Below are positions 1 through 64,000 of a stretch of 64,000 bases of DNA, one piece after another; position 1 is the first letter of the stretch; every line of letters begins with the position of its first letter. The notes under the pieces were generated by a model. The model searched no databases. It was not told where the DNA came from and was given only the letters and a program-made list of their open reading frames with translations. The stretch lies in the IMG/VR virus record IMGVR_UViG_3300043446_000566, positions 1 to 64,000 of that record; one strand, written 5' to 3'. A program made the position numbers and the translations under genes. The DNA comes from a virus.

Positions 1-153
1 ATTTTGCACAAAGTCAATTTTACCAGACTTGATGTTCAGCACGATGCTGCTATGGTTGCGCACCGACAGCGTACCCTTGACGCCAAACTTCTTGAGGATC
101 GGCTTCAGGTTCGCCGCAATCTTCGCCTTCATCTCTTGATTCATGTAAGCCAT
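1..153 (-). CDS. Conserved small phage protein, N-terminal part (runs off window)
   Basis: The first 51 codons of a gene whose 3' end lies outside the window. The reading frame opens at ATG 153, reads MAYMNQEMKAKIAAN and continues without a stop to base 1. It is a basic, soluble-looking protein with an LKPILKKFGVKG stretch followed by SIVLNIKSGKIDF. From memory this resembles a small conserved protein found in many large phages, of unknown function. A purine-rich AAGAAAGAGAGA lies just upstream of the start, and a strong promoter (187-214) sits about 35 bases before the gene, so it is probably early and individually expressed. The function is unknown. Confidence 0.75.
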   Translation of the reverse strand, partial: MAYMNQEMKAKIAANLKPILKKFGVKGTLSVRNHSSIVLNIKSGKIDFVQN

Positions 154-186
154 TCGTCTATCTCTCTTTCTTCACTCTATGGAATA

Positions 187-247
187 ATTATACTGTTTTC
201 CACCAAAAAGTAAAGTGGTGAAAAACCTAATAGAATCAATGACTTAC
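187..247 (-). promoter_or_regulatory. Early sigma70-like promoter with conserved upstream block (copy 1)
   Basis: On the minus strand: -35 TTTACT at 209-214, 16-base spacer, -10 TATAAT at 187-192. Twelve bases upstream of the -35 is a 21-base block (227-247, GTAAGTCATTGATTC then TATTAG) that recurs with the same 12-base spacing at 11236-11256 and 13687-13707. It drives the partial gene at 1-153. The rest of the 154-320 gap holds a perfect 6-bp hairpin (GGGTCT/AGACCC, around 285-302) without a T-run, and no gene. Confidence 0.8.
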
Positions 248-320
248 GAGCGCAAGCTGGAAGGGCTGGTGGATCGATTGGAGCGGGTCTGGCTAGACCC
301 TTGGTATAGATGGTCTGGCG

Positions 321-815
321 CTAAAAAAGACTGTCCAGCATCTCTGGAGTCATTGGCCAGGTACGCTGGATAACACCAGCTTCCTTGAGCATTACATCCG
401 CGTGATCGATAGAGTAGTGTGTCCCAGCACCCTTGCCACCAAAAGGTCGATTTGGACCAATAATTTCTTTTATGCCAGCCTGAATAAGCGCACGAGTGCA
501 ATCAGCGCATGGCTTTGGTTCCCAGTTTAGATATGCACGGGCGCCTGCGAGTTTGATTCCATGCCGCGCAGCATTGTAGATTGCATTACGTTCAGCATGT
601 TCGACCCAGTGGTACTTTTCTGGGCGCTTCCATCGCGCTTCGTTCTTTTCTTCAATGCCTCGAGGAAAGCCATTGAAGCCTGTGCTGAGAATGACATTAT
701 CATCACTCACAATCACGCAACCCACCTTTGTTGACGAGTCTTTGCTCTTGTGAGCGATGACAGTAGCTTGTAGAATAAACAGTTCATCCCAAGTCATTTC
801 TTTATCATATAGCAT
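321..815 (-). CDS. cd: dCMP deaminase
   Basis: A zinc-dependent deoxycytidylate deaminase converting dCMP to dUMP, which feeds dTMP synthesis. The 164-residue length is typical of the small cytidine/deoxycytidylate deaminase fold. The zinc site is complete: HAE at residues 73-75 (His ligand and catalytic Glu) and PCADC at 102-106 (two Cys ligands). It starts at ATG 815 with an AGGA about 11 bases upstream; an internal ATG at codon 7 is a less likely start. It is the last gene of the replication/nucleotide operon and follows Hsp20 by 20 bases, so it may also receive late transcripts. Together with the dUTPase at 1321-1881 it can supply dUMP by two routes. Confidence 0.93.
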   Translation of the reverse strand: MLYDKEMTWDELFILQATVIAHKSKDSSTKVGCVIVSDDNVILSTGFNGFPRGIEEKNEARWKRPEKYHWVEHAERNAIYNAARHGIKLAGARAYLNWEPKPCADCTRALIQAGIKEIIGPNRPFGGKGAGTHYSIDHADVMLKEAGVIQRTWPMTPEMLDSLF

Positions 816-835
816 AATATAGTTTATCCTAATCT

Positions 836-1258
836 TTACTTGATTTCAATCTTTCGCGGCTTCTTCTCATCAGGGATCACATTCTCTAGCTTGATGGTAA
901 GAATACCATCTTGTAGATCAGCATCCCTTACTACAACAGTATCTGAAAGAACGAATTGGCGCGAGAATCGACGACCAGCAATGCCCTGTGTTAGGTAGTT
1001 GCGAGTGTCTGTAACATCTTTCTTTCCAGAAACCTTGAGTGAGTTTCTCTCTGTCGTGATGTCGATTTCGTCTTTCTTATAACCAGCAATCGCCAACTCG
1101 ATGACGAAATTGTATTCGTCAGTCTTGATGATGTTTACTGGTGGGAAAGAACTCGCGGTTGCAGTCAAGAGATGGGCTGCATTATCTAGCGTTGCTAACA
1201 CATGGTCGAATCCAAGTGTTGACGGTAGAATTGTATTGTATGACGTTAGTAGTGTCAT
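836..1258 (-). CDS. Hsp20 family small heat shock protein
   Basis: A 140-residue alpha-crystallin (IbpA-like) chaperone expected to hold unfolding proteins in soluble form. The alpha-crystallin domain runs from about residue 40 to 135, with the typical hydrophobic strand pattern, the AGRRFSRQF segment, DGILTIKL near the end and a C-terminal IEI matching the IxI oligomerisation motif. Start ATG 1258 has a strong AAGGAG. A perfect T4 late promoter octamer lies 60 bases upstream (1318-1325), so it is probably made late, when large virion proteins fold and assemble. Small Hsps are common in cyanophage-type T4-like genomes but absent from T4. Confidence 0.9.
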   Translation of the reverse strand: MTLLTSYNTILPSTLGFDHVLATLDNAAHLLTATASSFPPVNIIKTDEYNFVIELAIAGYKKDEIDITTERNSLKVSGKKDVTDTRNYLTQGIAGRRFSRQFVLSDTVVVRDADLQDGILTIKLENVIPDEKKPRKIEIK

Positions 1259-1317
1259 TTATTTACTCCTTAGTAAAGCAAGTTTGTAGTTGTGGACCCC
1301 AAATGGGCATCCACTTC

Positions 1318-1325
1318 TATTTATA
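1318..1325 (-). promoter_or_regulatory. T4-type late promoter TATAAATA
   Basis: Exact TATAAATA on the minus strand, overlapping the stop codon of the dUTPase gene and 60 bases upstream of Hsp20. This is the -10 element read by gp55-containing RNA polymerase. gp55 (17056-17589) and the clamp gp45 (4920-5594) are both encoded in this window. Confidence 0.75.
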
Positions 1326-1881
1326 CGCCAGTAGAGCCAAATCCACCATCGCGATCAGAATAAGGCTCAGGCATCTCTTTTACGATTCTCAGTCTCACAC
1401 CTTCATTGGCTACAACTTCAGCCTGCGCAATACGCTCTTGATTTTTGATCGTCTGTGCAACTTTAGAGATGTTAGTGATCAAAACGAAAATCTCTTGCTG
1501 GTAGTCTACGTCAACGATGCCTTCTGCATTTGCGAGAACTAGTCCCCGCTTCAGTGATAGGCCAGAACGTGGATGAAGGCGAATCGAATACTGCTTTAGT
1601 GGAGTCTGCGCTCTCATGATATCGCTATAATTTTCTATGCTGATATCTGTCTCGATCTTAGCCACAAGACCAGTAGGCACGAGAATTCTATCACCTGGAT
1701 AGATGAATAGATCATAATCATCTAGACTGACTTGCCGTGAGAACGCAGTATTGTACGCATTATATCCATCCACAAGAGCATAGGTTGGGCAATAATGAAG
1801 ATCAAAACACGTTGACATCGCTGTTCCAAATTTTGGAAGCTGGACATTCTCATTCAACGGATACAGATTCAAATTTACCAT
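1321..1881 (-). CDS. dut: dUTP diphosphatase (dUTPase)
   Basis: Hydrolyses dUTP to dUMP and pyrophosphate, keeping uracil out of DNA. All five trimeric-dUTPase motifs are visible: I at 21-28 (AMSTCFDL), II PRSG at 104-107, III GIVDVDY at 121-127 carrying the catalytic Asp, IV QERIAQ at 148-153, and V GGFGSTG at 179-185. The 186-residue length exceeds the usual 150 because of an insertion around residues 35-60. It starts 5 bases after the RegA stop with an AGGA upstream. The stop codon is embedded in the late promoter for Hsp20. Confidence 0.92.
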   Translation of the reverse strand: MVNLNLYPLNENVQLPKFGTAMSTCFDLHYCPTYALVDGYNAYNTAFSRQVSLDDYDLFIYPGDRILVPTGLVAKIETDISIENYSDIMRAQTPLKQYSIRLHPRSGLSLKRGLVLANAEGIVDVDYQQEIFVLITNISKVAQTIKNQERIAQAEVVANEGVRLRIVKEMPEPYSDRDGGFGSTGV

Positions 1882-1886
1882 AACAA

Positions 1887-2291
1887 TTATTCCTGTGTTT
1901 TCTTTTTACCTATCGTGTACTTGGCTACCAGCTGCCACTGATTCTTGTCCTTGAATGGAAGAATCTTGATCTGACTCAATGGTGCATAAGGCTCTTTTGT
2001 CTTATCAGCGTCCACCAGTTTCACGAGACCCCATTCAGCCATCAGATTCGCAATCGTATTTCTACGCGCTAGATCATTCTCTGAGATGTTGCTAGGCTTG
2101 CCGTCAAGTTCAAAGAGTTCTTTGAAGTGAACGATATAGTATTTGCCTTGCTTGTGAAGAATGTGGCAAGACTGATACAGAATATTGTCATTCTTGGCTG
2201 CAACACCGATGCGAGTCAGAGTCTCACGGACCTTTAGAAAGTCGTCCTGCTTCTCTAGCTTTACCTCAATCAATTTATCGATACTACTCAT
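1887..2291 (-). CDS. regA: RegA translational repressor
   Basis: An RNA-binding protein that represses translation of many early mRNAs by covering their ribosome binding sites. The sequence aligns closely with T4 RegA over its whole length: DDFLKVRETLTRIG near the N-terminus, LYQSCHILHKQGKYYIVHFK in the middle, and WQLVAKYTIGKKK at the end. It is slightly longer than T4 RegA (134 against 122 residues) because of an MSSIDKL N-terminal extension and a C-terminal tail. I chose ATG 2291 because AAGGG lies 8-9 bases upstream; a GTG at 2300 overlaps the gp62 stop and is less likely. The T4 order 45-44-62-regA is kept, but the DNA polymerase gene does not follow. Confidence 0.93.
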   Translation of the reverse strand: MSSIDKLIEVKLEKQDDFLKVRETLTRIGVAAKNDNILYQSCHILHKQGKYYIVHFKELFELDGKPSNISENDLARRNTIANLMAEWGLVKLVDADKTKEPYAPLSQIKILPFKDKNQWQLVAKYTIGKKKTQE

Positions 2292-2292
2292 T

Positions 2293-2673
2293 TCAATCAC
2301 CCTTATATAATTGTTCTTTTATCGCGGTGATTTGAGAGTCAGATAGAATCTTTAGGGCTTCATATGCTTTAGCATCAGAATAACCATAATACTCTTTTAC
2401 AGCATTCAAATCATCGCTCTGAGCCTTTTTGTGCCATTTTGTATATGGGCGTTTCGCTGCTCTAACAATATTTAGTAAAAAATCTGCCTGTAGCTTTTTG
2501 TCGAGATTAGGGTATCGATTCATCTCGTTAGCTATCATTGCAGTGTCTCTATGGTTAGATAGAGCGCGATTTACCATGAATGCAGGATAAGAACGCTCAT
2601 CCTGATCAGTCAGGATGAACGGGGCTTTTGATTGTAGGATGCTTGGTAGAATTTCTTTGAATAAGTCTGCCAT
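2293..2673 (-). CDS. 62: Clamp loader small subunit (gp62)
   Basis: Small subunit of the sliding clamp loader, partner of gp44 in opening and placing the gp45 clamp on primed DNA. At 126 residues it is shorter than T4 gp62 (187), as is usual for the cyanophage-type branch. Supporting features are the N-terminal DLFKEILPSILQ, the FMVNRALSNHRDT segment, a basic KRPYTKWHKK patch at about 74-83, and its place between gp44 and RegA. The intervening gene 2675-3130 is not present at this spot in T4. Two bases separate its start from that gene's stop. Confidence 0.85.
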   Translation of the reverse strand: MADLFKEILPSILQSKAPFILTDQDERSYPAFMVNRALSNHRDTAMIANEMNRYPNLDKKLQADFLLNIVRAAKRPYTKWHKKAQSDDLNAVKEYYGYSDAKAYEALKILSDSQITAIKEQLYKGD

Positions 2674-2674
2674 A

Positions 2675-3130
2675 TCAATAGTCCGACACAGTATACTTTC
2701 TTAGTTCAGCAATGATATCATCTCTAATCTTATGAATTGGCTCGACAGCTTCTTGTTCGATGTCGATGAGAATCATCTGCCTACCATCTTTGGTGTAATG
2801 CGGTCTAGTGAGAAACTCAGAAGGATTTACCCTGAATAGCCAACCAGACCACTTATAGCTATGCATAGGAGCAGGAACTGTGATGAAGTATAATTCATCA
2901 ACATTTCTACACTTTCTAAGCTGATTGGATTTAATAGTCAATGCACGTTCTCTGATGAACGGAACTTGCGTCTTGACTTCAACTTTCTTACCGTCGCAAA
3001 TAAGATCTTTCTCAGAATCATACTTATTAATCGATGGCGCTACCTTACGACCTTCGGAGCTAAGATAGCCGATAAGATATTTCTCGCCCATCAGTCCCAT
3101 TTCATTCATCTTGTATTCACGAGTTATCAT
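2675..3130 (-). CDS. PD-(D/E)xK nuclease-like protein between the clamp loader genes
   Basis: A 151-residue protein that I cannot assign to a named T4 gene. It carries a plausible PD-(D/E)xK active site: an Asp in EKDLICDG followed after a short turn by EVKTQ, preceded by a Glu-containing helix (GLMGEKYLIGYL). This layout is typical of Holliday-junction resolvase and restriction-endonuclease-like folds. The start at ATG 3130 overlaps the gp44 stop as ATGA, implying translational coupling to the clamp loader. Its position inside the 44-62 operon suggests a role at replication forks or in host DNA breakdown, which is inference. The rest of the protein (aromatic SYKWSGWLF, basic C-terminus) gives no further clue. 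Confidence 0.6.
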   Translation of the reverse strand: MITREYKMNEMGLMGEKYLIGYLSSEGRKVAPSINKYDSEKDLICDGKKVEVKTQVPFIRERALTIKSNQLRKCRNVDELYFITVPAPMHSYKWSGWLFRVNPSEFLTRPHYTKDGRQMILIDIEQEAVEPIHKIRDDIIAELRKYTVSDY

Positions 3131-4062
3131 GAGAACTTGCACTCCACCATCATTTCGGTCAAACACGCAACGAGATTCAACTCTTGATCTGCGACAAAAG
3201 CAGCTTGATATTGATACCTAGCAAGAATAATCACTGCATTTGGAATCGTAGACTTGTCCATCACATCATACAGACTGTCATAGATCTTGCGGAAGATACG
3301 CACTGGATCTTCAGAGCCATTCTCTGCGACCCACTTACGCATTGCACCGAAATCTTGATTCTTCAAAGAGGTGACAAGTTCATTGATCGTGACATCAGCA
3401 ACACTCTTTAGAATGCCGACATCAATCTTGCCACTGACCGAATAGCGCTGGAGTTCGTTTAGAACACGACGATAATCGGGGAAGTGCTTCTTTACTACTT
3501 CAACCAGCACTGCCTTATCAAATGGAACTTTCTCAGCATTAAGAATCTCTGCTGCACGTTTCATAAACAAAGCAGCCATCTTCGGCTTGTCTTCTTTACG
3601 CAGCTTGAATTCAATCACAGCACAGCGACTATGAAGAGGCTCAATGATGCGATTCTTATAGTTGCAAGTCATGATGAACGTGCAATTATGCGCAAACTCT
3701 TCCATAGCCGCGCGCATAGCTGGCTGGGTACTATTGGGATTTAGATAATCTGCCTCATCGATGATGATGACTTTCTTACCGCCATCAAGCGACATTGAAC
3801 TTGCATAGTTCTTGATTTTGACTCTGAAAGTATCAATGCCTGACTCATCAGAGCCGTTGATCATCAAATAATCGCAGCCAATCTCATCACACAAAGCACG
3901 AGCAACTGTAGTCTTACCTGTGCCTGGACCACCGCAAAGCAGAAGATGTGGAATCTCTTTGCGATTCACATAGCTTTGAAAAGTAGTCTTGTACTCCTCA
4001 GGAAGAATACAATCAGCAATAACATGAGGACGATATTTTTCAACCCACAAGGATTCATTCAT
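3127..4062 (-). CDS. 44: Clamp loader large subunit (gp44), AAA+ ATPase
   Basis: ATPase of the clamp loader; uses ATP to load the gp45 ring at primer-template junctions. The 311-residue length matches the family. Motifs: N-terminal WVEKYRP, Walker A GGPGTGKT at 44-51, Walker B IIIDEAD ending at 105, sensor 1 TCN at 132-134, and the SRC arginine-finger motif at 145-147, followed by the lid and C-terminal collar domains. It starts at ATG 4062 with overlapping downstream coupling to 2675-3130. The upstream neighbour is a Tat-signal protein rather than gp45, so the T4 clamp/loader gene order is interrupted here. Confidence 0.95.
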   Translation of the reverse strand: MNESLWVEKYRPHVIADCILPEEYKTTFQSYVNRKEIPHLLLCGGPGTGKTTVARALCDEIGCDYLMINGSDESGIDTFRVKIKNYASSMSLDGGKKVIIIDEADYLNPNSTQPAMRAAMEEFAHNCTFIMTCNYKNRIIEPLHSRCAVIEFKLRKEDKPKMAALFMKRAAEILNAEKVPFDKAVLVEVVKKHFPDYRRVLNELQRYSVSGKIDVGILKSVADVTINELVTSLKNQDFGAMRKWVAENGSEDPVRIFRKIYDSLYDVMDKSTIPNAVIILARYQYQAAFVADQELNLVACLTEMMVECKFS

Positions 4063-4077
4063 AATATAAACTCCAAA

Positions 4078-4401
4078 TCAAGCAGTTACTATTCTAGCCC
4101 ATTTCCCGTTCTGTTTCAAGTACAAATTTCCGTCTGGACCGACAGTCATATTTACTCGAACATCTTTGCGAGTGCCTGGAGCAAATGTACCTGTTCCTAT
4201 AATCGCACATGGGTGATGGTTGAGGTCTGGTGGCATCGGATCGCCATATGTTGCATGAAGCGCTAATGTACTGTTGTATCCAGAGGCTTCAATTTTCTTG
4301 ACTGCTTCCGATGCTTCACTTCTACTCGGTAGAATAGAAGGCATAACAGCAGCGCCAGCACCAAAACCTAAAGCCTGAAAGAATTTTCTTCGAGTCGTCA
4401 T
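4078..4401 (-). CDS. Small protein with a twin-arginine (Tat) signal peptide
   Basis: A 107-residue protein of unknown function with a textbook Tat signal: TTRRKFFQ at residues 2-9, a hydrophobic ALGFGAGAAVMP segment, then a Ser/Ala-rich region with possible cleavage near SEA. The mature part of about 75 residues includes GDPMPPDLNHHPCAIIG, ending in VGPDGNLYLKQNGKWARI, which looks like a compact beta fold. Tat export implies folding in the cytoplasm and delivery to the periplasm through the host TatABC machinery. The start is ATG 4401 with GGAG 10 bases upstream. A structured element (4426-4496) precedes it. Phage proteins with Tat signals are uncommon; a host-modifying or exclusion role is only a guess. 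Confidence 0.8.
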   Translation of the reverse strand: MTTRRKFFQALGFGAGAAVMPSILPSRSEASEAVKKIEASGYNSTLALHATYGDPMPPDLNHHPCAIIGTGTFAPGTRKDVRVNMTVGPDGNLYLKQNGKWARIVTA

Positions 4402-4425
4402 ATCAATTACTCCATAATGAAAAGA

Positions 4426-4496
4426 TGGGGCGGGGAAGGTGAACTCCCACGGCGAGCAGTCTGGCGGAGTGTGCCGTCAAAAGAAATTGCGCCCCA
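4426..4496 (-). other. 71-base GC-rich structured element (terminator-like or tRNA-like)
   Basis: On the minus strand a perfect 7-bp closing stem (TGGGGCG at 4496-4490 with CGCCCCA at 4432-4426) encloses two inner helices: ACGGC/GCCGT, and GGGA/TCCC with an AGTTCACC-like loop. TCTTTT follows the closing stem. The size and closing stem are tRNA-like, but there is no D-arm, no normal 7-base anticodon loop and no CCA. A terminator or a small structured RNA or leader for the Tat-signal gene is equally possible. Confidence 0.4.
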
Positions 4497-4502
4497 ATAA
4501 GA

Positions 4503-4661
4503 TTATTTAGCCTTTTTAGCCTCAAAATATTTTTTGGCAAGATTAATATATCGGTTCATCGTCTCCTCATGCGCAAGGCACTCTTTATTCCATAAAGAAT
4601 TCAAGGTATCTACCGCTTTCTCCAATTCAGCAATTCTCTCTTTATATTGATTTTCCGACAT
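4503..4661 (-). CDS. Short coiled-coil protein
   Basis: A 52-residue protein starting MSENQYKERIAELEKAV, chosen because AAGGA lies 8 bases before ATG 4661. Almost the whole chain is predicted amphipathic helix (heptads in ERIAELEKAVDTLN), with a basic C-terminus AKKYFEAKKAK. It is followed by the structured element at 4426-4496. I do not recognise it. The position between the DsbA-like gene and gp44 suggests an accessory of the replication or late-transcription operon. Confidence 0.6.
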   Translation of the reverse strand: MSENQYKERIAELEKAVDTLNSLWNKECLAHEETMNRYINLAKKYFEAKKAK

Positions 4662-4677
4662 TTTGTAATCCTTGTTG

Positions 4678-4917
4678 TTACTTCGCCACTTTCTCGTAAA
4701 TCTCAACAAAATCATTTTGCTCTGCAACTTCTTCCTCAAAGTTGCGCTTGTGATACACTCTAGCCAGCTTTCGACCTAGCTTCTTTGGAATCTCAGTCTC
4801 ATCTTGCATACGCTCAAGAATTTCTTTGATCAGATCTCGCTCTGACTCGATTCGAGTTAGCGAGTTAGAAATCTCAGAAAGCATCCCAAGGATCTTGGCT
4901 TTATCAGTAGGTGACAT
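4678..4917 (-). CDS. dsbA: DsbA-like double-stranded DNA-binding / late transcription protein
   Basis: A 79-residue protein whose C-terminal half (KKLGRKLARVYHKRNFEEEV, then a segment ending in IYEKV) matches the pattern of T4 DsbA, where LLALYHKDNRDVF is followed by ELYDTV. T4 DsbA binds double-stranded DNA and affects late transcription. The N-terminal half is helical (EISNSLTRIESERDLIKEIL). The start ATG 4917 has GGAG upstream and sits 3 bases after the gp45 stop, so it is co-expressed with the clamp, which itself acts in late transcription. The assignment rests on motif memory and context. Confidence 0.7.
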   Translation of the reverse strand: MSPTDKAKILGMLSEISNSLTRIESERDLIKEILERMQDETEIPKKLGRKLARVYHKRNFEEEVAEQNDFVEIYEKVAK

Positions 4918-4919
4918 AA

Positions 4920-5594
4920 TTATTCTCCAAAAGTAGACAGCGTAGACTCAATCGCGATGATGTATGTAATGGGTATGTTCTTATGCTTGAACTGTGCGCC
5001 CTTCTTTGTGATTGTGACATCATATGAGCCATCCATCATCTTGATGTTTTCTGTTTTCATTACGACGCAAAATTTCGTGCCGTCACCAGCACCAATTTCA
5101 ATCTTAGACTGATCAGCAGCATCATCTGATGGATCAGTCGCAATGAAATTGATTACATCGCCATCACTTTCAAAAATAAAGTATGGCGAGTTTGAAATGC
5201 CAGCAGATTTCTTCATCCACTCAAGATCATCTTCCGATAGAAGAAAAGAACAGTATGTTTCACCAAGTGAGATACTCTTATCAGGAGCAACGGCGATTAC
5301 TTGCGGTGAACAATATTTGATATTGTCCAGCTTCTTCTTGTTCTCAGTAGCGATGATGATTCTATCATCATCGAAAGACAGATCAGCACCATTGTACAGA
5401 GAAACCTTTGCAAGAAACTTGTTTAGGTCATACAATGCAAACTCTTTTGTAAGAGTTTCAGTGATCGTAGCCTCAGCGAAGATAGTCTTCAAAGGCGAAA
5501 TAGTTCGCAGAGTATTACCAGTCTTGAATTGAAGACTTTGATTGATTGTTGAAAAGTTTTTCAACACATTGATAGTAGCATCAGACAATTTCAT
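4920..5594 (-). CDS. 45: DNA polymerase sliding clamp (gp45)
   Basis: Homotrimeric ring that tethers the replicative polymerase and also activates late promoters together with gp55. The 224-residue length equals T4 gp45 (228). Recognisable features are the start MKLSDATINVLKNFSTIN, the two-domain PCNA-like pattern and a C-terminal ITYIIAIES strand. The first 14 bases overlap the end of the dNMP kinase gene, so the two are translationally coupled. It heads the clamp / DsbA / clamp loader / RegA block as in T4. Confidence 0.93.
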   Translation of the reverse strand: MKLSDATINVLKNFSTINQSLQFKTGNTLRTISPLKTIFAEATITETLTKEFALYDLNKFLAKVSLYNGADLSFDDDRIIIATENKKKLDNIKYCSPQVIAVAPDKSISLGETYCSFLLSEDDLEWMKKSAGISNSPYFIFESDGDVINFIATDPSDDAADQSKIEIGAGDGTKFCVVMKTENIKMMDGSYDVTITKKGAQFKHKNIPITYIIAIESTLSTFGE

Positions 5595-6252
5595 GATTTA
5601 TTTCCTCATTCGCTTCAACATGAACATTATTATGCACGGTTTTCGCTAGACTGTCAACTACAGTAGCCAAGTCATCTAGCGAACCATTATTTGTAATTGT
5701 AGCATCATACTCACAGCCAATCCATGCCCATTCACTGTAATGAACGTCTGGATATTTTTCAGCCATTCCGTAATAGTCTCGCTTAGAATTTACATTCAAA
5801 GCAGTTTCATACCATTCAGGATCTGGACCTCTACGCACACGAACAATCATGCCGCCTGCGTTTTTAATCGCATTGATTTCGTTTGGAAATCTAACATCAG
5901 CAATAACATAATTATTCCAAGACGATAATTCACAACGACGCATTGTTGTATAGACCCAGATGTCTTGGTGAAAGACATCACGCCCTGCTTCAGTGCCCAT
6001 TAGCTGAAGTGCAAGTCTTGGTGTAAAAGACTTGCCCATCTTTTCAGACCAATAGATATCTGGCTGTTCGCGCCATGTACGAGAGTCTGCTGTATCGCCT
6101 TCAAGAAGAGCGCGATTCCAACCAAAGATGATTGAAACCGCGTCCTTCACACTGTTAGCAAAACTTTCCTTGAAATAGCCATGTCTATCTACAAGAATGT
6201 CTGCGACACTGCCTTTGCCGCTGCCGATTTGACCAACAAGTCCAATAATCAC
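5581..6252 (-). CDS. 1: Deoxynucleoside monophosphate kinase (gp1-like)
   Basis: P-loop kinase that phosphorylates dNMPs to dNDPs for DNA synthesis; in T4 the enzyme also accepts hydroxymethyl-dCMP. Walker A is GQIGSGKGS at residues 7-15. Further family features are RLALQLMGTEAGRDVF around 80-95 and VIADVRFPNE around 117-126. It starts with GTG at 6252, with AAGG about 9 bases before it. The 223-residue length fits T4 gp1 (241). It lies directly downstream of two glycosyltransferase-like genes, which is worth noting if this phage carries a modified base. Confidence 0.88.
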   Translation of the reverse strand: MIIGLVGQIGSGKGSVADILVDRHGYFKESFANSVKDAVSIIFGWNRALLEGDTADSRTWREQPDIYWSEKMGKSFTPRLALQLMGTEAGRDVFHQDIWVYTTMRRCELSSWNNYVIADVRFPNEINAIKNAGGMIVRVRRGPDPEWYETALNVNSKRDYYGMAEKYPDVHYSEWAWIGCEYDATITNNGSLDDLATVVDSLAKTVHNNVHVEANEEINHEIV

Positions 6253-6261
6253 AGCAATACC

Positions 6262-7080
6262 TTACAGAGTTCCAACATAGTTGGCTACAGCTGGCATATC
6301 GCCCGTAAAGGCATAAGTGCCAATGTGATGCGTCTTCATCCATGGGCAGAGCCAAATCTGACCACCGATCTTACGCCACATCTGACAGAACATATAGTCT
6401 TCAGACAGATAGCGATCAGAACCGCCACCAGTGATTGATTCACGGCTATCAATCACAGTATCAAAGTACGCATGAATGTAGCGTGAGCCGTCAAAGTTGG
6501 CTTGACCAACATGATCTGGCTTGTAGCGGATCATCGGAAAAGCTGCTTCTAGCTTATTGAACACACCACGCTCGATGAGCATGAAGCCAGTGCCAATCTC
6601 AAGAACTTCAATCGGCTCAATGACAGAGAACTTCTCTGTGCCAGGAACTGGATTGAACACATAGTCACCAGCTAGCTTCTCTAGATCGCCAGGGCTGATG
6701 TCTGGATGTCGCTTGACTGCTTCCTTGATTGAAGACCACTTGATCGATTTCTTCGGATAAGGACCACCGATGATCTCTTTATCAAGAGCAAGAAGCGCGA
6801 TCACATCACGCGGATCAAAGTGAATGTCAGCATCGATGAACAGCATGTGCGTAAAATCTTCAGCACGAAGAAACTCATCAACAAGATAGTTACGCGCTCT
6901 TGTAATCAACGATTCGTTGAAGATGAACGAGAAACGAATCTCAATGCCGTAGTTTGCACAAAGACCTTGAAGATCAAGGCATGACTTAGCAAACATGCCG
7001 TGATTCATGCCGCCATACATTGGCGTTGCTACAAACAGTTTCTTCTTACGAAGTTCTTCAACCTTTACTTCTAATTGCAT
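6262..7080 (-). CDS. GT-A fold glycosyltransferase
   Basis: A 272-residue family-2-like nucleotide-sugar glycosyltransferase. Seen: the N-terminal strand KLFVATPMYGG, a central FIDADIHF with the metal-binding DxD at 83-85, an acceptor-side GTGFMLIERGVF, and a C-terminal YLSEDYMFCQMWRKIGG resembling the conserved ED(Y/W)xFC signature of this group. The C-terminal WMKTHHIG supplies a possible metal-binding His. GGAGATTGAT precedes ATG 7080. Such enzymes are frequent in large phages, where they decorate modified DNA bases, virion proteins or host surface glycans. Co-location with the TAGT-like gene 7082-8014 makes DNA modification the favoured reading, but the acceptor is unknown. Confidence 0.75.
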   Translation of the reverse strand: MQLEVKVEELRKKKLFVATPMYGGMNHGMFAKSCLDLQGLCANYGIEIRFSFIFNESLITRARNYLVDEFLRAEDFTHMLFIDADIHFDPRDVIALLALDKEIIGGPYPKKSIKWSSIKEAVKRHPDISPGDLEKLAGDYVFNPVPGTEKFSVIEPIEVLEIGTGFMLIERGVFNKLEAAFPMIRYKPDHVGQANFDGSRYIHAYFDTVIDSRESITGGGSDRYLSEDYMFCQMWRKIGGQIWLCPWMKTHHIGTYAFTGDMPAVANYVGTL

Positions 7081-7081
7081 A

Positions 7082-8014
7082 TCAATCTCCTACCATAATA
7101 CCCTGTGGTGTAACATCATCAGCAGAAGAAAGTGTAACCAACTTCATGCCGTACTCATTGGTGCCTTTAGGTAAAACGACACCCTTTTTCAACTTCAGCT
7201 TATTCTTCTTGAATGGAGTATAGTCAACATAGTGATGCCAACGACCATACTTCCAAACAATCTGTGCAACATCTGGATGCATATCTACCAGCATCTGGGA
7301 CTTGTTGATAGTACCAGCAGCATGATATTGACCCAGCTTGACCTCTTCAGCATTTTCTACAAACTCTTTGTGATAGAATTCGTCTGTATTGCCACCCTTT
7401 ACTGTTTGAGTCGCAGACTTGCCTTGCATGAATGCATTGAACTGCACAGTGCAATCTCCGTCTTTCAGAACACGCAAACAGATATCAGTATCTTCATTGT
7501 ATCTACCACGCCAGCGATGCTTGCAATCATTACGAATCAACAGACACGAATAGATGCGAGTGTTTGTAACGTATGGCGGATATTTCTGGTTAGGAGCAAT
7601 GAAGAATCGATATTGAGGTCCAGCAATATATAGGTTTTCATATCGATCAAAAAAGTCTTCCATGACTTTGAAGAAGACACCAGACTCTACACGAATACGA
7701 TCATTGCGATTCAGTCGATAGAAGTCTGTAATATTGTCATCAAGAACCCAGTGCGCTTTAGCACCGATGCTGATCGAATGGTCCCATGCCCAGTTTCGAG
7801 CGCGACCAGGACCATCGCCGTGATTAGAAAACGGTGCAACAAGAAGCGTTACACCACGAAGTTGAAATTCAACAATAGCTTTTTCATACAATTCTTTGTC
7901 TTGAGGCTCAATAATAATATAATGAGGTATATTCATTCGAGACAATGATCGAGAAGTCAGCATTGATTCATGCCGACCCTTTGATACGATATAGACTGGA
8001 TAAGTAGGGTTCAT
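7082..8014 (-). CDS. TAGT-type (TET-associated) glycosyltransferase
   Basis: A 310-residue protein with the signature order of the TET/JBP-associated glycosyltransferase group of phage base-hypermodification systems: YIVSKGR at 8-14, GPGRARNWAW at 68-77, WVLDDNITDFYRLNRN at 89-104 (DD as the metal-binding acid pair), and RWRGRYNEDTDICLRVLKDG at 167-186, followed by KGGNTDE and the C-terminal YGRWHHYVDYTPFK. Known family members are thought to transfer sugars to hydroxymethylated pyrimidines in phage DNA. ATG 8014 overlaps the stop of 8011-8592 as ATGA, so the two proteins are made together. No TET/JBP oxygenase is present in this window. The family assignment is from memory. Confidence 0.7.
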   Translation of the reverse strand: MNPTYPVYIVSKGRHESMLTSRSLSRMNIPHYIIIEPQDKELYEKAIVEFQLRGVTLLVAPFSNHGDGPGRARNWAWDHSISIGAKAHWVLDDNITDFYRLNRNDRIRVESGVFFKVMEDFFDRYENLYIAGPQYRFFIAPNQKYPPYVTNTRIYSCLLIRNDCKHRWRGRYNEDTDICLRVLKDGDCTVQFNAFMQGKSATQTVKGGNTDEFYHKEFVENAEEVKLGQYHAAGTINKSQMLVDMHPDVAQIVWKYGRWHHYVDYTPFKKNKLKLKKGVVLPKGTNEYGMKLVTLSSADDVTPQGIMVGD

Positions 8015-8592
8015 TCTTCAATCCAACGTAGCAGAAAGTTAGGAGTACGATCTAGCTTTGGATGCCAGATTGCGTTTGTCTTTTCAGACAATTCTTGATC
8101 AATACGTTTTGAAAAATTGTTTAGGTCATTCTCATTACGAAACTTGACAGTGATAGTTCTATGAGATGGATTCTCTTCTTGTACGAACTCAGGCATACCA
8201 ACCCAGTGCTTGCGCCACTCAGCATTGTCATCAGTCTTTGGCTTAGACTTCTTGCGCGGCGCAACTAATCTAGCATCAACATGATCAATGGGATCTTGTG
8301 CTGATTCAAACAAAGCAGATGCAGACGCTAAAGGGTACCAGACTTCTTTAGTCTGATAATCTACAGCATGACCGATTCTTTTACAAAAGTCTATGATGTC
8401 TTCTGTAGTACGGAAATGAACATAGACCTTTTTCCAAAGGTCTGGATCATTACTCTTCTTAGCTTTAGTATTATCGATGATCGGCGTTTCGATCACTTCA
8501 CCGAAGATTGCTTCAAGTGAAGAGCGATATTTGTCATTCAGCCGATTCTCTTTAGAGAGATAATTATCGTATTCAGCGCTTTCTTTTACCAT
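8011..8592 (-). CDS. Internally duplicated partner protein of the TAGT glycosyltransferase
   Basis: A 193-residue protein of two related halves: WKKVYVHFRTTEDIIDFCKR ending in VWYP, and HRTITVKFRNENDLNNFSKR ending in IWHP. Each half is a beta-alpha unit of about 45 residues with the same F-R-x-E-(D/N) and F-x-K-R-I spacing. The second half is preceded by HWVGMPEFVQEENP. I recall HWxGMPEF proteins next to TAGT genes in other phages, but I know of no activity. I use ATG 8592 rather than TTG 8601. The leader from the promoter at 8626-8654 is only about 25 bases and has no clear Shine-Dalgarno sequence. Coupling to the glycosyltransferase (4-base overlap) suggests a shared complex. Confidence 0.65.
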   Translation of the reverse strand: MVKESAEYDNYLSKENRLNDKYRSSLEAIFGEVIETPIIDNTKAKKSNDPDLWKKVYVHFRTTEDIIDFCKRIGHAVDYQTKEVWYPLASASALFESAQDPIDHVDARLVAPRKKSKPKTDDNAEWRKHWVGMPEFVQEENPSHRTITVKFRNENDLNNFSKRIDQELSEKTNAIWHPKLDRTPNFLLRWIEE

Positions 8593-8625
8593 AATTTTCA
8601 AGTAAGCATTATTAGTGATGACATC

Positions 8626-8654
8626 ATTATATATGTGATCACAAGAAAAAGCAA
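8626..8654 (-). promoter_or_regulatory. Sigma70-like promoter for the glycosyltransferase operon
   Basis: Minus strand: -35 TTGCTT at 8649-8654, 17-base spacer containing a TGTGATCACA palindrome, -10 TATAAT at 8626-8631. It starts transcription about 25 bases before the 8011-8592 gene and lies directly downstream of the terminator at 8661-8697, so this operon is transcriptionally insulated. Confidence 0.75.
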
Positions 8655-8660
8655 GTCACC

Positions 8661-8697
8661 AAAAGAAAAAGGGCTGGAATCAGAACAATTCCAGCCC
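8661..8697 (-). terminator. Rho-independent terminator
   Basis: Minus strand: perfect 10-bp stem GGGCTGGAAT / ATTCCAGCCC (8697-8688 with 8680-8671), 7-base loop, then TTTTTCTTTT (8670-8661). It lies 23 bases after the stop of the 8720-9001 gene. Confidence 0.92.
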
Positions 8698-8719
8698 TTA
8701 GCTTTATCTCAGAACGAGA

Positions 8720-9001
8720 TTAGGCAGCGATGGCTTCACCGTATAGAGCCTTGCGCGAACGAGCGACATGGCGCGACTTGCGATGACCAAGGAAAGCCTT
8801 GTTAGGCTTGCCGATGCGGTACACGAAAACCTTCTCGCCACGCGAGTTGGTTACGCGGTTGGTGTAGATAGGCACACCCTCATTGCGCAAGCGGTAAGCG
8901 ATAGTGCTGATATGTTCAACCTTGAACATGGTTCGAGCCTGGCGGGCCGTGACCGAATTACCAGCAGACAGATAGTTTAGCATAGACAGTGTTGCAGACA
9001 T
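8720..9001 (-). CDS. Small winged-helix-like DNA-binding protein
   Basis: A 93-residue basic protein beginning MSATLSMLNYLSAGNSVTARQARTMF. The pattern (VTARQARTMFKVEHISTIAYRLRNEGVPIYTN, then GEKVFVYRIGKP) fits a helix-turn-helix with a wing: recognition helix STIAYRLRNEG, wing strands around IYTNRV/VFVYRI. A basic tail (GHRKSRHVARSRK) follows. This family is widespread in T4-like phages, with no assigned target that I know. The start ATG 9001 is preferred to a longer upstream frame because AAAGG lies about 9 bases before it and the promoter -10 is at 9074-9079. The gene is a single transcription unit between its own promoter and a strong terminator, so expression is probably early and high. 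Confidence 0.75.
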   Translation of the reverse strand: MSATLSMLNYLSAGNSVTARQARTMFKVEHISTIAYRLRNEGVPIYTNRVTNSRGEKVFVYRIGKPNKAFLGHRKSRHVARSRKALYGEAIAA

Positions 9002-9073
9002 AATAATTACCTTTACAAAAAACCCCGTCAAATAATACCGCAAAGTTGGGGCTTGCCTTGCGATATACCATTT

Positions 9074-9102
9074 ATTATACTATAACGAATGGCAAAAGTC
9101 AA
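9074..9102 (-). promoter_or_regulatory. Strong sigma70-like promoter
   Basis: Minus strand: -35 TTGACT at 9097-9102, 17-base spacer, -10 TATAAT at 9074-9079, nearly consensus for the host housekeeping sigma factor. It drives the wHTH-like gene at 8720-9001. It lacks the conserved upstream block found at the three other early promoters. Confidence 0.85.
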
Positions 9103-9117
9103 ATTTGAAATTTTTGT

Positions 9118-9579
9118 TTACCAACTCGACTGGTACTCAAGATGCCACTGCTCAGGAAGCGTAAGAGCATTGTTGATAATTTCAATTGTCCCCTCGAGGT
9201 CGCCGAAATACCAATCATCATACTCGGTGCCACCGAAGAAGAATCCAGCCTGTGTCGGCAAGAGTTCGTCAGCAAGACTATGGTCTGCCAAGACTTGCGC
9301 GCAAAGGTTCTTGAGTTCTGTCAACTTTTCTTTTGAAACTAAGTAAGACTTACAATCATCTTCACCGCGCTGTACATTCTGCACGAACCAATTATGAATC
9401 TGATTCGCCTTTCGCCAGTAACCAATTTCAGCAGTTACTGTCTTGATTGGGCTGGAGTCTTCCTTCAAGTAAACCTTGAGTTCAGGAAAAACATTCAGCA
9501 ACTCATCCTTCTTGCTCTTGTCAGCCTTATCGTAATTCGAAAGATACCGACTCGCATTCAAATACATATCAAGACCCAC
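9118..9579 (-). CDS. Conserved phage/bacterial protein of unknown function (MGLDMYL family)
   Basis: A 153-residue protein opening with MGLDMYLNASRYL and containing EIGYWRKANQIHNWFV, RGEDDC and TQAGFFFGG, with DDWYF-type acidic aromatic motifs after it. This combination is found in many phages and some bacteria; I recognise the family but know of no proven function. There are no membrane segments or signal peptide. It follows the MoxR-like ATPase gene by 11 bases and is most likely transcribed with it from the promoter at 11196-11223. Confidence 0.7.
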   Translation of the reverse strand: MGLDMYLNASRYLSNYDKADKSKKDELLNVFPELKVYLKEDSSPIKTVTAEIGYWRKANQIHNWFVQNVQRGEDDCKSYLVSKEKLTELKNLCAQVLADHSLADELLPTQAGFFFGGTEYDDWYFGDLEGTIEIINNALTLPEQWHLEYQSSW

Positions 9580-9590
9580 GATATTCTCCT

Positions 9591-10952
9591 TTACTTTTGT
9601 ACGAAATTCTTCAGAATTTCTCTAAAGATTTCTTCCTTGAAAGCGGATTCAGTCTTATGACGACTCAGTTCTTCAATAGAGGCTTGCGAAAGTGTCAAGT
9701 TGGTGCCTCGATAGTTGAAGGTCACAGTAGCGTCCATAGGATTTCGCATCCAAGTCATTTCCTTGATATCATGCGAAACATCAGATGCAGATGTCTCGGG
9801 TGCCTTTACAGCATCCGCGTCGACCTTTGTATACAGATCCAGAAACGCAGTCTTGGTATCAGTATCGAATCGATTCAAGCAAAGTTCAATTGCCTTGAGG
9901 CGATTATTGAAGATGCTGAAAGCCTTGACAATATGCACAAGACGGCGAGTAGAGATGACCTCATCGACCGCACCATCAGCAAAAGACTTGCGGATGACCT
10001 CAGCCCAAGTGATCAGACGGTCGATAAACACAACGTCAGTCAGGTTATACAGGGCGAAATTCTTTTCAAGAATCTTGCGCTCAGTAGCAGCAGGCGGATA
10101 TTCCTGCTCAACCGTGATAGCGAAACGCTCAAGGAACGCCTCATTCAGCACGTTGGTGCCGATGAATCGACCATCGTCACTGCCCTTACCCTTAGTGTTT
10201 GCAGTCGCAATCACGTTGAAGCCAGCGGCAGGCTGAATCACCTCACCAGTCTTCTTGTCAAAGTAGGGCTTGCCTTCAAGAATCGGCTGAAGGCAGAGGA
10301 TGTCCTCAGTGCCGAGATCACACTCATCGAGAAGCAGTACAGCACCGCGACGCATTGCAGTGATGACTGGACCCTCACGGCGCACAGTGCTGCCGTCGAT
10401 CAGTTCATAAGAACCGATCAGATCCGACTCATCGGTGCGCTTAGTGATATTGACACGGATCAATTCACGCTTGAGTGCAGCACAAGCCTGCTCGATCATA
10501 AAGGTCTTGCCGTTACCAGACAAGCCAGTGATATAAATCGGGTAGAAGATACCAGACTTGATGATCGACCGCAGGTCATTGAAGAAGCCAAAGGCTACAT
10601 AGGTATCGCTCTTCTCAGGCACGAAAGACTCAGTGGTGTTAGTCGCACGGCGACTGGCAATGTTTACCACACTTGCAATCATTGCAGGAGCACTCGCCTC
10701 AACTGGCGCAGACTGCTTTACATCCCGCGGCACTACATTAGGCACAGTCAATTCGCCGAGCGATATCAAACCGCGGCTAATCTTACGCTCACGAGGAATG
10801 AAGTGCGGAAAGTGGACAATACCATTCTTCTTATTCTTACAGAAGGCAACCAGCTCCTTCAGGCGGACAGTATCTTTGCCGATACCGTTGCGCAACTTGC
10901 CAAGAATCTCATTCTTGGACTCCACAGTAGCATAATAAGACTTGCGAGACAT
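9591..10952 (-). CDS. MoxR/CobS-like AAA+ ATPase
   Basis: A 453-residue AAA+ ATPase of the MoxR/CobS type. Walker A GLSGNGKT at 143-150; the MoxR-type ESDLIGSYE segment at 175-183; Walker B VLLLDECDL at 205-213; sensor 1 ATANT at 249-253; arginine-finger region LNEAFLERF at 269-277. An N-terminal extension of about 110 residues contains a basic PRERKISRG stretch and a Pro/Ala linker. MoxR ATPases remodel or activate targets together with a VWA-domain partner, and such a partner is encoded at 11403-13619. In bacteria the pair CobS/CobT forms part of cobaltochelatase, but no CobN-like subunit is visible here, so metal chelation is not implied. AAGGA precedes ATG 10952. Confidence 0.88.
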   Translation of the reverse strand: MSRKSYYATVESKNEILGKLRNGIGKDTVRLKELVAFCKNKKNGIVHFPHFIPRERKISRGLISLGELTVPNVVPRDVKQSAPVEASAPAMIASVVNIASRRATNTTESFVPEKSDTYVAFGFFNDLRSIIKSGIFYPIYITGLSGNGKTFMIEQACAALKRELIRVNITKRTDESDLIGSYELIDGSTVRREGPVITAMRRGAVLLLDECDLGTEDILCLQPILEGKPYFDKKTGEVIQPAAGFNVIATANTKGKGSDDGRFIGTNVLNEAFLERFAITVEQEYPPAATERKILEKNFALYNLTDVVFIDRLITWAEVIRKSFADGAVDEVISTRRLVHIVKAFSIFNNRLKAIELCLNRFDTDTKTAFLDLYTKVDADAVKAPETSASDVSHDIKEMTWMRNPMDATVTFNYRGTNLTLSQASIEELSRHKTESAFKEEIFREILKNFVQK

Positions 10953-10961
10953 ATTTATTCC

Positions 10962-11165
10962 TTACGAATTCACGCGAACAACATTTGCATGGTCGAGCAA
11001 TACACGCTCTCGCATGGCACTATAAACTTGAATTGGCTCATCGAGGACGACGGTATGCTGGATGCCACCGCCGTACTTGACCCGACTCAACTCAACTCGA
11101 CCAGAGACAGGGAACTCGCCCATGTACATGCCAGTCACACTCAAACCTTCAAGATTCCAATTCAT
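10962..11165 (-). CDS. Small beta-rich conserved phage protein
   Basis: A 67-residue protein reading MNWNLEGLSVTGMYMGEFPVSGRVELSRVKYGGGIQ at its N-terminus, continuing with LDEPIQVY and RVLLDHANVVRV. This looks like a small beta-barrel, and similar proteins are common in large phages with no function known to me. ATG 11165 is chosen because AGGGTGATT lies directly before it and the promoter -10 is only about 30 bases upstream, which excludes the longer upstream frame. It is the first gene of the operon that continues into the MoxR-like ATPase. Confidence 0.75.
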   Translation of the reverse strand: MNWNLEGLSVTGMYMGEFPVSGRVELSRVKYGGGIQHTVVLDEPIQVYSAMRERVLLDHANVVRVNS

Positions 11166-11195
11166 AATCACCCTGTTCATCAACCTTATAAAACT

Positions 11196-11256
11196 ATTAT
11201 ACTGATTTATAAGCAAAAGTAAAGCGGAATATTCTCTAATAGAATCAATAACTTAC
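11196..11256 (-). promoter_or_regulatory. Early sigma70-like promoter with conserved upstream block (copy 2)
   Basis: Minus strand: -35 TTTACT at 11218-11223, 16-base spacer, -10 TATAAT at 11196-11201. The 21-base upstream block (11236-11256) differs from copy 1 by a single base (GTAAGTTATTGATTC then TATTAG) and sits at the same 12-base distance from the -35. It drives 10962-11165 and the MoxR-like gene, and overlaps the end of the small membrane protein gene 11253-11390. Confidence 0.82.
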
Positions 11257-11390
11257 GGAAACGCTAGGATCGCTGCCATCGCTATGGCAGAGGCGATGTT
11301 GGTATAAAAAACGAACCTGCCCAGCGGACTCTTGTCATCCATAGACATATAGGCAGACAGACAATTGACACAAAAGCATAAGATTTCCAC
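11253..11390 (-). CDS. Tiny membrane protein between the VWA and MoxR genes
   Basis: A 45-residue frame opening at GTG 11390 with a good GGAG five bases upstream: MEILCFCVNCLSAYMSMDDK, then SPLGRFVFYTNIASAIAMAA and ILAFP. The N-terminus has three closely spaced cysteines (CFCVNC); the last 20 residues are hydrophobic and probably form one membrane helix. It begins 13 bases after the stop of the VWA gene, so it would be made from the VWA transcript. Its stop overlaps the next promoter's conserved block. I do not recognise it. The Shine-Dalgarno sequence, position and hydrophobic tail support a real gene, but the evidence is modest. Confidence 0.5.
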   Translation of the reverse strand: MEILCFCVNCLSAYMSMDDKSPLGRFVFYTNIASAIAMAAILAFP

Positions 11391-11402
11391 AAATTCTCCA
11401 GA

Positions 11403-13619
11403 TTAGATAGCAGTAGCAATTTCTTCAGCGAACTTGCTGACCAGAATGCGACTAGTCTTCTTGCCCTGTTGCATCTTCTTGAACGCATTAGTGATGCCAG
11501 TCTTGGTCAGACCACGAACGTCGCCGAGCGTAGCATCAGTGATGTTTTGCTCTGAAGAGAGGACGTAGAAATACCTGTGGTAGCCAAGCGCAGAAGTCGC
11601 AAAGAACTTTTCGTCACGATAAGAATTCTTTATCTTCTTAGCGTCTTCAGGATTCATACTTGCAACAGCACCATTCAACTTGTACTTGATAAAAGAATTG
11701 TCGGCAAGATAGAAGCCAATGTGCTTGCAGCCAGTAGCAGCGGCGACCAGTTTCGTCACAGCCGTTTGCTGATCACCATTCTCGACACGAACTTTCTTGC
11801 CAGTCTTTTTCTCTACAAGATAAGTGACAATTTTGCGCGAATCGTAATAAGAGATACTCGGATCATACGGATAATTCATGCCGTTACCGCCCTCACCGTC
11901 AGTCAAATAAAGCACGTTGACGATGTCCAGTTTCTTCTCACTCTGAAACTTTCGGATCATTTCAATTGAAGCAACCAGAGTCGGGACAAACGGAGTGCCG
12001 TTCAGACCAAAACCAGCATCATCCCAGCGGCTAAAATTGCCGTGATCTTTACCAAAGGAATCGTAATCTTTACGATTGTACTCATTGATGATTACGGCAA
12101 GCATGTTGAAAGACTTGCGGTACTGAATGCTGTTCAGACTGCTGCCGATCAAATGCTTGAGATGAAAACTCCCTCCATTGATCACACCGTAAGTGGTATC
12201 GGGACTATTGAAGATCGCACGATTGGACTGACCAAGACTCGAATACCAATCATCCGAGAAGCCATAGACATCAAACGGAATGTTAGCCAGCTTGCAGAAC
12301 GAAGCAAGCACAAGACTCTGTTCGATTGTGTTGCGCATGAGGTTATACATCGAACCAGACATATCAACGTACATGATAAGACCATGGCTCTTGCCCTTCG
12401 GCACTACATCAATCTTGCGGAACAGGTCATTGCTGAACTTGTACTTGTGCAGCACATTCATGTTCAATTCGCCAGTCCGCGCAGTTGTGGTGCGGGCATA
12501 TTGCGTAGCCTTCTTGCGCATCTCGAATTCTTTCAGAAGATGCATGATGTACTTTTTATTGTTCTTGTTGAACTTGCCGACGCACTTCTGAATGACGGTA
12601 TCATAAGAAATACCATTCTTGCCATAGGGCAGATAAGTATCGGCAACTTGCTTTTTGATGAAAGACTCGAGGTCATTCATCACAACATTATTGTTTAGAA
12701 TCGCCTTGCTGAGGTCAACTTCAGGCAGATTGAATATCTGAACCAGACCAGACTCATTGATCAGTTCTTTTTCTTTAGAACGGAAAATGCGATCAGTGAC
12801 CGAGCGAGGCTCACCGTCTATGTCGCCAGAGTCTTCAGAGTTTTCAGACTCTTCACCAGACTCTTCTGCCGAGTCCGATTCTTCAGCGTCTTCATTAGAC
12901 TCTGAAGCAGCCTCGAATTGATTCGAATCGTCCCAATCGCCCGAATCATTAGAATTGTCATAGTCTTCGGACTCGCCAGAGTCTTCACCAGACTCAGGCT
13001 GCATAGCCTCATCAAGATCATCCATGCTCTTGATTTTAGTAGGCTCAGAGTCTTTTACATAACCGTAGACACGCTTGGCAATATCTTCAACTTGTTCCCA
13101 AGTCTCGGCATTGTCAATCTCGCGCAAAAAATTGCGCTCGGCATCCGAGAACGAAACGACAACATGCGCACCCAACTTGTAGTGGACGTTGATCCGATCG
13201 ATCAAATTCAACTTGCTGAGATCACCAAGTTTCTTGATGCCGAAGAAGTCGCGATCATACAGGCTCTTGTATGCATTGGCAAAAGACTTGCCAAGACCAG
13301 GGTAGCGGCGCTTCTGACGGCGCTCGATTCGAGCATCCTCGATGACGTTGAGGAAGTCCTTGTACTTGCGACGGTCAGCCTTATCAGCACTATCGATGGC
13401 GTTGTGCCAGCCCTGCTCAGGAGTATCAAGAGCATGACCGACCTCATGACCAGTCAGTAGATCATAGAGATCACCGTCCATGTCAGTCCAGATAGGGAGC
13501 GTGATGGTACGGGTCTTGAAGTCAAAGTATGCGGTACTAGTCTTCTTATGGACAACCGTGATGTTCTCGGATGCCATCAACTTGGCTAGTATCGACTTGG
13601 TGTTTTCTAGATTTGCCAT
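11403..13619 (-). CDS. CobT-like protein: metallopeptidase-like N-terminus, acidic linker, VWA domain
   Basis: A 738-residue protein in three parts. Residues 1-190 hold GHEVGHAL (HEVGH at 58-62) and a downstream NVIEDARIERR (91-101), the arrangement of gluzincin-type zinc peptidases and of CobT-like N-termini. Residues about 200-270 are an extremely acidic Ser/Glu/Asp linker. The C-terminal half contains a von Willebrand A domain with a complete MIDAS start DMSGSM at 419-424, then YGFSDDWY and VLYLTDGEGG. It is the obvious partner of the MoxR/CobS-like ATPase at 9591-10952. GAGGG precedes ATG 13619 and it has its own promoter (13646-13674). The substrate is unknown; a protein-remodelling or peptidase system is inferred from the domains. 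Confidence 0.85.
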   Translation of the reverse strand: MANLENTKSILAKLMASENITVVHKKTSTAYFDFKTRTITLPIWTDMDGDLYDLLTGHEVGHALDTPEQGWHNAIDSADKADRRKYKDFLNVIEDARIERRQKRRYPGLGKSFANAYKSLYDRDFFGIKKLGDLSKLNLIDRINVHYKLGAHVVVSFSDAERNFLREIDNAETWEQVEDIAKRVYGYVKDSEPTKIKSMDDLDEAMQPESGEDSGESEDYDNSNDSGDWDDSNQFEAASESNEDAEESDSAEESGEESENSEDSGDIDGEPRSVTDRIFRSKEKELINESGLVQIFNLPEVDLSKAILNNNVVMNDLESFIKKQVADTYLPYGKNGISYDTVIQKCVGKFNKNNKKYIMHLLKEFEMRKKATQYARTTTARTGELNMNVLHKYKFSNDLFRKIDVVPKGKSHGLIMYVDMSGSMYNLMRNTIEQSLVLASFCKLANIPFDVYGFSDDWYSSLGQSNRAIFNSPDTTYGVINGGSFHLKHLIGSSLNSIQYRKSFNMLAVIINEYNRKDYDSFGKDHGNFSRWDDAGFGLNGTPFVPTLVASIEMIRKFQSEKKLDIVNVLYLTDGEGGNGMNYPYDPSISYYDSRKIVTYLVEKKTGKKVRVENGDQQTAVTKLVAAATGCKHIGFYLADNSFIKYKLNGAVASMNPEDAKKIKNSYRDEKFFATSALGYHRYFYVLSSEQNITDATLGDVRGLTKTGITNAFKKMQQGKKTSRILVSKFAEEIATAI

Positions 13620-13645
13620 AAAGCCCTCAATTCAACGATAAGGCG

Positions 13646-13707
13646 AGTATGACTTACTGGAATCAAAAAGTAAAGCGTGAAAAACCCTAATAGAATCAAT
13701 GACTTAC
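13646..13707 (-). promoter_or_regulatory. Early sigma70-like promoter with conserved upstream block (copy 3)
   Basis: Minus strand: -35 TTTACT at 13669-13674, 17-base spacer, -10 CATACT at 13646-13651. The 21-base block at 13687-13707 is identical to copy 1 and again 12 bases from the -35. It starts at the stop codon of the peptide deformylase gene and drives the VWA gene. The weaker -10 suggests lower basal strength than copies 1 and 2. Confidence 0.78.
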
Positions 13708-14288
13708 GCGAGTGCTTCTGGATTGCGTATGTAAGTGTTCTTGATTTTCTTGAGGTTTCGCTTCACTTTGCGCTTTGCCTGCTCAAATTTTAGTGGACTC
13801 ACCTGATCAGTATACAACTTTCCGTCTAGATGGTCAATCTCGTGTTGGATACAGACAGCTGTTAGCCCATCAAATTCTTTCTCGACGGTCTGACCATTGA
13901 TTGCATTGAATATAACCTTGATATGGCTGGGTCTTGATAATTTCAAATATAGCCCTGGATACGACAAACAGCCTTCTGAAAACTCAGCAGGTGGTCCAGA
14001 CGATTCTACAATTACAGGATTGAACATTGTCCAGATTTCTTTGCCCATATTGATAGCGCATACACGATGAGGCAGTCCAACTTGATTCGCTGATAATCCA
14101 AGACCACCTAGCTTATCAAGTGTCTCTGACATCGATACAGCGATATAACCTGCCTTCTCAGCAGCCTGCACAGAATGAAACAGATATGGAATAGTTGGCT
14201 TACGCAGAATAGGATCATACCAATCTACTAGTTTGTAGATCTCATATTCAAGCAATTCACCATTGTAGTATTTGAGTTTAGTAGCCAT
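13704..14288 (-). CDS. def: Peptide deformylase
   Basis: Removes the formyl group from the N-terminal methionine of new proteins. All three metal/active-site motifs are intact: GLSANQVG at 64-71, EGCLS at 105-109 (Cys ligand) and HEIDH at 149-153 (two His ligands and catalytic Glu), followed by LDG. The 194-residue length is normal for the enzyme, with a basic C-terminal tail. T4 lacks it, but several T4-like phages of photosynthetic and marine hosts carry one. It lies 3 bases after gp46, last in the gp55-gp47-gp46 run, and its stop touches the promoter module of the VWA gene. Confidence 0.93.
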   Translation of the reverse strand: MATKLKYYNGELLEYEIYKLVDWYDPILRKPTIPYLFHSVQAAEKAGYIAVSMSETLDKLGGLGLSANQVGLPHRVCAINMGKEIWTMFNPVIVESSGPPAEFSEGCLSYPGLYLKLSRPSHIKVIFNAINGQTVEKEFDGLTAVCIQHEIDHLDGKLYTDQVSPLKFEQAKRKVKRNLKKIKNTYIRNPEALA

Positions 14289-14291
14289 ATG

Positions 14292-15998
14292 TTACACCAT
14301 TTGAGAGAAGTTCTTGACTTTAGCAAACTTGATTGTGTTGTTGAACTTGTCAGCTAGCACATCACCCTTGTGAGAGATGACAAAGATATTGGTGTTCTCG
14401 TTGAACATATTTATCAGCTTGAGAAATTCTTCAGTGCCACTGTTATCTAGAGAGCCATCAAAGACTTCATCGAAGATCAGTAGGTTTGTATTCGCGCTGT
14501 TCTTTAGTTTTGCGACTGCTCTCCATGTGAATAGCAAAGCAAGATCGATTCTCTTCTTCTCACCTTCAGAAAAATTCTCATAGCTAAAGTCATCACGATG
14601 CCGCGACTTGATTGTTTCTTTGAACTCTTCATCGATGTTGAAGTTTACAAAAAAGCCCATCGTTGCCAGATACTTGTTTACTAGCTTATTGATGATTGGT
14701 ATATACTGCTTGATGATCTTAGTCTTGATACCGCCATCTTTCAATAGCTGTTGGGCAATCTCATAGTGCTGTACGTTAGCGACTGCGATTTTACGCTGCT
14801 CGTTATACGTCTGAAGACTATTCAGCAACTCTTTTGATTGTGCTTTGAAATTATCACTCATCGCTGGCTTGCTTTCTATTTCATTCACTTCAGCTTCTAG
14901 CTTAGTGACATAGCTTTTGACTTGCTTGTGGCTTGTAGTGATGCGAACTAGTTCTTGCTCTAGTTCGTTCAGTTCTTTTTGTGTCTTCTTGATTGCATTG
15001 ATTCGCGTCAAGACTGCATCGCTTTCTTCTTTTAGTTTTGCTAGACCATCGTTCAAGTCTATGATCTTTGTAGAACACAGATGCAGCTTCTCATCTTTGT
15101 TGTGGATAGTCTGATCGCAAGTAGGGCAGTTTGAGTTCTGCTGATAGAACTCAACATCTTTTTGGATCTTTTGAAGATTGTTTTCTATCTTTGCTTCTAA
15201 TTGATTCAGTTTAGTGAACTTCTTAGAGTTAGCATCTTCATCAAGAATAGACGCTTCTAGAGCGTCAATTCGACTCATCTTCTCAACAGCTTCAGCAGTA
15301 AGATTCGTGAGAGACAGCTTGTTCTCTTCGATCTCTTTCTTCTTTGCATCTACAAGTTCTTTTGTGTTCTTCTTCAGTTCATCTAGATGCTTTTTGTGCA
15401 GTTCTATCTTGTCTTTGACGTTCTCGATCTGAGATTTCAACAAGTTGCTTTGCTCTTTAGCAGCAGACAATTTGCTCTTGACAACTGTATTCATCGAACT
15501 GAAAATTTGAATATCGAGCAAGTCTTCAATAACCGAACGACGATCAGCAGCAGATAGCTGCATGAATGGTGTAAAGTTTGTGCTGCCAAGAATTACAATC
15601 TGCGTGAATGACTTGTAGTTCATTCTCAGAATTGTTTTCTCTAGCTGGTCTTGGTAATCTTTTGCTCGTGCGTCTTGATTGAGCATCTCATCATCGCACC
15701 AAATTTCAAATATGTTTGGCTTGATGCCACGAATTACCTTATACTTCTTAGAAGCAATATGAAACTTCAGTTCAACGACACACTCTTTGCCGTTGATTGA
15801 GTTTATCAGCTGTGGCTTGTTGATGTTTCGAAAAGGCTTGCCGAAAAGCCCGAACGTGATTGCATCAAGAAACGATGACTTGCCAGCGCCGTTTTCGCCG
15901 ACAATCAAAGTCATCACATTTTCATCTAGCTTGATCTCGGTAAATACATTTCCTGATGACAGAAAATTTTTGTATTTGATAGACTTGAATACGATCAC
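14292..15998 (-). CDS. 46: Recombination endonuclease subunit gp46 (Rad50/SbcC-like)
   Basis: ATPase subunit of the gp46/gp47 complex, which resects DNA ends for recombination-dependent replication and degrades host DNA. Walker A GENGAGKS at 34-41; long coiled coil from about residue 170 to 420 interrupted by the zinc hook CPTC (Cys 291 and 294); ABC signature FSEGEKKR and Walker B LLIFDEVFDG near the C-terminus. The 568-residue length matches T4 gp46 (560). The start is GTG 15998, overlapping the gp47 stop as GTGA, so the two subunits are translationally coupled. Confidence 0.95.
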   Translation of the reverse strand: MIVFKSIKYKNFLSSGNVFTEIKLDENVMTLIVGENGAGKSSFLDAITFGLFGKPFRNINKPQLINSINGKECVVELKFHIASKKYKVIRGIKPNIFEIWCDDEMLNQDARAKDYQDQLEKTILRMNYKSFTQIVILGSTNFTPFMQLSAADRRSVIEDLLDIQIFSSMNTVVKSKLSAAKEQSNLLKSQIENVKDKIELHKKHLDELKKNTKELVDAKKKEIEENKLSLTNLTAEAVEKMSRIDALEASILDEDANSKKFTKLNQLEAKIENNLQKIQKDVEFYQQNSNCPTCDQTIHNKDEKLHLCSTKIIDLNDGLAKLKEESDAVLTRINAIKKTQKELNELEQELVRITTSHKQVKSYVTKLEAEVNEIESKPAMSDNFKAQSKELLNSLQTYNEQRKIAVANVQHYEIAQQLLKDGGIKTKIIKQYIPIINKLVNKYLATMGFFVNFNIDEEFKETIKSRHRDDFSYENFSEGEKKRIDLALLFTWRAVAKLKNSANTNLLIFDEVFDGSLDNSGTEEFLKLINMFNENTNIFVISHKGDVLADKFNNTIKFAKVKNFSQMV

Positions 15999-17059
15999 AC
16001 TGACTCCATTGCGATAGCTTCATTGTATATATCGCGCATGACAGTCTTTATTTTATCTGATTCGACAGGCAAAGTCAAATTATCAATGTACTTGTACAGA
16101 ATGCTGATCGTATCTTCAGCTTGATCAACATCAATGTCATCAGCTTCAGAAGTGATCTCTGTAAAGTCTTCTACGACAGTTACATCAAGCGGACTGACTT
16201 GAGCAATCTCATCGAGAAATGTATCAAACATGTAAGCATTTGTTTTCTTTTCAACTACAATCTTCACATACTTGCCAGCAAAATCAGAAATATTCTGTTG
16301 TGAGATTTCGCTCAGAGAATTGATGTTCTCATCGTTGTATCTGATCTTGTAGAACATTCTATGCGGATTCGTGATAAACGTCAGTTCGTGAGTATCGGTA
16401 TCAAGAATATGAAAGCCGCGAACATCGTCACAGTCTGACCAGGTCATTTCATATGGAGTGCCGACATAGTTGATATGCCCATCATTACTCTTATGGTGAA
16501 AGTGACCAGAAAGAACCATCTCGTACTTTTTCAGTACAGAAGCATTCATGCCCTCGTGGCAAATATTACCACGATCCATTTCATAGCCAGCAAGTTCAAA
16601 ATGCCCTAGACAAATTGAAGCAGTGCTGCGCTTGATAAAATCTGCGATCTCTGCTTCGTTGTCTTGACAGATCCAAGGAATGATGTCAATACCGAATTCT
16701 TTATCGCTATGTGGCTTATCGAAAATACAAATATTTTCGTACTCTTTCAACAGCAACTGAGGAGAGTTCACATCTAGCGTATTCTTGAATGCGATATCGT
16801 GATTGCCGAGTAGAGTATAAAAGCTGATGTTTTTATCGCGCATGACATCAAAGAAATACTTGCGGCAAAGCGCAAGAGTCTGGAATGAGATATACTTGCG
16901 ACGATCAAACAGGTCACCCAGCTGATATACTATGTTGATTCCATTCTCTTCGAGATATGGAAAAAACACTTCTGTATAAAACTTCTTATACAGATTATGA
17001 AAGGCTAGACTATCTGATCTAACGCCAAAATGGCAGTCGCCAAGTATTGCTATCTTCAT
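15995..17059 (-). CDS. 47: Recombination endonuclease subunit gp47 (Mre11/SbcD-like)
   Basis: Metallophosphoesterase nuclease subunit of the gp46/gp47 complex. The phosphoesterase motifs are in order: GDCHFG at 7-12, GDLFDRR at 48-54, GNHD at 85-88, and a later SGHFHHKS with the last metal-binding histidines. The 354-residue length is close to T4 gp47 (339). ATG 17059 overlaps the gp55 stop as ATGA, and the stop overlaps the gp46 start, so gp55, gp47 and gp46 form one coupled translation block. Confidence 0.95.
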   Translation of the reverse strand: MKIAILGDCHFGVRSDSLAFHNLYKKFYTEVFFPYLEENGINIVYQLGDLFDRRKYISFQTLALCRKYFFDVMRDKNISFYTLLGNHDIAFKNTLDVNSPQLLLKEYENICIFDKPHSDKEFGIDIIPWICQDNEAEIADFIKRSTASICLGHFELAGYEMDRGNICHEGMNASVLKKYEMVLSGHFHHKSNDGHINYVGTPYEMTWSDCDDVRGFHILDTDTHELTFITNPHRMFYKIRYNDENINSLSEISQQNISDFAGKYVKIVVEKKTNAYMFDTFLDEIAQVSPLDVTVVEDFTEITSEADDIDVDQAEDTISILYKYIDNLTLPVESDKIKTVMRDIYNEAIAMESV

Positions 17060-17589
17060 AGACCCTCATCTACAAATTTTTCAAGTGCTGTTTTCTTTGC
17101 TACTTTTTTAGTATTTCTGGCTGTCTCGTAGTTTTCGATAAACTCTGAGATGTTCTCGTAGAGTTCAAATTGGCGGAATGTGCCATCCTCATTCTCATTG
17201 AGTTCAAACTCATCCAGTACGCCAGCTGATTCAGTTGCTTTGTATTTGACATAGAGTTGCTTCTTTTCTTTTTGAATGCGTCTTAGAAAGGCATAATACG
17301 TTATTTGGGTAAAATAAGCAAACGGATTGTTAGACTTCGAGGGATCAAAATTATCTACATACATCACACAATTTTCAATCGCATCAGCGACCATCTCATC
17401 ACGAAAGGTATATGACAAGAAGTTTGGTTTGTGCGAAAGGTTCTCAGCAATTTTCATAAAGCACTCAGCCACATATCTAGGAATCTGCGGCTTCTTCTCT
17501 TTGAGTCTCTTTGCTTTTGATACTGCCTGACGATACTTGATCATCTCAGTCAGAAAGTCTTTGTTGTTGATATAGTGATTCTTTGCCAT
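17056..17589 (-). CDS. 55: RNA polymerase sigma factor for late transcription (gp55)
   Basis: Phage sigma factor that recognises the late TATAAATA element with host core RNA polymerase and requires gp45 for activation. The sigma-2-like core is visible in the stretch FRDEMVADAIENCVMYVDNF, then DPSKSNNPFAYFTQITYYAF and LRRIQKEKK (about residues 62-108), the hallmark of gp55 proteins. The 177-residue length is close to T4 gp55 (185). It is the key regulator for the late octamers upstream of the capsid, tail and Hsp20 genes in this window. Confidence 0.93.
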   Translation of the reverse strand: MAKNHYINNKDFLTEMIKYRQAVSKAKRLKEKKPQIPRYVAECFMKIAENLSHKPNFLSYTFRDEMVADAIENCVMYVDNFDPSKSNNPFAYFTQITYYAFLRRIQKEKKQLYVKYKATESAGVLDEFELNENEDGTFRQFELYENISEFIENYETARNTKKVAKKTALEKFVDEGL

Positions 17590-17598
17590 GATATGCTC

Positions 17599-18006
17599 TT
17601 AGTGTACTGGTTTGTCTTTCTTAGTGATCATTGCTTCCACGATTGAAATAACATTGTCTGTGGATTCAACAGTCTTTTTGCTCTTCTTTTTACTCGACTT
17701 CGCATCTTTATCAACGTAAAAGTAATCGCTTGCACTCTCGTATTGTTCGATGAACGTACTCTTCACATTTGTGACAAAGAACACTTCAGTCATAGGAAAC
17801 TCTACAGATGTCTTATCGATAATCGACTGAGGCAGAAACTCTTGAAGCATTAGAATCTGTTTGCCCTCTTCAAAGATTGTTTCAACATCTACGACCATCG
17901 GCTTTTCAATTGTGACGCTGTTTTCTGTTTGAGTGACAAAACCTATTAGATCAAGGCAGTGCGGTGTCTTGAGTCTTACGAACTTGATTGTTTTCTCGTC
18001 TGCCAT
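17599..18006 (-). CDS. Sm/LSm-like small phage protein
   Basis: A 135-residue protein whose first 70 residues (KFVRLKTPHCLDLIGFVTQT, then VTIEKPMVV) have the strand pattern of the Sm-like beta-barrel proteins that T4-like cyanophages carry beside uvsW or gp55. The C-terminal third is Lys/Ser-rich (SSKKKSKKT) and probably disordered. AAGGAT precedes ATG 18006, which follows the UvsW stop by one base. Its role is unknown; RNA binding is only suggested by the fold resemblance. The gene order uvsW - this protein - gp55 is a conserved T4-superfamily arrangement as far as I remember. Confidence 0.65.
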   Translation of the reverse strand: MADEKTIKFVRLKTPHCLDLIGFVTQTENSVTIEKPMVVDVETIFEEGKQILMLQEFLPQSIIDKTSVEFPMTEVFFVTNVKSTFIEQYESASDYFYVDKDAKSSKKKSKKTVESTDNVISIVEAMITKKDKPVH

Positions 18007-18007
18007 G

Positions 18008-19489
18008 TTATCCTTCTTGTCCTAATCGAACATTAGTTGTTTTGAATTCAAACTTCTCTTCACTATAAATTTTGATACGCTCTTCGTAATGTCTCAACGC
18101 GAAATTGACTTGATCTTTATATCGTAGATCATCAGCAAGATCATACAGCACAGCCTTAGTCTTGTTGTTGCCAAGTCTTAGAACACGACCGATAGACTGA
18201 AGAGTTCTGATCTTACTCTTTGTGGGAGCAGCAAAAATAATGTTGTGAAGATTCTTGATATTTGTTCCTGTAGAAAACGTACCATACGACGCAACAATAA
18301 TCGCGTTTGTCTCTTGTTCAGTGATGCGGCGCACTTCTTCACGATCATCAACTTCTGTTTCGCCACTGACAAAGAAAACCTTACGATCTTGCTTTTCATT
18401 CAGGACCTTTTCATCGATCATCGCTTTGAGTATTTTACCATGTTTCTGGACATAAGTAAACAATACAAGTGTATTCCCTTCAAGACTCATAGCAAGATTG
18501 CGGATGAATCTATTGCGCTCTTCGTTTGAGACAAGAAAGTCCATCTCTTCTGGATATGATCTACCCTTAGTCAACTTGCAAAAAATTTCTGGATATTTCA
18601 GCACGATGCACTTGATCGAGAAGTCTGCTAGCTGCTTTCGCTCGATCAGTTCTTTTGTTGATATCACACGTTGAACTGGTCCAAACAGTCCTTCAAGAAC
18701 TAGTTTATTGACTTCGCTGTTATCTAGAGTTCCTGTAGTGCCGACTCTTACATCACAGTTGATCAGCTTTGTCATGATTGATGTCAGAGACTTAGCCTTG
18801 AACGTATGCGCTTCGTCGCCAATGATGAAATCAAACTGCTTGAAATACTTTTGTGGCATTTCAAAAATAGATTGCCATGTAGAGATGACAAGATCAGAAT
18901 CTGCTATCTTGCTTTGCCCTTGATAGACTTTTTGGCAGTGTTTGTCTACATCCCAACCATTGTTTACAGAGTATTCTTTGAAATCTGAGTGCATCTGCGC
19001 AACAAGATTGACCGTAGGAACTATGAGTAGTCCTTGCTTCTTGCCAGAACTCAACAGATGGCGAATCATTATGTAAATGATCAGCGACTTGCCTGAAGCA
19101 GTCGGTGAGATCACAACGGTTCTTTTTCTTGTAAGACCGACACTTGAGGCTAAGTATTGATAGTCTCTTGGCTCCATTGGCAGTGACAGAGAATTAGCGA
19201 TGTTCTTTGTATCGACAGGATACAATTTTTCGTCTGCGTCATACTGATAGCTGTAGCCGCTATCAGCGCAATACTTGCGGATGTAACGCTCTAACCCAAG
19301 GTAAATCTGATTTGTCTTGAGACTCAGAAGCCTGATCTTGCCATCCCAATGCTTGTTGCGATATGCTGGGCTGAACTGATGATTAGGCGATTCAAACGTG
19401 AAGAAGTCTGCAAGTTCTTGCAGAATGCCTGGGTCTGCTATCACTTTGGCATGGATATTATTCAGTTTTTCTACTTTGACATCACACAT
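18008..19489 (-). CDS. uvsW: UvsW ATP-dependent helicase
   Basis: Superfamily 2 helicase that unwinds branched DNA and R-loops, switching the phage from origin- to recombination-dependent replication. It aligns along its length with T4 UvsW: an N-terminal domain with FSPAYRNKHWDGKIRLL, Walker A SPTASGKS, IVPTVNLVAQM (motif Ia), GDEAH (motif II), ASYGTFSTGTNIKNLH (motif V) and QSIGRVLR (motif VI). I place the start at ATG 19489 (493 residues) because it overlaps the UvsY stop as TGATG and begins MCDVKVEKLNNIHAKVI, like the T4 protein; a longer upstream frame would run inside uvsY. Confidence 0.94.
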   Translation of the reverse strand: MCDVKVEKLNNIHAKVIADPGILQELADFFTFESPNHQFSPAYRNKHWDGKIRLLSLKTNQIYLGLERYIRKYCADSGYSYQYDADEKLYPVDTKNIANSLSLPMEPRDYQYLASSVGLTRKRTVVISPTASGKSLIIYIMIRHLLSSGKKQGLLIVPTVNLVAQMHSDFKEYSVNNGWDVDKHCQKVYQGQSKIADSDLVISTWQSIFEMPQKYFKQFDFIIGDEAHTFKAKSLTSIMTKLINCDVRVGTTGTLDNSEVNKLVLEGLFGPVQRVISTKELIERKQLADFSIKCIVLKYPEIFCKLTKGRSYPEEMDFLVSNEERNRFIRNLAMSLEGNTLVLFTYVQKHGKILKAMIDEKVLNEKQDRKVFFVSGETEVDDREEVRRITEQETNAIIVASYGTFSTGTNIKNLHNIIFAAPTKSKIRTLQSIGRVLRLGNNKTKAVLYDLADDLRYKDQVNFALRHYEERIKIYSEEKFEFKTTNVRLGQEG

Positions 19490-19938
19490 CAATGCTGACC
19501 TTGGATGAACTTCTCCCAACTCATAAATTCCTTCAGCTGCCAGGTACGGTTGTTTAGTTCTTTCATCACATTCAGGCAAAAATTAGCAGCCTCTTCATGA
19601 TAGGCTTTCTTTGTCTTGAGTTTGTTCAGATCAGCATCACCGTCAATATAAACGCTGATGTCAGACTTGAGTGTGAAACGAAATGGTTCCCAGCCAAGTT
19701 TATCAAGTTCTTCTTGATCTAACTTGCCAGAATAGTAAAGCCATTTCAGTTTCTTGACGCGATCATATTCTAGAATCGCTCGTTTGACAGAGAGATTGTG
19801 TAGCGTCAGGTATTTGTTGAACTTGTTATGCAGCAAAGGAATTCTAATAATTTCTTTACCAGGCTCTATGCGATCAATCACAGAGTCTTTTTCCCATTGC
19901 TCAATCAGACTTTCCAAAGAAGGTGCTTGTAGTTTCAT
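19489..19938 (-). CDS. uvsY: UvsY recombination mediator
   Basis: Helps UvsX recombinase displace gp32 from single-stranded DNA. The 149-residue protein has the family landmarks: an N-terminal LESLIEQWEKDSVID, LKWLYYSGKL in the middle (T4 has LDYYSGR), LKSDISVYIDGDADL, and a C-terminal NFCLNVMKELNNRTWQLK, then EFMSWEKF, matching the T4 C-terminal oligomerisation helix. Start ATG 19938 is the first after the promoter at 19971-19999. It is coupled by a 1-base overlap to uvsW, whereas in T4 the two genes lie apart. Confidence 0.9.
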   Translation of the reverse strand: MKLQAPSLESLIEQWEKDSVIDRIEPGKEIIRIPLLHNKFNKYLTLHNLSVKRAILEYDRVKKLKWLYYSGKLDQEELDKLGWEPFRFTLKSDISVYIDGDADLNKLKTKKAYHEEAANFCLNVMKELNNRTWQLKEFMSWEKFIQGQH

Positions 19939-19970
19939 GATAATTCTATAGTTGCTCGACAGGTCACACA

Positions 19971-19999
19971 AGTATACCACACAGTCAAGAGAAAGTAAA
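19971..19999 (-). promoter_or_regulatory. Sigma70-like promoter for the uvsY-uvsW-gp55-gp47-gp46-def operon
   Basis: Minus strand: -35 TTTACT at 19994-19999, 17-base spacer, -10 TATACT at 19971-19976, 33 bases upstream of uvsY. It separates the recombination block from the upstream late structural genes. No conserved 21-base block is attached. Confidence 0.72.
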
Positions 20000-20032
20000 A
20001 TCTTATGGATTGAAAATACTTGCTCGAAATAC

Positions 20033-20061
20033 TTTACTTTTATCCACTCAGACGCTATACT
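20033..20061 (+). promoter_or_regulatory. Possible plus-strand promoter (antisense direction)
   Basis: Plus strand: TTTACT at 20033-20038, 17-base spacer, TATACT at 20056-20061, the same hexamers and spacing as the uvsY promoter but pointing the other way. Every gene found is on the minus strand, so a transcript would be antisense to the virion gene 20108-20653. It is back-to-back with 19971-19999. Confidence 0.4.
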
Positions 20062-20107
20062 CAGTATGCTCGCTATGAAGTGATAGACCAATTGGTTCTA
20101 ATAAGAT

Positions 20108-20653
20108 TTAGATTCTCTCGTAATCATAGTACGAAAACCTGAACGTAGCGTCAGCAGTCACAATATTTTCAGCCGTATCGCCTGTATTGAACAGTATAGT
20201 CGAAAGGCTTGTTGGAAACACCTCGTACAATTTTATTCTGAAGTTGACGTTATTCTTATTGGAATAGATCGACAACGATGCATCAGAATATTGTGGCTTT
20301 GCGTAGCTGTTGATCTTTCGAATATTTGCGCCATTGGACTGCTTGGCCAAGTCAACATATTCTTTGAAGTCTGTAGGAAAAGTCAGACCTCTGATCCAGT
20401 CATGAATCTCTGTCCATGCACGGAGTTCTTCATCTACAAGAAACGTCAGATTGAAAGTGTCATAAACTAGCTTTTCGCCAGGGACGTAGAGATCCACAAA
20501 CGGCGTAGGCACAGGAATCTCAGTCAACGAAACGCCTGGAAGATTTGCAGACTGACAAAAGTAAGTGAGTCCTTGCAGACGCTCAAAGGTCACTCTAAAC
20601 TTTGTTGATTGTAACAGATCAAAACTAACAGGATTGCGGTTTAGTGCTGTCAT
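20108..20653 (-). CDS. Tail-tube-like virion protein (gp19-fold paralogue)
   Basis: A 181-residue protein located after the capsid gene. Its middle (YFCQSANLPGVSLTEIPVPT, then LTFLVDEELRAWTEIHDWIRGLT) lines up motif by motif with the tube protein gp19 of this phage (FQCKSAQLPGTTVGVVPVQY, then NIINDEDFTVRNAFERWLNN), so the two probably share the tube fold. Related phages have a gene at this place (between gp23 and uvsW/uvsY) labelled tail completion or gp3; tube initiator or terminator roles are both possible. A GCTAAATA late-type octamer lies 31 bases upstream of ATG 20653. Confidence 0.65.
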   Translation of the reverse strand: MTALNRNPVSFDLLQSTKFRVTFERLQGLTYFCQSANLPGVSLTEIPVPTPFVDLYVPGEKLVYDTFNLTFLVDEELRAWTEIHDWIRGLTFPTDFKEYVDLAKQSNGANIRKINSYAKPQYSDASLSIYSNKNNVNFRIKLYEVFPTSLSTILFNTGDTAENIVTADATFRFSYYDYERI

Positions 20654-20683
20654 CGGCTTTTGAACTCTCTGATGCTCATAGAC

Positions 20684-20691
20684 TATTTAGC
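20684..20691 (-). promoter_or_regulatory. Late promoter variant GCTAAATA
   Basis: Minus-strand GCTAAATA, 31 bases upstream of the tube-like gene 20108-20653 and just downstream of the capsid-gene terminator, where a new late transcript would be needed. Confidence 0.6.
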
Positions 20692-20693
20692 TA

Positions 20694-20722
20694 ATAAAAA
20701 AGGGGAGCATTTCTGCTCCCCT
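20694..20722 (-). terminator. Rho-independent terminator after the major capsid gene
   Basis: Minus strand: GGGGAGC / GCTCCCC stem (20721-20715 with 20708-20702), 6-base loop, then TTTTTT (20701-20696). A second short hairpin (TTGCC/GGCAA, around 20731-20746) lies between it and the gp23 stop at 20765. Confidence 0.9.
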
Positions 20723-20764
20723 CTAGTTAGGTTGCCTTCACGGCAATCTTATTGTTCAACCAGA

Positions 20765-22090
20765 TTATTGGTTGATGTTCAGCACTGCGAACTTACGATA
20801 GTACACGTTCGTGTTTGTCGTAATTGCACCAGCTAGTGAACCGCCCGATGTACCATCAGCGAATGGATTCGAGACCATGCCGTAGCGAGTCTTGAAGCCA
20901 ACCTTTGGCTGATAGTTGTCAGGATCGATAGCACGTACCATCTGTAGAGGAACATATGGGCAGTAGAAGAGACCAGCGTCATAAGGCGTTGTTCCCTTGT
21001 AACCAACCACAATGTAGTCCGAGTTTGATACAGAGTATGGATCAACATAGACCTTGATGCGACCGAATAGCGTACCAGCGAAGGTGTTGCCAGTGTCGTC
21101 AACAGTTAGGTTTGTGTTGTTAGCTAGGGCTGAGTTGTAGTCAAGAAGACCAGACATAGCTAGGGCTGAGCCAACGTCTGACGAGACGATTAGCAGGTTA
21201 CCCTTACCACGACGAGTGTCCTTAGCAATCTTGTTGCTCGCGCGCTCGATTGCGAATAGGAGCGACTTGTACTTTTCTACCTGCCAGCGACCAGACGTAT
21301 CTGTGTTGCTTGATAGGTTGAAGGCAGCAGTTGCAGCACCTAGGATACCGACGTTAGCAGTTGCATAGACTGTACGAACAACTTCACGATTGATTTCTGC
21401 AAGGATTTCAGTCGATAGGATGTTTGATAGTTCTGTTTCAGCATCTAGACCATGGATAGCCTTTAGATCCTGAGCAAGTTCCATCGTGTACGAAGCCTGT
21501 AGACCGCGAGTCTTAGCTGTGACCGACACGCGCTCGATTGAGAACGCCATGTTTGCCATACCTAGTGTTTCGCCTGATGCAGTCGTGAAGCCAATACCAA
21601 GGTTAGCAGTTGTCATAGCTGCTACGTTCTGGCTTAGGTTTACGATTGCGTTAGCTACTGTATCGTTTGGTGTACCAGCAAATACAGTGTTAGCTTCGTT
21701 TACGAATGCTTCTGTGCCGCCTGGTGTGCCATACTTGCTGCGCATTGCAAAGATCAGTCCTGTTGGACCAGTCATTGGCTGAACGCCGCAGATGTCATAA
21801 GCCATTAGGTTAGGAAGAGCACGACGTACCAGTCCGATTAGGATTGGGTCGAAGCCTGCCATTGTTGTTGAACCCTGTGCAGACGTTACTGAGCCAGGAG
21901 CGCCAGCAATGTTTACAGGTGTTGCTTCGAATAGGCGTCCGAAATTTGACGCTTCTTCAGCTAGGGCACGCTCTTGATTCTCCAGTACAAGGGCTGTTAC
22001 GGCGCGCTTGTATGGATCCGAGATCTTTGGGAGTTCTGGGTGATCAAGAACTGGTGCCCACTTCTTAGCATGTGTTTCGTTAAGATACAT
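20765..22090 (-). CDS. 23: Major capsid protein (gp23)
   Basis: Main shell protein of the head; 441 residues, HK97-fold as in all T4-like phages. The N-terminus MYLNETHAKKWAPVLDH, followed by RLFEATPVNIAG, contains a likely prohead-protease cleavage point after RLFE (Glu 55), matching the (L/I)-x-E rule of gp21 and leaving a mature protein of about 386 residues. Other landmarks are PNLMAYDICGVQPMTGPTGL, the SIERVSVTAKTRGLQA stretch and the C-terminal KVGFKTRYGM. CGGAG precedes ATG 22090. No late octamer lies in the 28-base gap after gp22, so it probably relies on upstream promoters. A terminator follows at 20694-20722. Confidence 0.96.
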   Translation of the reverse strand: MYLNETHAKKWAPVLDHPELPKISDPYKRAVTALVLENQERALAEEASNFGRLFEATPVNIAGAPGSVTSAQGSTTMAGFDPILIGLVRRALPNLMAYDICGVQPMTGPTGLIFAMRSKYGTPGGTEAFVNEANTVFAGTPNDTVANAIVNLSQNVAAMTTANLGIGFTTASGETLGMANMAFSIERVSVTAKTRGLQASYTMELAQDLKAIHGLDAETELSNILSTEILAEINREVVRTVYATANVGILGAATAAFNLSSNTDTSGRWQVEKYKSLLFAIERASNKIAKDTRRGKGNLLIVSSDVGSALAMSGLLDYNSALANNTNLTVDDTGNTFAGTLFGRIKVYVDPYSVSNSDYIVVGYKGTTPYDAGLFYCPYVPLQMVRAIDPDNYQPKVGFKTRYGMVSNPFADGTSGGSLAGAITTNTNVYYRKFAVLNINQ

Positions 22091-22118
22091 TTTTAAATTC
22101 TCCGTAGTTCTTTAGATT

Positions 22119-23291
22119 TCACTTTGGTAGTGATTTTGTAATTGATCGAACATAATGTGCCATAATACCGGTTGTATCTACTTCAGGTTGTGTCTCGGAC
22201 GTCTCTTCGGCAACCTTTACCTCACTCACAATCTTCTTTGTTGGGAAGTAGTTCTCGCGAATTACTGCGAGCTTATTATCAAAATCACCATCTGTGGTGA
22301 ACTCCACGCCCTCTGCGAGCGACTTCAATTTTGCGATTTGCGTTTCCGTTAGACCATTGCAAGCCTTGCGGATAGCTTCATTCTTCTTTGATTCGTTTAG
22401 TTCCTTGCGAACTGCATCAAACTTCGACTGAATATCAGCAGCCGATTCTTCTAGTTCTAGAACCTTCGATGCTAGTTCTTCTGCTACGTCTAGCTTCTCA
22501 TCTGGAATCTCGATGTAGTGTTCTGCGAATAGAGTCTTGAGACCGTCGATGAAGCCTTCGGTTAGTTCTGCACGAAGACCAGACTCGATAGCAACCTGAT
22601 TCTCTGTCATCCACTGCTCTACAACGTAGTTGAGATAAGTGTCAACTTGCTCAGATAGATCTGTCTTGATTGTGTCATAGGCTTCTTCAAGGATCTTGTC
22701 GTTGTCAGCAAGAACGTCTTCGACGATCTTCTCAACGCGAGACTGAACAGCTGATTCGAAGATCAGTGTAGCCTTGACACGGAAGTCTTCTGATAGAGAC
22801 TCGCCATTGAATAGCGCGTCAACATCTTCCTTCATCGTGCCCTTGTGCTTAGCCACTAGACCCTTCATCATCTGCTTCTTAGCTTCGACGATTTCTTCTT
22901 CAGAAAGTTCTGTTTCTTCTTCAACAGCAACTTCTTCTTCAGAGATGACTTCTTCATCTTCTGAATGCTCTACTGAGTCACCAAAGGTAGCAGCACCTGG
23001 GTTAGATGCTTTCTTAGGAGCAGCTGGTGCAGCGCTCTTGCCTGGTATTGGCTCTTGAGGAGCAGCACGATCACCAGGAACTGGTGACTTCTTGACAGCA
23101 GCAGCGGCTTGCTTGCCTACTGATGCCGAGCCACCATCATTGCTTTGACCTGGCTCTGCATAGTCGTCTGTTGGTGTAGCGCCACCAAGATCGTTTGCTT
23201 GTGCGCTTGTTGCTGGCATTGGATCCTGCTTTCTATTTGCAATAGAAGCCTTTAGGATTTCAGCAGCGGATTCTGATAATGTCTTGCTCAT
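22119..23291 (-). CDS. 22: Prohead scaffold protein (gp22)
   Basis: Internal scaffold around which the capsid assembles and which gp21 later degrades. The 390-residue protein is longer than T4 gp22 (269). Residues 1-110 are a low-complexity Ala/Pro/Gln/Ser region, followed by a very acidic segment (HSEDEEVISEEEVAVEEETE) and then long helical, coiled-coil-prone stretches (KIVEDVLADNDKILEEAYDT, LASKVLELEESAADIQSKF) typical of scaffolds. The end lies 28 bases before gp23. GGAG precedes ATG 23291, and an exact TATAAATA late promoter lies at 23319-23326. Confidence 0.88.
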   Translation of the reverse strand: MSKTLSESAAEILKASIANRKQDPMPATSAQANDLGGATPTDDYAEPGQSNDGGSASVGKQAAAAVKKSPVPGDRAAPQEPIPGKSAAPAAPKKASNPGAATFGDSVEHSEDEEVISEEEVAVEEETELSEEEIVEAKKQMMKGLVAKHKGTMKEDVDALFNGESLSEDFRVKATLIFESAVQSRVEKIVEDVLADNDKILEEAYDTIKTDLSEQVDTYLNYVVEQWMTENQVAIESGLRAELTEGFIDGLKTLFAEHYIEIPDEKLDVAEELASKVLELEESAADIQSKFDAVRKELNESKKNEAIRKACNGLTETQIAKLKSLAEGVEFTTDGDFDNKLAVIRENYFPTKKIVSEVKVAEETSETQPEVDTTGIMAHYVRSITKSLPK

Positions 23292-23318
23292 TTGTTCTAA
23301 CTCCTGAAGAAGTAATAT

Positions 23319-23326
23319 TATTTATA
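23319..23326 (-). promoter_or_regulatory. T4-type late promoter TATAAATA
   Basis: Exact octamer on the minus strand, 28 bases upstream of the gp22 start; probably supplies both gp22 and gp23. It lies right at the downstream edge of the inserted endonuclease gene, so scaffold and capsid expression do not depend on reading through the insertion. Confidence 0.75.
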
Positions 23327-23330
23327 AAAA

Positions 23331-23933
23331 TTAAAGTTTTGACACGGTCAAATAATCATAATGCTTCTCAAATGTCTGTTTGGAAACACGGAAATGATTA
23401 TAGGCGTCTTTTTTACTACCAAAAACTATACCATTCACTTGAATAGAAATCGCACGAGGATTGTTTGATCCTTCGTTTCTTTTAGTGCTGGTATCAACGT
23501 ATGATTTTTGAATATCAAATGATGGTTTATGTGAGTTAGCTGTTCCTATTTTCTCTCTATGAGATTGTGACAACTTTTTACCAGCATTTTTTATACGCAA
23601 AATTTCTATATGTTTTTCTGTCAATTTTGATCCAGATCTATCTGGTATAGATATAGCCTTATTCGTCAATTTTAGATTTGGATATGTCAAATTCCACATA
23701 TAGATCATGTCTGTCTCAATTCTTAGGGCTTCTTTAGAGAATTCTATGTCTTTTTTTAAAAAGACAACTTTATGCGATAATCCTAGCACTCGAATATTTT
23801 TTATGACGTTACACTTAGACTCGTTATGAGCATCATGTGATTTGCCATGAAAATACGCCCTGTCTCCTTTGCCTTTACCAATATAAAAAGGTACATTATT
23901 CACAGGATCAATTAGCGCATACACATAATACAT
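23331..23933 (-). CDS. GIY-YIG homing endonuclease (free-standing)
   Basis: A 200-residue protein: GIY-YIG nuclease domain at residues 1-90 (YVYAL at 3-7 in place of GIY; YIGKG at 17-21), a NUMOD3-like DNA-binding repeat (KLTEKHIEILRIKNAGKK, then SQSHREKIG, about 103-130), and a C-terminal helix-turn-helix of the NUMOD1/IENR type (ISIQVNGIVFGSKKDAYNHF, then SKQTFEKH). Such genes spread by cutting phages that lack them. It lies between gp21 and gp22 and starts with ATG overlapping the gp21 stop (TAATG). It is visibly more A/T-rich than its neighbours, consistent with recent transfer. Confidence 0.9.
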   Translation of the reverse strand: MYYVYALIDPVNNVPFYIGKGKGDRAYFHGKSHDAHNESKCNVIKNIRVLGLSHKVVFLKKDIEFSKEALRIETDMIYMWNLTYPNLKLTNKAISIPDRSGSKLTEKHIEILRIKNAGKKLSQSHREKIGTANSHKPSFDIQKSYVDTSTKRNEGSNNPRAISIQVNGIVFGSKKDAYNHFRVSKQTFEKHYDYLTVSKL

Positions 23934-24577
23934 TATAGTTTTCCAAGAAAGTTTTCAAAAATCTTTAGAGAAATGTCTTCAATTTGCTTAGTTTTAGCTT
24001 TCTTTATTTGATCATAATATGCATTGACATCAATTTCTTGAATTTTACCCTCAACAAACATCCATTCCTTGCCCTCCATGATGCCTTGTACAAAAGCACC
24101 AGGAGCAGAAGGATCCGCAACAATATCAGCCGCTGTGGCTAGATAGTAGTCGTCTTGCACCATGTTGACACCGTTCACTTCTTTGAGTGAACCCATGCCT
24201 CGTGATGATACACCGAGAGTAGCACCGCCTTCCATTAGAGACTTGGCGATCTTACCCATTGGTGTTTCAAGAATTTTTGCTTTGCCGATGAAGTTCTTGC
24301 CTTCTTGGCGTAGATTTACAATCAAGTGCGACACGCGATCAAGATTGATAGTTGGAGAATCTGGATGACCTAGTTCTCCAAATGCGCGGTTCTTCTCTAC
24401 ATATTCTTTCATGTAGCGATCAACTTCTTTCGCAAGGATCTTGTTCTCGTAGATACGATTGTTGCGATTTGGCGTGTCAGCGACAAGAAATGGTCCTTCG
24501 ATGAACAGTGTCTTCGTGCCATTCTTTTCTTCAGTCAGAACTCTGACCTGCTCGACTGTTTCTCTGATTAGTTTCAT
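23933..24577 (-). CDS. 21: Prohead core protease (gp21)
   Basis: Serine protease that cleaves capsid and core proteins during head maturation. The 214-residue length matches T4 gp21 (212). Active-site landmarks are GELGHP at 67-72 (His 71) and GVSSRGMGS at 122-130 (a Ser at 124 or 125), in the spacing of the T4-type prohead protease family. The N-terminal part has FIEGPFLVADTPNRNNRIYE, also conserved. Its stop overlaps the start of the inserted endonuclease by one base; in T4 the next gene would be gp22. Confidence 0.94.
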   Translation of the reverse strand: MKLIRETVEQVRVLTEEKNGTKTLFIEGPFLVADTPNRNNRIYENKILAKEVDRYMKEYVEKNRAFGELGHPDSPTINLDRVSHLIVNLRQEGKNFIGKAKILETPMGKIAKSLMEGGATLGVSSRGMGSLKEVNGVNMVQDDYYLATAADIVADPSAPGAFVQGIMEGKEWMFVEGKIQEIDVNAYYDQIKKAKTKQIEDISLKIFENFLGKL

Positions 24578-24579
24578 TT

Positions 24580-24909
24580 TTATAGTCCTAATGATGCTCT
24601 TTTTCTAAGTGAGCGTTTTCTCTTTATAAGCGCACGAGCCATCTTAGCTTTGCGCTTGATCTTTGCCTTCCTAGCTGCTCTCTTGCGATGCATTCTCTCA
24701 GAAGCCTTCATTTTCACCAATCTACCACCGCGAATAGTATATCCCTTTACGTTGGATACTTTTTTTCTGCGTTGGATTTTGCCACCGCGAACACGCGCTC
24801 TAACAATCTTCACACGCGCTTCATTCAATTCTACAGCAACATGTGCTTTGAGAAGATCTAGTTTCTCAAAGTAAATGCTTTTGATTTTTTCTTTGATCTC
24901 GTCGAGCAT
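24580..24909 (-). CDS. Very basic prohead-core-region protein (gp68 position)
   Basis: A 109-residue protein with a helical N-terminus (MLDEIKEKIKSIYFEKLDLL) and a strongly basic rest: KIQRRKKVSNVKGYTIRGGR, then RMHRKRAARKAKIKRKAKMA and KRKRSLRKR. The charge pattern suggests DNA or scaffold binding inside the prohead. It sits where T4 has gp68 (prohead core), and I recall similar basic proteins at this spot in T4-like relatives, but sequence identity to T4 gp68 is not evident. ATG 24909 forms TGATG with the upstream stop; a GTG one codon earlier is the alternative. Confidence 0.7.
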   Translation of the reverse strand: MLDEIKEKIKSIYFEKLDLLKAHVAVELNEARVKIVRARVRGGKIQRRKKVSNVKGYTIRGGRLVKMKASERMHRKRAARKAKIKRKAKMARALIKRKRSLRKRASLGL

Positions 24910-25676
24910 CACTTCATCTTCTTGAATGCAAACGACGCGACTTTGCCTAGATGCTCTGGGCTTTGCTTGACCATCTTAGCAATTTTGATTTTGTTTTGAT
25001 CATTTACTGCATTGTATAGTTGATGCACAGCGCTAGCAGTATAACCATCGACTAAAGCAGACGAGCCATCGTCAAACTTTAGCTTCTTAGCCTGCTTTGT
25101 CTTTACAATATTGGCAATGTGATCAATGTTTTCTACAATAGTTTGTTCTGACTGCATTCCTACAACGTCTTCAGCGCCTGTAGAGTTGTATGGCACTGTG
25201 AATGAAAGACCTAGCGCATCGTTTGTATAGAGAGCAACGCGCTTGCCATCAGGAAACACTCTAACTCCCTTGCGCTTGAGGACAAGCATCATAGGTGGTG
25301 TTGGCGTATCAATTGCTTCAGAAAGATATTCGTCTCGTGTGATCTCATAACCAGCCATGATGTTCTTGCGAACAGCAGAATAGGCTTGCTGAGAGCCAGT
25401 AACAGCGTCTGAAGTTGCTTGATAGTAACGCGAGATAACGTCGCGTTGACTGCGCGTTAGCTTACCAATATCACCCTTCTGGGCATTGGCTCTCAGCGCC
25501 ATTTTGAGCGCAGGAAGTTCGCTAGCCTTCATTGCGCCAGCACGAACTAGTCCTGCGATTCTCGCAGCTTGTAATGCCTGTGAATTAGGCTTCTGTTGCG
25601 TTGTTGTCGGAGGCGTCTGCTGATTCATCATCATTGGTGCTTCCGTCAACTTCTGCTTCATGTTCTGGAACTTCAT
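24909..25676 (-). CDS. Conserved prohead-region protein of unknown role
   Basis: About 255 residues; the start is uncertain. ATG 25676 (MKFQNMKQKL) overlaps gp67 by 92 bases; a cluster of ATGs near 25634-25628 after a GGAA is an alternative. The N-terminus is Met/Gln/Pro/Thr-rich and disordered. Then come a helical segment (GLVRAGAMKASELPALKMAL) and a domain with LVLKRKGVRVFPDGKRVALY and LGLSFTVPYN, a strand-rich motif I recall from other T4-like phages at this place. The C-terminus ends KVASFAFKKMK. Position between gp67 and the basic core protein implies a head-assembly role. Confidence 0.65.
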   Translation of the reverse strand: MKFQNMKQKLTEAPMMMNQQTPPTTTQQKPNSQALQAARIAGLVRAGAMKASELPALKMALRANAQKGDIGKLTRSQRDVISRYYQATSDAVTGSQQAYSAVRKNIMAGYEITRDEYLSEAIDTPTPPMMLVLKRKGVRVFPDGKRVALYTNDALGLSFTVPYNSTGAEDVVGMQSEQTIVENIDHIANIVKTKQAKKLKFDDGSSALVDGYTASAVHQLYNAVNDQNKIKIAKMVKQSPEHLGKVASFAFKKMK

Positions 25677-25833
25677 CGTTTGATTCTTCTGGTGTAAGTA
25701 GAGTAGATGCAATCTCGACCTTCTTTACTTCAAGCGCATCGCTAATTTTTGGTGCCATTGCTGCATTGAATGCGTTTACAAATGCTTCTTCGTCACCATT
25801 TACCGCTGCGTCTATGATATTGAACGATTCCAT
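25585..25833 (-). CDS. 67: Prohead core protein (gp67-like)
   Basis: An 82-residue acidic protein starting MESFNIIDAAVNGDEEAFVN, with a C-terminal half almost entirely Glu/Asp/Ser/Asn (ESNDEVPEHEAEVDGSTNDD). This matches the small acidic internal head protein that follows the portal gene in T4-like phages. ATG 25833 has GGAG 6 bases before it; a TTG four codons upstream is discarded. Its 3' end overlaps the next gene in another frame. An ACTAAATA late-type octamer (25853-25860) overlaps the end of the portal gene just upstream. Confidence 0.75.
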   Translation of the reverse strand: MESFNIIDAAVNGDEEAFVNAFNAAMAPKISDALEVKKVEIASTLLTPEESNDEVPEHEAEVDGSTNDDESADASDNNATEA

Positions 25834-25851
25834 AATTATCTCCAATAAATC

Positions 25852-27438
25852 TTATTTAGTTATTTCACTACTGAATGCTTTGTTGATGTCATCAGCTTGT
25901 TGTTGTGGCTGTTGACTCGCTGAAGCATTTGTTTCTTTTGCTAGTGCTTGTTCTTGCGCTTGCTCTTCTGCAAGTTGTTCGTCCATCTTTTCAACATCTT
26001 CTTCATTGAGATGAAGAACATTCTTCTTGACCCATGCTTTAGAGAAGTATGTACCAATATATGGATCAATCAACTGCATCAGCTGCATTCTGCCTTGCAT
26101 CAATTCAGTGTCTTTGAGTTCGGCAAAATTATTATCTTTGAGGAAGTTGTAGTGAATCTTTTCCTTCATCTCATTCCATTCGTCAATAGAACAGATGCCC
26201 TTCAGCGCTAGCTGGCGTTGCATCAATTCATCGAATAGCAATGAGAATTTATCGCGCAGACGCTCGATAAACTTCATAAACTTCAGTTCATCGCGTGTGA
26301 TTTCTGTAGCGCGACCTAGCGTGAAAGTCTGTGCAGTTTCAAGTCTTGAAGATGGTACGTTCAACGACTTGTATAGCTTGCCTTCAAAATACTTGACATC
26401 TGCCATTTCACCAAGGTTTTGACCTGGTGGCAGAGTTGTGATCTCTGTTGACTTGCCTTCACCGCGACGTGGAATCCAGAAGTCTTCCATCATTGACATA
26501 AACTTGCGGTCATCTTGAACTTGACCTGTCGTCGAGTCATAGACAACTTTATTGCGGAACTTTGTCATGATGTCGCGAAGATACTGTTCAGCCTTCATCT
26601 TAGGCATGTTACCAACGTCGATATAGAACACGCGACGTTCTGGTGCACGAGAGATGCGATAGATGACGATAGCATCTTCCATCATTCGAAGCTGATTCAA
26701 TGGCTTGATAGCCTTATGAAGATGTGAAAGAACAAGTGATTTTCTTGCATCTAATAGACCAGAATTGATGTTTACAATCGCGTCAGGAGCAATCTTTACA
26801 CCAGTATCTGTAGGCGATGTTACAACAGACTGCCCCTGGACAGTCGCTTTCTCGTTGTACACATAGAATTCTTGAGTGCCGATAACAGCTTCAACGCCTG
26901 TGCGTGGATCTTTTTTCTTGATCACAGAACGCACTTTCTTGATCTTGCGTGGATCAAGATATACTAGTTCTTGAATGCCTAGCTTTGGCTGCTTTTCGTC
27001 GATCAGCACTTGATAGAATAGTCTTCCGTCAATGTACCATCTGCGAAAAACATCTTGACCATCGTTTGAAAAGTTCAAAAGTCTTAGAACTGTATTGAAC
27101 TCTTCGCGGATCATCTCTTTGATGTTATCTGGTTGTTCTAGATCATCGAGAATGAGCGTTACAGATTTACCTGCAACGTCGTGAACAATTGATTCGTTGA
27201 TGATATCGTCGATTGCAGTCTCAAGTTCAGGCTGCATTGCCATTTCACGATATCGAGTGATAAGGTCGTTCTCGTTCTTGAAATTAGATTCAAGATCAAG
27301 ATAAGTGCCGAAGTATCCGCCAGCTGTGACGTTGATTGCACCATCATCTTGTACAGGTGCAGTAATCGGTGACTGGACGGATTCTTCGTTCTTTTTAGCA
27401 CGAACAATCTCGAAGCCAAATAAATTAATATTAGCCAT
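25852..27438 (-). CDS. 20: Portal vertex protein (gp20)
   Basis: Dodecameric portal through which DNA enters and leaves the head and on which the neck is built. The 528-residue length equals T4 gp20 (524). Landmarks: YREMAMQPELETAIDDIINE near residue 65, VYLDPRKIKKVRSV-like strand YLDPRKIKKVRSVIKKKDPR, SRAPERRVFYIDVGNMPK, RNKVVYDSTTGQVQDDRKFM, then WIPRRGEGKSTEITTLPPGQ, all hallmark segments of the family, and a Gln-rich tail. It lies between gp19 and gp67 exactly as in T4. Confidence 0.96.
   Translation of the reverse strand: MANINLFGFEIVRAKKNEESVQSPITAPVQDDGAINVTAGGYFGTYLDLESNFKNENDLITRYREMAMQPELETAIDDIINESIVHDVAGKSVTLILDDLEQPDNIKEMIREEFNTVLRLLNFSNDGQDVFRRWYIDGRLFYQVLIDEKQPKLGIQELVYLDPRKIKKVRSVIKKKDPRTGVEAVIGTQEFYVYNEKATVQGQSVVTSPTDTGVKIAPDAIVNINSGLLDARKSLVLSHLHKAIKPLNQLRMMEDAIVIYRISRAPERRVFYIDVGNMPKMKAEQYLRDIMTKFRNKVVYDSTTGQVQDDRKFMSMMEDFWIPRRGEGKSTEITTLPPGQNLGEMADVKYFEGKLYKSLNVPSSRLETAQTFTLGRATEITRDELKFMKFIERLRDKFSLLFDELMQRQLALKGICSIDEWNEMKEKIHYNFLKDNNFAELKDTELMQGRMQLMQLIDPYIGTYFSKAWVKKNVLHLNEEDVEKMDEQLAEEQAQEQALAKETNASASQQPQQQADDINKAFSSEITK
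25853..25860 (-). promoter_or_regulatory. Late promoter variant ACTAAATA
   Basis: Minus-strand ACTAAATA overlapping the end of the portal gene and 20 bases upstream of the gp67-like start; one of several RCTAAATA octamers placed at structural gene junctions. Confidence 0.5.
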
Positions 27439-27468
27439 ACGTTATCTCCATAATAAAAGACGATTCAA

Positions 27469-28014
27469 TTAAAATACGCCTTCTGGAATTGCTTCCCACC
27501 ACTGATATGAGAACGTCACTGAGTATTCTTCGATAGAATCATTGTTGCCCCAATCTAGATCGATTGGCGCAACATCTGTAGGAAACAAACCGATAAATTT
27601 GTATGCCTTTAGAATCTTACCAGTTTTTCCATAATGCTTGACCGTAGCGTCTACACCGTAAGATGTAGGACCACCCGCAGCAGCGGCTCTTAGATTTCCG
27701 CGATGCGAGTTGATGTTATTCAGCCAGCGCTCGAATGCATTACGAACCGTGAAGTCTTCGTCGTTGATGATATTTACTGACCAATCAGAGAATGTTCTGT
27801 TGCCAGCAAACTTTACTTCGCGACCAAAATACTGCACAGGAACAACTCCTACCGTCGTGCCAGGCAGCTGCGCACTCTTGCATTGAAACTGCATTTTGCG
27901 CGAAGCGTTGCCTGGATTAGAGAACGATGGGAAATTCATTTCTACATCGAATAAGTTGGCGCGGGCGCCATCAAATTGCATTTGCGAACGAAATTCAGAT
28001 ACATTAAAAGCCAT
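27469..28014 (-). CDS. 19: Tail tube protein (gp19)
   Basis: Monomer of the inner tail tube. The 181-residue length is typical (T4 gp19 has 163). It begins MAFNVSEFRSQMQFDGARAN, followed by LFDVEMNFP, and has FQCKSAQLPGTTVGVVPVQY, then GNRTFSDWSVNIINDEDF and RNAFERWLNNIN, the standard tube-protein motifs. AGGAG precedes ATG 28014. An AATAAATA octamer (28041-28048) at the end of the sheath gene may act as a weak late promoter. A paralogue is at 20108-20653. Confidence 0.93.
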   Translation of the reverse strand: MAFNVSEFRSQMQFDGARANLFDVEMNFPSFSNPGNASRKMQFQCKSAQLPGTTVGVVPVQYFGREVKFAGNRTFSDWSVNIINDEDFTVRNAFERWLNNINSHRGNLRAAAAGGPTSYGVDATVKHYGKTGKILKAYKFIGLFPTDVAPIDLDWGNNDSIEEYSVTFSYQWWEAIPEGVF

Positions 28015-28040
28015 TGTATTCTCCTGACTTTACCTTATTC

Positions 28041-28048
28041 TATTTATT
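28041..28048 (-). promoter_or_regulatory. Possible late promoter AATAAATA
   Basis: Minus-strand AATAAATA, one mismatch from TATAAATA, overlapping the sheath stop codon and 27 bases upstream of gp19. Tube protein is needed in large amounts, which favours a dedicated promoter. Confidence 0.4.
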
Positions 28049-29816
28049 AGAAGCGTCCAACGATCTCGTCGAAGGAAACACCGCTACGAACAGCGACAAA
28101 GTTCAACTGAATAAAGTTTACGCTTCTTGCTGGCTTGATGTAGATATCGCCAACGAACTGATTTGCATCAATTACTTGTGGCGTGTTGTTTGATTCATCG
28201 CAAACAACGCGGAAGTCATAGATACCACGGCGACCCTGAACATCTCTTAGGAATGGCTCTACTAGTGCTACGAACTGCGCTCTTGTGAATTCATCGTTGA
28301 ACTCGAAGAGACTTGAACGCGATGCACGAGAGATTACCTTTTCTAGAACAATGAACAGACGGCGCACATTGATTCGATCAAATGCGCTTGGGCGACCCTG
28401 TAGCGTCTTATCGCCGAAGAGAACAGTGCCTTCTCCTGGGAACGAGACAACTGGGTTCACACCAGCCTTGTAAAGTGTATCGCGCTCAGCCTGTGTTGGG
28501 TTGAACGATAGCTTCACAAGATTGCGAATCTGACCACGGTTTAGACCTGCTGGCGAGAACCATGGATCACGCTGAAGATCAGTGCGAACACATAGACCAG
28601 CAACGTCAGCATTCAGTGGCACCCAACGATATACGTCGTTGTACTTGTCGTACTGATACTTCCAACCGCTATCCATTACACCGTATGATGTATCTAGTAG
28701 ACCTGAGCCATTGCGGAACGAGGTTACGTCTGTTGACTTAGCTGAAGATGTTACTGAGTTTGCATATGGTGGCGAGATAAACGCGACCGTATCCTTACGA
28801 GCATCTGCAACTGTTAGCACTTCGTTGGCAATCGATGTATAGTTAGCTTCGGTGAAGCTAGCGTTTGCACTTACAAGCCCGTCGCCTGCAAACAATAGAG
28901 AAATGTCAAACTTTTCTTTGTTGTTGAACAGGTCAATTGCTGCTACTGCGTTGCCTACTGTTGGAACACCATCAGATCCATTGTAGAACGAGTATGTCGT
29001 TGAAGAGACAGTTGGCGAGTGAACTGGTGTGCCAGTTGCGTATGCAGCTGCAACTGTTTGACCCCATGCGTTTGCTGTGTTTGAACCCAGCGGATGACCC
29101 AGCCAGTGAATATACTTCGAATTACGGAATACAACTTCCTTGTAATAGATCGAAGAGCCATCATCGCCCTTAGCGTCCGAGCACTTCGAAAGGTTTGCAT
29201 AACGCTCTAGAACAGTGTTTGCTGTTCCTGTGAATAGACCGTCTTCGTCAACAACTACAAGGTGTAGTTCGTCTTTGAGGAACGAAGTATTACCAGTGAC
29301 TGTCGCTGCATAGAACGAAGTGTTTGGAGCAGCATCAAATGACGTTGCATATGCCCAGCTAGCGAACTCTGACTCAGAACCGCAAACAGAAACTTTCAGC
29401 GAATTGCCGATTGCACCAGGATATCTTGCTGCGAATCTTACGTTTGTGTTAGAAGTGCCGTAACGATTATTGAAGTAATCGTCGTCATTCGCAATAATAG
29501 CAGCGTGGCTAGTATTTGACGTTGCGTTGTTTGAACTTGTTGCTGTACCCACTGTATCGTTGATTACGCGGACGATGCGTAGATCATTTCCATACGACAG
29601 GAAGTTTGCAGCAGATAGGAACGAAACAGCTGAGTTTGTGTCAGGCTTTAGGAACTTTTCAGCAAGTCCTGTTTCGCTTGAAATCTGGATTACGCTATTT
29701 GCTGGACCCCAACGGAAGAATCCGACCGTTGCGCCAGTTGAAGTTCCTACAGCAGGAACAGATGTTGTTAGATCAATTTCAGAAGTGTTAACTCCTGGAG
29801 AAACTAAAAATGCCAT
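28047..29816 (-). CDS. 18: Tail sheath protein (gp18)
   Basis: Contractile sheath subunit. The 589-residue length is close to T4 gp18 (659). The start MAFLVSPGVNTSEIDLTTSV, followed by GATVGFFRWGP, and the C-terminal half (PSAFDRINVRRLFIVLEKVI, then FEFNDEFTRAQFV, RDVQGRRGIYDFRVVCDESN and IYIKPARSVNFIQLNFVA) are diagnostic of the family. The middle is the variable surface domain. AGGAG precedes ATG 29816, and an ACTAAATA octamer lies 42 bases upstream. Confidence 0.96.
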   Translation of the reverse strand: MAFLVSPGVNTSEIDLTTSVPAVGTSTGATVGFFRWGPANSVIQISSETGLAEKFLKPDTNSAVSFLSAANFLSYGNDLRIVRVINDTVGTATSSNNATSNTSHAAIIANDDDYFNNRYGTSNTNVRFAARYPGAIGNSLKVSVCGSESEFASWAYATSFDAAPNTSFYAATVTGNTSFLKDELHLVVVDEDGLFTGTANTVLERYANLSKCSDAKGDDGSSIYYKEVVFRNSKYIHWLGHPLGSNTANAWGQTVAAAYATGTPVHSPTVSSTTYSFYNGSDGVPTVGNAVAAIDLFNNKEKFDISLLFAGDGLVSANASFTEANYTSIANEVLTVADARKDTVAFISPPYANSVTSSAKSTDVTSFRNGSGLLDTSYGVMDSGWKYQYDKYNDVYRWVPLNADVAGLCVRTDLQRDPWFSPAGLNRGQIRNLVKLSFNPTQAERDTLYKAGVNPVVSFPGEGTVLFGDKTLQGRPSAFDRINVRRLFIVLEKVISRASRSSLFEFNDEFTRAQFVALVEPFLRDVQGRRGIYDFRVVCDESNNTPQVIDANQFVGDIYIKPARSVNFIQLNFVAVRSGVSFDEIVGRF

Positions 29817-29857
29817 GGTTTTACTCCTGGTGAATGGAGAATAGAAATTCTACGCTT

Positions 29858-29865
29858 TATTTAGT
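29858..29865 (-). promoter_or_regulatory. Late promoter variant ACTAAATA
   Basis: Minus-strand ACTAAATA in the gap between the large terminase and the sheath gene, 42 bases upstream of the gp18 start. Confidence 0.6.
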
Positions 29866-29877
29866 AATTCTAAGTTT

Positions 29878-31500
29878 TTAGCGTTCGACGGTCTTCCAGA
29901 ACACTCCATTTTCAACAAAACCCTCTGGAGCAGTCTCTTCATACGTCATTGGAACGGGTAGCGAGTCGTTTTCGATCTGTTCCATCTGCTGACGATATAG
30001 CTTTTCTTTCATATTCGTCGAACTGAGTTCGGTAAAGAATGACTGGTTTGTGAGCCATGAGAATAGAACTAGACACATGACCAGATCATCATGTGAGCCT
30101 TCTTCAGCTGCAAAGCTATTATTCTGTGATATGAACGTAGAAAGTTCTGCGATAGTGTCAAAGTCTTGAATGATCAGCTTCTGGTTTTCAATCAGATTCT
30201 TGAGAATCGAACAGCCCAGACGCTTTACAGATTTGGTAGTTCTTATACCACGATTAGACTTGGTTCCGTAGCCCCAAGTCGCAACAATTTTCTTCTGAAG
30301 TTCTACCGTCGAGATAATATTTTCATAGTCATAATCATCGAACAGACTGTCTACGACCTGCTGGCCGTTGTCGTTGATCTCTACTAGGATAAAAGCGCTG
30401 TTATAATAATCGCCCATCTTCTTCAGAATTGTCGGATACAACAGCGGACTGATATTATTGTCTTTATAAGTCGCAACGACTTTATAAGGAATCTCAGTCG
30501 TGTTGATCACTGTAAAGGCTGAATAGTCTAACCCCTTACCGCGTGAAGTATCTACTGAGATCACATAGTTGTGATTGGCCTTAGGCAGTTCAAAGATCTT
30601 GATGCCTGTTTCAGACAAGTGAATCGGTGCGATAAACGCAAGCGACTTGAGCGCATATGCTGAAATGAGAGTTCCAGCAGAGCCCATGAACTCGCATTCC
30701 ATTTCCTGAAGAAATTTCTCTTCACCAAGAACAGATTTCTGATCATCTGCCCATTTCTGATCACGCCCTGGAACTTGTCTCCAGTTTGCCTCAATATGCA
30801 GAAAGCCGTTCTTTTGCTCAGTAGCTTCAGTCCACATCCTGTAGAAGTGATTCATGCCATTTGGCGTAGAAGAAATCAAAATCTTTGACGTTGTACCAGA
30901 AGAAATTGTAGGATATACCGATGTGAAGAACTCATCTGCGATGTTACTTGGCACGAATGCAAACTCGTCGAGATATAGAAGCGAGATCGAGAAGCCACGA
31001 ATCGCGCTTGAAGCAGTAGAAGTAGCCATCACACGGCAGTTGTTTTCTAGTTCAATGTCGCCTTTGTTCCATGTCTTGACGCCTTGCTGAAGCCATAAAG
31101 GCAACGCTTCATATGCAATTTTGACTCTTGAAAGAATTTCACGAGCAGTAGAAGCCTTGTTCGCGAGAATGGCGACAAACTTTTCTTCGTTGAATAGAAT
31201 ATACCAGAGGATATATCCAACGACCATCGTTGTTTTGCCGACCTGACGACCAGCTTTTACAATGATCTTTCTGTTTGAATTGATATCTTCAATAGCCGTT
31301 TTCTGAAACGGATAGAGATTGATTGTGACAAAGCCTTTGTCTAGCGAGATGATCTTGACATAGTTTTCAATAAAGTAGACTGGATCACTTGCGCACTTGA
31401 CATATTCTTGAACTTCATCAGCAGTCATCTGATGAACAACACCAACTCGTTTTAGGTGTGCATTACCGAGATAGTTTCTAACTTTCGGAATTAGATTCAT
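29878..31500 (-). CDS. 17: Terminase large subunit (gp17)
   Basis: Packaging motor and headful nuclease. ATPase domain: Walker A AGRQVGKT at 83-90, Walker B LLYLDEF at 174-180 and coupling motif ISSTPNG. C-terminal RNase H-like nuclease domain: ISVDTSRGKGLDYSA (first acid), LVEINDNGQQVVDSLFDDYD (second acid) and GSHDDLVMCLVLF (third acidic pair). The 540-residue length fits the family (T4 gp17 has 610). The first 23 bases overlap the end of gp16, so the two terminase subunits are coupled. Confidence 0.96.
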   Translation of the reverse strand: MNLIPKVRNYLGNAHLKRVGVVHQMTADEVQEYVKCASDPVYFIENYVKIISLDKGFVTINLYPFQKTAIEDINSNRKIIVKAGRQVGKTTMVVGYILWYILFNEEKFVAILANKASTAREILSRVKIAYEALPLWLQQGVKTWNKGDIELENNCRVMATSTASSAIRGFSISLLYLDEFAFVPSNIADEFFTSVYPTISSGTTSKILISSTPNGMNHFYRMWTEATEQKNGFLHIEANWRQVPGRDQKWADDQKSVLGEEKFLQEMECEFMGSAGTLISAYALKSLAFIAPIHLSETGIKIFELPKANHNYVISVDTSRGKGLDYSAFTVINTTEIPYKVVATYKDNNISPLLYPTILKKMGDYYNSAFILVEINDNGQQVVDSLFDDYDYENIISTVELQKKIVATWGYGTKSNRGIRTTKSVKRLGCSILKNLIENQKLIIQDFDTIAELSTFISQNNSFAAEEGSHDDLVMCLVLFSWLTNQSFFTELSSTNMKEKLYRQQMEQIENDSLPVPMTYEETAPEGFVENGVFWKTVER

Positions 31501-31891
31501 GCTTCACCTTTTTCAATAAGTCAGCAGTCGAGCCGACAAAAACAGCCTTGTCAATCACTACATTCGTAGGCTTTTCTTCTGCTTCTAGATCTCTGCGTTG
31601 CTTCTGGAGCACCATGAGTTTCTCAGTGACTTCAGACATGTTTTTGATTAGAGTCGCTGCGACTTCATACGCACGAGGATGCTGCGATTCTCTTGCTACG
31701 TTGAGAATGCCATCAATAGCCTCGTTACCACGTTCGATTAGCCCGTAGTATGTTGAACGTGAAAAATCTGCGTCTACAACTTTAGAAGACTCTTGTTCTT
31801 CTTGATAGACGGTGACAGGTTTGTTTTCTTGCACAGCAGGAATAAAATCTGTATTCAAAAGTTCACTTAGTTTATTATCTGTACTGCTCAT
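31478..31891 (-). CDS. 16: Terminase small subunit (gp16)
   Basis: Regulates the large terminase and helps initiate DNA packaging. The 137-residue protein has a disordered N-terminus, a central helical pair (YYGLIERGNEAIDGILNVAR, then AYEVAATLIKNMSEVTEKLM), which is the oligomerising coiled coil of T4-type small terminases, and a C-terminal segment with VFVGSTADLLKKV. ATG 31891 overlaps the gp15 stop as ATGA. The position directly before gp17 is conserved. Confidence 0.9.
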   Translation of the reverse strand: MSSTDNKLSELLNTDFIPAVQENKPVTVYQEEQESSKVVDADFSRSTYYGLIERGNEAIDGILNVARESQHPRAYEVAATLIKNMSEVTEKLMVLQKQRRDLEAEEKPTNVVIDKAVFVGSTADLLKKVKHESNSES

Positions 31892-32889
31892 GTTATATTA
31901 GGATATTCCTCAAGTGTTTCAGAGAATCCAAACGCTGTGTCAATATTCGCTGTAGAAGGGCTTGGTACAACAGTCAGATTTGTCAACTTGTTATCGTTGA
32001 GATCAAACGATGATATTGTATAAGCTGTGTTAGTCACTGCGCCTCGCAGTGAGGTATTTACTACTAATAGACCAGAAAGATCTGTCAGAATCAAATTATT
32101 TGAAACTGGATCCCATGCTTTCACATAGCCAGCTGCGTTTGCTGCTGATGCTGTTCTGCCTTCGTACACAAGTTCGCCGACTTTATAGTTGCCTGATCCA
32201 GATGTCAGAACGACTTTTCTTTCGCCTGTATCGTTCCAGGTATTGTTATATGTATTAGCCTGAACAGTGCGAATTAGTTTGTTCTCTGTGATAGGACCAT
32301 AGAGCATAGCTTTCGCAGAGAATGTGAGTGTCCATACAAGTGTGCGCATCGAATCTTCTTCACCGACATCGTTCGAGATATCGTATGAGATGTTCTCTAG
32401 CACAATAGGCACATCGATTTTTAGATTAGACTTGCCAACAAGATCAAGCGTCACTGTATAGTCTGGGCTGAAGTATGGCAGAATCTGTTCAATGATCTGC
32501 GATCCATCTTCTGTATTTCGAACGTAGATGTTCAGCGTGATGCCAAAATTATATGGCGCGACTTTGACTGCGTTGATAAGAGTATTAGTGTCTTTCGCAA
32601 ACTGCGTGTTGAACATGCTTGTTTTGCGCAGAGGATCATATGTGATTGAGTTGATCTCAAACGACATTCTAGGCAATTGAATCTGGACTTCTTTGTTCAG
32701 ACTAGGATCGCCAGTAATACGAGAATAGAATTTTTCTTTCGATGAATACGCAAGCGGCACAGTCACGCGCTCGATTTCAACAGTGCCTGCTTTATTGTAT
32801 TTGTACAACTTGATGTCGTTGAACAGAGTTCCAAACGCAACAACTAGTTTGCGCGTGATACGATGGTAAAAGTGTGCTTGTGATAACAT
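31888..32889 (-). CDS. 15: Tail sheath stabiliser / completion protein (gp15)
   Basis: Caps the finished tail and forms the joining ring to the neck. It begins MLSQAHFYHRITRKLVVAFG, followed by TLFNDI, and contains VPLAYSSKEKFYSRI, then LPRMSFEINSITYDPLRKT, the characteristic gp15 motifs. At 333 residues it is longer than T4 gp15 (272), because of a C-terminal Gly/Asn/Thr-rich domain (around residues 225-320, SGSGNYKVGELVYEGRTA) that resembles one in gp14 (FRNGDIVYQGASLNAATAKG), so the two neck proteins share an added beta module. Confidence 0.93.
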   Translation of the reverse strand: MLSQAHFYHRITRKLVVAFGTLFNDIKLYKYNKAGTVEIERVTVPLAYSSKEKFYSRITGDPSLNKEVQIQLPRMSFEINSITYDPLRKTSMFNTQFAKDTNTLINAVKVAPYNFGITLNIYVRNTEDGSQIIEQILPYFSPDYTVTLDLVGKSNLKIDVPIVLENISYDISNDVGEEDSMRTLVWTLTFSAKAMLYGPITENKLIRTVQANTYNNTWNDTGERKVVLTSGSGNYKVGELVYEGRTASAANAAGYVKAWDPVSNNLILTDLSGLLVVNTSLRGAVTNTAYTISSFDLNDNKLTNLTVVPSPSTANIDTAFGFSETLEEYPNIT

Positions 32890-32891
32890 TC

Positions 32892-33791
32892 TTATGGCTC
32901 ACCGAATGGATTATGTTCTGTCCAGTCAAGAATATTATCTGCTTCATTTTCAATACGCACATTATCTTCTTGTGCGTCGTTAGCATTTTCCATATCATCG
33001 CTGCTGCTTACTGTCCATGTTCCTGCAGGACCAACGATAGCTGTAGCAGCTGCAAACTCGCCTTTGATGTTCTTGATCTTGAGAATTCTTGTAGTCACAT
33101 CCCAATCAACGACATAACCCTTTGCTGTAGCAGCATTGAGTGATGCGCCTTGATAGACGATATCGCCGTTTCTGAATGTACCAGTGCCGCCAGCAGATAG
33201 CGTATAGTTGATTGCAAATGCTCTTGTATCGCCAATCGAATCAATGTCGTTGTAACCAGTGTTGATGAACTCGCCGTTGTACTTGAACAATTCGAGTGAC
33301 AGCCCGTACATGTATGCGTTCTTAGCAGCTTCGATGCCGACTCTGTTGCCGCCAGTTCTGCCCAGCTGGAAGAAGTTCTTTTCTTGCTCTACGAACTTGA
33401 GTTCCATTAGTTTCTGCTGCGTTGGCAGATACACTAGATCGCCTTCTTTTGGCACATTGCGCGTAGGAACCACTGAGGTCACATACTTTTCAAACGTCTT
33501 TCGAGCAACGCTCATCTTGACGCCCTTTGAAATTTCTAGACCAAACTTCGAGAAGAATTCTTCGTTGCCTTCAAAGTCATTTGTTGATTCAAGATACATG
33601 TCGATCTTGATTGCTTGCGTGAACGACTTGACAGGATCATCGCCATAGATTTCATCTAGCGACGATTGCGAGTCACGAGGGATGTAGAACACATCAATGC
33701 CGTGATTTCGAATCGCTTCGTTGATCAGATCCTCGACGAGAAACTGTTCACGCGACGCGCCTTGATTGTTGAAATAGACCGACGTTGCCAT
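32892..33791 (-). CDS. 14: Neck protein (gp14)
   Basis: Head-completion neck ring protein. The N-terminus MATSVYFNNQGASREQFLVE, followed by IYGDDPVKSFTQAIKIDMYL and MSVARKTFEKYV, is typical of gp14. The 299-residue length exceeds T4 gp14 (256). The C-terminal part contains a beta module with GDIVYQG-type sequence that is also seen in gp15, and an acidic end. It follows gp13 by six bases in conserved order 13-14-15. Confidence 0.93.
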   Translation of the reverse strand: MATSVYFNNQGASREQFLVEDLINEAIRNHGIDVFYIPRDSQSSLDEIYGDDPVKSFTQAIKIDMYLESTNDFEGNEEFFSKFGLEISKGVKMSVARKTFEKYVTSVVPTRNVPKEGDLVYLPTQQKLMELKFVEQEKNFFQLGRTGGNRVGIEAAKNAYMYGLSLELFKYNGEFINTGYNDIDSIGDTRAFAINYTLSAGGTGTFRNGDIVYQGASLNAATAKGYVVDWDVTTRILKIKNIKGEFAAATAIVGPAGTWTVSSSDDMENANDAQEDNVRIENEADNILDWTEHNPFGEP

Positions 33792-33797
33792 CTTCTA

Positions 33798-34562
33798 TCA
33801 TCCTGCCATGATTGCAAAAGGTGGCTCTTCGTATGCGTCAATCAGCTTCTCTTCAAGTCTACCAACTTCAACAACTGCTTCATCAAAGATCGTTTGACCA
33901 TTGATCACAATGCCACCAGGAAGAATGTAGTTGCCGTATTTCTTTAGGTTCTCGCCCCACTGACGCTTAAACAGCTGAGTCGTGTACTCTTTGAGCCATG
34001 TGTCGTTGTAAATCTTTGTATAAGTGTCTGGATCTACAACGCGCTTGCATTCAATGACAATATAGCTGCCAGGATCTAGTTTACCGTTCCAGTCCATATG
34101 AATATTCAGACGGTTGACTTTCTTATTGAAGTCAAATGGCACTTCGCCAGTGACAATCATATCAAGCATAGCCAGATGCTGACGCGCAATATAGTAGTAG
34201 GTATAAGAAGAAGATGTCAGATTGTAGAAGTCGTTCAGACGCAACTGATAGTTGATGTCGAACATATTGAAGCCAGCAGAAGACGATGAAGATGCTTGCG
34301 CTGAAGTCAACGGGAATACTTTTGTCACTCCAATAATGCTTGAAGCAAGAGTGATATAGTTGTTTGAAATGTCACCAGCAGTCACTGCTGTGGCTAGATA
34401 TTCGTTCTCTGTGCCGTCAAAGTGATAGTCTCTGTATAGCTGAAGCGCATCATCGATTCGATCTTCTAGCTGATCGTCATCGACGTTGATATCAACTACT
34501 GGAAAGCCCAGTTTGCGGAGGCAGTAGTCTTTTAGTTCTGAGCGAGATGTTGGTTGTGCCAT
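33798..34562 (-). CDS. 13: Neck protein (gp13)
   Basis: Head-completion protein that attaches to the portal after packaging. The first 50 residues (SRSELKDYCLRKLGFPVVDI, then NVDDDQLEDRIDDALQLYRD and YHFDGTE) are the hallmark of gp13. The 254-residue length is within the usual range (T4 309). The C-terminal half has YIVIECKRVVDPDTYTKIYN, followed by WLKEYTTQLFKRQWGENLKK, also conserved. A GCTAAATA octamer lies 26 bases upstream of ATG 34562, so the neck/terminase/tail block probably has its own late promoter. Confidence 0.94.
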   Translation of the reverse strand: MAQPTSRSELKDYCLRKLGFPVVDINVDDDQLEDRIDDALQLYRDYHFDGTENEYLATAVTAGDISNNYITLASSIIGVTKVFPLTSAQASSSSSAGFNMFDINYQLRLNDFYNLTSSSYTYYYIARQHLAMLDMIVTGEVPFDFNKKVNRLNIHMDWNGKLDPGSYIVIECKRVVDPDTYTKIYNDTWLKEYTTQLFKRQWGENLKKYGNYILPGGIVINGQTIFDEAVVEVGRLEEKLIDAYEEPPFAIMAG

Positions 34563-34586
34563 TTGAAAACTCTCTAAAGTGACAAT

Positions 34587-35261
34587 TTATTTAGCTAGTT
34601 CATAATCTTCAGCATAATAATCTCGGACTTTAGCCTCAAGATCAGATGTAATGATCGCCGTCAGTTTGCGGCTTTCGTTGATCCTAGGGATCTGAATGTC
34701 TGCTGGAGCACCAAATTCAATCGCAACAGTCTTCAGACTGCTTTCAAAATTCGTGAAAGGCAAAATAACCAGCTTCTCTGCGGGTATGTGTCTGTACCAG
34801 AAAGCCTGCTGTCTAAGCACAAGGTTATTAGTCTTCAGTGTATGATCTTCAAAAATCTGTTCTGGTGTGATGTTTGCCGCAAAACTCAGACAGTCTTGGA
34901 TCACGTTATCTGGAATTTCTGGCAATATTGTTTCTGGAGAGCCGTCTGAATAAGCTGACAAGTCTATGCCTGTGAACCAGTTTGGCTTGAACTTGATGAG
35001 AAACTTGATGTAGTTTGGGCTTCGAAAGTGATTCGCACCAGAGATGAATCGCTCGACTGGATCTCTCCAGAAGACGTAGTATTTCTCAATCACAGACGGA
35101 TCAAAGTTATCAATTTTTCGAGAGCATTGATACAGCATTCTGCCATAATCGGCATGCTCTTCAAGAAATATGCTATACGGAGCAAGCACATTTTTTGTCG
35201 TTCGAGTTCCTGTTTTTGTAGGACACACGAACACAAGTTTATGATCTTTAGAGATAATCAT
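34587..35261 (-). CDS. Sulfotransferase-like enzyme
   Basis: A 224-residue protein with the two PAPS-binding signatures of the sulfotransferase superfamily: PTKTGTRTT at 14-22 (5'-phosphosulfate loop, with the Lys-Thr-Gly-Thr core) and VFWRDPVERFISG at 63-75 (3'-phosphate site Arg and Ser). It would transfer sulfate from PAPS to an unknown acceptor, perhaps a glycan or protein. ATG 35261 overlaps the stop of 35258-35776 as ATGA, and the gene lies between fibre-associated genes and gp13, in the late region. A second, diverged enzyme of this type is at 42497-43150. The sulfate acceptor cannot be told from sequence. Confidence 0.75.
   Translation of the reverse strand: MIISKDHKLVFVCPTKTGTRTTKNVLAPYSIFLEEHADYGRMLYQCSRKIDNFDPSVIEKYYVFWRDPVERFISGANHFRSPNYIKFLIKFKPNWFTGIDLSAYSDGSPETILPEIPDNVIQDCLSFAANITPEQIFEDHTLKTNNLVLRQQAFWYRHIPAEKLVILPFTNFESSLKTVAIEFGAPADIQIPRINESRKLTAIITSDLEAKVRDYYAEDYELAK
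34588..34595 (-). promoter_or_regulatory. Late promoter variant GCTAAATA
   Basis: Minus-strand GCTAAATA overlapping the stop codon of the sulfotransferase-like gene and 26 bases upstream of gp13. The same stop-codon-embedded arrangement occurs at 1318-1325 and 42494-42501. Confidence 0.6.
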
Positions 35262-35776
35262 GAGAACTTCATATATTGATATCCGCTGGATGGAAGACCG
35301 ATCAGACCGCTCCAAGTCCAATATGCGTAACCGCCGCTATAAGAATATGTCGCTGCTGAAGCATTGTATGTGCTTCCAGTCTGTCTTTTGATCGATGTGA
35401 AATATCCAGTCGCACCAGGGCTTGACGAAAAGCCTGATATGCTAAGTTGAAAATTGTTGGTACCACCTGCTACAGAATCGTAGATGTAGTACAGAGTCTT
35501 GCCGTCTGGAAACGTCGTTTGACCTAATGCGCCAAAGTTGCTTTGTGAATATCCATACAGCTGAAGATATGCCGTTCCATAAGTGGTATAATACGCTTGA
35601 TATCCGCAATCAATTCTGAATGATCCGCGAAGATCATTCATAGAGATTTGACCCGTAGAAATCCCTGCTAGGTTTCTGGGACCACTATCGTTTAGACCGA
35701 TAGATGCTGTCCCAGAAAGACCTAGTTCAAGATTTACTCTGTTTAGATCTGCGCTACCAGTTATTGATAACGGCAT
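35258..35776 (-). CDS. Virion/tail-fibre-associated protein
   Basis: A 172-residue protein. The N-terminal 55 residues (PLSITGSADLNRVNLELGLS, then STGQISMNDLRGSFRID) are a short module that I recall from phage tail proteins, including the S-x-x-DLRG element. The remainder is Gly/Ser/Tyr-rich (AYYTTYGTAYLQLYGYSQSN) and looks like a beta-rich receptor-binding or fibre-tip domain. It is coupled to the sulfotransferase-like gene by a 4-base overlap. A structural role is inferred from composition and context only. Confidence 0.6.
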   Translation of the reverse strand: MPLSITGSADLNRVNLELGLSGTASIGLNDSGPRNLAGISTGQISMNDLRGSFRIDCGYQAYYTTYGTAYLQLYGYSQSNFGALGQTTFPDGKTLYYIYDSVAGGTNNFQLSISGFSSSPGATGYFTSIKRQTGSTYNASAATYSYSGGYAYWTWSGLIGLPSSGYQYMKFS

Positions 35777-35782
35777 TGCTTT

Positions 35783-35980
35783 TTACTGCTGCTGAGGTGA
35801 TCCGATCTGAGCCTGTGCTTGACCGAAGACTTTCTTCAACACAGGATCTGCGACTCTGTGTGGAAGTTCCTGAAGCGCACCAAGAATAACATTCAATTCA
35901 TTGATTGTCACTTCAAGTTTCACACCTTGCTCAGCTGGTGACTGAGGCTGTGCTAGCTTATCTAATTGTTCATTTGCCAT
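35783..35980 (-). CDS. Small conserved helical virion-region protein
   Basis: A 65-residue protein starting MANEQLDKLAQPQSPAEQGV. The core VTINELNVILGALQELPHRV, followed by ADPVLKKVFGQAQAQI, is an amphipathic helical hairpin that recurs in phages next to tail genes. ATG 35980 is chosen because GGAG lies 9 bases upstream; earlier ATGs at 35986 and 35995 are too close to it or precede it. Its role is unknown. It sits between two fibre-associated genes and may be a chaperone or assembly factor. Confidence 0.6.
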   Translation of the reverse strand: MANEQLDKLAQPQSPAEQGVKLEVTINELNVILGALQELPHRVADPVLKKVFGQAQAQIGSPQQQ

Positions 35981-35994
35981 ATTCATAATCTCCA

Positions 35995-36369
35995 TCAAAC
36001 AGGTGGTGTTGTATTTGCTGTATTGGCTGTGTTAGCCCAAGGTAGAGAGTTTGAATCCACTTCAATGATTGGATTCTTCTTCCCATCGATTTGCTTTTGA
36101 ATCTGTTCGTCGATGTGTTGTTTGTATCCACCAACGACAATAGCTTTGATCCATGAAAGAACAGCGTCTTCAGTCAGTTCTTCATAAGTCACAAATCCAT
36201 CTCCGTTCACATCTTCAGCCCTAAACGGTGTTGCGCCATGAAACGTGCCAGAGTTGCCGTCTGCGTCAGTTCCAGTGCATTCCCATTGTGTGCCTACGAT
36301 GAGGTCTGAGTATTGATTCGTGCTAGTCTTTTTGAGACTCTTTAGCTTCCAAGTATAAGTCAATGACAT
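35995..36369 (-). CDS. Conserved virion-associated protein with an EF-hand-like loop
   Basis: A 124-residue protein of a family I recall near T4-like fibre genes (N-terminal TYTWKLKSLKKTSTNQYSDL, then WECTGTDADGN, a LTEDAVLSWIK helix and a Pro-rich tail). Residues around 52-64 read EDVNGDGFVTYEE, which has the D-x-N-x-D-G-x-x-x-x-x-E spacing of a calcium-binding EF-hand or dockerin loop. The function is unknown. An ACTAAATA octamer lies 42 bases upstream within the end of the giant fibre gene. Confidence 0.6.
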   Translation of the reverse strand: MSLTYTWKLKSLKKTSTNQYSDLIVGTQWECTGTDADGNSGTFHGATPFRAEDVNGDGFVTYEELTEDAVLSWIKAIVVGGYKQHIDEQIQKQIDGKKNPIIEVDSNSLPWANTANTANTTPPV

Positions 36370-36378
36370 TGTATGTCC

Positions 36379-39300
36379 TCAAATGATGCTGGACAGTCTT
36401 CCAACGATAGTATTTAGTTGTTCCTTCAGAGTTTCTATTTGCGACTGCTGCTCTTTGATTGCTTCGATGAGAAGTCCGACCATGTTGCCATACTGTACAC
36501 CATACTCATCGACATCTGCGGCATATGTGACAGCTTCTGGCAATACTTGTTCAACTTCTTGAGCGATGACACCAATCTGACGAGTCTTATTCTCATCATC
36601 AATCTTATTATAATACACGCCGCGAAGACTGTTGACTTTATTCAATGCGTTATCAACTGTGACAATATTCTCTTTCTTTCTTCTGTCAGAATACGCAACG
36701 ATATTACCTGTTGAGTAGATACCGCCGCTGACATACAAGTAATAAGAAGATGATGTGGTCGATGAGCCGACGCCCATGCAGTTATTAGCGACATTATGGT
36801 AAAGATACCAACGACTGTTTGCTTCACGATATACACCACCGTTACCAGCAGAGTCATACATGAATCCATTGACGCCACTGTATACGTCATAGATGCCACC
36901 ATAGGAATTCTTACTTCCGCCAATTCTCCATGGCGTGTAAGTGCCACTAGAGTTATATCCAAAATATATAGACGTATCGGCGCTGTAGTAAAGAATTGGA
37001 GTACGAAGTGAGCCATCCGCTTGCAGCGAGTTGTTTACATAGACGTTGCCACCACCAAGCGGATCACTGCCGTTATTGACCGACATGACCTGTGTGCCCA
37101 TGTCATAGTCAGTGTAAAATTTTACACCTTGATAACTTGCATTGGCACCAATTTTAATACCAGTATGAAACGCGATACGAAGATCTGGATACGGATGAGT
37201 CCATGCTCCTGACTCACGATAGATTGCATAAGCGGTGCTAAGCCCACTATCAAAGTACATTCCAAATGGATGGTCAGTGCTTACAGCATAGTTGTTTGAT
37301 AGGTAGTATGTGTTGAGTCTGTAGAGGATTGACGTACTGTTTCCATCTATGTAATAACCAGTGTTATCTTGATCATAGAAAATACCCGAACGGAACGACG
37401 AGCCGTTGTAGGCGTATCCGTCTAGCAAATAAAGTGGATTGTGGTAGTTATTATTTGAACTGTTCGGTGTAATAAAGCGCACACCATTACGGAACATAAC
37501 CTCGACACCAGTACCGTTGAAGTTACCGCTCAGATTAGCAATAGGATCTACGTTGAAGCATGGAGTGATATTGCCCGACGTATCACCAAACACAACAGCG
37601 CCATAGGTCGTGCTATACCCATAATAAGAGCCGTAAAAGGCTTTCCAGTTTATGTTGGCAGAGTTTCGTACAAAGAATGTGCCCACAACAGAAGCTGAAG
37701 TAGGGTCGACATAGTACGCGGTGTTGTTACTGTCGTAGAAGATAGGGGCGCGAGAAGACGCGTATGATGTTGTATTACCACTGTTGTCAATGATGAATGC
37801 ATTTATAGTGTCGGCGCTATTATTAAAGCGATAACCATATGATGGTGTTCCTTTGGCATATGAGCTATCACCAGCCCAATTTTGAACACCGTACCAGTTA
37901 ACAGAGGTTAAAATTGATGTACCATTTGGATCAACATAGTACGAGGTGTTGTCATAGTCGTAGAAAATGCGGCTTCTGACGCTGCTCTCGCCCACAACGT
38001 ACTGATCGCAATATAGAATTTTACTGCCATATGTGCGCACATACGTCGAGTCAGCCATATACCAGCCGCCGCCATATGACTCAAAATAAAATCCGCTAGT
38101 TCCAGAAACTCTGACCCATCCACCGTTGGCATAAATGTCGCCTTTGACATGCAACTTATAAGATGGATTAGAAGCACTAAAATTACCAATACCGACGTTA
38201 TTACTATACATCATCATTCCGTCAGTCGGAAGTGTTGTAGTATTTTCGCCATCGTATCCAGTAGCAAAGAATAATTTTCCTAGCGCATTCGCCGCATACA
38301 TTCTAAGTTCAGCGTTACTGCTATCATATTGACGAATACCGCAGCGCCAACCAGTGCTTGAACCAAACGTGATTAGACCATCGTATGCACCTTTTTCCAT
38401 TGCGAGTTTGCCATAAAAGATGCTAGTTCCGGCTGGATTGCAGTAGTAAGCAGTATTGTCACTATCATAAAACAGTGGTGCGCGGAAATCTGATGTAGCG
38501 TATCCTGTTCCTCCGACATGCAACGCATAAGAAGCAAAGTTGTCGCCGCCAGTAGCAACCCTAAGATTGCCACTACTATCAACAGTCATTACTCCTAAAT
38601 CGCTGCTGTTTCTCCAAACAAAATTAGCGCCTGTTCCATAGTATGTGGTGCTACCTGAAGCAAAATAAAATCTTGCTCGCCCTTCAGATGATGTGTGCCA
38701 AACCCCTGTAGCGGGATTGAGGTTGTTTATCGTAGAAACAGTCAACGCATTTATAACAGATGTGCTAGCAGGATCAATATAGTACGCAGTGTTATTGCTG
38801 TCATAGAAAATAGGTGCACGGAAATCTGAACCAGCTGTTCCTGTTCCAAAGACATCGATGTTTCTAGTTGACCCATAAACAGAGAATACTGCGCGACTAT
38901 TCACATAGTCGAAAATCGTGAAGTCTTTATATGTGCCAGCAGCGCCACCCCAATCTAGACCAACAACAGCATATGTTCCGCCAGTGTATGCATCAGCTGT
39001 CTTGAATTTGAGTCTAGCAGCTAAGTTTAGATCACCTGTATTAGTGAATGAAAGATTTGCACTTGTGACTGGAGTTTGATTTGATCCGCTAGCTGCAACA
39101 CCAACAATATAGTTTGTTGCCGCGGAAGCAGCAGATGCATTGATCGCAGTCGATGGACCAGTAGCACCCTGGACACCTTGAGCGCCTTGAACACCCTGCG
39201 CACCAGTCGCACCCTGGACGCCTTGAGCACCTGTTGCACCAGTAGCACCCTGAACACCTTGAGCGCCTGTTGAGCCTGTCGCGCCTTGAGCGCCAGTAGC

Positions 39301-42132
39301 ACCAGTCGCACCCTGCACACCTTGTGCACCAGTCGATCCAGTTGCGCCTTGAACGCCTTGCGCGCCAGTAGATCCTGTAGCACCTTGAACGCCTTGTGAA
39401 CCAGTTGCACCAGTCGCTCCCTGAGCACCAGCAGCACCTTGAATTCCTTGGAAGCCCTGTGAGCCAATCGCGCCTTGAGCGCCAGTAGCACCTTGAACAC
39501 CCTGCGCGCCTTGGACGCCCTGAGCACCCTGTGCGCCAGTTGCACCCTGCGCTCCAGCGGCACCTTGCGCACCAGCGGCACCCTGGACACCTTGTGCTCC
39601 CTGAACACCTTGAGCGCCTTGAACACCCTGCGCACCTTGGAATCCAGCACCATAAGCAATTAGATGCGCATCAAACCAAGACGCGGATGAGGCTCCCTCG
39701 ATAACTTGTGATGTTGGATTACCAGTGTATGCAGTAACTTCAACGTAATCAGTTGAACCATTGAAATATAATGTTGTGTCAATTGTTTGATTCTGAGATA
39801 CGCCAGTATTAGCAACAGGATCATATGTTAGTGTCGATTGAGTAGTGCCATTTTTTCTCAATTGAATATTATGTTGTTGATTGTTTACTGAACCTGCTTG
39901 CCATAATATCTGAACATTGATTTGATAATATCCAGCAATCGTTGGTTGAAACTTGTTTGTTGTGAACCAGTTTTGCGGATCATAGTCGTCAACAAATGTG
40001 ACAACCTGATCTGATCCGTTTGTAATAGTTTGATTTGTTCCACCCTTGACAGCACGAACAACATATGGGCTTGCTGCGAGACTTGATGCTGGACCAGTAG
40101 CACCTTGTACACCTTGATAGCCTTGTGAACCTTGAGCGCCTAAAGCGCCTTGAACGCCTTGCGCTCCCTGTGCGCCAGCAGCACCTTGAACACCTTGAAA
40201 ACCTTGCGCGCCTTGTACGCCTTGAGATCCAGTCGCGCCTGTAGCACCTTGAACACCCTGAGATCCAGTCGTTCCAGTTGCGCCTTGAACACCCTGAGCG
40301 CCTGTCGCGCCCGTAGCGCCTTGTGCACCAGCAGCACCCTGAAATCCTTGAGCGCCGACAGAACCTTGTACACCCTGCGCGCCTTGAGCGCCAGATGATC
40401 CTTGCGCACCAGCAGCACCTTGAACGCCTTGATAGCCTTGTGAACCTTGAACGCCCTGTGCGCCAGTGTCGCCTTTGTCACCAGTTCTTACGAATGTGAT
40501 CGTTGTATTTGTATTATTCGGGAACGTCGCTGTAGAAAGTGTAGAATCAAAACCAGCAATCGGAACACAGAACCATCCGTTAGGATCACCGATATGCGAG
40601 TGATTGCCGATGATACTGAACTGCGCATATTCTAGCACGTTCGCAGTGTTTGAGATTCTAAATGTGCCTTTGACAGCAGATGTAGAATCGTCAATTGTCT
40701 GAAGATAGTTGTAAGTGTTTGCGCCAGTGCTGTCGATATAATCAATATAAAGAGTCGTTGCGCTTAGAAGCGTCGCATTATTGACCTTTAGATTGCCATT
40801 TGATGGATCTGTATTTGCAGTGCTTGTCAAGAAGTTGTAGATGAATGATGCACCGCCGAATGAACCAGTTTCACCCTTGAGTCCTTGCGAACCCTGTGAA
40901 CCTTGAGCGCCAACAGAACCTTGAACACCTTGATAGCCTTGTGAACCTTGAGCGCCTAATGCGCCTTGGACGCCTTGAGCGCCTGTTGATCCAGTAGCAC
41001 CTTGAACGCCTTGAGCACCAGTAGCACCTTGAACGCCTTGAGCACCAGTAGATCCAGTAGCACCAGTTGCGCCTTGAACGCCTTGAATACCTGTTGCGCC
41101 TTGTGCGCCAACGACACCTTGTGAACCTTGGACACCTTGCGAGCCAGTTACACCTTGAAAACCTTGCGAGCCTTGAACGCCTTGAGCGCCAGTTGAGCCT
41201 GTAGCGCCTTGAACGCCTTGATAACCTTGAAAGCCTTGCGCGCCTTGAACCCCTTGAGATCCTACAGCGCCTTGAATGCCTTGCGCACCAGTTGCACCTT
41301 GAACACCCTGAGCACCGATATCGCCTTGAACCCCTTGAGATCCTACAGCGCCTTGCACACCTTGCGCGCCAGTTGCACCTTGAACACCTTGAAAACCTTG
41401 CGAACCTTGAACGCCTTGTGATCCAGTCGCACCTGTAGCACCCTGGACGCCTTGAGCACCTTGAAATCCTTGAACACCTGTAGAACCCTGAACGCCTTGA
41501 TATCCTTGCGATCCTTGAACACCTTGTGCTCCTTGGACGCCTTGCGAGCCTTGAGCGCCTAAAGCACCTTGAACGCCTTGAGCGCCGACAGAGCCTTGTG
41601 CGCCGACTGATCCTTGCGCACCATTAGCGCCTTGGACACCTTGAGCGCCAACAGAACCTTGCACTCCAGCAATACCTTGAGCGCCAGTAGAACCTACTGC
41701 ACCTTGAGAGCCTTGCGCGCCTTGAATGCCTGCTGCACCTTGCGCGCCAAGAACACCTTGCGCGCCTTGAAATCCTTGAGCACCCTGAGAACCTTGTGCT
41801 CCTTGAATGCCTTGATAGCCTTGATATCCCTGCGCGCCTTGAAATCCTTGTGCGCCTTGAACACCTTGATAACCCTGGTAGCCAGAAACGATATTGACTT
41901 TATCGCCGCCGTTGTTCTCGCGAACAGTGATATTTGAACCACCAGCGTTTGTGATGACATTGACTTTATCGCCAGCGCTTTGCTGATCGCGAACTACGAT
42001 GCGACCTTGCTGACCATTTGGACCAGGAGAAACATTGACTTTGTTTCCACCCTGTTCGCGGATCAGAATGTTACTCTTATTCCCAGCGTTTTGAGTCGCT
42101 GAAGAATTATTTGCGCTGACTGAAATTTTCAT
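36379..42132 (-). CDS. Giant collagen-like tail fibre with C1q-like and S74 chaperone domains
   Basis: 1917 residues. The N-terminus (1-83) has three KVN(V/I) repeats with VRExxGGDKVN pattern, probably the virion-attachment part. Collagen-like Gly-x-y blocks follow at about 84-423, 555-680 and 830-992, built mainly from [12 protein letters not shown] and GYQ triplets and nearly free of proline. Between the second and third blocks lies a C1q/TNF-like domain of about 150 residues ([14 protein letters not shown], then [17 protein letters not shown]). The distal part repeats an [14 protein letters not shown]-type motif at least five times. It ends in a peptidase S74 intramolecular chaperone ([24 protein letters not shown]) that trimerises and self-cleaves. 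The host-binding role is inferred. Confidence 0.9.
36411..36418 (-). promoter_or_regulatory. Late promoter variant ACTAAATA
   Basis: Minus-strand ACTAAATA inside the last codons of the giant fibre gene, 42 bases upstream of 35995-36369. Confidence 0.4.
39155..41883 (-). repeat. Collagen-coding triplet repeat tracts
   Basis: Three tracts of 9-base Gly-x-y codon repeats (about 41883-40863, 40475-40090 and 39645-39155) separated by globular domains. The units are near-identical at DNA level (GGN-GTN-CAR, GGN-GCN-CAR, GGN-GCN-ACN), so the tracts are prone to slippage and recombination, and length variation between isolates is expected. Confidence 0.85.
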
Positions 42133-42464
42133 TTAGTGATTTGCGGATACACTGTGATAATGCCTTCGATCACTCTTGAAGTAACATTTGCTGCGTCTTT
42201 CATCTTGACATCGTAGAGATATCTGCCAGCTTTGATGTTAGCTGTAGTCGCCGAATTCATCGACAGAGCAACATTGCCGTTGGCTACGTTGTCGATTGTC
42301 ACAGCTAGATTCGCAGTGACGTTGGCTGAATAGTAAGACTTACGAATAGATGAAGAGAATGTGTAGTTGGCGACGTTGATTACACTTCCATCGTTGTTTG
42401 TCAAATCGATATTGACCGAGAAGTCTGTGCCTTGATCGCAATAAAGTTCAACAAAACTAGCCAT
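42129..42464 (-). CDS. Virion protein with phage beta-sandwich fold (fibre-adjacent)
   Basis: A 111-residue protein: [20 protein letters not shown], then [20 protein letters not shown] and [13 protein letters not shown], ending [15 protein letters not shown]. This layout (quasi-repeated strands, GRYLYD, EGIxTVxP) matches a small structural family found beside fibre or baseplate genes in T4-like cyanophages and myophages. Its start follows a GCTAAATA octamer by 30 bases. The stop overlaps the giant fibre start as ATGA, so it may be a stoichiometric adaptor or attachment partner for the fibre. Confidence 0.7.
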
Positions 42465-42493
42465 TTTTGTACCCTAGAGAGGTTATATTTGAT

Positions 42494-42501
42494 TATTTAG
42501 C
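42494..42501 (-). promoter_or_regulatory. Late promoter variant GCTAAATA
   Basis: Minus-strand GCTAAATA covering the stop of the second sulfotransferase-like gene and 30 bases upstream of the fibre operon start at 42464; likely promoter for the giant fibre. Confidence 0.6.
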
Positions 42502-43150
42502 TAAAGGTAATTCCCTTGCTATTGAAAAAATCATAATCTTCACGGTAGAATTCTTTGATTTTTAGCACATCAGCTTCAGATAGGTCTGTCCTTTTATGCA
42601 ACTTGATTCCTAAATTTTCCCTAGGTATTTTAGATGGCTCTAGATCAAATAGCCTGCAAATTTTTCTAGCCTCGTTGTCGAAATTCCTAAAGTCTAGAAA
42701 TACCGTGTTTGGATTTTGAAACCATTCTTTTTGACTTTGAAAAATGGTGCTTCTATTTTGTCCTAAAGTATCTAAAAACTGTATCGGAGTTATTGAGTCG
42801 ATCTTATTCTTTTGAGTTTCTGTTAGATCCTCATACGTCGCGACAGAAGCGCATGAAAATTCTTCACCATAGAAATGACCTAGCAAATACTTTACAACAG
42901 CAGAAGGATCTCTTCTCTTATGAATCTCACCTCTTGTAGAAGCTAAGACATGGTTGAATGCAGAAACGTATCTTTCAACTGGATCTCTGTAAAAACAATA
43001 AAAAGTATAATCATTTGGCTCTGAAATACTCTTTTCATGTGTGTGAGAATTCAGATCAGCATCTAGATTCTTTAGCAAATTATGTAAAGAAGCGGAGCCA
43101 GTTTTTGGATTATACAGTAGCGCTATTCTCTTTTCTTTATGGAGTAGCAT
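42497..43150 (-). CDS. Second sulfotransferase-like enzyme
   Basis: A 217-residue protein with the 5'-phosphosulfate loop NPKTGSAS at 14-21 and the 3'-phosphate motif FYRDPVERYVSAF at 53-65, the same two PAPS-binding signatures as the enzyme at 34587-35261 but with little other similarity. The C-terminal half is Lys/Arg/Asp-rich and probably forms the acceptor side. The start ATG 43150 overlaps the upstream gene by 14 bases. It is somewhat more A/T-rich than neighbouring fibre genes, suggesting separate acquisition. It lies directly upstream of the giant fibre operon, which hints that the fibre or its receptor is the target, though this is unproven. Confidence 0.75.
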   Translation of the reverse strand: MLLHKEKRIALLYNPKTGSASLHNLLKNLDADLNSHTHEKSISEPNDYTFYCFYRDPVERYVSAFNHVLASTRGEIHKRRDPSAVVKYLLGHFYGEEFSCASVATYEDLTETQKNKIDSITPIQFLDTLGQNRSTIFQSQKEWFQNPNTVFLDFRNFDNEARKICRLFDLEPSKIPRENLGIKLHKRTDLSEADVLKIKEFYREDYDFFNSKGITFS

Positions 43151-43469
43151 TCAGTTTAGCCACATTCTCATTTTGAATTGCGATAATATCAACTTTTGAG
43201 TCGACCCATTGACGAAAATATTTGTTAGATCCAATACCTTGCTCTGAGATTTTCGCATGAGAAATAAAATTTGTCTGAGTAGGTGGATCTAGAACCAATG
43301 TTCCGCTATGATAAACATGAACATGATAGTCACTACCTGGCACCATTCTGCTAGTGTCAGTCGATATAACGTAATAGTTTATGGCTGTATACACATGATC
43401 CTGAATAGCTTCGTTGTATTCAGAACCGACGCTGGGTATATGAAAAATGTGTGTTATGTTATTTGCCAT
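43137..43469 (-). CDS. Fibre-region protein of unknown function
   Basis: A 110-residue protein beginning MANNITHIFHIPSVGSEYNE, with strand-rich DYHVHVYHSGTLVLDPPTQT in the middle and an acidic/Asn C-terminus. There are no known motifs, signal or membrane segment. It lies between the fibre-like gene 43476-44195 and the sulfotransferase, with a 14-base overlap to the latter. I do not recognise the family; a minor virion or assembly protein is likely from position. Confidence 0.55.
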   Translation of the reverse strand: MANNITHIFHIPSVGSEYNEAIQDHVYTAINYYVISTDTSRMVPGSDYHVHVYHSGTLVLDPPTQTNFISHAKISEQGIGSNKYFRQWVDSKVDIIAIQNENVAKLNATP

Positions 43470-43475
43470 TGTATT

Positions 43476-44195
43476 TTACAGAGTGAGCGATACGTTGAAA
43501 TTGCCAGTCCATCCGTTGAACGCCTTCCATGGCGTGTACACTCCGCTACCTAGTGGAAATTCATAGACAGTATAATTACCACCAGAGTTATAACTATTAC
43601 TTGTCGATGAAGCGCGGGTTCTTGTTACACCAAAAACAGTAACCGAAGTCCACCAGTTACCCAATGTCGATGTCGTCACATCGCCAGAAAAAGCTATAGA
43701 AGTGTTTAGTAATGTTGTAACAGAACTTGGCGCAGTGTCTACTTTCCATAAGTCATAGACTGCAATTATGCTGGTGCTTCCACTTCCACTTTTACTTGTT
43801 CCAACAGTAGAGTAAGATCCTATAGTTCCAAATCCAGAGGAAATACCTTGTCCGCTAAACTGTGAACTTGCGAAAGATGTTGTACTTACGCCAAATGCTG
43901 TGTAATAATAACTATGATAGACTGGACCGCCAAAATTAGAAGTCGTAGAACTGTATGTTCCGGAAGTTCCTTGGCCACCAGTCCATGTTGTTCCAGCAGA
44001 ACTATCAAAATTAGAAGATCCACCGATATATTGGCGAATCGTCAATGCTGAAGGATTTGTCGAGATCGATAGATTATTAGAATGCGACGCAACATAACCA
44101 CCACCTCTAACATATGATCTCAGATTCGATGGAGGTGTGCCTCCACCGTATTCTGTTTTGATATCACTCAGCGTAGGAGTAGAACCGATAGTCAT
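43476..44195 (-). CDS. Ser/Gly/Thr-rich fibre-tip-like protein
   Basis: A 239-residue protein. The N-terminus [20 protein letters not shown], followed by PPSNLRSYVRGGGYV, resembles the short module that starts many phage tail-tip proteins. The remainder is a Ser/Gly/Thr/Tyr-rich beta structure (SSTTSNFGGPVYHSYYYTAF) ending in VYTPWKAFNGWTGNFNVSL. Its ATG 44195 forms TAATG with the stop of the 966-residue fibre, so the two are co-translated. It may be the receptor-binding tip or a cap of that fibre. Function is inferred from composition and gene order. Confidence 0.6.
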   Translation of the reverse strand: MTIGSTPTLSDIKTEYGGGTPPSNLRSYVRGGGYVASHSNNLSISTNPSALTIRQYIGGSSNFDSSAGTTWTGGQGTSGTYSSTTSNFGGPVYHSYYYTAFGVSTTSFASSQFSGQGISSGFGTIGSYSTVGTSKSGSGSTSIIAVYDLWKVDTAPSSVTTLLNTSIAFSGDVTTSTLGNWWTSVTVFGVTRTRASSTSNSYNSGGNYTVYEFPLGSGVYTPWKAFNGWTGNFNVSLTL

Positions 44196-47095
44196 TATCT
44201 ATTTTCCAGTTCTTTCACTCTCTTGTCTAGTTCCTTGATAGCTTCAATTAGAACTGGAACAAGTTTATCATAAGAAACTGACAAGTGACCGTCAACCATC
44301 TCTGAAACTGCTGAAGGTAATAGCTGTTGAATTTCTTGAGCGATGACGCCATATTGTAGTCTCTGATCTTTTTCTGGATCAATCCAGCGGAACGAAACAC
44401 CATTGATCGAGTTTACCTTATCAACAGGAGTTTCAATATTTCCGTATACATGCTTTAGTTCAGCGTCTGATGCGGTCGAGAAATCATAGGCATAAACAGT
44501 CGTCGATGACCAGTAAATGCTACTGCAAGCAGCTGCTGTTTGTGAAGAACCAATTCCAGCAACACCTACAAGATAATTTGTTCCAGCTGAAGCAGAGGCA
44601 TTGATCGATGTAGAAGGACCAGCAGCGCCTTGCACACCCTGAGCGCCTGTCGCGCCAGTAGCACCTTGAACGCCTTGAGCACCAGTAGCACCAGCCGCGC
44701 CTTGCACACCTTGAAATCCTTGCGCGCCTGTGCCGCCATTAGTACCAGCAGCACCTTGAACACCTTGGAATCCCTGTGCACCTGTACTGCCGTTGCTACC
44801 AGCTGCACCTTGTACGCCTTGGAATCCTTGAGCACCAGTCGCTCCTGCGGCACCAGCAGAGCCTTGAGCACCCGTTGCGCCAGCAGTGCCTTGAGAACCA
44901 GTCGCACCTTGAGCGCCATTGCTACCAGCAGCGCCTTGAGCACCAGTAGCACCTGTTGCACCAGTCGCGCCTTGTACACCCTGAGCGCCTGTCGCGCCTT
45001 GAACACCTTGTGCGCCAGTAGAACCAGTTGAGCCTGTAGCACCCTGTACGCCTTGGAATCCTTGTGCACCTTGCACACCTTGAAATCCTTGGAATCCTTG
45101 AGCGCCTTGTCTACCTTGTGCACCCTGCACACCTTGTGGACCTAATGCGCCAGGGTTTGAAGTATTCGCTGAGAATGCGAGTCTTGTATTTGAACCAGAT
45201 GTTGAAACTGCTACGTTGATCGAATCAGTATTTGCAACTTCTAGATTCTGCTTATTTGTCACACTGCTTGTATTTGCGTGATACACAGAAACAGTATTTG
45301 CGGCAGTATTCGCAGCACCATAAGCCGCTACAGCGGTATCATATGCTGTCTTTACTGTGCTTCCAGCCGCTGCATCAGTAGTGCTTGTGCTTGTGACTGT
45401 TGTGATAAGATTCTGAGTAGTAAGCAGTGTATAATACGCAAGATTCGCATTACCAGTTGCGCGCCAGACACCAGCAGTTGATGAGAAGAAGATCTCAGAG
45501 TTGCCGTTGGTTCCTGCACGGCGGCTACGGAATGTAGCATCGCCATCACTTACAGCTGAAGCACGAAGAACAAAGGTATTTGAATCTAGTGTAGTAGATC
45601 CTGTAACAACCTGTGTGCCTGTGATTGTCACGTTATTGAATACAGCATTACCTTGGCTGAGGCTATATGTGCCTGCTGTATCAAGGATTATGTTTGTTGC
45701 AGTAGTTCTGCCGTTTAGATTTGCTGTGCCAGTCACAGTCAGATTCTGTGACATGGTTGTATTCTTGCTCACAGCAAGATTAGAAGACAGCGTTGTGTCT
45801 CCAGTCACGCCCAACGTAGTTCCTACAGTCGCAGCACCAGTGATTGTAGCTGAAGCGAGTGTAGCAGCGCCAGAACTGAGTGTTCCTGTTACTGTAGCAT
45901 TCTGCGATACTGTGACGTTCTTGCTCACAGCTAGGTTTGATGATACAGTGGTATTACCAGTTACTGTAAGATTTGCTGATAGCGTTGTGTCGCCAGTCAC
46001 GCCTAGTGTAGTGCCAACAGTTGCAGCACCAGTAATAGTTGCTGAGGCAAGTGTAGCAGCACCAGAATTCAATGTTCCAGTGATTGTAGCATTCTGACTA
46101 ATTGTTGCGTTCTTACTTACAGCTAGATTAGAAGACAGCGTTGTATTAGCTGCTACAGTTAGATTAGCAGATAATGTGGCATTGCCAGTCACGCCTAATG
46201 TGGTACCGACAGTTGCAGCGCCAGTAATAGTAGCTGAGGCAAGTGTAGCAGCACCTGAACTTAGTGTGCCAGTAATCGTTGCGTTTTGGCCAATCGTTGT
46301 ATTTTTGCTTACAGTCAGATTAGAAGATAATGTTGTATTACCTGTGACAGCAAGATTAGATGATAAAGTCGTATCACCAGTCACACCCAGAGTCGTGCCA
46401 ACAGTTGCAGCACCAGTAATAGTAGCTGAGGCAAGCGTAGCAGCACCAGAACTGAGTGTTCCAGTGATCGTCGCATTTTGGCCGACTGTGAGATTGCTTG
46501 TGATAGCGACATTTGAATTCAATGCTGTATTGCCAGTAACAGTAAGCAGACCAGAAAGCGTTGTGTTTTGCGAAACAGCTACGTTAGAGTTTAGTGCTGT
46601 ATTGCCAGTAACCTTTACATCGCCAGTGACGTTTGCTGTTCCTGTGATTGTAGTGTTCTGTGAGATAGTGACGTTCTTTGAAACAGCGACGTTTGAGTAT
46701 AGAAACGTATTACCAGTCACTTCAGCAGTCGATACGACATTCAATGTGCCAGTGACATTGGCATTCTGTGAGATGACTGTGTTCTTAGAAACAGCTAGAT
46801 TTGATGAAAGCGTTGTATTGCCGCCGACTGTAGCTGTGTTACCAACAGAGAGAATAGAAGTTGTTGTCGTGCCACCAATCAGAGCGTCAGAAGCTGCGCC
46901 GATCAGAGTCAGAAGAGTTCCGCTTGTTGATCGCGAAAGAGTGATCGCGCCGTTAGAGATAATGAAGTCGCTATTATCTTTTACGAATGGATGATTTCGT
47001 AGAATGTTTCTGTCAGCAATCAGAGAATTTGTAGCTACGCGCCAATCGTCAAACGTATTAGCGATTTGAATTAGTCCAATATTTACGTTAGCCAT
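44195..47095 (-). CDS. Second tail fibre: tandem beta repeats, collagen-like stretch, S74 chaperone
   Basis: 966 residues. The first 55 residues ([20 protein letters not shown], then [10 protein letters not shown]) form an attachment domain seen in T4-like fibres. Next comes a long tandem array in which units such as [20 protein letters not shown] and [20 protein letters not shown] recur, indicating a beta-helix or beta-roll shaft. A collagen-like Gly-x-y block of about 180 residues follows (around 45150-44610). The C-terminus ([28 protein letters not shown], then [18 protein letters not shown]) is a peptidase S74 chaperone. It has the same overall plan as the giant fibre, but without the C1q-like domain. 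Confidence 0.88.
45780..46700 (-). repeat. Direct repeats encoding the fibre shaft
   Basis: Repeated blocks of about 50-60 codons ([20 protein letters not shown] and its neighbours) occur four times with high DNA similarity. They encode the beta-repeat shaft of the 966-residue fibre and are probable sites of recombination or repeat-number change. Confidence 0.75.
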
Positions 47096-47096
47096 T

Positions 47097-47303
47097 TTAT
47101 CCTCTGTTCAAAATCTGCTGTAGCATATTTTTGATTTCTAAGACGTCCGATTTTATCTTATTTATTTCGGCATCTCTTAGTTGATTTTCTCTATGCTTTT
47201 GAAGTTCGTTTTGATACTTGCTTACTTCAGTTACATCCGTACACAAAACCGCCATGTTAGTAGCGTCTCTAGCGTATTTTGTGCCCTCAATCTTGTACTT
47301 CAT
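47097..47303 (-). CDS. Small coiled-coil virion-region protein
   Basis: A 68-residue protein beginning [20 protein letters not shown] and ending in a coiled-coil-like helix [19 protein letters not shown]. The ATG overlaps the stop of 47303-50209 by one base (TGATG). It sits between a giant baseplate protein and the second fibre. I recall similar small proteins here in T4-like relatives but no function. A trimerising or connector role is possible from the helix. Confidence 0.55.
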
Positions 47304-50209
47304 CAGCCACCTGGTACTGCGATAACCTTCAGCGATTCTACCATCGGAGTCACTGTAGGATCAGATGCTGTCAGACGAATCTTGACTGCGAACTGCTTGA
47401 AAGTCTTACCGAGTGGCATAGAACGAACACCGTCGAAATACTCAATCGTTCCGCTTGTTAGCGAGAAGCGATACTCTAGCGGCACGCGCTTTGTCTGATC
47501 TGGCGAAATATTGTCTCTTGACTTGGTCATTTTCTGCCATTTCTTCGAGACAAACGGATCATTATCAAGCGCTGAAAGCACCTTGAAGTATACTGCAATG
47601 TCTGTTCCTGCTGGCTTGATAGCTGTCATGCGAACGACTAGATCGCCTGCGTCAAAGCCATCTTCAAGCGTCACGATCTTTGTCTGATACTTAGCAAGGA
47701 TATTACCGCCAGATGCGTCAGTCTCACCGTTGATTACAGCTGTCGCGTTTGTAGCAACACCAGGCTCAGCGATAGTGATTGTTGGCGTAGTCAGATAACC
47801 AGATCCTGGATTGATGATGTTGATTCCAAGAATTGTATTTGAAGTGCCGTTGATCTGAAGCAGAGCAGGCGTCACGTTTGCTGTAGCTTGAATCGAATCA
47901 GCAACGTCAGGTGCGCTGATAGAAACAACAATGTTGCTAGCATTAGCATGTGTGCCTTGCGTAGTGACAGAGATCAGATTATTCGCAATACCTGCGTTGT
48001 TGATGATATTCTGTAGCGCAAAGAAGCCAAATCTTTCCTTGTTCACAACAGGCGAAACTGATTCGTCAGATGTCGTCATCGTGACGCGAACATTCACGCT
48101 TTCTGTATTGCCAGAAGCAATCAGTCTTCTTCTGTTTGAAGAAGCAGAAGAAATGTCAGTGTCTTTGCCGAAGTTGTAAAGATCATTATTATTGACAGTC
48201 ACATAACCAGCTTGAGATCCGTCAGTCTTATAAGTCATCACTTCATATGTGATTGAAGTTGGCGAGAATCTCTGTTCTGTTGCTGCAATCTTCATTAGAT
48301 CCATAACAACATTTGGCTTCTTTGTGTCGTTTACTGACAGATTGAAGTATGCTGTATTTGAACTTTCGAATGATGCGCGATTGACCTGGAACATCAAGTC
48401 TCTGTTGAGAATCGGGTTCCAGTTAGAAGCATTCTGCGATGTGAAGAAGCTACCGATATATGGCTGTTCTGAAATGCGACGAGTATTGCCTGTGTCGTCA
48501 GTATATTCACCGCCGATTGTAGCTGTCCACACTTCATAGTCTGACGATTCAGTGATTAGCTTGATCGCATATTCTGTAGAAGACTGAAGATATACAGGAT
48601 CAGCAAACGTGAACTTTGTCAGTGTAGCTGAGTTAGCTACGCTAGGAATAGCTGAGACCTTGATATAAGCAGGCTCTAGAGTTCTTGTAGCAATGATATC
48701 GTTACTTGGCAGACCATTATCAATAGGCGAAATCGCTACAGTAAATGGCAGAAGTTCATCTGCTGCTGTTGGCTTTGCCTTGAAGAATAGATCAATTGAA
48801 GAGATATAGACGCCATAGGCATTCTTGATTTCTCCGTTAGTAATCGAATTACCCTTTGGAGTGAAGAATGTCTGCGCCATGTACTTGCGATCATTGATTC
48901 TCTGAGTTGCTTCAGTGATCTTTGAGACAGCTTGTAATGTGTTTGGTGTCTGTTCACGAAGCACGAAGTTACGAGCATTTTCAGTGCTGTTTACTTTGCC
49001 TAGTGCTGTATACTTTGCGATAGCGCGCATTTTGTATGCGTTGTCATTATACGTCGCAGTATCAGTAACCGTGAATACTCTTTCACCAACTAGCCATCTT
49101 AGCGAGTTCTCTGACGGAAGATGGAAGATACCGTATAGCGCGCCGACATCATCAACAGTATGCTTGCCGATAGAGTAGATGCTATTTGACGTTGGAGCAG
49201 CTGGCATCGCAGCGTCTAGAATCGCTTCGGTCCAGCCCATTGATGTGTTCGAGACTACAGAAACAACATTCGCAGTGAAGCCCATGTTGGTTCCACCGAC
49301 AATCGTGATCGTATTGCCAACAAGCGTCGAAACGCCATCACGAGTCGTGTTATTTGTCGATAGGACAATTGAACGTAGATTGACTGTATTAGCGCCAGAA
49401 ACAACAGACGAAAGCGCGACATATGAGTTCTGCGAACTGTTCTGAGCGCTCACCGTAAGAGTAGCAGCACCAGTCAGCGTTTCACCTGCCTGAAAGCGAT
49501 TATTAGCATAGATGTTTTGAACTGTTCTGCTGTTATTGACAAACTTTGTCAGATTCCAGATATTTGAAGAGCCAGAATAAGTGACATCAGTGTTCGCTCT
49601 GCCGAGAATAGGATCCACTACTAGCACACCCTTTGTCGTGTCCAGCACTTCCCACTTCTTGACTTTACCCAAGAATGTATAGGCAGGATTTTCTACGCCT
49701 GTGTAAACAGAGAAATTCAGATACGCATTATTCGCAGTCTGATAAACTAGATCGTCAACAGCATAGTCAGAAGATACAATATCAGTTCCTGTACTCTTTG
49801 AGATGTTCAGAGAAAGAAAGTTATCGTTGACATAAATGAGATTATTATTAGCAGTAATCGAAGTGCCAAGGACTTCAGCATATGCCTTAGATGTTGAACC
49901 GTAAAGTGAGTCATTGATTCGAATGTTTGAGAAAGCAGTGTTTGACGTTACGTTGATTACAGATCCTCTTTGCGTAAAGTCATTGACCTTGATGCTGTCA
50001 AAGAATAAATTTGCAGTAGCATCTGGCTTTAGATTTCTCGCATCGATATTGATATCATTTTCACGAATAAATGGTGTCACACCGATAGGGTTGCTGTCAT
50101 ATACTGGATCAGTGATTCTCTGATTTGTGTTGACTGATGCAGCAGCCGCAGCAGCAGCCGCTGCTGCTCTCTGGTTCAATGCCATAACACCGTAAATTGC
50201 TTGTCCCAT
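47303..50209 (-). CDS. Large baseplate/virion structural protein
   Basis: 968 residues. The N-terminus (MGQAIYGVMALNQRAAAAAA, then ITDPVYDSNPIGVTPFIREN and DINIDARNLKPD) has a poly-Ala helix followed by a beta-rich body. Repeated strands (PGSGYLTTPTITI) and Asn/Thr-rich segments are typical of cyanophage-type baseplate or tail proteins of this size. The C-terminus is VIAVPGG. It resembles T4 gp10/gp9-region proteins in position only. It follows the DUF4815-type protein 50223-54128 by 13 bases. No enzymatic motif is seen. Confidence 0.65.
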   Translation of the reverse strand: MGQAIYGVMALNQRAAAAAAAAAASVNTNQRITDPVYDSNPIGVTPFIRENDINIDARNLKPDATANLFFDSIKVNDFTQRGSVINVTSNTAFSNIRINDSLYGSTSKAYAEVLGTSITANNNLIYVNDNFLSLNISKSTGTDIVSSDYAVDDLVYQTANNAYLNFSVYTGVENPAYTFLGKVKKWEVLDTTKGVLVVDPILGRANTDVTYSGSSNIWNLTKFVNNSRTVQNIYANNRFQAGETLTGAATLTVSAQNSSQNSYVALSSVVSGANTVNLRSIVLSTNNTTRDGVSTLVGNTITIVGGTNMGFTANVVSVVSNTSMGWTEAILDAAMPAAPTSNSIYSIGKHTVDDVGALYGIFHLPSENSLRWLVGERVFTVTDTATYNDNAYKMRAIAKYTALGKVNSTENARNFVLREQTPNTLQAVSKITEATQRINDRKYMAQTFFTPKGNSITNGEIKNAYGVYISSIDLFFKAKPTAADELLPFTVAISPIDNGLPSNDIIATRTLEPAYIKVSAIPSVANSATLTKFTFADPVYLQSSTEYAIKLITESSDYEVWTATIGGEYTDDTGNTRRISEQPYIGSFFTSQNASNWNPILNRDLMFQVNRASFESSNTAYFNLSVNDTKKPNVVMDLMKIAATEQRFSPTSITYEVMTYKTDGSQAGYVTVNNNDLYNFGKDTDISSASSNRRRLIASGNTESVNVRVTMTTSDESVSPVVNKERFGFFALQNIINNAGIANNLISVTTQGTHANASNIVVSISAPDVADSIQATANVTPALLQINGTSNTILGINIINPGSGYLTTPTITIAEPGVATNATAVINGETDASGGNILAKYQTKIVTLEDGFDAGDLVVRMTAIKPAGTDIAVYFKVLSALDNDPFVSKKWQKMTKSRDNISPDQTKRVPLEYRFSLTSGTIEYFDGVRSMPLGKTFKQFAVKIRLTASDPTVTPMVESLKVIAVPGG

Positions 50210-50222
50210 TTATTTTTCCTAA

Positions 50223-53200
50223 TTACAGTAAGCTATTAGATATCACTGGAGAAAGAGAACTCTGATAATTCCAGCTTGTCGAATAATTTCTATCTAGCGT
50301 TAGTTTGATAGGCTCTATTCTTCCAAACACGCCTTGCATAGGCATTACACCTGCGCCGTTGATTCCTACTTGAATTGTGCTTGTTGGCTCATTTGAAGTT
50401 GGTGCAACAGAATATGCAGGCACTGATACTCTATATGTGATCGAAGATGCTGGCTGATAATATCCAGTGACTGAAAGCAGTGAAGATAGATCAGACGAAG
50501 AATATCCAGCAGCACCGATAGCAGTCAGATACGAAGCAGTTAGGGCTGCGTCATCATATCCCACTTCTTGGATGACCTCATAATTTTTACCGATAGAATC
50601 AGTGATCAATGGCTGGTGCTCTAGTGAGTAGAAGTAATCGCTTTCAGGTGTCAGCGTCAAGAACCCATCATATTTAGCGATCATAGCTGATTGAACGCGC
50701 TGAGTTCCGTCAGCTGTTGCTAGTTTCTGTGTCGCGATAGGAGTTTCAGTATATCCAAGAGTCACGAACTTGTCTCTGACGTTGTTATTATTTGCTGGCT
50801 TTAGAGTGAAAGGAGTGATATACTTGTAGCAGCCAAGTAGTCCAGACTCAATAGAAGCAGCAAAATCAGTTGTCTGATCAGCAATGCTTAGATCATTAAA
50901 CTCATCGACAATTGTACCGTAGATTGGCTTGTTGATAAGTGGCGTTGTTGGTGACTTAGGTGGATCACTGATAATCTGGCTCTCTGATTCTTTCAGAGCA
51001 ACATAATTTTCGATGTTGTTGATTCTTGTGTCGAGCGCAGAGATGTCCTTCATCGTGTAGCGACGATTATCAATGTAATTCAACTCGATTGAGCGCAGTG
51101 ACGCTGTATATGGAGGAATATACATCGTGTAAATCGGCATCGAATCATCGCCTACAAAAGGCTCTTGAGGCGATAGCGAAGGAACACCGTTTAGAACTTT
51201 GAATTCCTTGTCCTTCGTTACAACAACCTTGTCGATTCTAGGCAGATAATAGTCATAGTCTAGCTGCATTGGATCAGTTGGACGCTGAAGAATGCTGCCG
51301 CTGAAACTCATATTCTGCGTGACGATTTCAATCGTGCCGTTTGTGACCGCAGCGCTGAACGCCTTATTCACCGAGACTGATGTTAGGTTGCTTACACCGT
51401 TTACGACACGAATATCGTTACCGACACGAATCATCGTGCCTGTTGTGATAGGCGGCGTCAATACGTTTGAAGTCAATGCTGTGTTAGCTGTTACTGTATA
51501 ACCACCAGATGAGACATTTACTCTTGCGTTTGCATTAGCATACGCATATGGAGCAACAGATATGCCTGAAGCACGAATTGGGCGAAGATCAATACAGTCA
51601 CGAAGATTGTACACTTTACCCGAAGATGCCTTGAATAGAGGAATCTGCTCTGAGTTATACAGCGTCGTGCCGTATGAGAAGCCAGACAGATAACCAGTAC
51701 CCGAATGCGTGAAGTAGTCAAACAGAACAGCTGTCTGACCTCTTGGTGGTTGAGCACCTGGCTTTAGAGTGATCGAAGCGTGATTATAGAAGTTCTCAGT
51801 CTGACCGCTATCAAATGTATAGCGATCAGTGATGTCGACCATGTTTGTAGTATTTGGCGCATGGCTCAGATTAGCTGAGTCGTAAATCTTATTGATGCTG
51901 ATGACATCTGAGATAAACAGCGATTGCTTCTGACCAGGAATATTATTCACGACATTTGAAGTTGTGAACCATGCAATACCGTTAGAAGCATTCAGCTTGA
52001 CTTCTGAATAACCAGAAACTGCTGTAGCAGAAGAAAGAGTATCGCCTGCTGTCAGTGCTGAGTTAGAAGATACTAGCGTCTTTTGACGACGGAAAGATCC
52101 GTTTGCGTTAGCAACCTTAGTCGTCAAATAAACGTCGCCTGTGAACGATGTGCCCGAGCCACTATCTGTGTACAGCGAAATCTGAGTGTTGCTTGTTCTA
52201 TAGACGCTTCTTGGTGAAGCTGTCATGTCTAGAATCTTACCAACATTCGCGCCTGTTGTTGGAACAACGATAATATTTTCACGAACGTCAGCTGAAGATA
52301 CAGTCGCGCCGTCAGTACCGAAATCAAAAGTCTGACCAGTCACAGTGACTGTGGCAGCACCGTTCGTGGCAAACGAAACACCCTTGCTAACGTATCTGCG
52401 GTAGAGATCAACATTCACATCGCTATTATACTTGATATAATAGTTTGGAAGTTCAAAGAGCATCTTGTCATAATTAGCATCTTCGATTACTGTATTGCCT
52501 GTTCCATCCTTGCTAACGTCACTGACATTAGCTTGAAGATTAGCAGCAGCAAACGAAGATGTATTGGCAATGATGATCGACTTAGCAGCACCAAGCGGTA
52601 GCGTTAGATTGAAGCGATCACCGTTTGCTGGAATAGCTTTGAATGCTGTGTCAAGAACCGCGACCTTAGTTGTTGTGTTGTAATTGATGATCTTGCCTGA
52701 GTTGCCAACAGCGCCAGTAGTATCAAGCAGAGTGATCGTGCCACCAAGATATGCGTTCGCGTTTGACGAGAAATGCGCAGGGAAGTTGACGCTCAATGTA
52801 TTAGCAGAAGTGCCATTTGCTGTAGAAATGATAGGCGTAAAATTGATATCTGTCAGATACGAATAGTACAGCACTGAATCTGATGTTCTGTCAAAGTTCT
52901 TTAGTTTAGCTGTACCGATTCTTGTCGAATAGTAAGCGGCACTGCCTGAGCCAAATGTCACAGCGTTGTTTACTGTGCTGTGAATATCGACTTCATTCAA
53001 GCCTTCAGAGAATACAATACCGTTTGCGCTGCCCAGCACGTTTGCTAGCTGTAAGCGATTGCCGTAGTAAACTGAAAGATCATAGTCTTTGCTCGACTTT
53101 GTGTTTCTTGCGCGAGTCGATGGAATCTTGGTCGTTCCGATTGTCTCAAACTCAAAGCCCTTCACATAAGCCTTGCCTGGCTCTACGTTGATAATGAACG

Positions 53201-54128
53201 TCTCAGTATTTTCTGAGAGACCAGCAGGCGTATTCGCGCTGATATTGATTCTAAATGGCTTTACAGCATAGTTGCCAGACTCATCATATGTTCTACGAGC
53301 AAAAGTCTTTTCGAGTTCTGAGTAGATTGGATAACTGACCTGGCGAGTGATGACACCATTCTCTACGCGAAGAAGTTCAAAGAATCTGCGATCATCTACT
53401 GAGTCAAGTGTTCTCTTTGCAAGAACTAGATTATATTGATATCTGTCAGCGCCTGGAGCCTGATAATTGAACGACTCTTGCGCAGGGTCTAGAAGCGCTG
53501 CGTCGTCACTGCTTGTGACAATTGATTCTTCAATTTGAAGACCGACTCTGTAAGAAGGAGTTGCGCTGTATGGATCTAGAACGATTGTATCAGCAGCGAC
53601 TGAAACGAAATAGCCATCAACGTAGAACACACCGTCGTTGATGCTAACAGTCGATCCAACACCAGTAGGTGACGTTGCTGTGACGTTTGCCGAGTTTGTG
53701 GCAGCAGTTGTTAGAGTCTGACCAGCAGTGAATCCTGCGCCTCTGATGTATTTTACCATCAGAGTTCTGTCAGTCGTGTTTGAATAGGTCTGGATTACCT
53801 TAGCGCGAGTCTTAGGAGAGCCAGTATTGAATACTGTTACACCATAGAAGTTCTCTAGGTCAATATCAACGCCATTGTATTGCTTGTCTAGCTTTACATA
53901 GTTGACTGCGGTATCTAGCGTTAAATGCCCACCGATAACAGGCGATCCGTCTTGGAAGATGTGATTGCCGAACTGCTTTACTTGGTTCTGAAGAATTGAC
54001 TGGATCTGAGTCAATTCACGCGCTTGAACTGCGAATCCTGGCTTGAACAGAATGCGCATATAGTTCTTCTCTAATGCGCCGTTAGTAGCCTCGAAATCGT
54101 CCCAATAAGGTTCTGCGTTGAAATCCAT
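50223..54128 (-). CDS. DUF4815-type giant virion protein (1301 residues)
   Basis: The N-terminal 60 residues (NGALEKNYMRILFKPGFAVQ, then ARELTQIQSILQNQVKQFGN) match the DUF4815 signature of large phage tail/baseplate proteins: acidic start, MRILFKPGFxxQxxELxxxQ, then GSPVIGG. The rest is Ser/Thr/Asn-rich beta structure with many internal V-N-x-T strands. Proteins of this family lie between gp8-like and fibre genes in cyanophages. A TATAAATA late octamer (54240-54247) inside the preceding gene is about 112 bases upstream of ATG 54128. It is probably a baseplate-fibre connector; the exact T4 counterpart is unclear. Confidence 0.75.
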   Translation of the reverse strand: MDFNAEPYWDDFEATNGALEKNYMRILFKPGFAVQARELTQIQSILQNQVKQFGNHIFQDGSPVIGGHLTLDTAVNYVKLDKQYNGVDIDLENFYGVTVFNTGSPKTRAKVIQTYSNTTDRTLMVKYIRGAGFTAGQTLTTAATNSANVTATSPTGVGSTVSINDGVFYVDGYFVSVAADTIVLDPYSATPSYRVGLQIEESIVTSSDDAALLDPAQESFNYQAPGADRYQYNLVLAKRTLDSVDDRRFFELLRVENGVITRQVSYPIYSELEKTFARRTYDESGNYAVKPFRINISANTPAGLSENTETFIINVEPGKAYVKGFEFETIGTTKIPSTRARNTKSSKDYDLSVYYGNRLQLANVLGSANGIVFSEGLNEVDIHSTVNNAVTFGSGSAAYYSTRIGTAKLKNFDRTSDSVLYYSYLTDINFTPIISTANGTSANTLSVNFPAHFSSNANAYLGGTITLLDTTGAVGNSGKIINYNTTTKVAVLDTAFKAIPANGDRFNLTLPLGAAKSIIIANTSSFAAANLQANVSDVSKDGTGNTVIEDANYDKMLFELPNYYIKYNSDVNVDLYRRYVSKGVSFATNGAATVTVTGQTFDFGTDGATVSSADVRENIIVVPTTGANVGKILDMTASPRSVYRTSNTQISLYTDSGSGTSFTGDVYLTTKVANANGSFRRQKTLVSSNSALTAGDTLSSATAVSGYSEVKLNASNGIAWFTTSNVVNNIPGQKQSLFISDVISINKIYDSANLSHAPNTTNMVDITDRYTFDSGQTENFYNHASITLKPGAQPPRGQTAVLFDYFTHSGTGYLSGFSYGTTLYNSEQIPLFKASSGKVYNLRDCIDLRPIRASGISVAPYAYANANARVNVSSGGYTVTANTALTSNVLTPPITTGTMIRVGNDIRVVNGVSNLTSVSVNKAFSAAVTNGTIEIVTQNMSFSGSILQRPTDPMQLDYDYYLPRIDKVVVTKDKEFKVLNGVPSLSPQEPFVGDDSMPIYTMYIPPYTASLRSIELNYIDNRRYTMKDISALDTRINNIENYVALKESESQIISDPPKSPTTPLINKPIYGTIVDEFNDLSIADQTTDFAASIESGLLGCYKYITPFTLKPANNNNVRDKFVTLGYTETPIATQKLATADGTQRVQSAMIAKYDGFLTLTPESDYFYSLEHQPLITDSIGKNYEVIQEVGYDDAALTASYLTAIGAAGYSSSDLSSLLSVTGYYQPASSITYRVSVPAYSVAPTSNEPTSTIQVGINGAGVMPMQGVFGRIEPIKLTLDRNYSTSWNYQSSLSPVISNSLL

Positions 54129-54144
54129 TTATTATACCTATGCT

Positions 54145-55761
54145 TTAGAATTCTACGACTAGTTTGAGTGTCTCAGTCTGATAAGGGTTTCTAACGATCT
54201 TATCTCTATTTTCAACATAGAGAATCTCACCGCTAAGAGTATTTATACTTGGGCTGACAACGCTCAATCCCTTTGCGAAGACTGATGGTGCGTCTTTCTG
54301 GCGCAGAGTCTGCGAGATAGCCTCATCAATATCACCAGAAATCTGGTTGACTGAGAGAATATTGTTTGTTGTATCTACGTGGACAATCGTTGCGGCAAAA
54401 GTTGCTGTTTCATAGCTTGATCCAACATACACTCTCTTGTTCGTAGAGAAAGCTACAGCTGGTGTTGTCGTATAAATCTTAGTGTACATCGCATAAGTCG
54501 CAGCTGTCGCGAATGTCAGATTTGAATTTGTTGTTCTGACATCTTTGACGATACAAGCCTGACGAAGTGTGTCATTACCATCAGCAATGACAGGCAGATA
54601 ACCGCTAACATCACCAGAGAAATCAACAGAGATCATTAGATCAGAAGCACCGAGTTCGCGAACAGCATCGTAGCCATGACCATATTGTGGGCTGATTACA
54701 GCTTGAAGGTTAGCTGTGTTGCCATTAGCCTGGTGTAGAGGATCAACAAGCGTGATCGAAGCGTTGCTATATCCGCTGCCGCCATTGATGATATTCACAC
54801 TTGTGATAACGCCATTAGTAACGTCAACAGACACGTTTGCGCCAGATCCATCACCAGAAACAGACACGACAGAATAATTGTTCACGCTATTGTTTGAATA
54901 GTATCTTGTGCCACCATCGACTACTTTGATGACATCGAGGCGACCGTTTGTCGCGTTATTATACACAACATATTCGCGCAATACAGGCATATACTTGTCT
55001 GTGAAGAACTTGTTCTTCAGACCAGAAGGAATCGTGTACATATACTTCCAATAGTATCCATCGCTAGTCTCGACGTATGGATTCTCTGGCAGTTCACCGC
55101 CGATTGTGATTTCAGGCATCACTGTTGAAGTCGCGCCGCTGTTATTATACAGGCATTTGAATACCTGATCAGCAGAATTTCTGACATAGAACTTGTTGAT
55201 ATACTGTGTCGCTGAAGTTTCTAGTGTATAGATTGTCTGACTAGTAGCAGTTGCTGCAAATACTGTATTCGTATACAGAAAGTCGCCTGCTGCGTTGACT
55301 GAGTAGACTTCTTTGGTCGTCTCGCCGACTGTGATCAGCTTTCCATTTGTGATGCCGTAGGCAATCGTCGCTAGATTCACACCATTTGCGATGACGTTTG
55401 CTGAGCCGATAGAGACGTTTACGTTTCCAGTCAGTTGTGTCGAAGCTGTCTTTACAAAGAGATTAGCCGTCTGATCATAGGCAACATATACGTTACCAGA
55501 ACCCCAATCGACACGAGGAATCACTGGCTGAACATCACTGCTGGTAATCTTCTTGAGCAGAATGCCCTGCGAAAGAGTCGAGTTCTTATAGCTTGTAGTG
55601 TCATATGGCGCTTCAACAATATCAGTTATTACATTGCCACTAGAATTCCATTCTAGTGAGTGTCCAACCATGACATAAACATTCGCCAATGGTTGCGAGA
55701 TCATTTTTTCAAAGTTTTTGGCGTTTGTAACACCGAAATCTTTTGTGACTAGCGACTTCAT
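54145..55761 (-). CDS. 8: Baseplate wedge protein, gp8-like
   Basis: 538 residues. It begins MKSLVTKDFGVTNAKNFEKM, followed by HSLEWNSSG, and contains YYWKYMYTIPSGLKNKF and a repeated GGSGYSNASITL strand motif. This N-terminus and position (after the gp7-like gene) match proteins labelled gp8 in T4-like cyanophage genomes, which are longer than T4 gp8 (334 residues). It ends just before the DUF4815-type gene. The assignment rests on synteny and memory of related phages, not on T4 sequence identity. Confidence 0.6.
   Translation of the reverse strand: MKSLVTKDFGVTNAKNFEKMISQPLANVYVMVGHSLEWNSSGNVITDIVEAPYDTTSYKNSTLSQGILLKKITSSDVQPVIPRVDWGSGNVYVAYDQTANLFVKTASTQLTGNVNVSIGSANVIANGVNLATIAYGITNGKLITVGETTKEVYSVNAAGDFLYTNTVFAATATSQTIYTLETSATQYINKFYVRNSADQVFKCLYNNSGATSTVMPEITIGGELPENPYVETSDGYYWKYMYTIPSGLKNKFFTDKYMPVLREYVVYNNATNGRLDVIKVVDGGTRYYSNNSVNNYSVVSVSGDGSGANVSVDVTNGVITSVNIINGGSGYSNASITLVDPLHQANGNTANLQAVISPQYGHGYDAVRELGASDLMISVDFSGDVSGYLPVIADGNDTLRQACIVKDVRTTNSNLTFATAATYAMYTKIYTTTPAVAFSTNKRVYVGSSYETATFAATIVHVDTTNNILSVNQISGDIDEAISQTLRQKDAPSVFAKGLSVVSPSINTLSGEILYVENRDKIVRNPYQTETLKLVVEF
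54240..54247 (-). promoter_or_regulatory. Possible internal T4-type late promoter TATAAATA
   Basis: Exact octamer on the minus strand, inside the coding region of the gp8-like gene and about 112 bases upstream of the DUF4815-type gene start. Internal late promoters occur in T4-like phages, but a chance match is possible. Confidence 0.45.
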
Positions 55762-55764
55762 GTT

Positions 55765-58700
55765 TTATCCGTTGGTTTTGATGATTGAGTAAGAAACGAC
55801 ATTGTAGGTCGGTGTCTTTTTGTAGAGAACATTTCCTGTAGACGAAACGCTGGCGTTCAGATTCACAGTATTTCCAGAGATATTGACCACATAGCGATCA
55901 TATGTGGTGCTAGAAATATTGAATTGCAGATTATCACCAGCAGCTAAACTTTCAGAAACTGCGCTTGTATTTCCATACACAACGACGTTCGCGTTTCCAG
56001 AAGTAATTCTCAGAACGCCATCGCCGATTCCACCGATTGGATTTTCGAGCCATAGCAACGATGCTGAGTTGACGTTTGAAACGACGCGAGTGTATTGCTT
56101 CAACGAAGCAGTTTCTGTAGTATTTATGACAATGATATCACCGTTGCTCACACGAGTTGTGAAGCTAGAGTTATTACCGTAGAATGCACGGCTGCTATAG
56201 CTGGTGTTCGCATTTGTCGAATTCGCCGAGTTTGAATAGAACACATTTGAAGCAACACCGTTATTCACATAGATAACGTCCTTCATCACATACTTGGACA
56301 ATAGTTGCATACCTGCTGGATGTGCGACGTTGTTGATCGTCTCTTTATAATCGTCCAGCGACTTCTCAGAAGAAACTTCATACGAGAAGTTGTGATAATA
56401 GTCCTTATTCTGTAGTTTCTTATCAGCGCTCACGAATCCATCTGTATTCAGATAGAAGCCGTTGTACTTGATCAGACCATTCAAGAACTCAGCATTCGCT
56501 TTAGCTAGACCATCGCCGTAGAAGAATGGATATTTTCTTTCTTCAGCTAAATTCAAACCGTTGAACGAGATTGTCGCATTCTGCGCAAATACGTTTGTTG
56601 TTACATTGCCTGTTGCTGTATTGATCAATAGAGGCAGCGATGTGTTGATAGAGCCAGAATAGTTGAATATACGAATGACTGTGTTCGTAGAATCTGCTCT
56701 ATAGATCTCATCAACAGTAGCCTGGAATGTAGCGCCGCTATTTGTTGCACCACCTTGCCAGACAGATTCACCGCCAAGAATAATGACGCCAGAACTTAGG
56801 TTATCTGTTAGAACGTCTGCAACCTTTAGCGAAACGACTGGCGTGTTCGCATAGTTGAAGCCTCTGTTTATGATATGAAAGTCTTGGATTCTGCCGATAT
56901 CTGTCGCGCTGGTTTGAATGTTTTCGCCGTCGCTCAGAAGCAGAATGTTCAATTCAGCACCAGTGCCAGAAGAAGCACCACCGCTAGAGTTTAGAATCAC
57001 TGGTGTTGGAGCAACGACATAGCCACCGCCGCGATCTGTAATCGTGACAGCAGTGATCTTTCCGCTGCCGTTGACAGTAACAGTAGCATTACCAGACCAG
57101 CCAGTGCCGATGAAATTGATATAGTCTGAACTGCTATAACCAGTGCCGCCGTCGTTTACTAGAATCGTTCCTAGCTTGCCAGTGCCACGCACATCTGGTC
57201 TAAAGTCAAAGAACAGATTGAACGAATTGATATTCGTTTCATTGATGTTATTATCGTAGATCTTGTCTAGATAAACAGTCTTGACGTTAGCTGAAGTGCC
57301 TGGATCTGTCACGATATAATCTGTTACAACAGCATAGTGTGAAGTTTTGCCTACGTCAAGGAACAATCTTGTGCCAGTATAATAGCCGTTTGCTAGACTA
57401 TAGCTGTTGTTCGACGAGTTGAGTCTGATGCTCTTAGCTGTCTTGTTATAGTTTGAGAACTGACCGCTAGGAATGATCAAGAATCCACCATCAGATGAGA
57501 AATCTGAATCAAACAATGAAACAGCATCTAGTTGCCCGTTGTCAGTTGTTGGCGCTTCTTCAAAGAATGAACCGCCGTCAATTAGATCAAGAAGACGAAT
57601 CTTGCCGAGTGTCAACGTGTCAAACGTCATCGCTCTGCCAATCTCAGTCTGTGCATTGGCAAAAATGCGCACATTGCTTGTCGCGTCTGGCGCAACAGCA
57701 AGAGCAGTGGCTAGCGTTGCGCGTTTAGTTGTTCCGCTGTATGAAGAAATGATAGCAGAGTTTGGCGAACCACTAGCGCCAGTTCCCGCGACAATTTGAA
57801 GAACAAACGACTTGTAATAATCATTTGTCGTACTAGCGACAAAATTTACTGTATTGAGATTCACGACGCTGGTTGTATTACCAGATCCAGTTGTTAGATT
57901 GACACTATAAGCAGCATTGTCAAAGCTATATCCGCTACCATTATTCAGCGTGATATCTTTCTTATAAACGAATGCGTCTGTGTTGAACTGAATACTCGCA
58001 CTGTTTGGAGCATCATCCCAGATAGCGTCAATTGTAAGATTTGAACCGATGCCTGTAGGCGAATTGATTCGAATCAGCGAGTTCGCATATGCTCTGAACA
58101 GATAACCAGGATTGATGATTGAAGCAGATTCAATCGATCCAACTGATACGTTATTGACTTCAGCGACAGCTTTTACAGCATCAGCAGACTGATTCAATCC
58201 ACCATAGAGTACAACTGGATCGCCTGTGCGATATAGCGTGCCTGTTTGAACTACGCCGAATCTGTTTCTATAGAGATAGATGTTCGAGATCAGCGATACA
58301 ATTTTTGATTTGAATGTCTTAGGATTGCCATTCGCATCTTCAAAATTGATGATCAGATTTTCGCCTGGATCAAACAGACGAGTCACATTTGAAACGTAAA
58401 GTTCAATGACTTCTCTGCCAGTCTCTTTGTCAATATTGCGAACAGCTGCTTCAATGACGCAGGTAGTTCTTGACGTTTCGCCTGTGCCTAGATGTCTTTC
58501 AAGAAGATTGATATCAAAGCCATCATATTCTGTAGCAGAGAACGCAAGGCGAAGCGCTTGCGGTTGCTTCCATTTACCGTCAGAAGCCTTTAGAATATCT
58601 TGCTTTGGAAAATAAACATCGACTTCCTGATTATACAGGACGCGGAATATGAACTTGAACGAGTCGGGTGTTCCCTTCTTTGCGTAGAAGGCTCTAGCAG

Positions 58701-58968
58701 CCTTTACGATCTTTGCAGTAGTAAGTTCAGTCTCTTCTGGAAAGTTTGGAATCAGCTTGTCTTTTAGATATCGAATCAACGTGTCTTTCGTTGTGTCGAT
58801 ATCCATATAGTCATAGAGATTCTTACCGACTTGAACTGTATTGCCTTCGCGCTCAGTATATTCGTAGTATTTCTTTAGAAGAGCGACAAAATTAGGATGA
58901 TCAGTTCTGATGAACTCAGGTAACTGGTTCTCTACAATCGTCGAGATATAATTATTTGCGAACATCAA
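55765..58968 (-). CDS. Baseplate wedge protein, gp7-position
   Basis: 1067 residues. The N-terminal domain (NNYISTIVENQLPEFIRTDH, then FVALLKKYYEYTEREGNTVQ and VKAARAFYAKKGTPDSFKFI) is a helical baseplate module widely found in phages of this branch. The remainder alternates Gly-rich beta repeats (GGTGYSSSDYINFIGTGWSG, GSGKITAVTITDRGGGYVVA) with Thr/Asn-rich strands. Its size and place between gp6 and the gp8-like protein match T4 gp7 (1032 residues), but direct T4 homology is not apparent. The stop and start with neighbours overlap or lie within 4 bases. Confidence 0.6.
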   Translation of the reverse strand: MMFANNYISTIVENQLPEFIRTDHPNFVALLKKYYEYTEREGNTVQVGKNLYDYMDIDTTKDTLIRYLKDKLIPNFPEETELTTAKIVKAARAFYAKKGTPDSFKFIFRVLYNQEVDVYFPKQDILKASDGKWKQPQALRLAFSATEYDGFDINLLERHLGTGETSRTTCVIEAAVRNIDKETGREVIELYVSNVTRLFDPGENLIINFEDANGNPKTFKSKIVSLISNIYLYRNRFGVVQTGTLYRTGDPVVLYGGLNQSADAVKAVAEVNNVSVGSIESASIINPGYLFRAYANSLIRINSPTGIGSNLTIDAIWDDAPNSASIQFNTDAFVYKKDITLNNGSGYSFDNAAYSVNLTTGSGNTTSVVNLNTVNFVASTTNDYYKSFVLQIVAGTGASGSPNSAIISSYSGTTKRATLATALAVAPDATSNVRIFANAQTEIGRAMTFDTLTLGKIRLLDLIDGGSFFEEAPTTDNGQLDAVSLFDSDFSSDGGFLIIPSGQFSNYNKTAKSIRLNSSNNSYSLANGYYTGTRLFLDVGKTSHYAVVTDYIVTDPGTSANVKTVYLDKIYDNNINETNINSFNLFFDFRPDVRGTGKLGTILVNDGGTGYSSSDYINFIGTGWSGNATVTVNGSGKITAVTITDRGGGYVVAPTPVILNSSGGASSGTGAELNILLLSDGENIQTSATDIGRIQDFHIINRGFNYANTPVVSLKVADVLTDNLSSGVIILGGESVWQGGATNSGATFQATVDEIYRADSTNTVIRIFNYSGSINTSLPLLINTATGNVTTNVFAQNATISFNGLNLAEERKYPFFYGDGLAKANAEFLNGLIKYNGFYLNTDGFVSADKKLQNKDYYHNFSYEVSSEKSLDDYKETINNVAHPAGMQLLSKYVMKDVIYVNNGVASNVFYSNSANSTNANTSYSSRAFYGNNSSFTTRVSNGDIIVINTTETASLKQYTRVVSNVNSASLLWLENPIGGIGDGVLRITSGNANVVVYGNTSAVSESLAAGDNLQFNISSTTYDRYVVNISGNTVNLNASVSSTGNVLYKKTPTYNVVSYSIIKTNG

Positions 58969-61034
58969 TCAACCGTTTTCATTGTGATATTGATCGATCC
59001 AGTGTCTGTGTCGTCAATAGTGATAATTCTGCTTCTAGCTGATTCAAAGTTGTTTGACTGTGGCTTCGCAACGACTCTGAAGATCTTCAGAGGATCATTG
59101 ATTGAAACTGGATCAAACTGATTTAGATAGACTTTACCGAGCGTGTAGTCAATTGTTCCTGCTTCAGTATTCAGAGTTGTCTTGATATTCAGATCGTCAA
59201 AGTAATAGCTTCTCAGAATACCGTATCTGCCTTGGATAGAAACATTGAACGTCGAAGTTGTATCGACTTCTTCTTGATAAATCACATACGCTACAGCTGT
59301 AGTGTAGTTGATGCCTGGATTATCGACAACAATTTCAGTGATCTTGCCGTTTACAATCACAGGATAAGCATTCGCGCCAACACCGTCACCAGAGATTACT
59401 AGCGTCGGAGCGCTCAGATAACCAGTGCCAGAAGTCAATACGCTGATCGAATCAATGCCAGACGAAGAGCCTGGCGTCTCTTCTAGAAAGCAATCGCGCA
59501 GCACAGCTTCTTTGTCATACTGCTTGAATGCTGGCGTAGAATAGATTCTGTATTTTGGATCTTCTCTAGAAATCGGCGTCGAATAATTCAACGTGTAGTT
59601 TCGAGCAGCGCCGACTTGAGGGATGATTCTCTTTTCGATCACAGTCACAGCGTCGCTATAGCTGATTGATTGCTCTGCATCATCGATTGATCTTAGCAGT
59701 TTAGATAGCTTGAACTTGCTGTTGAAATCGTTTAGATCTGTGTTATTATAGTCCACAATCGCTGTTCTGACTAGACTCTTGATAGAATCAGCAGAGCGAG
59801 TTGTCTTTGTTGGGCTGAAATAGACTTCTGCGAAGATATTCAGATAGTTATAATCGACGTTGACGAATTCTGGAATCACAGTCACAACAGACGATGGCTT
59901 GATAACATCATTGATCACAGACAGCTTTTCTGATTCAGTGATCTCATAGCCATAAGTTGGCTTCGCTGCGACAAACACTTTGCCGTAAACAGGTGGATCA
60001 TTTTGTTCACCACCCCATACGTTTACAGACTCAAAGTATGGATACTTCTTATTGATGATTGCGATGATATCGTCTGTCGTAACGCCGCGATTGTTAGAAA
60101 CATAGGCTTTAGGCGCTGTCGTTCTGATTCTGTCGATGCTTTCTTGATTCGCACCACCAGAAGCAGCTTCATTTGGGAAGATAATATGAGTGCTGAATCC
60201 ACTCACAGATTCAACTAGACTGAATGAGTTAGCCTTGTTTGCTGCTGCGCCATTCGTCTTTAGATAAGTTGCGATGACAATATTACCGTTTACAAGTTTC
60301 TTGCCGATAATATCGTCACCGAAATAGATCTTGTACTTGCCGTTGCGGCTTTCGTCAACAAAGAAGACTGCTGATGTCGCAGAGGTCGTTGTTGCGTCTG
60401 TCGCGAGAGTAAATCGCTCTGTCTTTAGACTTGTCGCCGATTCTTGAACGATTACTGAAATCGTGTTTGTGTCGATTCCAGAGTCAGGAAGTTCAAACGA
60501 CGATGTTGGATTATTTGTAGCATCGTAGGTATATGTGTAAGATAAAGGCTGACCCTCGTAGATATACAGGTCATTGAAGCAGAATCTGCCGCAAGTTGGG
60601 TCATAATCGCCGACCATCGCCTCTGTATTCACGAAAACGTATGAGACAGAATCGATTGGTGCTGATTGGAATCGAGTGAACTTAGGCAGCGTCAGACTTG
60701 CCTGTGTGCTACCGCCAGTTCTGCTGATCTGGAGATCAATCTTTGCGCGAGGCGCGATATACGAGGTTGGCGTATAGCCTAGCATCTTGGCATGCGAAAC
60801 AACAGAATCGCGAAGCAGCGCTGTGTCTAGAAACATCTCATTGGCGATCATGTTGTTGTAGAACGCCATGTAATGCGTATTGTACGCTAGCACATCCAGC
60901 AGGACATTCATGCCTGCCGCTTCAAAGTCGAAATCTGTGAATTCTGATTGGTCTTTCAGAAACGTCTTGAGGCTATTCTTGATAGCAGCAAAATCTAATT
61001 CTGAAACCGTCAGCTTTTGATCTACATTTGCCAT
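58965..61034 (-). CDS. 6: Baseplate wedge protein gp6 (baseplate J-like)
   Basis: 689 residues, close to T4 gp6 (660). The N-terminus LTVSELDFAAIKNSLKTFLK, followed by FEAAGMNVLLDVLAYNTHYM, then YNNMIANEMFLDTALLRDSV and SHAKMLGYTPTSYIAPRAKI, is a hallmark of gp6/baseplate-J wedge proteins. The middle has RIRTTAPKAYVSNNRGVTTD, the conserved Gln/Arg loop region of baseplate J. It forms the inner wedge ring with gp25 and gp53. The start forms a 1-base overlap with the gp25 stop. An AATAAATA octamer lies 23 bases upstream at 61057-61064. Confidence 0.93.
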   Translation of the reverse strand: MANVDQKLTVSELDFAAIKNSLKTFLKDQSEFTDFDFEAAGMNVLLDVLAYNTHYMAFYNNMIANEMFLDTALLRDSVVSHAKMLGYTPTSYIAPRAKIDLQISRTGGSTQASLTLPKFTRFQSAPIDSVSYVFVNTEAMVGDYDPTCGRFCFNDLYIYEGQPLSYTYTYDATNNPTSSFELPDSGIDTNTISVIVQESATSLKTERFTLATDATTTSATSAVFFVDESRNGKYKIYFGDDIIGKKLVNGNIVIATYLKTNGAAANKANSFSLVESVSGFSTHIIFPNEAASGGANQESIDRIRTTAPKAYVSNNRGVTTDDIIAIINKKYPYFESVNVWGGEQNDPPVYGKVFVAAKPTYGYEITESEKLSVINDVIKPSSVVTVIPEFVNVDYNYLNIFAEVYFSPTKTTRSADSIKSLVRTAIVDYNNTDLNDFNSKFKLSKLLRSIDDAEQSISYSDAVTVIEKRIIPQVGAARNYTLNYSTPISREDPKYRIYSTPAFKQYDKEAVLRDCFLEETPGSSSGIDSISVLTSGTGYLSAPTLVISGDGVGANAYPVIVNGKITEIVVDNPGINYTTAVAYVIYQEEVDTTSTFNVSIQGRYGILRSYYFDDLNIKTTLNTEAGTIDYTLGKVYLNQFDPVSINDPLKIFRVVAKPQSNNFESARSRIITIDDTDTGSINITMKTVD

Positions 61035-61426
61035 TATCTAACCTTTTCTAAAAACATATTTATTGTGACTGGTGCTTCCAGATTGTTTATGTAAAAGCGA
61101 ATAGTAATAGCATATCTATTTTCGTCAGGTTGAGCCTCGACACGAATCGCGTCAATTCCAACGCGAGGCTCATAGTTCTCTATAGCTTTTGAGATCTCAG
61201 TTCTCAGCACGTTGGCTGTGATGAATGAGACATCTTCAAACAGCAGAGATCGAACTCTGGATCCAAACTCTGGCTGAAACGGCTTTTCGTAGCGATTTGT
61301 CAGAATCAGATTTCTCAGAGCACCAATAATCGCTGCATTGCCAGTGCGCTTTACGACATCTTTTGTCACTGGATGAGCAGTGAAGTTTAGGTCTATGTCT
61401 TTGTATGTGCGGACTTCTAGCGCCAT
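61034..61426 (-). CDS. 25: Baseplate wedge protein gp25
   Basis: A 130-residue protein, same size as T4 gp25 (132). The family motifs are present: NAAIIGALRNLILTNRYEKP, then FQPEFGSRVRSLLFEDV (the F-x-P-x-F-G-S core shared with type VI secretion TssE), and RVGIDAIRVEAQPDENRYAI in the C-terminal half. It acts in the inner baseplate ring with gp6 and gp53 and triggers sheath polymerisation. An ACTAAATA octamer lies 25 bases upstream of ATG 61426. Confidence 0.95.
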   Translation of the reverse strand: MALEVRTYKDIDLNFTAHPVTKDVVKRTGNAAIIGALRNLILTNRYEKPFQPEFGSRVRSLLFEDVSFITANVLRTEISKAIENYEPRVGIDAIRVEAQPDENRYAITIRFYINNLEAPVTINMFLEKVR

Positions 61427-61450
61427 TTATTTTTCCAAGAACCTTTAGAC

Positions 61451-61458
61451 TATTTAGT
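61451..61458 (-). promoter_or_regulatory. Late promoter variant ACTAAATA
   Basis: Minus-strand ACTAAATA in the gap just before gp25, starting immediately after the stop of the 61459-63396 gene; likely promoter of the gp25-gp6-gp7 baseplate block. Confidence 0.6.
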
Positions 61459-63396
61459 TTAGCAAGGCTGAGTACATGGATCAACTGTCTTAGCAGGCAG
61501 CAACGAATCTGGTGTACTGTCGATAGTAACGTCGCCGCTGCCTCCAGCAGTTTGCTGTTGTTCAAGCCCGTATGTATAATCATCACCGTCAAATTGATCT
61601 GCTGGAGAAGCAGCAGCAATTGTCGGCACAGCTACATTTGGACTATTGTAGTCATAGCCCTTGAATTCTTCATCGGCTGTGTCTAGCGTGTCGATGAAGT
61701 CAGACTGTGTAGCTGAACAGCCCTGTGTCAGAGGATCGACTTTGAGAATCAGATTCAGATATTCGTCTGATGTATTGTCTGGATTCTCTGGATCATTGCC
61801 CTTCTTTTTCTTCGAGCAAGAAGCCTGGAACAGCTTCAATAGACCAGCCAGCAGACCCTTCACAGCGTTGATCGCCGCTAGATCTTGATTGATGCTGTCC
61901 ATGATTTTGTTTTTGATCGCGTTGATTTCATTTGTTTTCTGGTTCAGCAGCGCGACCAGTTCTGAATCTGATAACGATCTGATTGCATCGTTTTGTAGAT
62001 CGTCCAGTAGACCCTGAATTGTTCGTGTGACAGCATTCATATACTCTGGCTTTGTCAGAGATTGTGTCACATGAACTGGCGTCGCACACTCAATCGTTGC
62101 ATACGTTCCGTCTGACTTCATGTAGCGAGTTGTCATTCCTTCAGTCAGATTCGAACCCATTGAGGTTGTCAGCTGATCAAGACCATCAAATGCTGCGAGA
62201 ATGTCGCCAGGGCTATTTGAGGGCAGAATGCGCATGACAGGCGTTTCAGCTGTCACTTTGTACACGATCTCATTTGCTGTTGCGGCAATCGCATCGTCGA
62301 TCACGATTTGTGTGTCTGTCACTGATACAACAAAGTATTCTTTTCCAGCGTAATAGATCTTGTTGTCGGCTACGAGTGAACTTGTAAATGTCGTGCCGTT
62401 TCCAGTAATCACATTATCCAAACAGACAGTGTTGCCTATATTTGGCGTCTTGATAGCAACTGTTAGATCTGACGAAGTAGCTGAATATGCCGTGTTGACA
62501 ACAAATCCGACTTCTTTATACAGCGTAGCACTTGTATTAGAGTTTCTAAATGGCTGAGTGACAGTCAAAAAGTCGCCGAGCGAATTGATTGTATTGACCT
62601 GTTTGATCTCGCTGTTCACGTTGATGTACATACCAGGAGCAAGCGTTATCGTAGAGCCTACTGCTAGCGGAACACTCGCAAGATTCAAAGTCGCGACTGA
62701 AGCTGTAGTGATCTTAGTGTTGTCTGTCAGAACGTCTACCGAAACAGATCCAGCGCCAGCAGAGGTATACGTTTTGCCGACAATCAGTTTTTCTTGACTG
62801 TTGACAATAATTGTTGTGCCGACATTTGCTGCTGGATATACGGTTTTTGAAAGATTCGCAGTAGCTACATTTGTCGAGGCGATATTGACAGTCGCGCCAC
62901 TGATCACGACATTTCCGTACAAAGCCTGAAGCGTCAGAACCTTGTCTTCAGTATTGACGCCAGAAAGTTCATTCGTGTGATTAGTAAATGACTGAGTAGC
63001 TTCGTAAAGCGTATTGCCGAGTGTCGACCATTGGCTGATAGGCATTCCAAGGAAGTTTGAATTCGCAGCGTCTTGTGCTTTACCGAGTACAGCAAGCAGA
63101 TTATCTCTCGCAGTCGCTACAGTTCCTCCTTTAGCAAACAAGTCGGGAAGCGCGAGTTTCATATTCGCGAAATCGTTTTTTGTGAGATCGTCGAGTTTTT
63201 GTTTCACTGCTTCCAAAGTTTTTCTTTGGAAGTTCTCAAATTTCTCTTTCAGACCATCAAGAAACGATTTGCCTCTCTTGATATTGTCTTTGATTTTTGT
63301 TATGATATCTTTGAGCGCAGCAGGGGGGAAGCTAATCTTTCCGAAAGGAATAGGTGCCCCTGTAAATGTCATTGCGAGAGTCTGTAGAAGTGGCAA
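61459..63396 (-). CDS. Baseplate/tail structural protein upstream of gp25 (start uncertain)
   Basis: About 645 residues. The N-terminal third is helical (KDNIKRGKSFLDGLKEKFEN, then FQRKTLEAVKQKLDDL), the middle is Thr/Val/Asn-rich beta structure, and the C-terminal third has helical NQKTNEINAIKNKIMDSINQ, LLAGLLKLFQASCSKKKKGN and a Pro/Asp-rich tail ending CTQPC. It stands in the gp5/gp53 area of T4 but I cannot identify it. A TTG at 63396 and ATG at 63372 are in frame but lack a Shine-Dalgarno sequence; the frame stays open upstream to about 63459 through a hydrophobic stretch, and the only good AGAGGAG (63456-63462) leads into another frame. The true start or a frameshift is unresolved. Confidence 0.6.
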   Translation of the reverse strand: MPLLQTLAMTFTGAPIPFGKISFPPAALKDIITKIKDNIKRGKSFLDGLKEKFENFQRKTLEAVKQKLDDLTKNDFANMKLALPDLFAKGGTVATARDNLLAVLGKAQDAANSNFLGMPISQWSTLGNTLYEATQSFTNHTNELSGVNTEDKVLTLQALYGNVVISGATVNIASTNVATANLSKTVYPAANVGTTIIVNSQEKLIVGKTYTSAGAGSVSVDVLTDNTKITTASVATLNLASVPLAVGSTITLAPGMYINVNSEIKQVNTINSLGDFLTVTQPFRNSNTSATLYKEVGFVVNTAYSATSSDLTVAIKTPNIGNTVCLDNVITGNGTTFTSSLVADNKIYYAGKEYFVVSVTDTQIVIDDAIAATANEIVYKVTAETPVMRILPSNSPGDILAAFDGLDQLTTSMGSNLTEGMTTRYMKSDGTYATIECATPVHVTQSLTKPEYMNAVTRTIQGLLDDLQNDAIRSLSDSELVALLNQKTNEINAIKNKIMDSINQDLAAINAVKGLLAGLLKLFQASCSKKKKGNDPENPDNTSDEYLNLILKVDPLTQGCSATQSDFIDTLDTADEEFKGYDYNSPNVAVPTIAAASPADQFDGDDYTYGLEQQQTAGGSGDVTIDSTPDSLLPAKTVDPCTQPC

Positions 63397-63434
63397 GCCA
63401 CCAATCAGACATAGAATCCACTTGATAATACTGC

Positions 63435-63599
63435 CTAGACCAATTGAGACACATACTCCTCTATATTAGGATATACCAACTTTATTGGATAATCCTGGCG
63501 CATCAGATATTCGTATTCTTTGAAATCAATCTTTTTGCCTTGATTGATTTTAGCGATCAAACTCCATATTTTATTGATGTCATTCGCGTTAGTACACAT
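63435..63599 (-). CDS. Small acidic/basic protein (54 residues)
   Basis: A short frame reading MCTNANDINKIWSLIAKINQ, then GKKIDFKEYEYLMRQDYPIK, LVYPNIEEYVSQLV. The periodicity and high charge suggest a folded helical protein. It begins 9 bases after the stop of 63608-64000 and ends at a TAG shortly before the 61459-63396 gene. It has no clear Shine-Dalgarno sequence and could rely on re-initiation; the ATG lies inside an ACTAAATA octamer, which counts against the octamer being its promoter. I do not recognise it. It is real only if the codon-like amino-acid pattern is not chance. Confidence 0.45.
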   Translation of the reverse strand: MCTNANDINKIWSLIAKINQGKKIDFKEYEYLMRQDYPIKLVYPNIEEYVSQLV

Positions 63600-63607
63600 A
63601 TTTAGTT

Positions 63608-64000
63608 TCACAGTTTAGGCTCAGAAGGCGCAGTGACTTCTTTCTTTTCAAGAAATGCCATAACGTCAGTCTTTTCTTTGACATTCGCTGGAGTAGTCTT
63701 GACCATCGTTGGCAGTTTAGTCGAAACTCTTTTCGCGACATCTGCATTGCCTGCTGGCTTCGGATCAGAAGAAGTCGGAGGCAGAATGTTCGTGATCACA
63801 CTATTCATTGTTGTCAGTAGTGTGCTGATCCAGAAATTAGGACCCGTGATCTTCACACCAGTTGATGCAGGATCTGTTGGCGGAACTGCTGTTGGATTTG
63901 GTGCACCAGAGATTGATGTCAGACCACCAGAGTCCAACGACACTCCAGAGCCACCATATCCGTTCAGTGTGCCTTGAGAACTCAGATCCAGCTTTCTCAC
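63608..64000 (-). CDS. C-terminal part of a tail structural protein (runs off window)
   Basis: The last about 130 residues of a gene that continues upstream beyond base 64000. The fragment is Pro/Ser/Thr-rich and low in complexity (SGGLTSISGAPNPTAVPPTD, then LPPTSSDPKPAG) with a basic region KRVSTKLPTMVKTTPANVKE and a Glu/Lys tail. Position upstream of the gp25 block suggests a baseplate hub or spike (gp5-region) protein, but nothing in the fragment proves it. A GTG at the very edge could be an internal codon, so no start is claimed. Confidence 0.55.
   Translation of the reverse strand: MRKLDLSSQGTLNGYGGSGVSLDSGGLTSISGAPNPTAVPPTDPASTGVKITGPNFWISTLLTTMNSVITNILPPTSSDPKPAGNADVAKRVSTKLPTMVKTTPANVKEKTDVMAFLEKKEVTAPSEPKL

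Follow-up and report, generated by a model that had tools for sequence, protein, structure and literature searches.

A family of small proteins with a predicted twin-arginine export signal in the clamp-loader operon of uncultured T4-like phages

The closest described counterpart of the locus considered here is Spackle (gp61.3) of phage T4, an early, periplasmic protein with a mature form of 75 residues that excludes superinfecting phages together with Imm, according to the accessible passages of PMC7677548. The resemblance extends to a small, apparently early phage protein, an export signal, a mature part of similar length (75 residues in Spackle vs 74 here) and a T4-like phage as carrier. However, Spackle folds as a disulfide-containing helical bundle, whereas one helix and four strands are predicted for the protein described here, which bears a twin-arginine (Tat)-type signal and whose phage shows no detectable T4-type lysozyme domain. 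Library searches of Pfam, PHROGs and PDB sequences returned no Spackle-named match for the family, and no phage Tat family was found in print in the accessible part of the open-access literature.

The window, a stretch of 64,000 nucleotides from virus record IMGVR_UViG_3300043446_000566, carries on its minus strand a gene (4078..4401) that sequence comparison assigns to a family of uncultured T4-like phages without a name in the libraries searched. The gene starts with ATG, has GGAG 8 bases ahead of this codon, and encodes a 107-aa protein beginning MTTRRKFFQALGFGAGAAVMPSILPSRSEASEAV. Residues 3-9, TRRKFFQ, agree with the Tat consensus (S/T)RRxFLK as given in the accessible parts of PMC1182353 and PMC3383694, the twin arginines being encoded by CGA AGA (4387..4392, minus strand). 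The motif is followed by the uncharged stretch FFQALGFGAGAAVMPSILPS, the best 16-residue Kyte-Doolittle mean being 1.44 in the window protein vs 1.86 in a class B sequence, with Tat candidates alone compared. The predicted signal peptide spans residues 1-33 (4303..4401, minus strand), comprising TRRKFFQ, a weakly hydrophobic stretch and an S-E-A end; read by eye, S-E-A (residues 31-33) is a plausible cleavage site that would leave a mature protein of 74 residues (4081..4302, minus strand). A sequence-only reading of this DNA had described TRRKFFQ plus a hydrophobic stretch in a 107-residue protein with a mature domain of about 75 residues, and the open reading frame (ORF), the motif, the uncharged stretch and the length of the mature part all bear this out.

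The distinctiveness of this signal was assessed with a rule combining the TatP pattern RR.[FGAVML][LITMVF], taken from the accessible part of PMC1182353, with a run of 13 or more uncharged residues. Among the 96 longest non-overlapping ORFs of at least 50 aa in the window and L247, the Tat-signal gene alone passes, while 23 of 19,200 shuffled N-termini and 162 of 100,000 shuffles of the first 60 residues of the window protein do so. Signal prediction thus stands by the TatP-based rule but not by the NCBIfam Tat model TIGR01409, with which the window protein scores 14.6 bits, below the cut-off of 16.7, and its signal is therefore atypical by that yardstick. Relatives fare better: among seven scanned, TIGR02811 matches six (best E 4e-5), TIGR01409 five (best E 0.00031) and PF10518 four (best E 0.017). 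The relatives show by eye an alanine-rich stretch near the signal end, and no cleavage motif is common to all members. Taken on its sequence, the window protein very probably carries a functional Tat signal.

The earlier placement of the gene in the middle of a replication operon holds. The order, on the minus strand, is the sliding clamp gp45 (4920..5594; phrog_223, E 2.2e-55), a dsbA-type transcriptional regulator (4678..4917; PF11126, E 1.3e-14; phrog_639, E 7.3e-20), a structured leader RNA, the Tat-signal gene, the clamp loader subunit gp44 (3127..4062; phrog_168, E 6.3e-127, and tblastn), a 163-aa ORF without a PHROG, the clamp loader subunit gp62 (2293..2673; phrog_225, E 2.5e-37) and the translational repressor regA (1887..2300; phrog_242, E 5.2e-59). 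A 78-aa ORF without a PHROG (4503-4739) lies between dsbA and the leader RNA and overlaps dsbA. Ahead of gp45, inside the 3' end of ORF 5581-6252, there is a sigma-70-like promoter, TTGACA-17-CATAAT, with 11 of 12 consensus matches (5629..5657, minus strand), 35-63 bases before the start codon. Such sites recur across 78 distinct gp45-upstream sequences, the best site reaching 12/12 in 46 (all TTGACA-TATAAT), 11 in 23, 10 in 6 and 9 in 1, with none in 2, and the distance from gp45 is the same in 19 of 25 printed upstream sequences. A point against its significance is that this stretch is in general richer in promoter-like matches than shuffles are (12 vs 5.4). Because the site is near-consensus for sigma-70, transcription by host RNA polymerase would be expected, and hence early transcription, which suggests that the Tat-signal gene is expressed early in infection. 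The claim of early expression, made from the sequence before, is therefore backed indirectly by the promoter before gp45, but it is qualified by two loci, L021 and L038, in which a late-promoter-like TATAAAT is seen by eye just after the leader RNA and before the cargo genes. TATAAAT is the T4-like late promoter in the accessible passages of PMC9004378. Also against early expression, dsbA contains a weak terminator-like hairpin, located between the promoter and the Tat-signal gene. The exact sequence TATAAATA has three copies on the window's minus strand, all of them away from the Tat-signal gene.

The leader RNA (4426..4496, minus strand) is a predicted four-way junction of about 71 bases located upstream of the ribosome-binding site of the Tat-signal gene. 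Its alignment was built from 72 distinct elements at 232 places, reduced to 56 by dropping near-copies and to 55 by removing L188, a chance match without gp44; two of its rows, L184 and L103, are divergent and look misaligned in the outer helices. In these 55 sequences, 19 consensus pairs form four helices, and 16 of the 19 show changes on both sides. Cells that pair amount to 96.5%, vs 86.1% in shuffles and at most 59.8% with slid partners, and the covariation score is 0.452, vs 0.245 and at most 0.136, respectively; one of five measures, the count of additional pair types, does not stand out (29 vs 28.0 in shuffles, with 135 of 500 shuffles reaching it). The RNA is present in one copy each in six of seven uncultured contigs, the seventh (G006) starting or ending at the Tat-signal gene, and was not found in three named records (Mosig, SynMITS9220M01 and AG-345-L05). 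A search of Rfam 15 gave no match at gathering scores or at E up to 10; a single Rfam hit beside the RNA was judged to be chance, and identity as a tRNA was rejected, there being no tRNA in the window. No description was found in the accessible open-access literature, including passages of PMC2864571. When the RNA alone was used as a query, at least 120 stretches were fetched, contributing 111 new loci. In empty slots (26 loci, repeated contigs counted), the distance from the end of the RNA's TCACC motif to the start of gp44 is 33-47 bases; at cargo loci, counted in the same way, the first SD-ATG lies 33-38 bases after TCACC in 151 of 181, and none was found in 21. Since the RNA precedes gp44 in empty slots as well, it goes with the clamp-loader leader rather than with the Tat-signal gene.

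Leader RNA and gp44 flank a slot (window 4063-4425, with its counterpart in L086-L196), whose contents in relatives characterize it, on sequence comparison, as a site of exchangeable cargo behind a structured RNA. Among the RNA-found matches listed, gp44 begins within 4 kb at 94 of 111 loci, yielding 68 distinct slots, of which 26 contain a Tat gene with a small transmembrane (TM) gene, 11 a Tat gene only, 3 a TM gene only and 10 other cargo, while 18 are empty; neither Tat nor TM gene is present in 28 of the 68. The other cargo includes a protein of 112-119 aa, and some of these ORFs look like homing endonucleases, a reading of our own rather than a match to a family. With 18 of 68 slots empty, the Tat-signal gene is accessory. 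This optional character would also suit an envelope or metabolic accessory protein, related to nutrients or redox, in place of a role in superinfection exclusion. Such a role is unlikely, given that an enzyme of about 75 residues would be small and that the mature part of 27 members contains no invariant Cys or His.

The Tat and TM genes occur together above expectation (Fisher p 3.8e-7 over all slots and 0.007 over occupied slots only, relatedness being ignored). In eight representatives the TM protein has 53-57 aa and two hydrophobic stretches by eye, and the small partner of many relatives is probably a two-TM membrane protein. At L050, around 8001, the TM gene overlaps the Tat gene, its stop codon beginning inside the second arginine codon, and the overlap is similar at many other loci. 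T4 Imm is a two-TM protein as well. Imm acts with Spackle in the accessible account of T4, and many relatives likewise pair the Tat gene with this 53-57 aa protein; unlike them, the window phage has no match to the TM partner in its 84 kb record (perhaps incomplete), and a Pfam search with two TM representatives gave no match to an Imm family. A rather unlikely, tentatively held elaboration is that of a two-component envelope protection, in which a Tat-exported protein and a small two-TM protein would form exchangeable cargo behind a new four-way-junction RNA, as a Spackle/Imm counterpart of unrelated parts. In this elaboration, the Tat route would be used because the protein must fold before export, and cargo expression would be tied to the replication genes because the cargo lies behind the leader RNA in the clamp-loader operon. 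The same partner could instead point to lysis timing, with the Tat protein as a periplasmic antiholin or lysis regulator resembling T4 RI, itself a small periplasmic protein of similar size, and with the partner as a holin-like protein. Its 53-57 aa, its two hydrophobic stretches and the gene overlap in L050 would suit that arrangement, which is nevertheless unlikely since the pair is located among replication genes behind a host-type promoter, no lysis gene was recognized by eye beside it, and the TM representatives gave no hit to any named family of holins at E up to 0.1.

The mature part is organized around a conserved C-terminal module, DVRVNMTVGPDGNLYLKQNGKWARIVTA in the window protein (4081..4164, minus strand, from the family alignment), the family layout being a signal, then a middle that varies and an end that is conserved, V.GPDGE.YL.TNGKWR.IVTE. 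An AlphaFold2 model of the window protein contains a helix at 29-39, beginning inside the signal end, and strands at 46-52, 79-87, 93-97 and 100-104. Confidence in these elements is moderate (mean pLDDT 70), and the conserved module is predicted as beta strands; a second model, of a fibre-like variant, is poor (pLDDT 54). The window protein has no match in Pfam and hits 0 families in PHROGs, and no family covering the whole protein was found in either library. Foldseek with the window model gave no match in PDB at E up to 0.001; VIA-align reached at most Z 2.5, PliC at Z 2.1 tying with unrelated rows; and sequence matches to PDB 'Cake' were rejected as the sum of a short repeated stretch, every printed repeat having an i-Evalue >300. 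The closest viral model is BFVD A0A6J5LER3, a 114-aa protein of an uncultured phage whose function is not named (Foldseek probability 0.95, 24% identity over 103 columns, E 0.01, TM-score 0.25), which is possibly a family member.

A derivation from tail fibers deserves mention here, in which the mature part would be a beta-fibre fragment exported folded through Tat as a decoy or a piece for fibre assembly. Some members have the middle LRLD.SG.L.LGT.AP..KL and give weak tail-fibre PHROG matches: phrog_18345 matches 3 of 27 members (best E 0.0002) and phrog_9942 6 of 27 (best E 0.0015), the common stretch being LRL..G.L.LGT.AP..KL. One member (L114) also shows 48.8% identity over 41 residues (E 0.06) to a protein of cyanophage S-CBP3 that is annotated as tail fiber in one of three records. 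However, this stretch is confined to a minority of members; tail-fibre matches are lacking for the window protein, encoded in a replication operon, and for most of the 27 members, and no second copy of the conserved module was found in the window phage record, so that a mini-fibre is improbable.

Conservation of the twin arginines was examined from several directions. A first scan of viral contigs returned an identical copy and one relative of 46% identity, a second added five more, and a third, based on the resulting seven-member alignment, gave 181 relatives among 237 stretches, of which the best 80 were kept; RR conservation in this third set is partly built in, because one of its two patterns held RR. 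Across the ORFs of the collected loci, a full-length HMM detected family members at 146 places, corresponding to 67 distinct proteins (some truncated at contig edges), and RRxFF is present in all 67. A scan restricted to patterns from the C-terminal half gave 361 stretches and 157 relatives, of which the best 80, those nearest to the mature part of L014, were examined; RRxFF lies upstream in frame at 78 of these 80, and the two loci without a visible motif (L200 and L211) begin at or just after a contig edge. Among the matches listed, the family is encoded at 60 of the 111 loci found through the leader RNA, with RR in 60 of 60, and 51 have no family match, 12 of which have <600 bases after the RNA. 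The full-length, mature-part and leader-RNA searches are separate queries that partly returned the same contigs. No homologue lacking RR, the finding that the sequence-only reading had named as fatal to its proposal, appeared in any of the three sets, and its Tat-type signal is upheld both by the single pass among 96 ORFs and by RRxFF in all homologues examined whose N-terminus lies inside the contig.

At the codon level, upstream ORFs overlap in 46 of 68 distinct RR-selected gene sequences, and conservation of the RR codons there is therefore not independent evidence; the 22 without a detected overlap use six arginine codon pairs, at least two of them (L008 and L239) having too little upstream sequence to judge. 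A tblastn search of 50,697 phage records with five queries (window, L007, L004, L114 and L036) found no family member, only partial matches at E 0.06 to 6 to proteins annotated as tail fibre or hypothetical. A match at archaeal locus L246 (38% over query residues 16-66), one of 126 stretches from a mature-part scan of genome contigs, was not accepted as a homologue. The alternative that the N-terminus is a membrane anchor that stays uncleaved, or a Sec signal in which RR is incidental, which draws on the sub-threshold NCBIfam score of the window protein and on the absence of a cleavage motif shared by all members, is improbable in view of RRxFF in 67 of 67 proteins and at 78 of 80 mature-part loci (best 80 of 157), the varying arginine codons, and a stretch that is weakly hydrophobic, as Tat signals are in the accessible part of PMC1182353.

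Placing the product of a functional Tat signal in the periplasm assumes a Gram-negative host, which is likely judging from the phage kin. The best capsid matches, all <60%, are T4-like phages of Pelagibacter, Synechococcus, Stenotrophomonas and Methylophilales, and the best clamp-loader matches among those listed, again all <60%, are Synechococcus phages and marine single-cell viruses. No psbA-type gene, a sign of a cyanobacterial host, was found in 14 records, most of them fragments, yet the host may be cyanobacterial all the same. Several further features were noted in the phage record. At its far end (L247), ARAGORN reports a tmRNA* at 11568-11882 with the tag ANDDVYDMALAA, a mark denoting a permuted tmRNA, and 16 tRNA genes at 16667-19277. 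Short ORFs near the two record ends (window 215-373 and L247 16537-16734) have LERV.LDPWYRWSG in common, and the latter overlaps a tRNA-Met. In addition, a TET-associated glycosyltransferase encoded at window 7082-8014 (minus strand; PF20691, E 2.7e-45) may point to modified DNA bases.

With the export tag kept in the related genes examined, delivery of a small phage protein into the host envelope is probable, and an envelope function is likely given the small size of the product, its Tat signal and the host-type promoter. The preferred reading is that of a Tat-exported early envelope protein acting in superinfection exclusion. Host Tat would export the small phage protein across the inner membrane early in infection, the signal peptide would be cleaved, and the exported protein would act in the cell envelope to shield an already infected cell from a second phage, much as Spackle and Imm do in T4, though built from other protein families and carrying a Tat-type signal. 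Specificity would reside in the variable middle, and the conserved C-terminal module would make a contact that members have in common. As a whole, this statement is given a probability of roughly 0.45, with superinfection exclusion, by analogy with T4, as the leading guess for the function. The mechanism nonetheless probably differs from that of Spackle. No PF00959 lysozyme domain was detected in five of five phage records, including gp5 of the window phage (472 aa), which was located by its OB domain, found in four of the five; inhibition of a T4-type tail lysozyme, the mechanism of Spackle, is therefore unlikely here, and another exclusion step, at the receptor, the tail tip or inner-membrane entry, is possible. 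The gp5 of G001 (L249) is longer, with a C-terminal part that looks CHAP- or NlpC peptidase-like by eye, unlike gp5 of the window phage.

Phage-encoded periplasmic proteins are already known, and a large family in which the Tat signal is conserved would establish that the folded-protein export route is used by phages as a rule. The 67 distinct natural variants share a C-terminal module, and their Tat dependence and superinfection effects are directly testable in laboratory strains. With its leader RNA and swapped cargo, the slot further offers a place in which to seek additional early phage effectors in uncultured phages.

Follow-up and report, generated by a model that had tools for sequence, protein, structure and literature searches.

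The main new finding of this analysis is the genomic context of a pair of sulfotransferase genes, which form the last cistrons of fibre/tip units in a marine phage genome, an arrangement that recurs in unrelated phages. The two genes, designated STa and STb (ST, sulfotransferase), lie in a window of 64,000 bases that is part of an 84,247-base IMG/VR virus record (IMGVR_UViG_3300043446_000566), and as judged from sequence and modelled fold their products are very likely PAPS sulfotransferases. The late region of the record is T4-like, from a marine virus of bacteria, and its terminase is nearest to those of Methylophilales phage Melnitz and cyanophages (~49% identity). The observed context suggests that phages may add sulfate to the fibres with which they bind receptors, or to the surface to which these fibres attach.

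Gene order and putative late promoters

An initial annotation of this stretch had described two sulfotransferase-like ORFs, and both are present and intact on the minus strand (Table 1), with the PAPS loop and the RDPVER(F/Y) motif it had reported (TKTGT and WRDPVERF in STa, PKTGS and YRDPVERY in STb). Its description of the pair as bracketing the collagen fibre genes applies to the 1917-aa fibre but not to the second collagen-bearing fibre of 966 aa, which lies outside the bracket.

In transcription order, the STb unit runs from the 966-aa fibre through the 239-aa tip and the 110-aa protein to STb, and downstream are GCTAAATA on the STb stop codon, the fibre-assembly gene, the 1917-aa collagen fibre and a late-promoter-like site. 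The STa unit is made up of the DUF7936 gene, a small ORF, the Tyr-rich tip and STa, followed by GCTAAATA and the gp13-like gene, and the tip stop and the STa start share 4 nt (ATGA). The label 'tip' rests on position after a fibre gene, composition and a shared N-terminal module. The N-terminal module of the 172-aa tip is common to the tips upstream of prophage STs (E down to 2.5e-7) and also occurs in Vibrio phage proteins encoded just after the tail-fibre gene, including phage MS02, where it directly follows the tail fibre and no ST is annotated. By eye, the C-terminus of the 1917-aa fibre resembles the S74-type chaperone ends of its relatives, and a homologue of the fibre-assembly gene also follows the ST in locus L062. 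Homologues of the 110-aa protein precede the STs of L056 and L061; these small proteins, possibly fibre chaperones, form a family encoded upstream of and overlapping STs (window 43137-43469, L056:5901-6128, L061:7658-7972).

The late octamer noted earlier beside each ST was recovered as GCTAAATA, which sits on the stop codon of STa and of STb, while the exact T4 octamer TATAAATA is absent at these two sites. On the minus strand, 11 of 25 TAAATA sites fall 15-70 nt upstream of a gene start, compared with 5% of positions (P ~1e-8, with base-composition bias ignored), and the plus strand holds one site. Gene order, combined with this concentration of TAAATA before gene starts, indicates that each ST closes its own predicted fibre/tip unit and that a new putative late promoter serves the gene after it.

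Table 1. Sulfotransferase genes, neighbouring fibre/tip genes and late-promoter-like sites in the window
Feature	Coordinates	Strand
Late-promoter-like GCTAAATA on STa stop codon, 26 nt upstream of gp13-like gene	34588..34595	-
STa, predicted 224-aa Sulfotransfer_2-like enzyme, clade A; last cistron before gp13-like gene	34587..35261	-
172-aa Tyr/Ser/Gly-rich fibre-tip protein	35258..35776	-
Small ORF (MANEQLDK...) between DUF7936 gene and tip gene	35783..35980	-
DUF7936 / phrog_7802 protein, fibre region	35995..36369	-
Late-promoter-like ACTAAATA ahead of DUF7936-tip-STa unit	36411..36418	-
1917-aa collagen-like fibre, GxQ repeats	36379..42132	-
phrog_1084/phrog_3304 gene, L-shaped tail fibre assembly	42129..42464	-
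Late-promoter-like GCTAAATA on STb stop codon, 30 nt upstream of next gene	42494..42501	-
STb, predicted 217-aa Sulfotransfer_2 enzyme, clade B; last cistron of fibre-2/tip unit	42497..43150	-
110-aa small protein, possibly fibre chaperone; 14-nt overlap with STb	43137..43469	-
239-aa Gly/Ser-rich tip protein, STb unit	43476..44195	-
966-aa collagen-bearing fibre, head of STb unit	44195..47095	-
Late-promoter-like AATAAATA ahead of fibre-2/tip/STb unit	47159..47166	-

Family membership, conserved residues and predicted fold

STb clears the 22-bit cut-off for PF03567 (Sulfotransfer_2; 30.3 bits, E 6e-7), and STa scores below it (E 0.055, 14 bits), yet is a full-length homologue of STb (E 1e-13; 61/240 identical, 25%). 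Because this alignment spans the whole length of both proteins, the statement that they share little beyond the two motifs was too strong. PF03567 is matched by 13 of the 24 ST family members, STb included. STb also matches phrog_3347 (E 3.8e-8), whose cyanophage members score 1e-55 to 1e-99, making STb a distant relative; STa does not match that profile.

Single-sequence searches for related loci returned just L002 (the same phage) and L003, with nothing in genome contigs. A tblastn search of STa, STb and the STs of L003, L011 and L031 against 50,697 phage records found none, and sequence searches of the PDB gave no convincing match. Relatives were recovered by degenerate DNA-pattern scans for F-x-RDPVER-[FY] and DY-[DE]-[FL]-F-x-[ST]-KGI-x-F, and profile searches confirmed the motif-recovered STs to be one family. 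The residues F53, R55, P57, S63, Q140 and N179 (STb numbering) are invariant in the 24 aligned members, among which the first R and the S of the 3'-phosphate motif (R..P..R..S) do not vary. The PAPS-loop Gly is near-invariant in both alignments (24 and 21 members) and the PAPS-loop Lys in the 21-member alignment. A near-invariant His (STa H36, STb H38) stands between the two PAPS motifs, at the place expected for its presumed role. In carbohydrate sulfotransferases these positions bind PAPS and include the likely catalytic base.

AlphaFold models of STa and STb (pLDDT 89-90) place sulfotransferases at the top of the PDB fold matches (ranks 1-8 for STb and 1-4 for STa), though these matches are weak (E 0.008-0.02, TM <= ~0.42). 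Among viral structures in BFVD the top fold match is to a protein annotated as a phage sulfotransferase (E 3e-9, TM 0.67), and other viral matches include ACG-2014f and SIO1 gp5.1, both below E 1e-3, and P-SSM7 at 2e-3.

Recurrence in other phages

The relatives found by motif follow a fibre, tip or fibre-chaperone gene in sphingomonad prophages and in ~10 other T4-like contigs, a hand count of locus groups of which some are close relatives of each other. All of the ST-bearing T4-like records are metagenomic fragments, with up to three STs per phage. A tip, fibre or small chaperone-like gene immediately precedes STs in the window, L015, L011/L023, L013, L045/L061, L047, L056 and L048, and the two genes overlap by 1-20 nt or are 2-15 nt apart. 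The L015 locus reads collagen/S74 fibre, assembly gene, tip, an STa orthologue (joined by ATGA) and gp13..gp17, while L047 consists of an S74 fibre and an ST, and L056 of a tip, a 75-aa small protein, an ST, an S74 fibre and gp13. Two or three STs are strung with tip genes beside giant GIQ collagen fibres in L011, L023 and L013. Strings with tip and small genes hold three STs each in L011 and L061; in the latter, from the genome of L045, the order is small chaperone-like protein, ST, tip, ST, 99-aa protein, ST and gp13.

Additional enzymes join the STs at several loci. In L048/L053 the order is tip, 247-aa protein, ST, 2OG oxygenase and DUF6065, and in L042 and L062 a Gly-rich/collagen-like tip is followed by a DUF6065-like protein, a 2OG oxygenase and the ST, after which come a GT4-type enzyme (L042) or a fibre-assembly gene (L062). 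L003 holds the same gene set as L042 and L062 before gp13, plus a further glycosyltransferase and a DUF6445 protein. In L003, L042 and L062 the STs thus have 2OG oxygenases as neighbours, along with glycosyltransferases or DUF6065 proteins, next to fibre or gp13-like genes, and such a combination would be suited to step-wise modification. Across L003, L042, L048 and L062, STs and fibre genes repeatedly adjoin 2OG-Fe(II) oxygenases and proteins of the DUF6065 or DUF6065-like type.

Outside the T4-like records, sphingomonad prophages carry an S74 fibre, a 463-aa beta-propeller tip and an ST 3 nt behind the tip. In a sample of 299 sphingomonad genomes there were three strong-scoring family members, all three directly behind the 463-aa tip, and the weaker chromosomal sulfotransferases whose context was viewed lie away from fibres. 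The cultured roseophage SIO1 has the order tail fibre, tip, tail-fibre-assembly protein and ST-like gp5.1, with a 4-nt overlap. Three ST contexts have no fibre link: the L018 ST is in an apparently non-coding-rich region, the L052 ST is among nucleotide metabolism genes, and the third is that of L014. The L014 region (2429-6053) has a sulfotransferase together with an APS kinase, a CysN/CysD-like fusion and a GT11 glycosyltransferase, as though the phage supplied its own PAPS to sulfate glycans.

Two further observations concern the architecture of these loci. At L019:2051-2689 an ST gene has an S74 fibre-chaperone end in place of its own C-terminus, and a second tip start comes after it; this is a recombination product of fibre, tip and ST modules, as if the three had moved as one module. 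Some ST-adjacent tips have a Hint-like (self-cleaving) C-terminal domain, with a Pfam Hint match at L011:2194-3069 and, by eye, a resemblance at L011:10259-11956 (minus strand) and possibly at L061:7982-8815.

Clades and selection

In a maximum-likelihood tree the ST family consists of two deep clades (support 100/99). Clade A contains STa, its L015 orthologue, the gp13-proximal STs of L023/L013, the L018 ST and the sphingomonad prophage STs, and clade B contains STb and the STs of L003, L042, L047, L048, L056, L057, L011, L045 and L052. Both clades co-occur in the window phage, the L011/L023 phage type and L013, thus STa and STb are not a recent duplication, as the initial annotation had held, and the tree rules that origin out. 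Purifying selection acts on the prophage STs (dN/dS mostly 0.11-0.18, with one closer pair at 0.34), and one T4-like ST pair gave a dN/dS of 0.07; these low ratios imply that the genes are maintained.

The acceptor and competing explanations

Given that unrelated phages couple STs to tip genes, modification of the tip or fibre during assembly is the likeliest task of the enzymes, and we tentatively favor, at somewhat under an even chance, a late fibre-maturation enzyme that would sulfate the fibre tip, the fibre or a glycan on it. The STs would be produced late, from the final cistron of a fibre-tip(-chaperone) transcription unit and in translational coupling with it. During folding of fibre and tip they would take sulfate from host PAPS and transfer it to the tip/fibre complex, where a sugar carried by the complex is the most likely acceptor and a side chain the alternative. 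Sulfation would alter the charge and binding of the adsorption surface; here we infer the catalytic activity of the STs, their acceptor and their effect on adsorption. Phage-made PAPS was rejected as a general route, as neither the window record nor eight other ST phage records hold an APS kinase, which was found only alongside the L014 ST.

Enzymes of PF03567 with a known acceptor act on sugars, and the hydroxylase and glycosyltransferase neighbours in several relatives would fit a sugar on the fibre; in the window there is no obvious fibre glycosyltransferase. The first interpretation of this region stands in its sulfotransferase identity and in the fibre-region link, which recurs in unrelated phages with translational overlaps, and is weakened in its proposal of Tyr sulfation. 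Tyrosine content in ST-linked tip proteins ranges from 2 to 14%, with 0-2 tyrosines per tip in acidic context, which is inconsistent with tyrosine sulfation as the single explanation and leaves tyrosine a weakly supported candidate acceptor. With more reserve, we consider it plausible that tip-specific STs travel with the tip as a cassette, by which phages would sulfate their own receptor-binding tips post-translationally, and that in some of them hydroxylases and glycosyltransferases join to form a virion glycan-sulfation pathway.

Several observations count against fibre maturation: tips with the same module occur without an annotated ST, the three contexts above are not fibre-linked, the PDB fold matches are weak, and the end of the tail operon in prophages is a usual slot for cargo genes too. 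The STs of ACG-2014f lie in nucleotide-sugar/glycosyltransferase clusters, and glycans outside the virion are therefore possible acceptors. The main rival, which we regard as rather unlikely, holds that host surface glycans (LPS, capsule or exopolysaccharide) are what the STs sulfate, such that progeny or lysogens escape trapping or re-infection via the receptor and the gene travels with the tip as tip and receptor change together. Host-glycan sulfation would likewise make linkage of an ST to a receptor-binding gene useful, and it agrees with the sugar acceptors known for PF03567, with the nucleotide-sugar epimerases and glycosyltransferases around the ACG-2014f ST, with the APS kinase, CysN/CysD-like fusion and GT11 glycosyltransferase that accompany the L014 ST, and with the prophage STs that end the tail operon, which resemble serotype-conversion genes near P22-type tailspike genes. 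However, the tight translational coupling to tip and chaperone genes, late expression and apparently lytic lifestyle of the T4-like phages argue against it, as do the 2OG hydroxylases of the same cluster, which do not fit LPS modification, and the occurrence in one phage of several STs that are mostly linked to a tip or chaperone of their own.

It is improbable that the STs are auxiliary metabolic cargo that sulfates small molecules, with the fibre region merely a permissive landing site. Phage sulfotransferases have been listed as auxiliary genes of unclear function (PMC10580990, PMC8290583) and the STs of L018 and L052 lie outside fibre regions, but the position behind tip genes recurs across unrelated phages and clades, with start/stop codon overlaps with the preceding genes. 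Even less probable is non-catalytic reuse of the fold as a fibre chaperone or structural part of the tip: STs do occupy the fibre-chaperone position (in SIO1, directly after the tail-fibre-assembly gene), but diverse members retain the Lys, Gly, Arg and Ser of the PAPS site as well as the His between the motifs.

The window also encodes, at 7082-8014 on the minus strand, a TET-associated glycosyltransferase (TAGT; PF20691, E 3e-45; phrog_842, beta-glucosyl-HMC-alpha-glucosyltransferase) near a dNMP kinase and a sliding clamp, which suggests that the DNA bases of this phage may be glycosylated. A role of the STs in DNA hypermodification is very improbable despite this base glycosyltransferase and kinase and the glycosyltransferase- and sulfotransferase-based nucleotide modification systems reported in phages (PMC10829341), as the STs are ~27 and 34 kb from the TAGT gene, inside fibre units, and no linkage of STs to TAGT genes was seen in the window or in the other ST-bearing records searched. 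Searches of nine further virus records with an ST, most of them fragments, and of the complete genome of SIO1 found no TAGT gene.

Relation to known systems

The members of PF03567 are carbohydrate sulfotransferases such as heparan sulfate 2-O-sulfotransferase, with which the STs share the 5' PAPS-loop Lys, the RDPxERxxS 3'-phosphate motif and the His between them. Unlike typical PF03567 enzymes, the STs are short (190-250 aa), phage-borne and fibre-linked, match solved structures weakly and, for STa, score below the family cut-off. Phage sulfotransferases are already annotated (phrog_3347; ACG-2014f; P-SSM7). Distant homology links the STs to PHROG 3347 of cyanophages ACG-2014f and P-SSM7 (STb E 4e-8, L015 6e-5, L011 2e-7), whose name, 'Galactose-3-O-sulfotransferase', rests on annotation, but none of the cyanophage members checked lies behind a tip: they belong to a glycan-synthesis cluster or follow gp5, the baseplate hub gene. 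SIO1 gp5.1 resembles STb in predicted fold (E 1e-3, TM 0.58/0.66), in its motifs (PKTAT...HTHEP...RNPHDWIKSYY) and in the order fibre, tip, assembly protein, ST; unlike STb, it comes from a podovirus, has no Pfam or PHROG match and is assigned by motif and predicted fold only. Receptor-modifying conversion genes such as P22 gtrABC, usually of temperate phages, also place a surface-modifying enzyme near a receptor-binding gene, but these are different enzymes without translational coupling to a tip gene.

The role of phage sulfotransferases has been called unclear (PMC10580990). In the literature searched, which lacks most subscription journals, no description of a recurrent ST coupling with fibre tips was found, and queries on sulfotransferases with tail fibers, or on tyrosine sulfation, in phages returned nothing relevant. 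The linkage of STs and tips in unrelated phages, including the ST-like gene of the sequenced isolate SIO1, poses a directly testable question: whether sulfate is present on the virion or on the host surface. If the fibre-maturation reading is true, sulfation of the virion would give phages a novel means of tuning adsorption, and the annotation and engineering of phage fibres would have to consider the linked enzyme.
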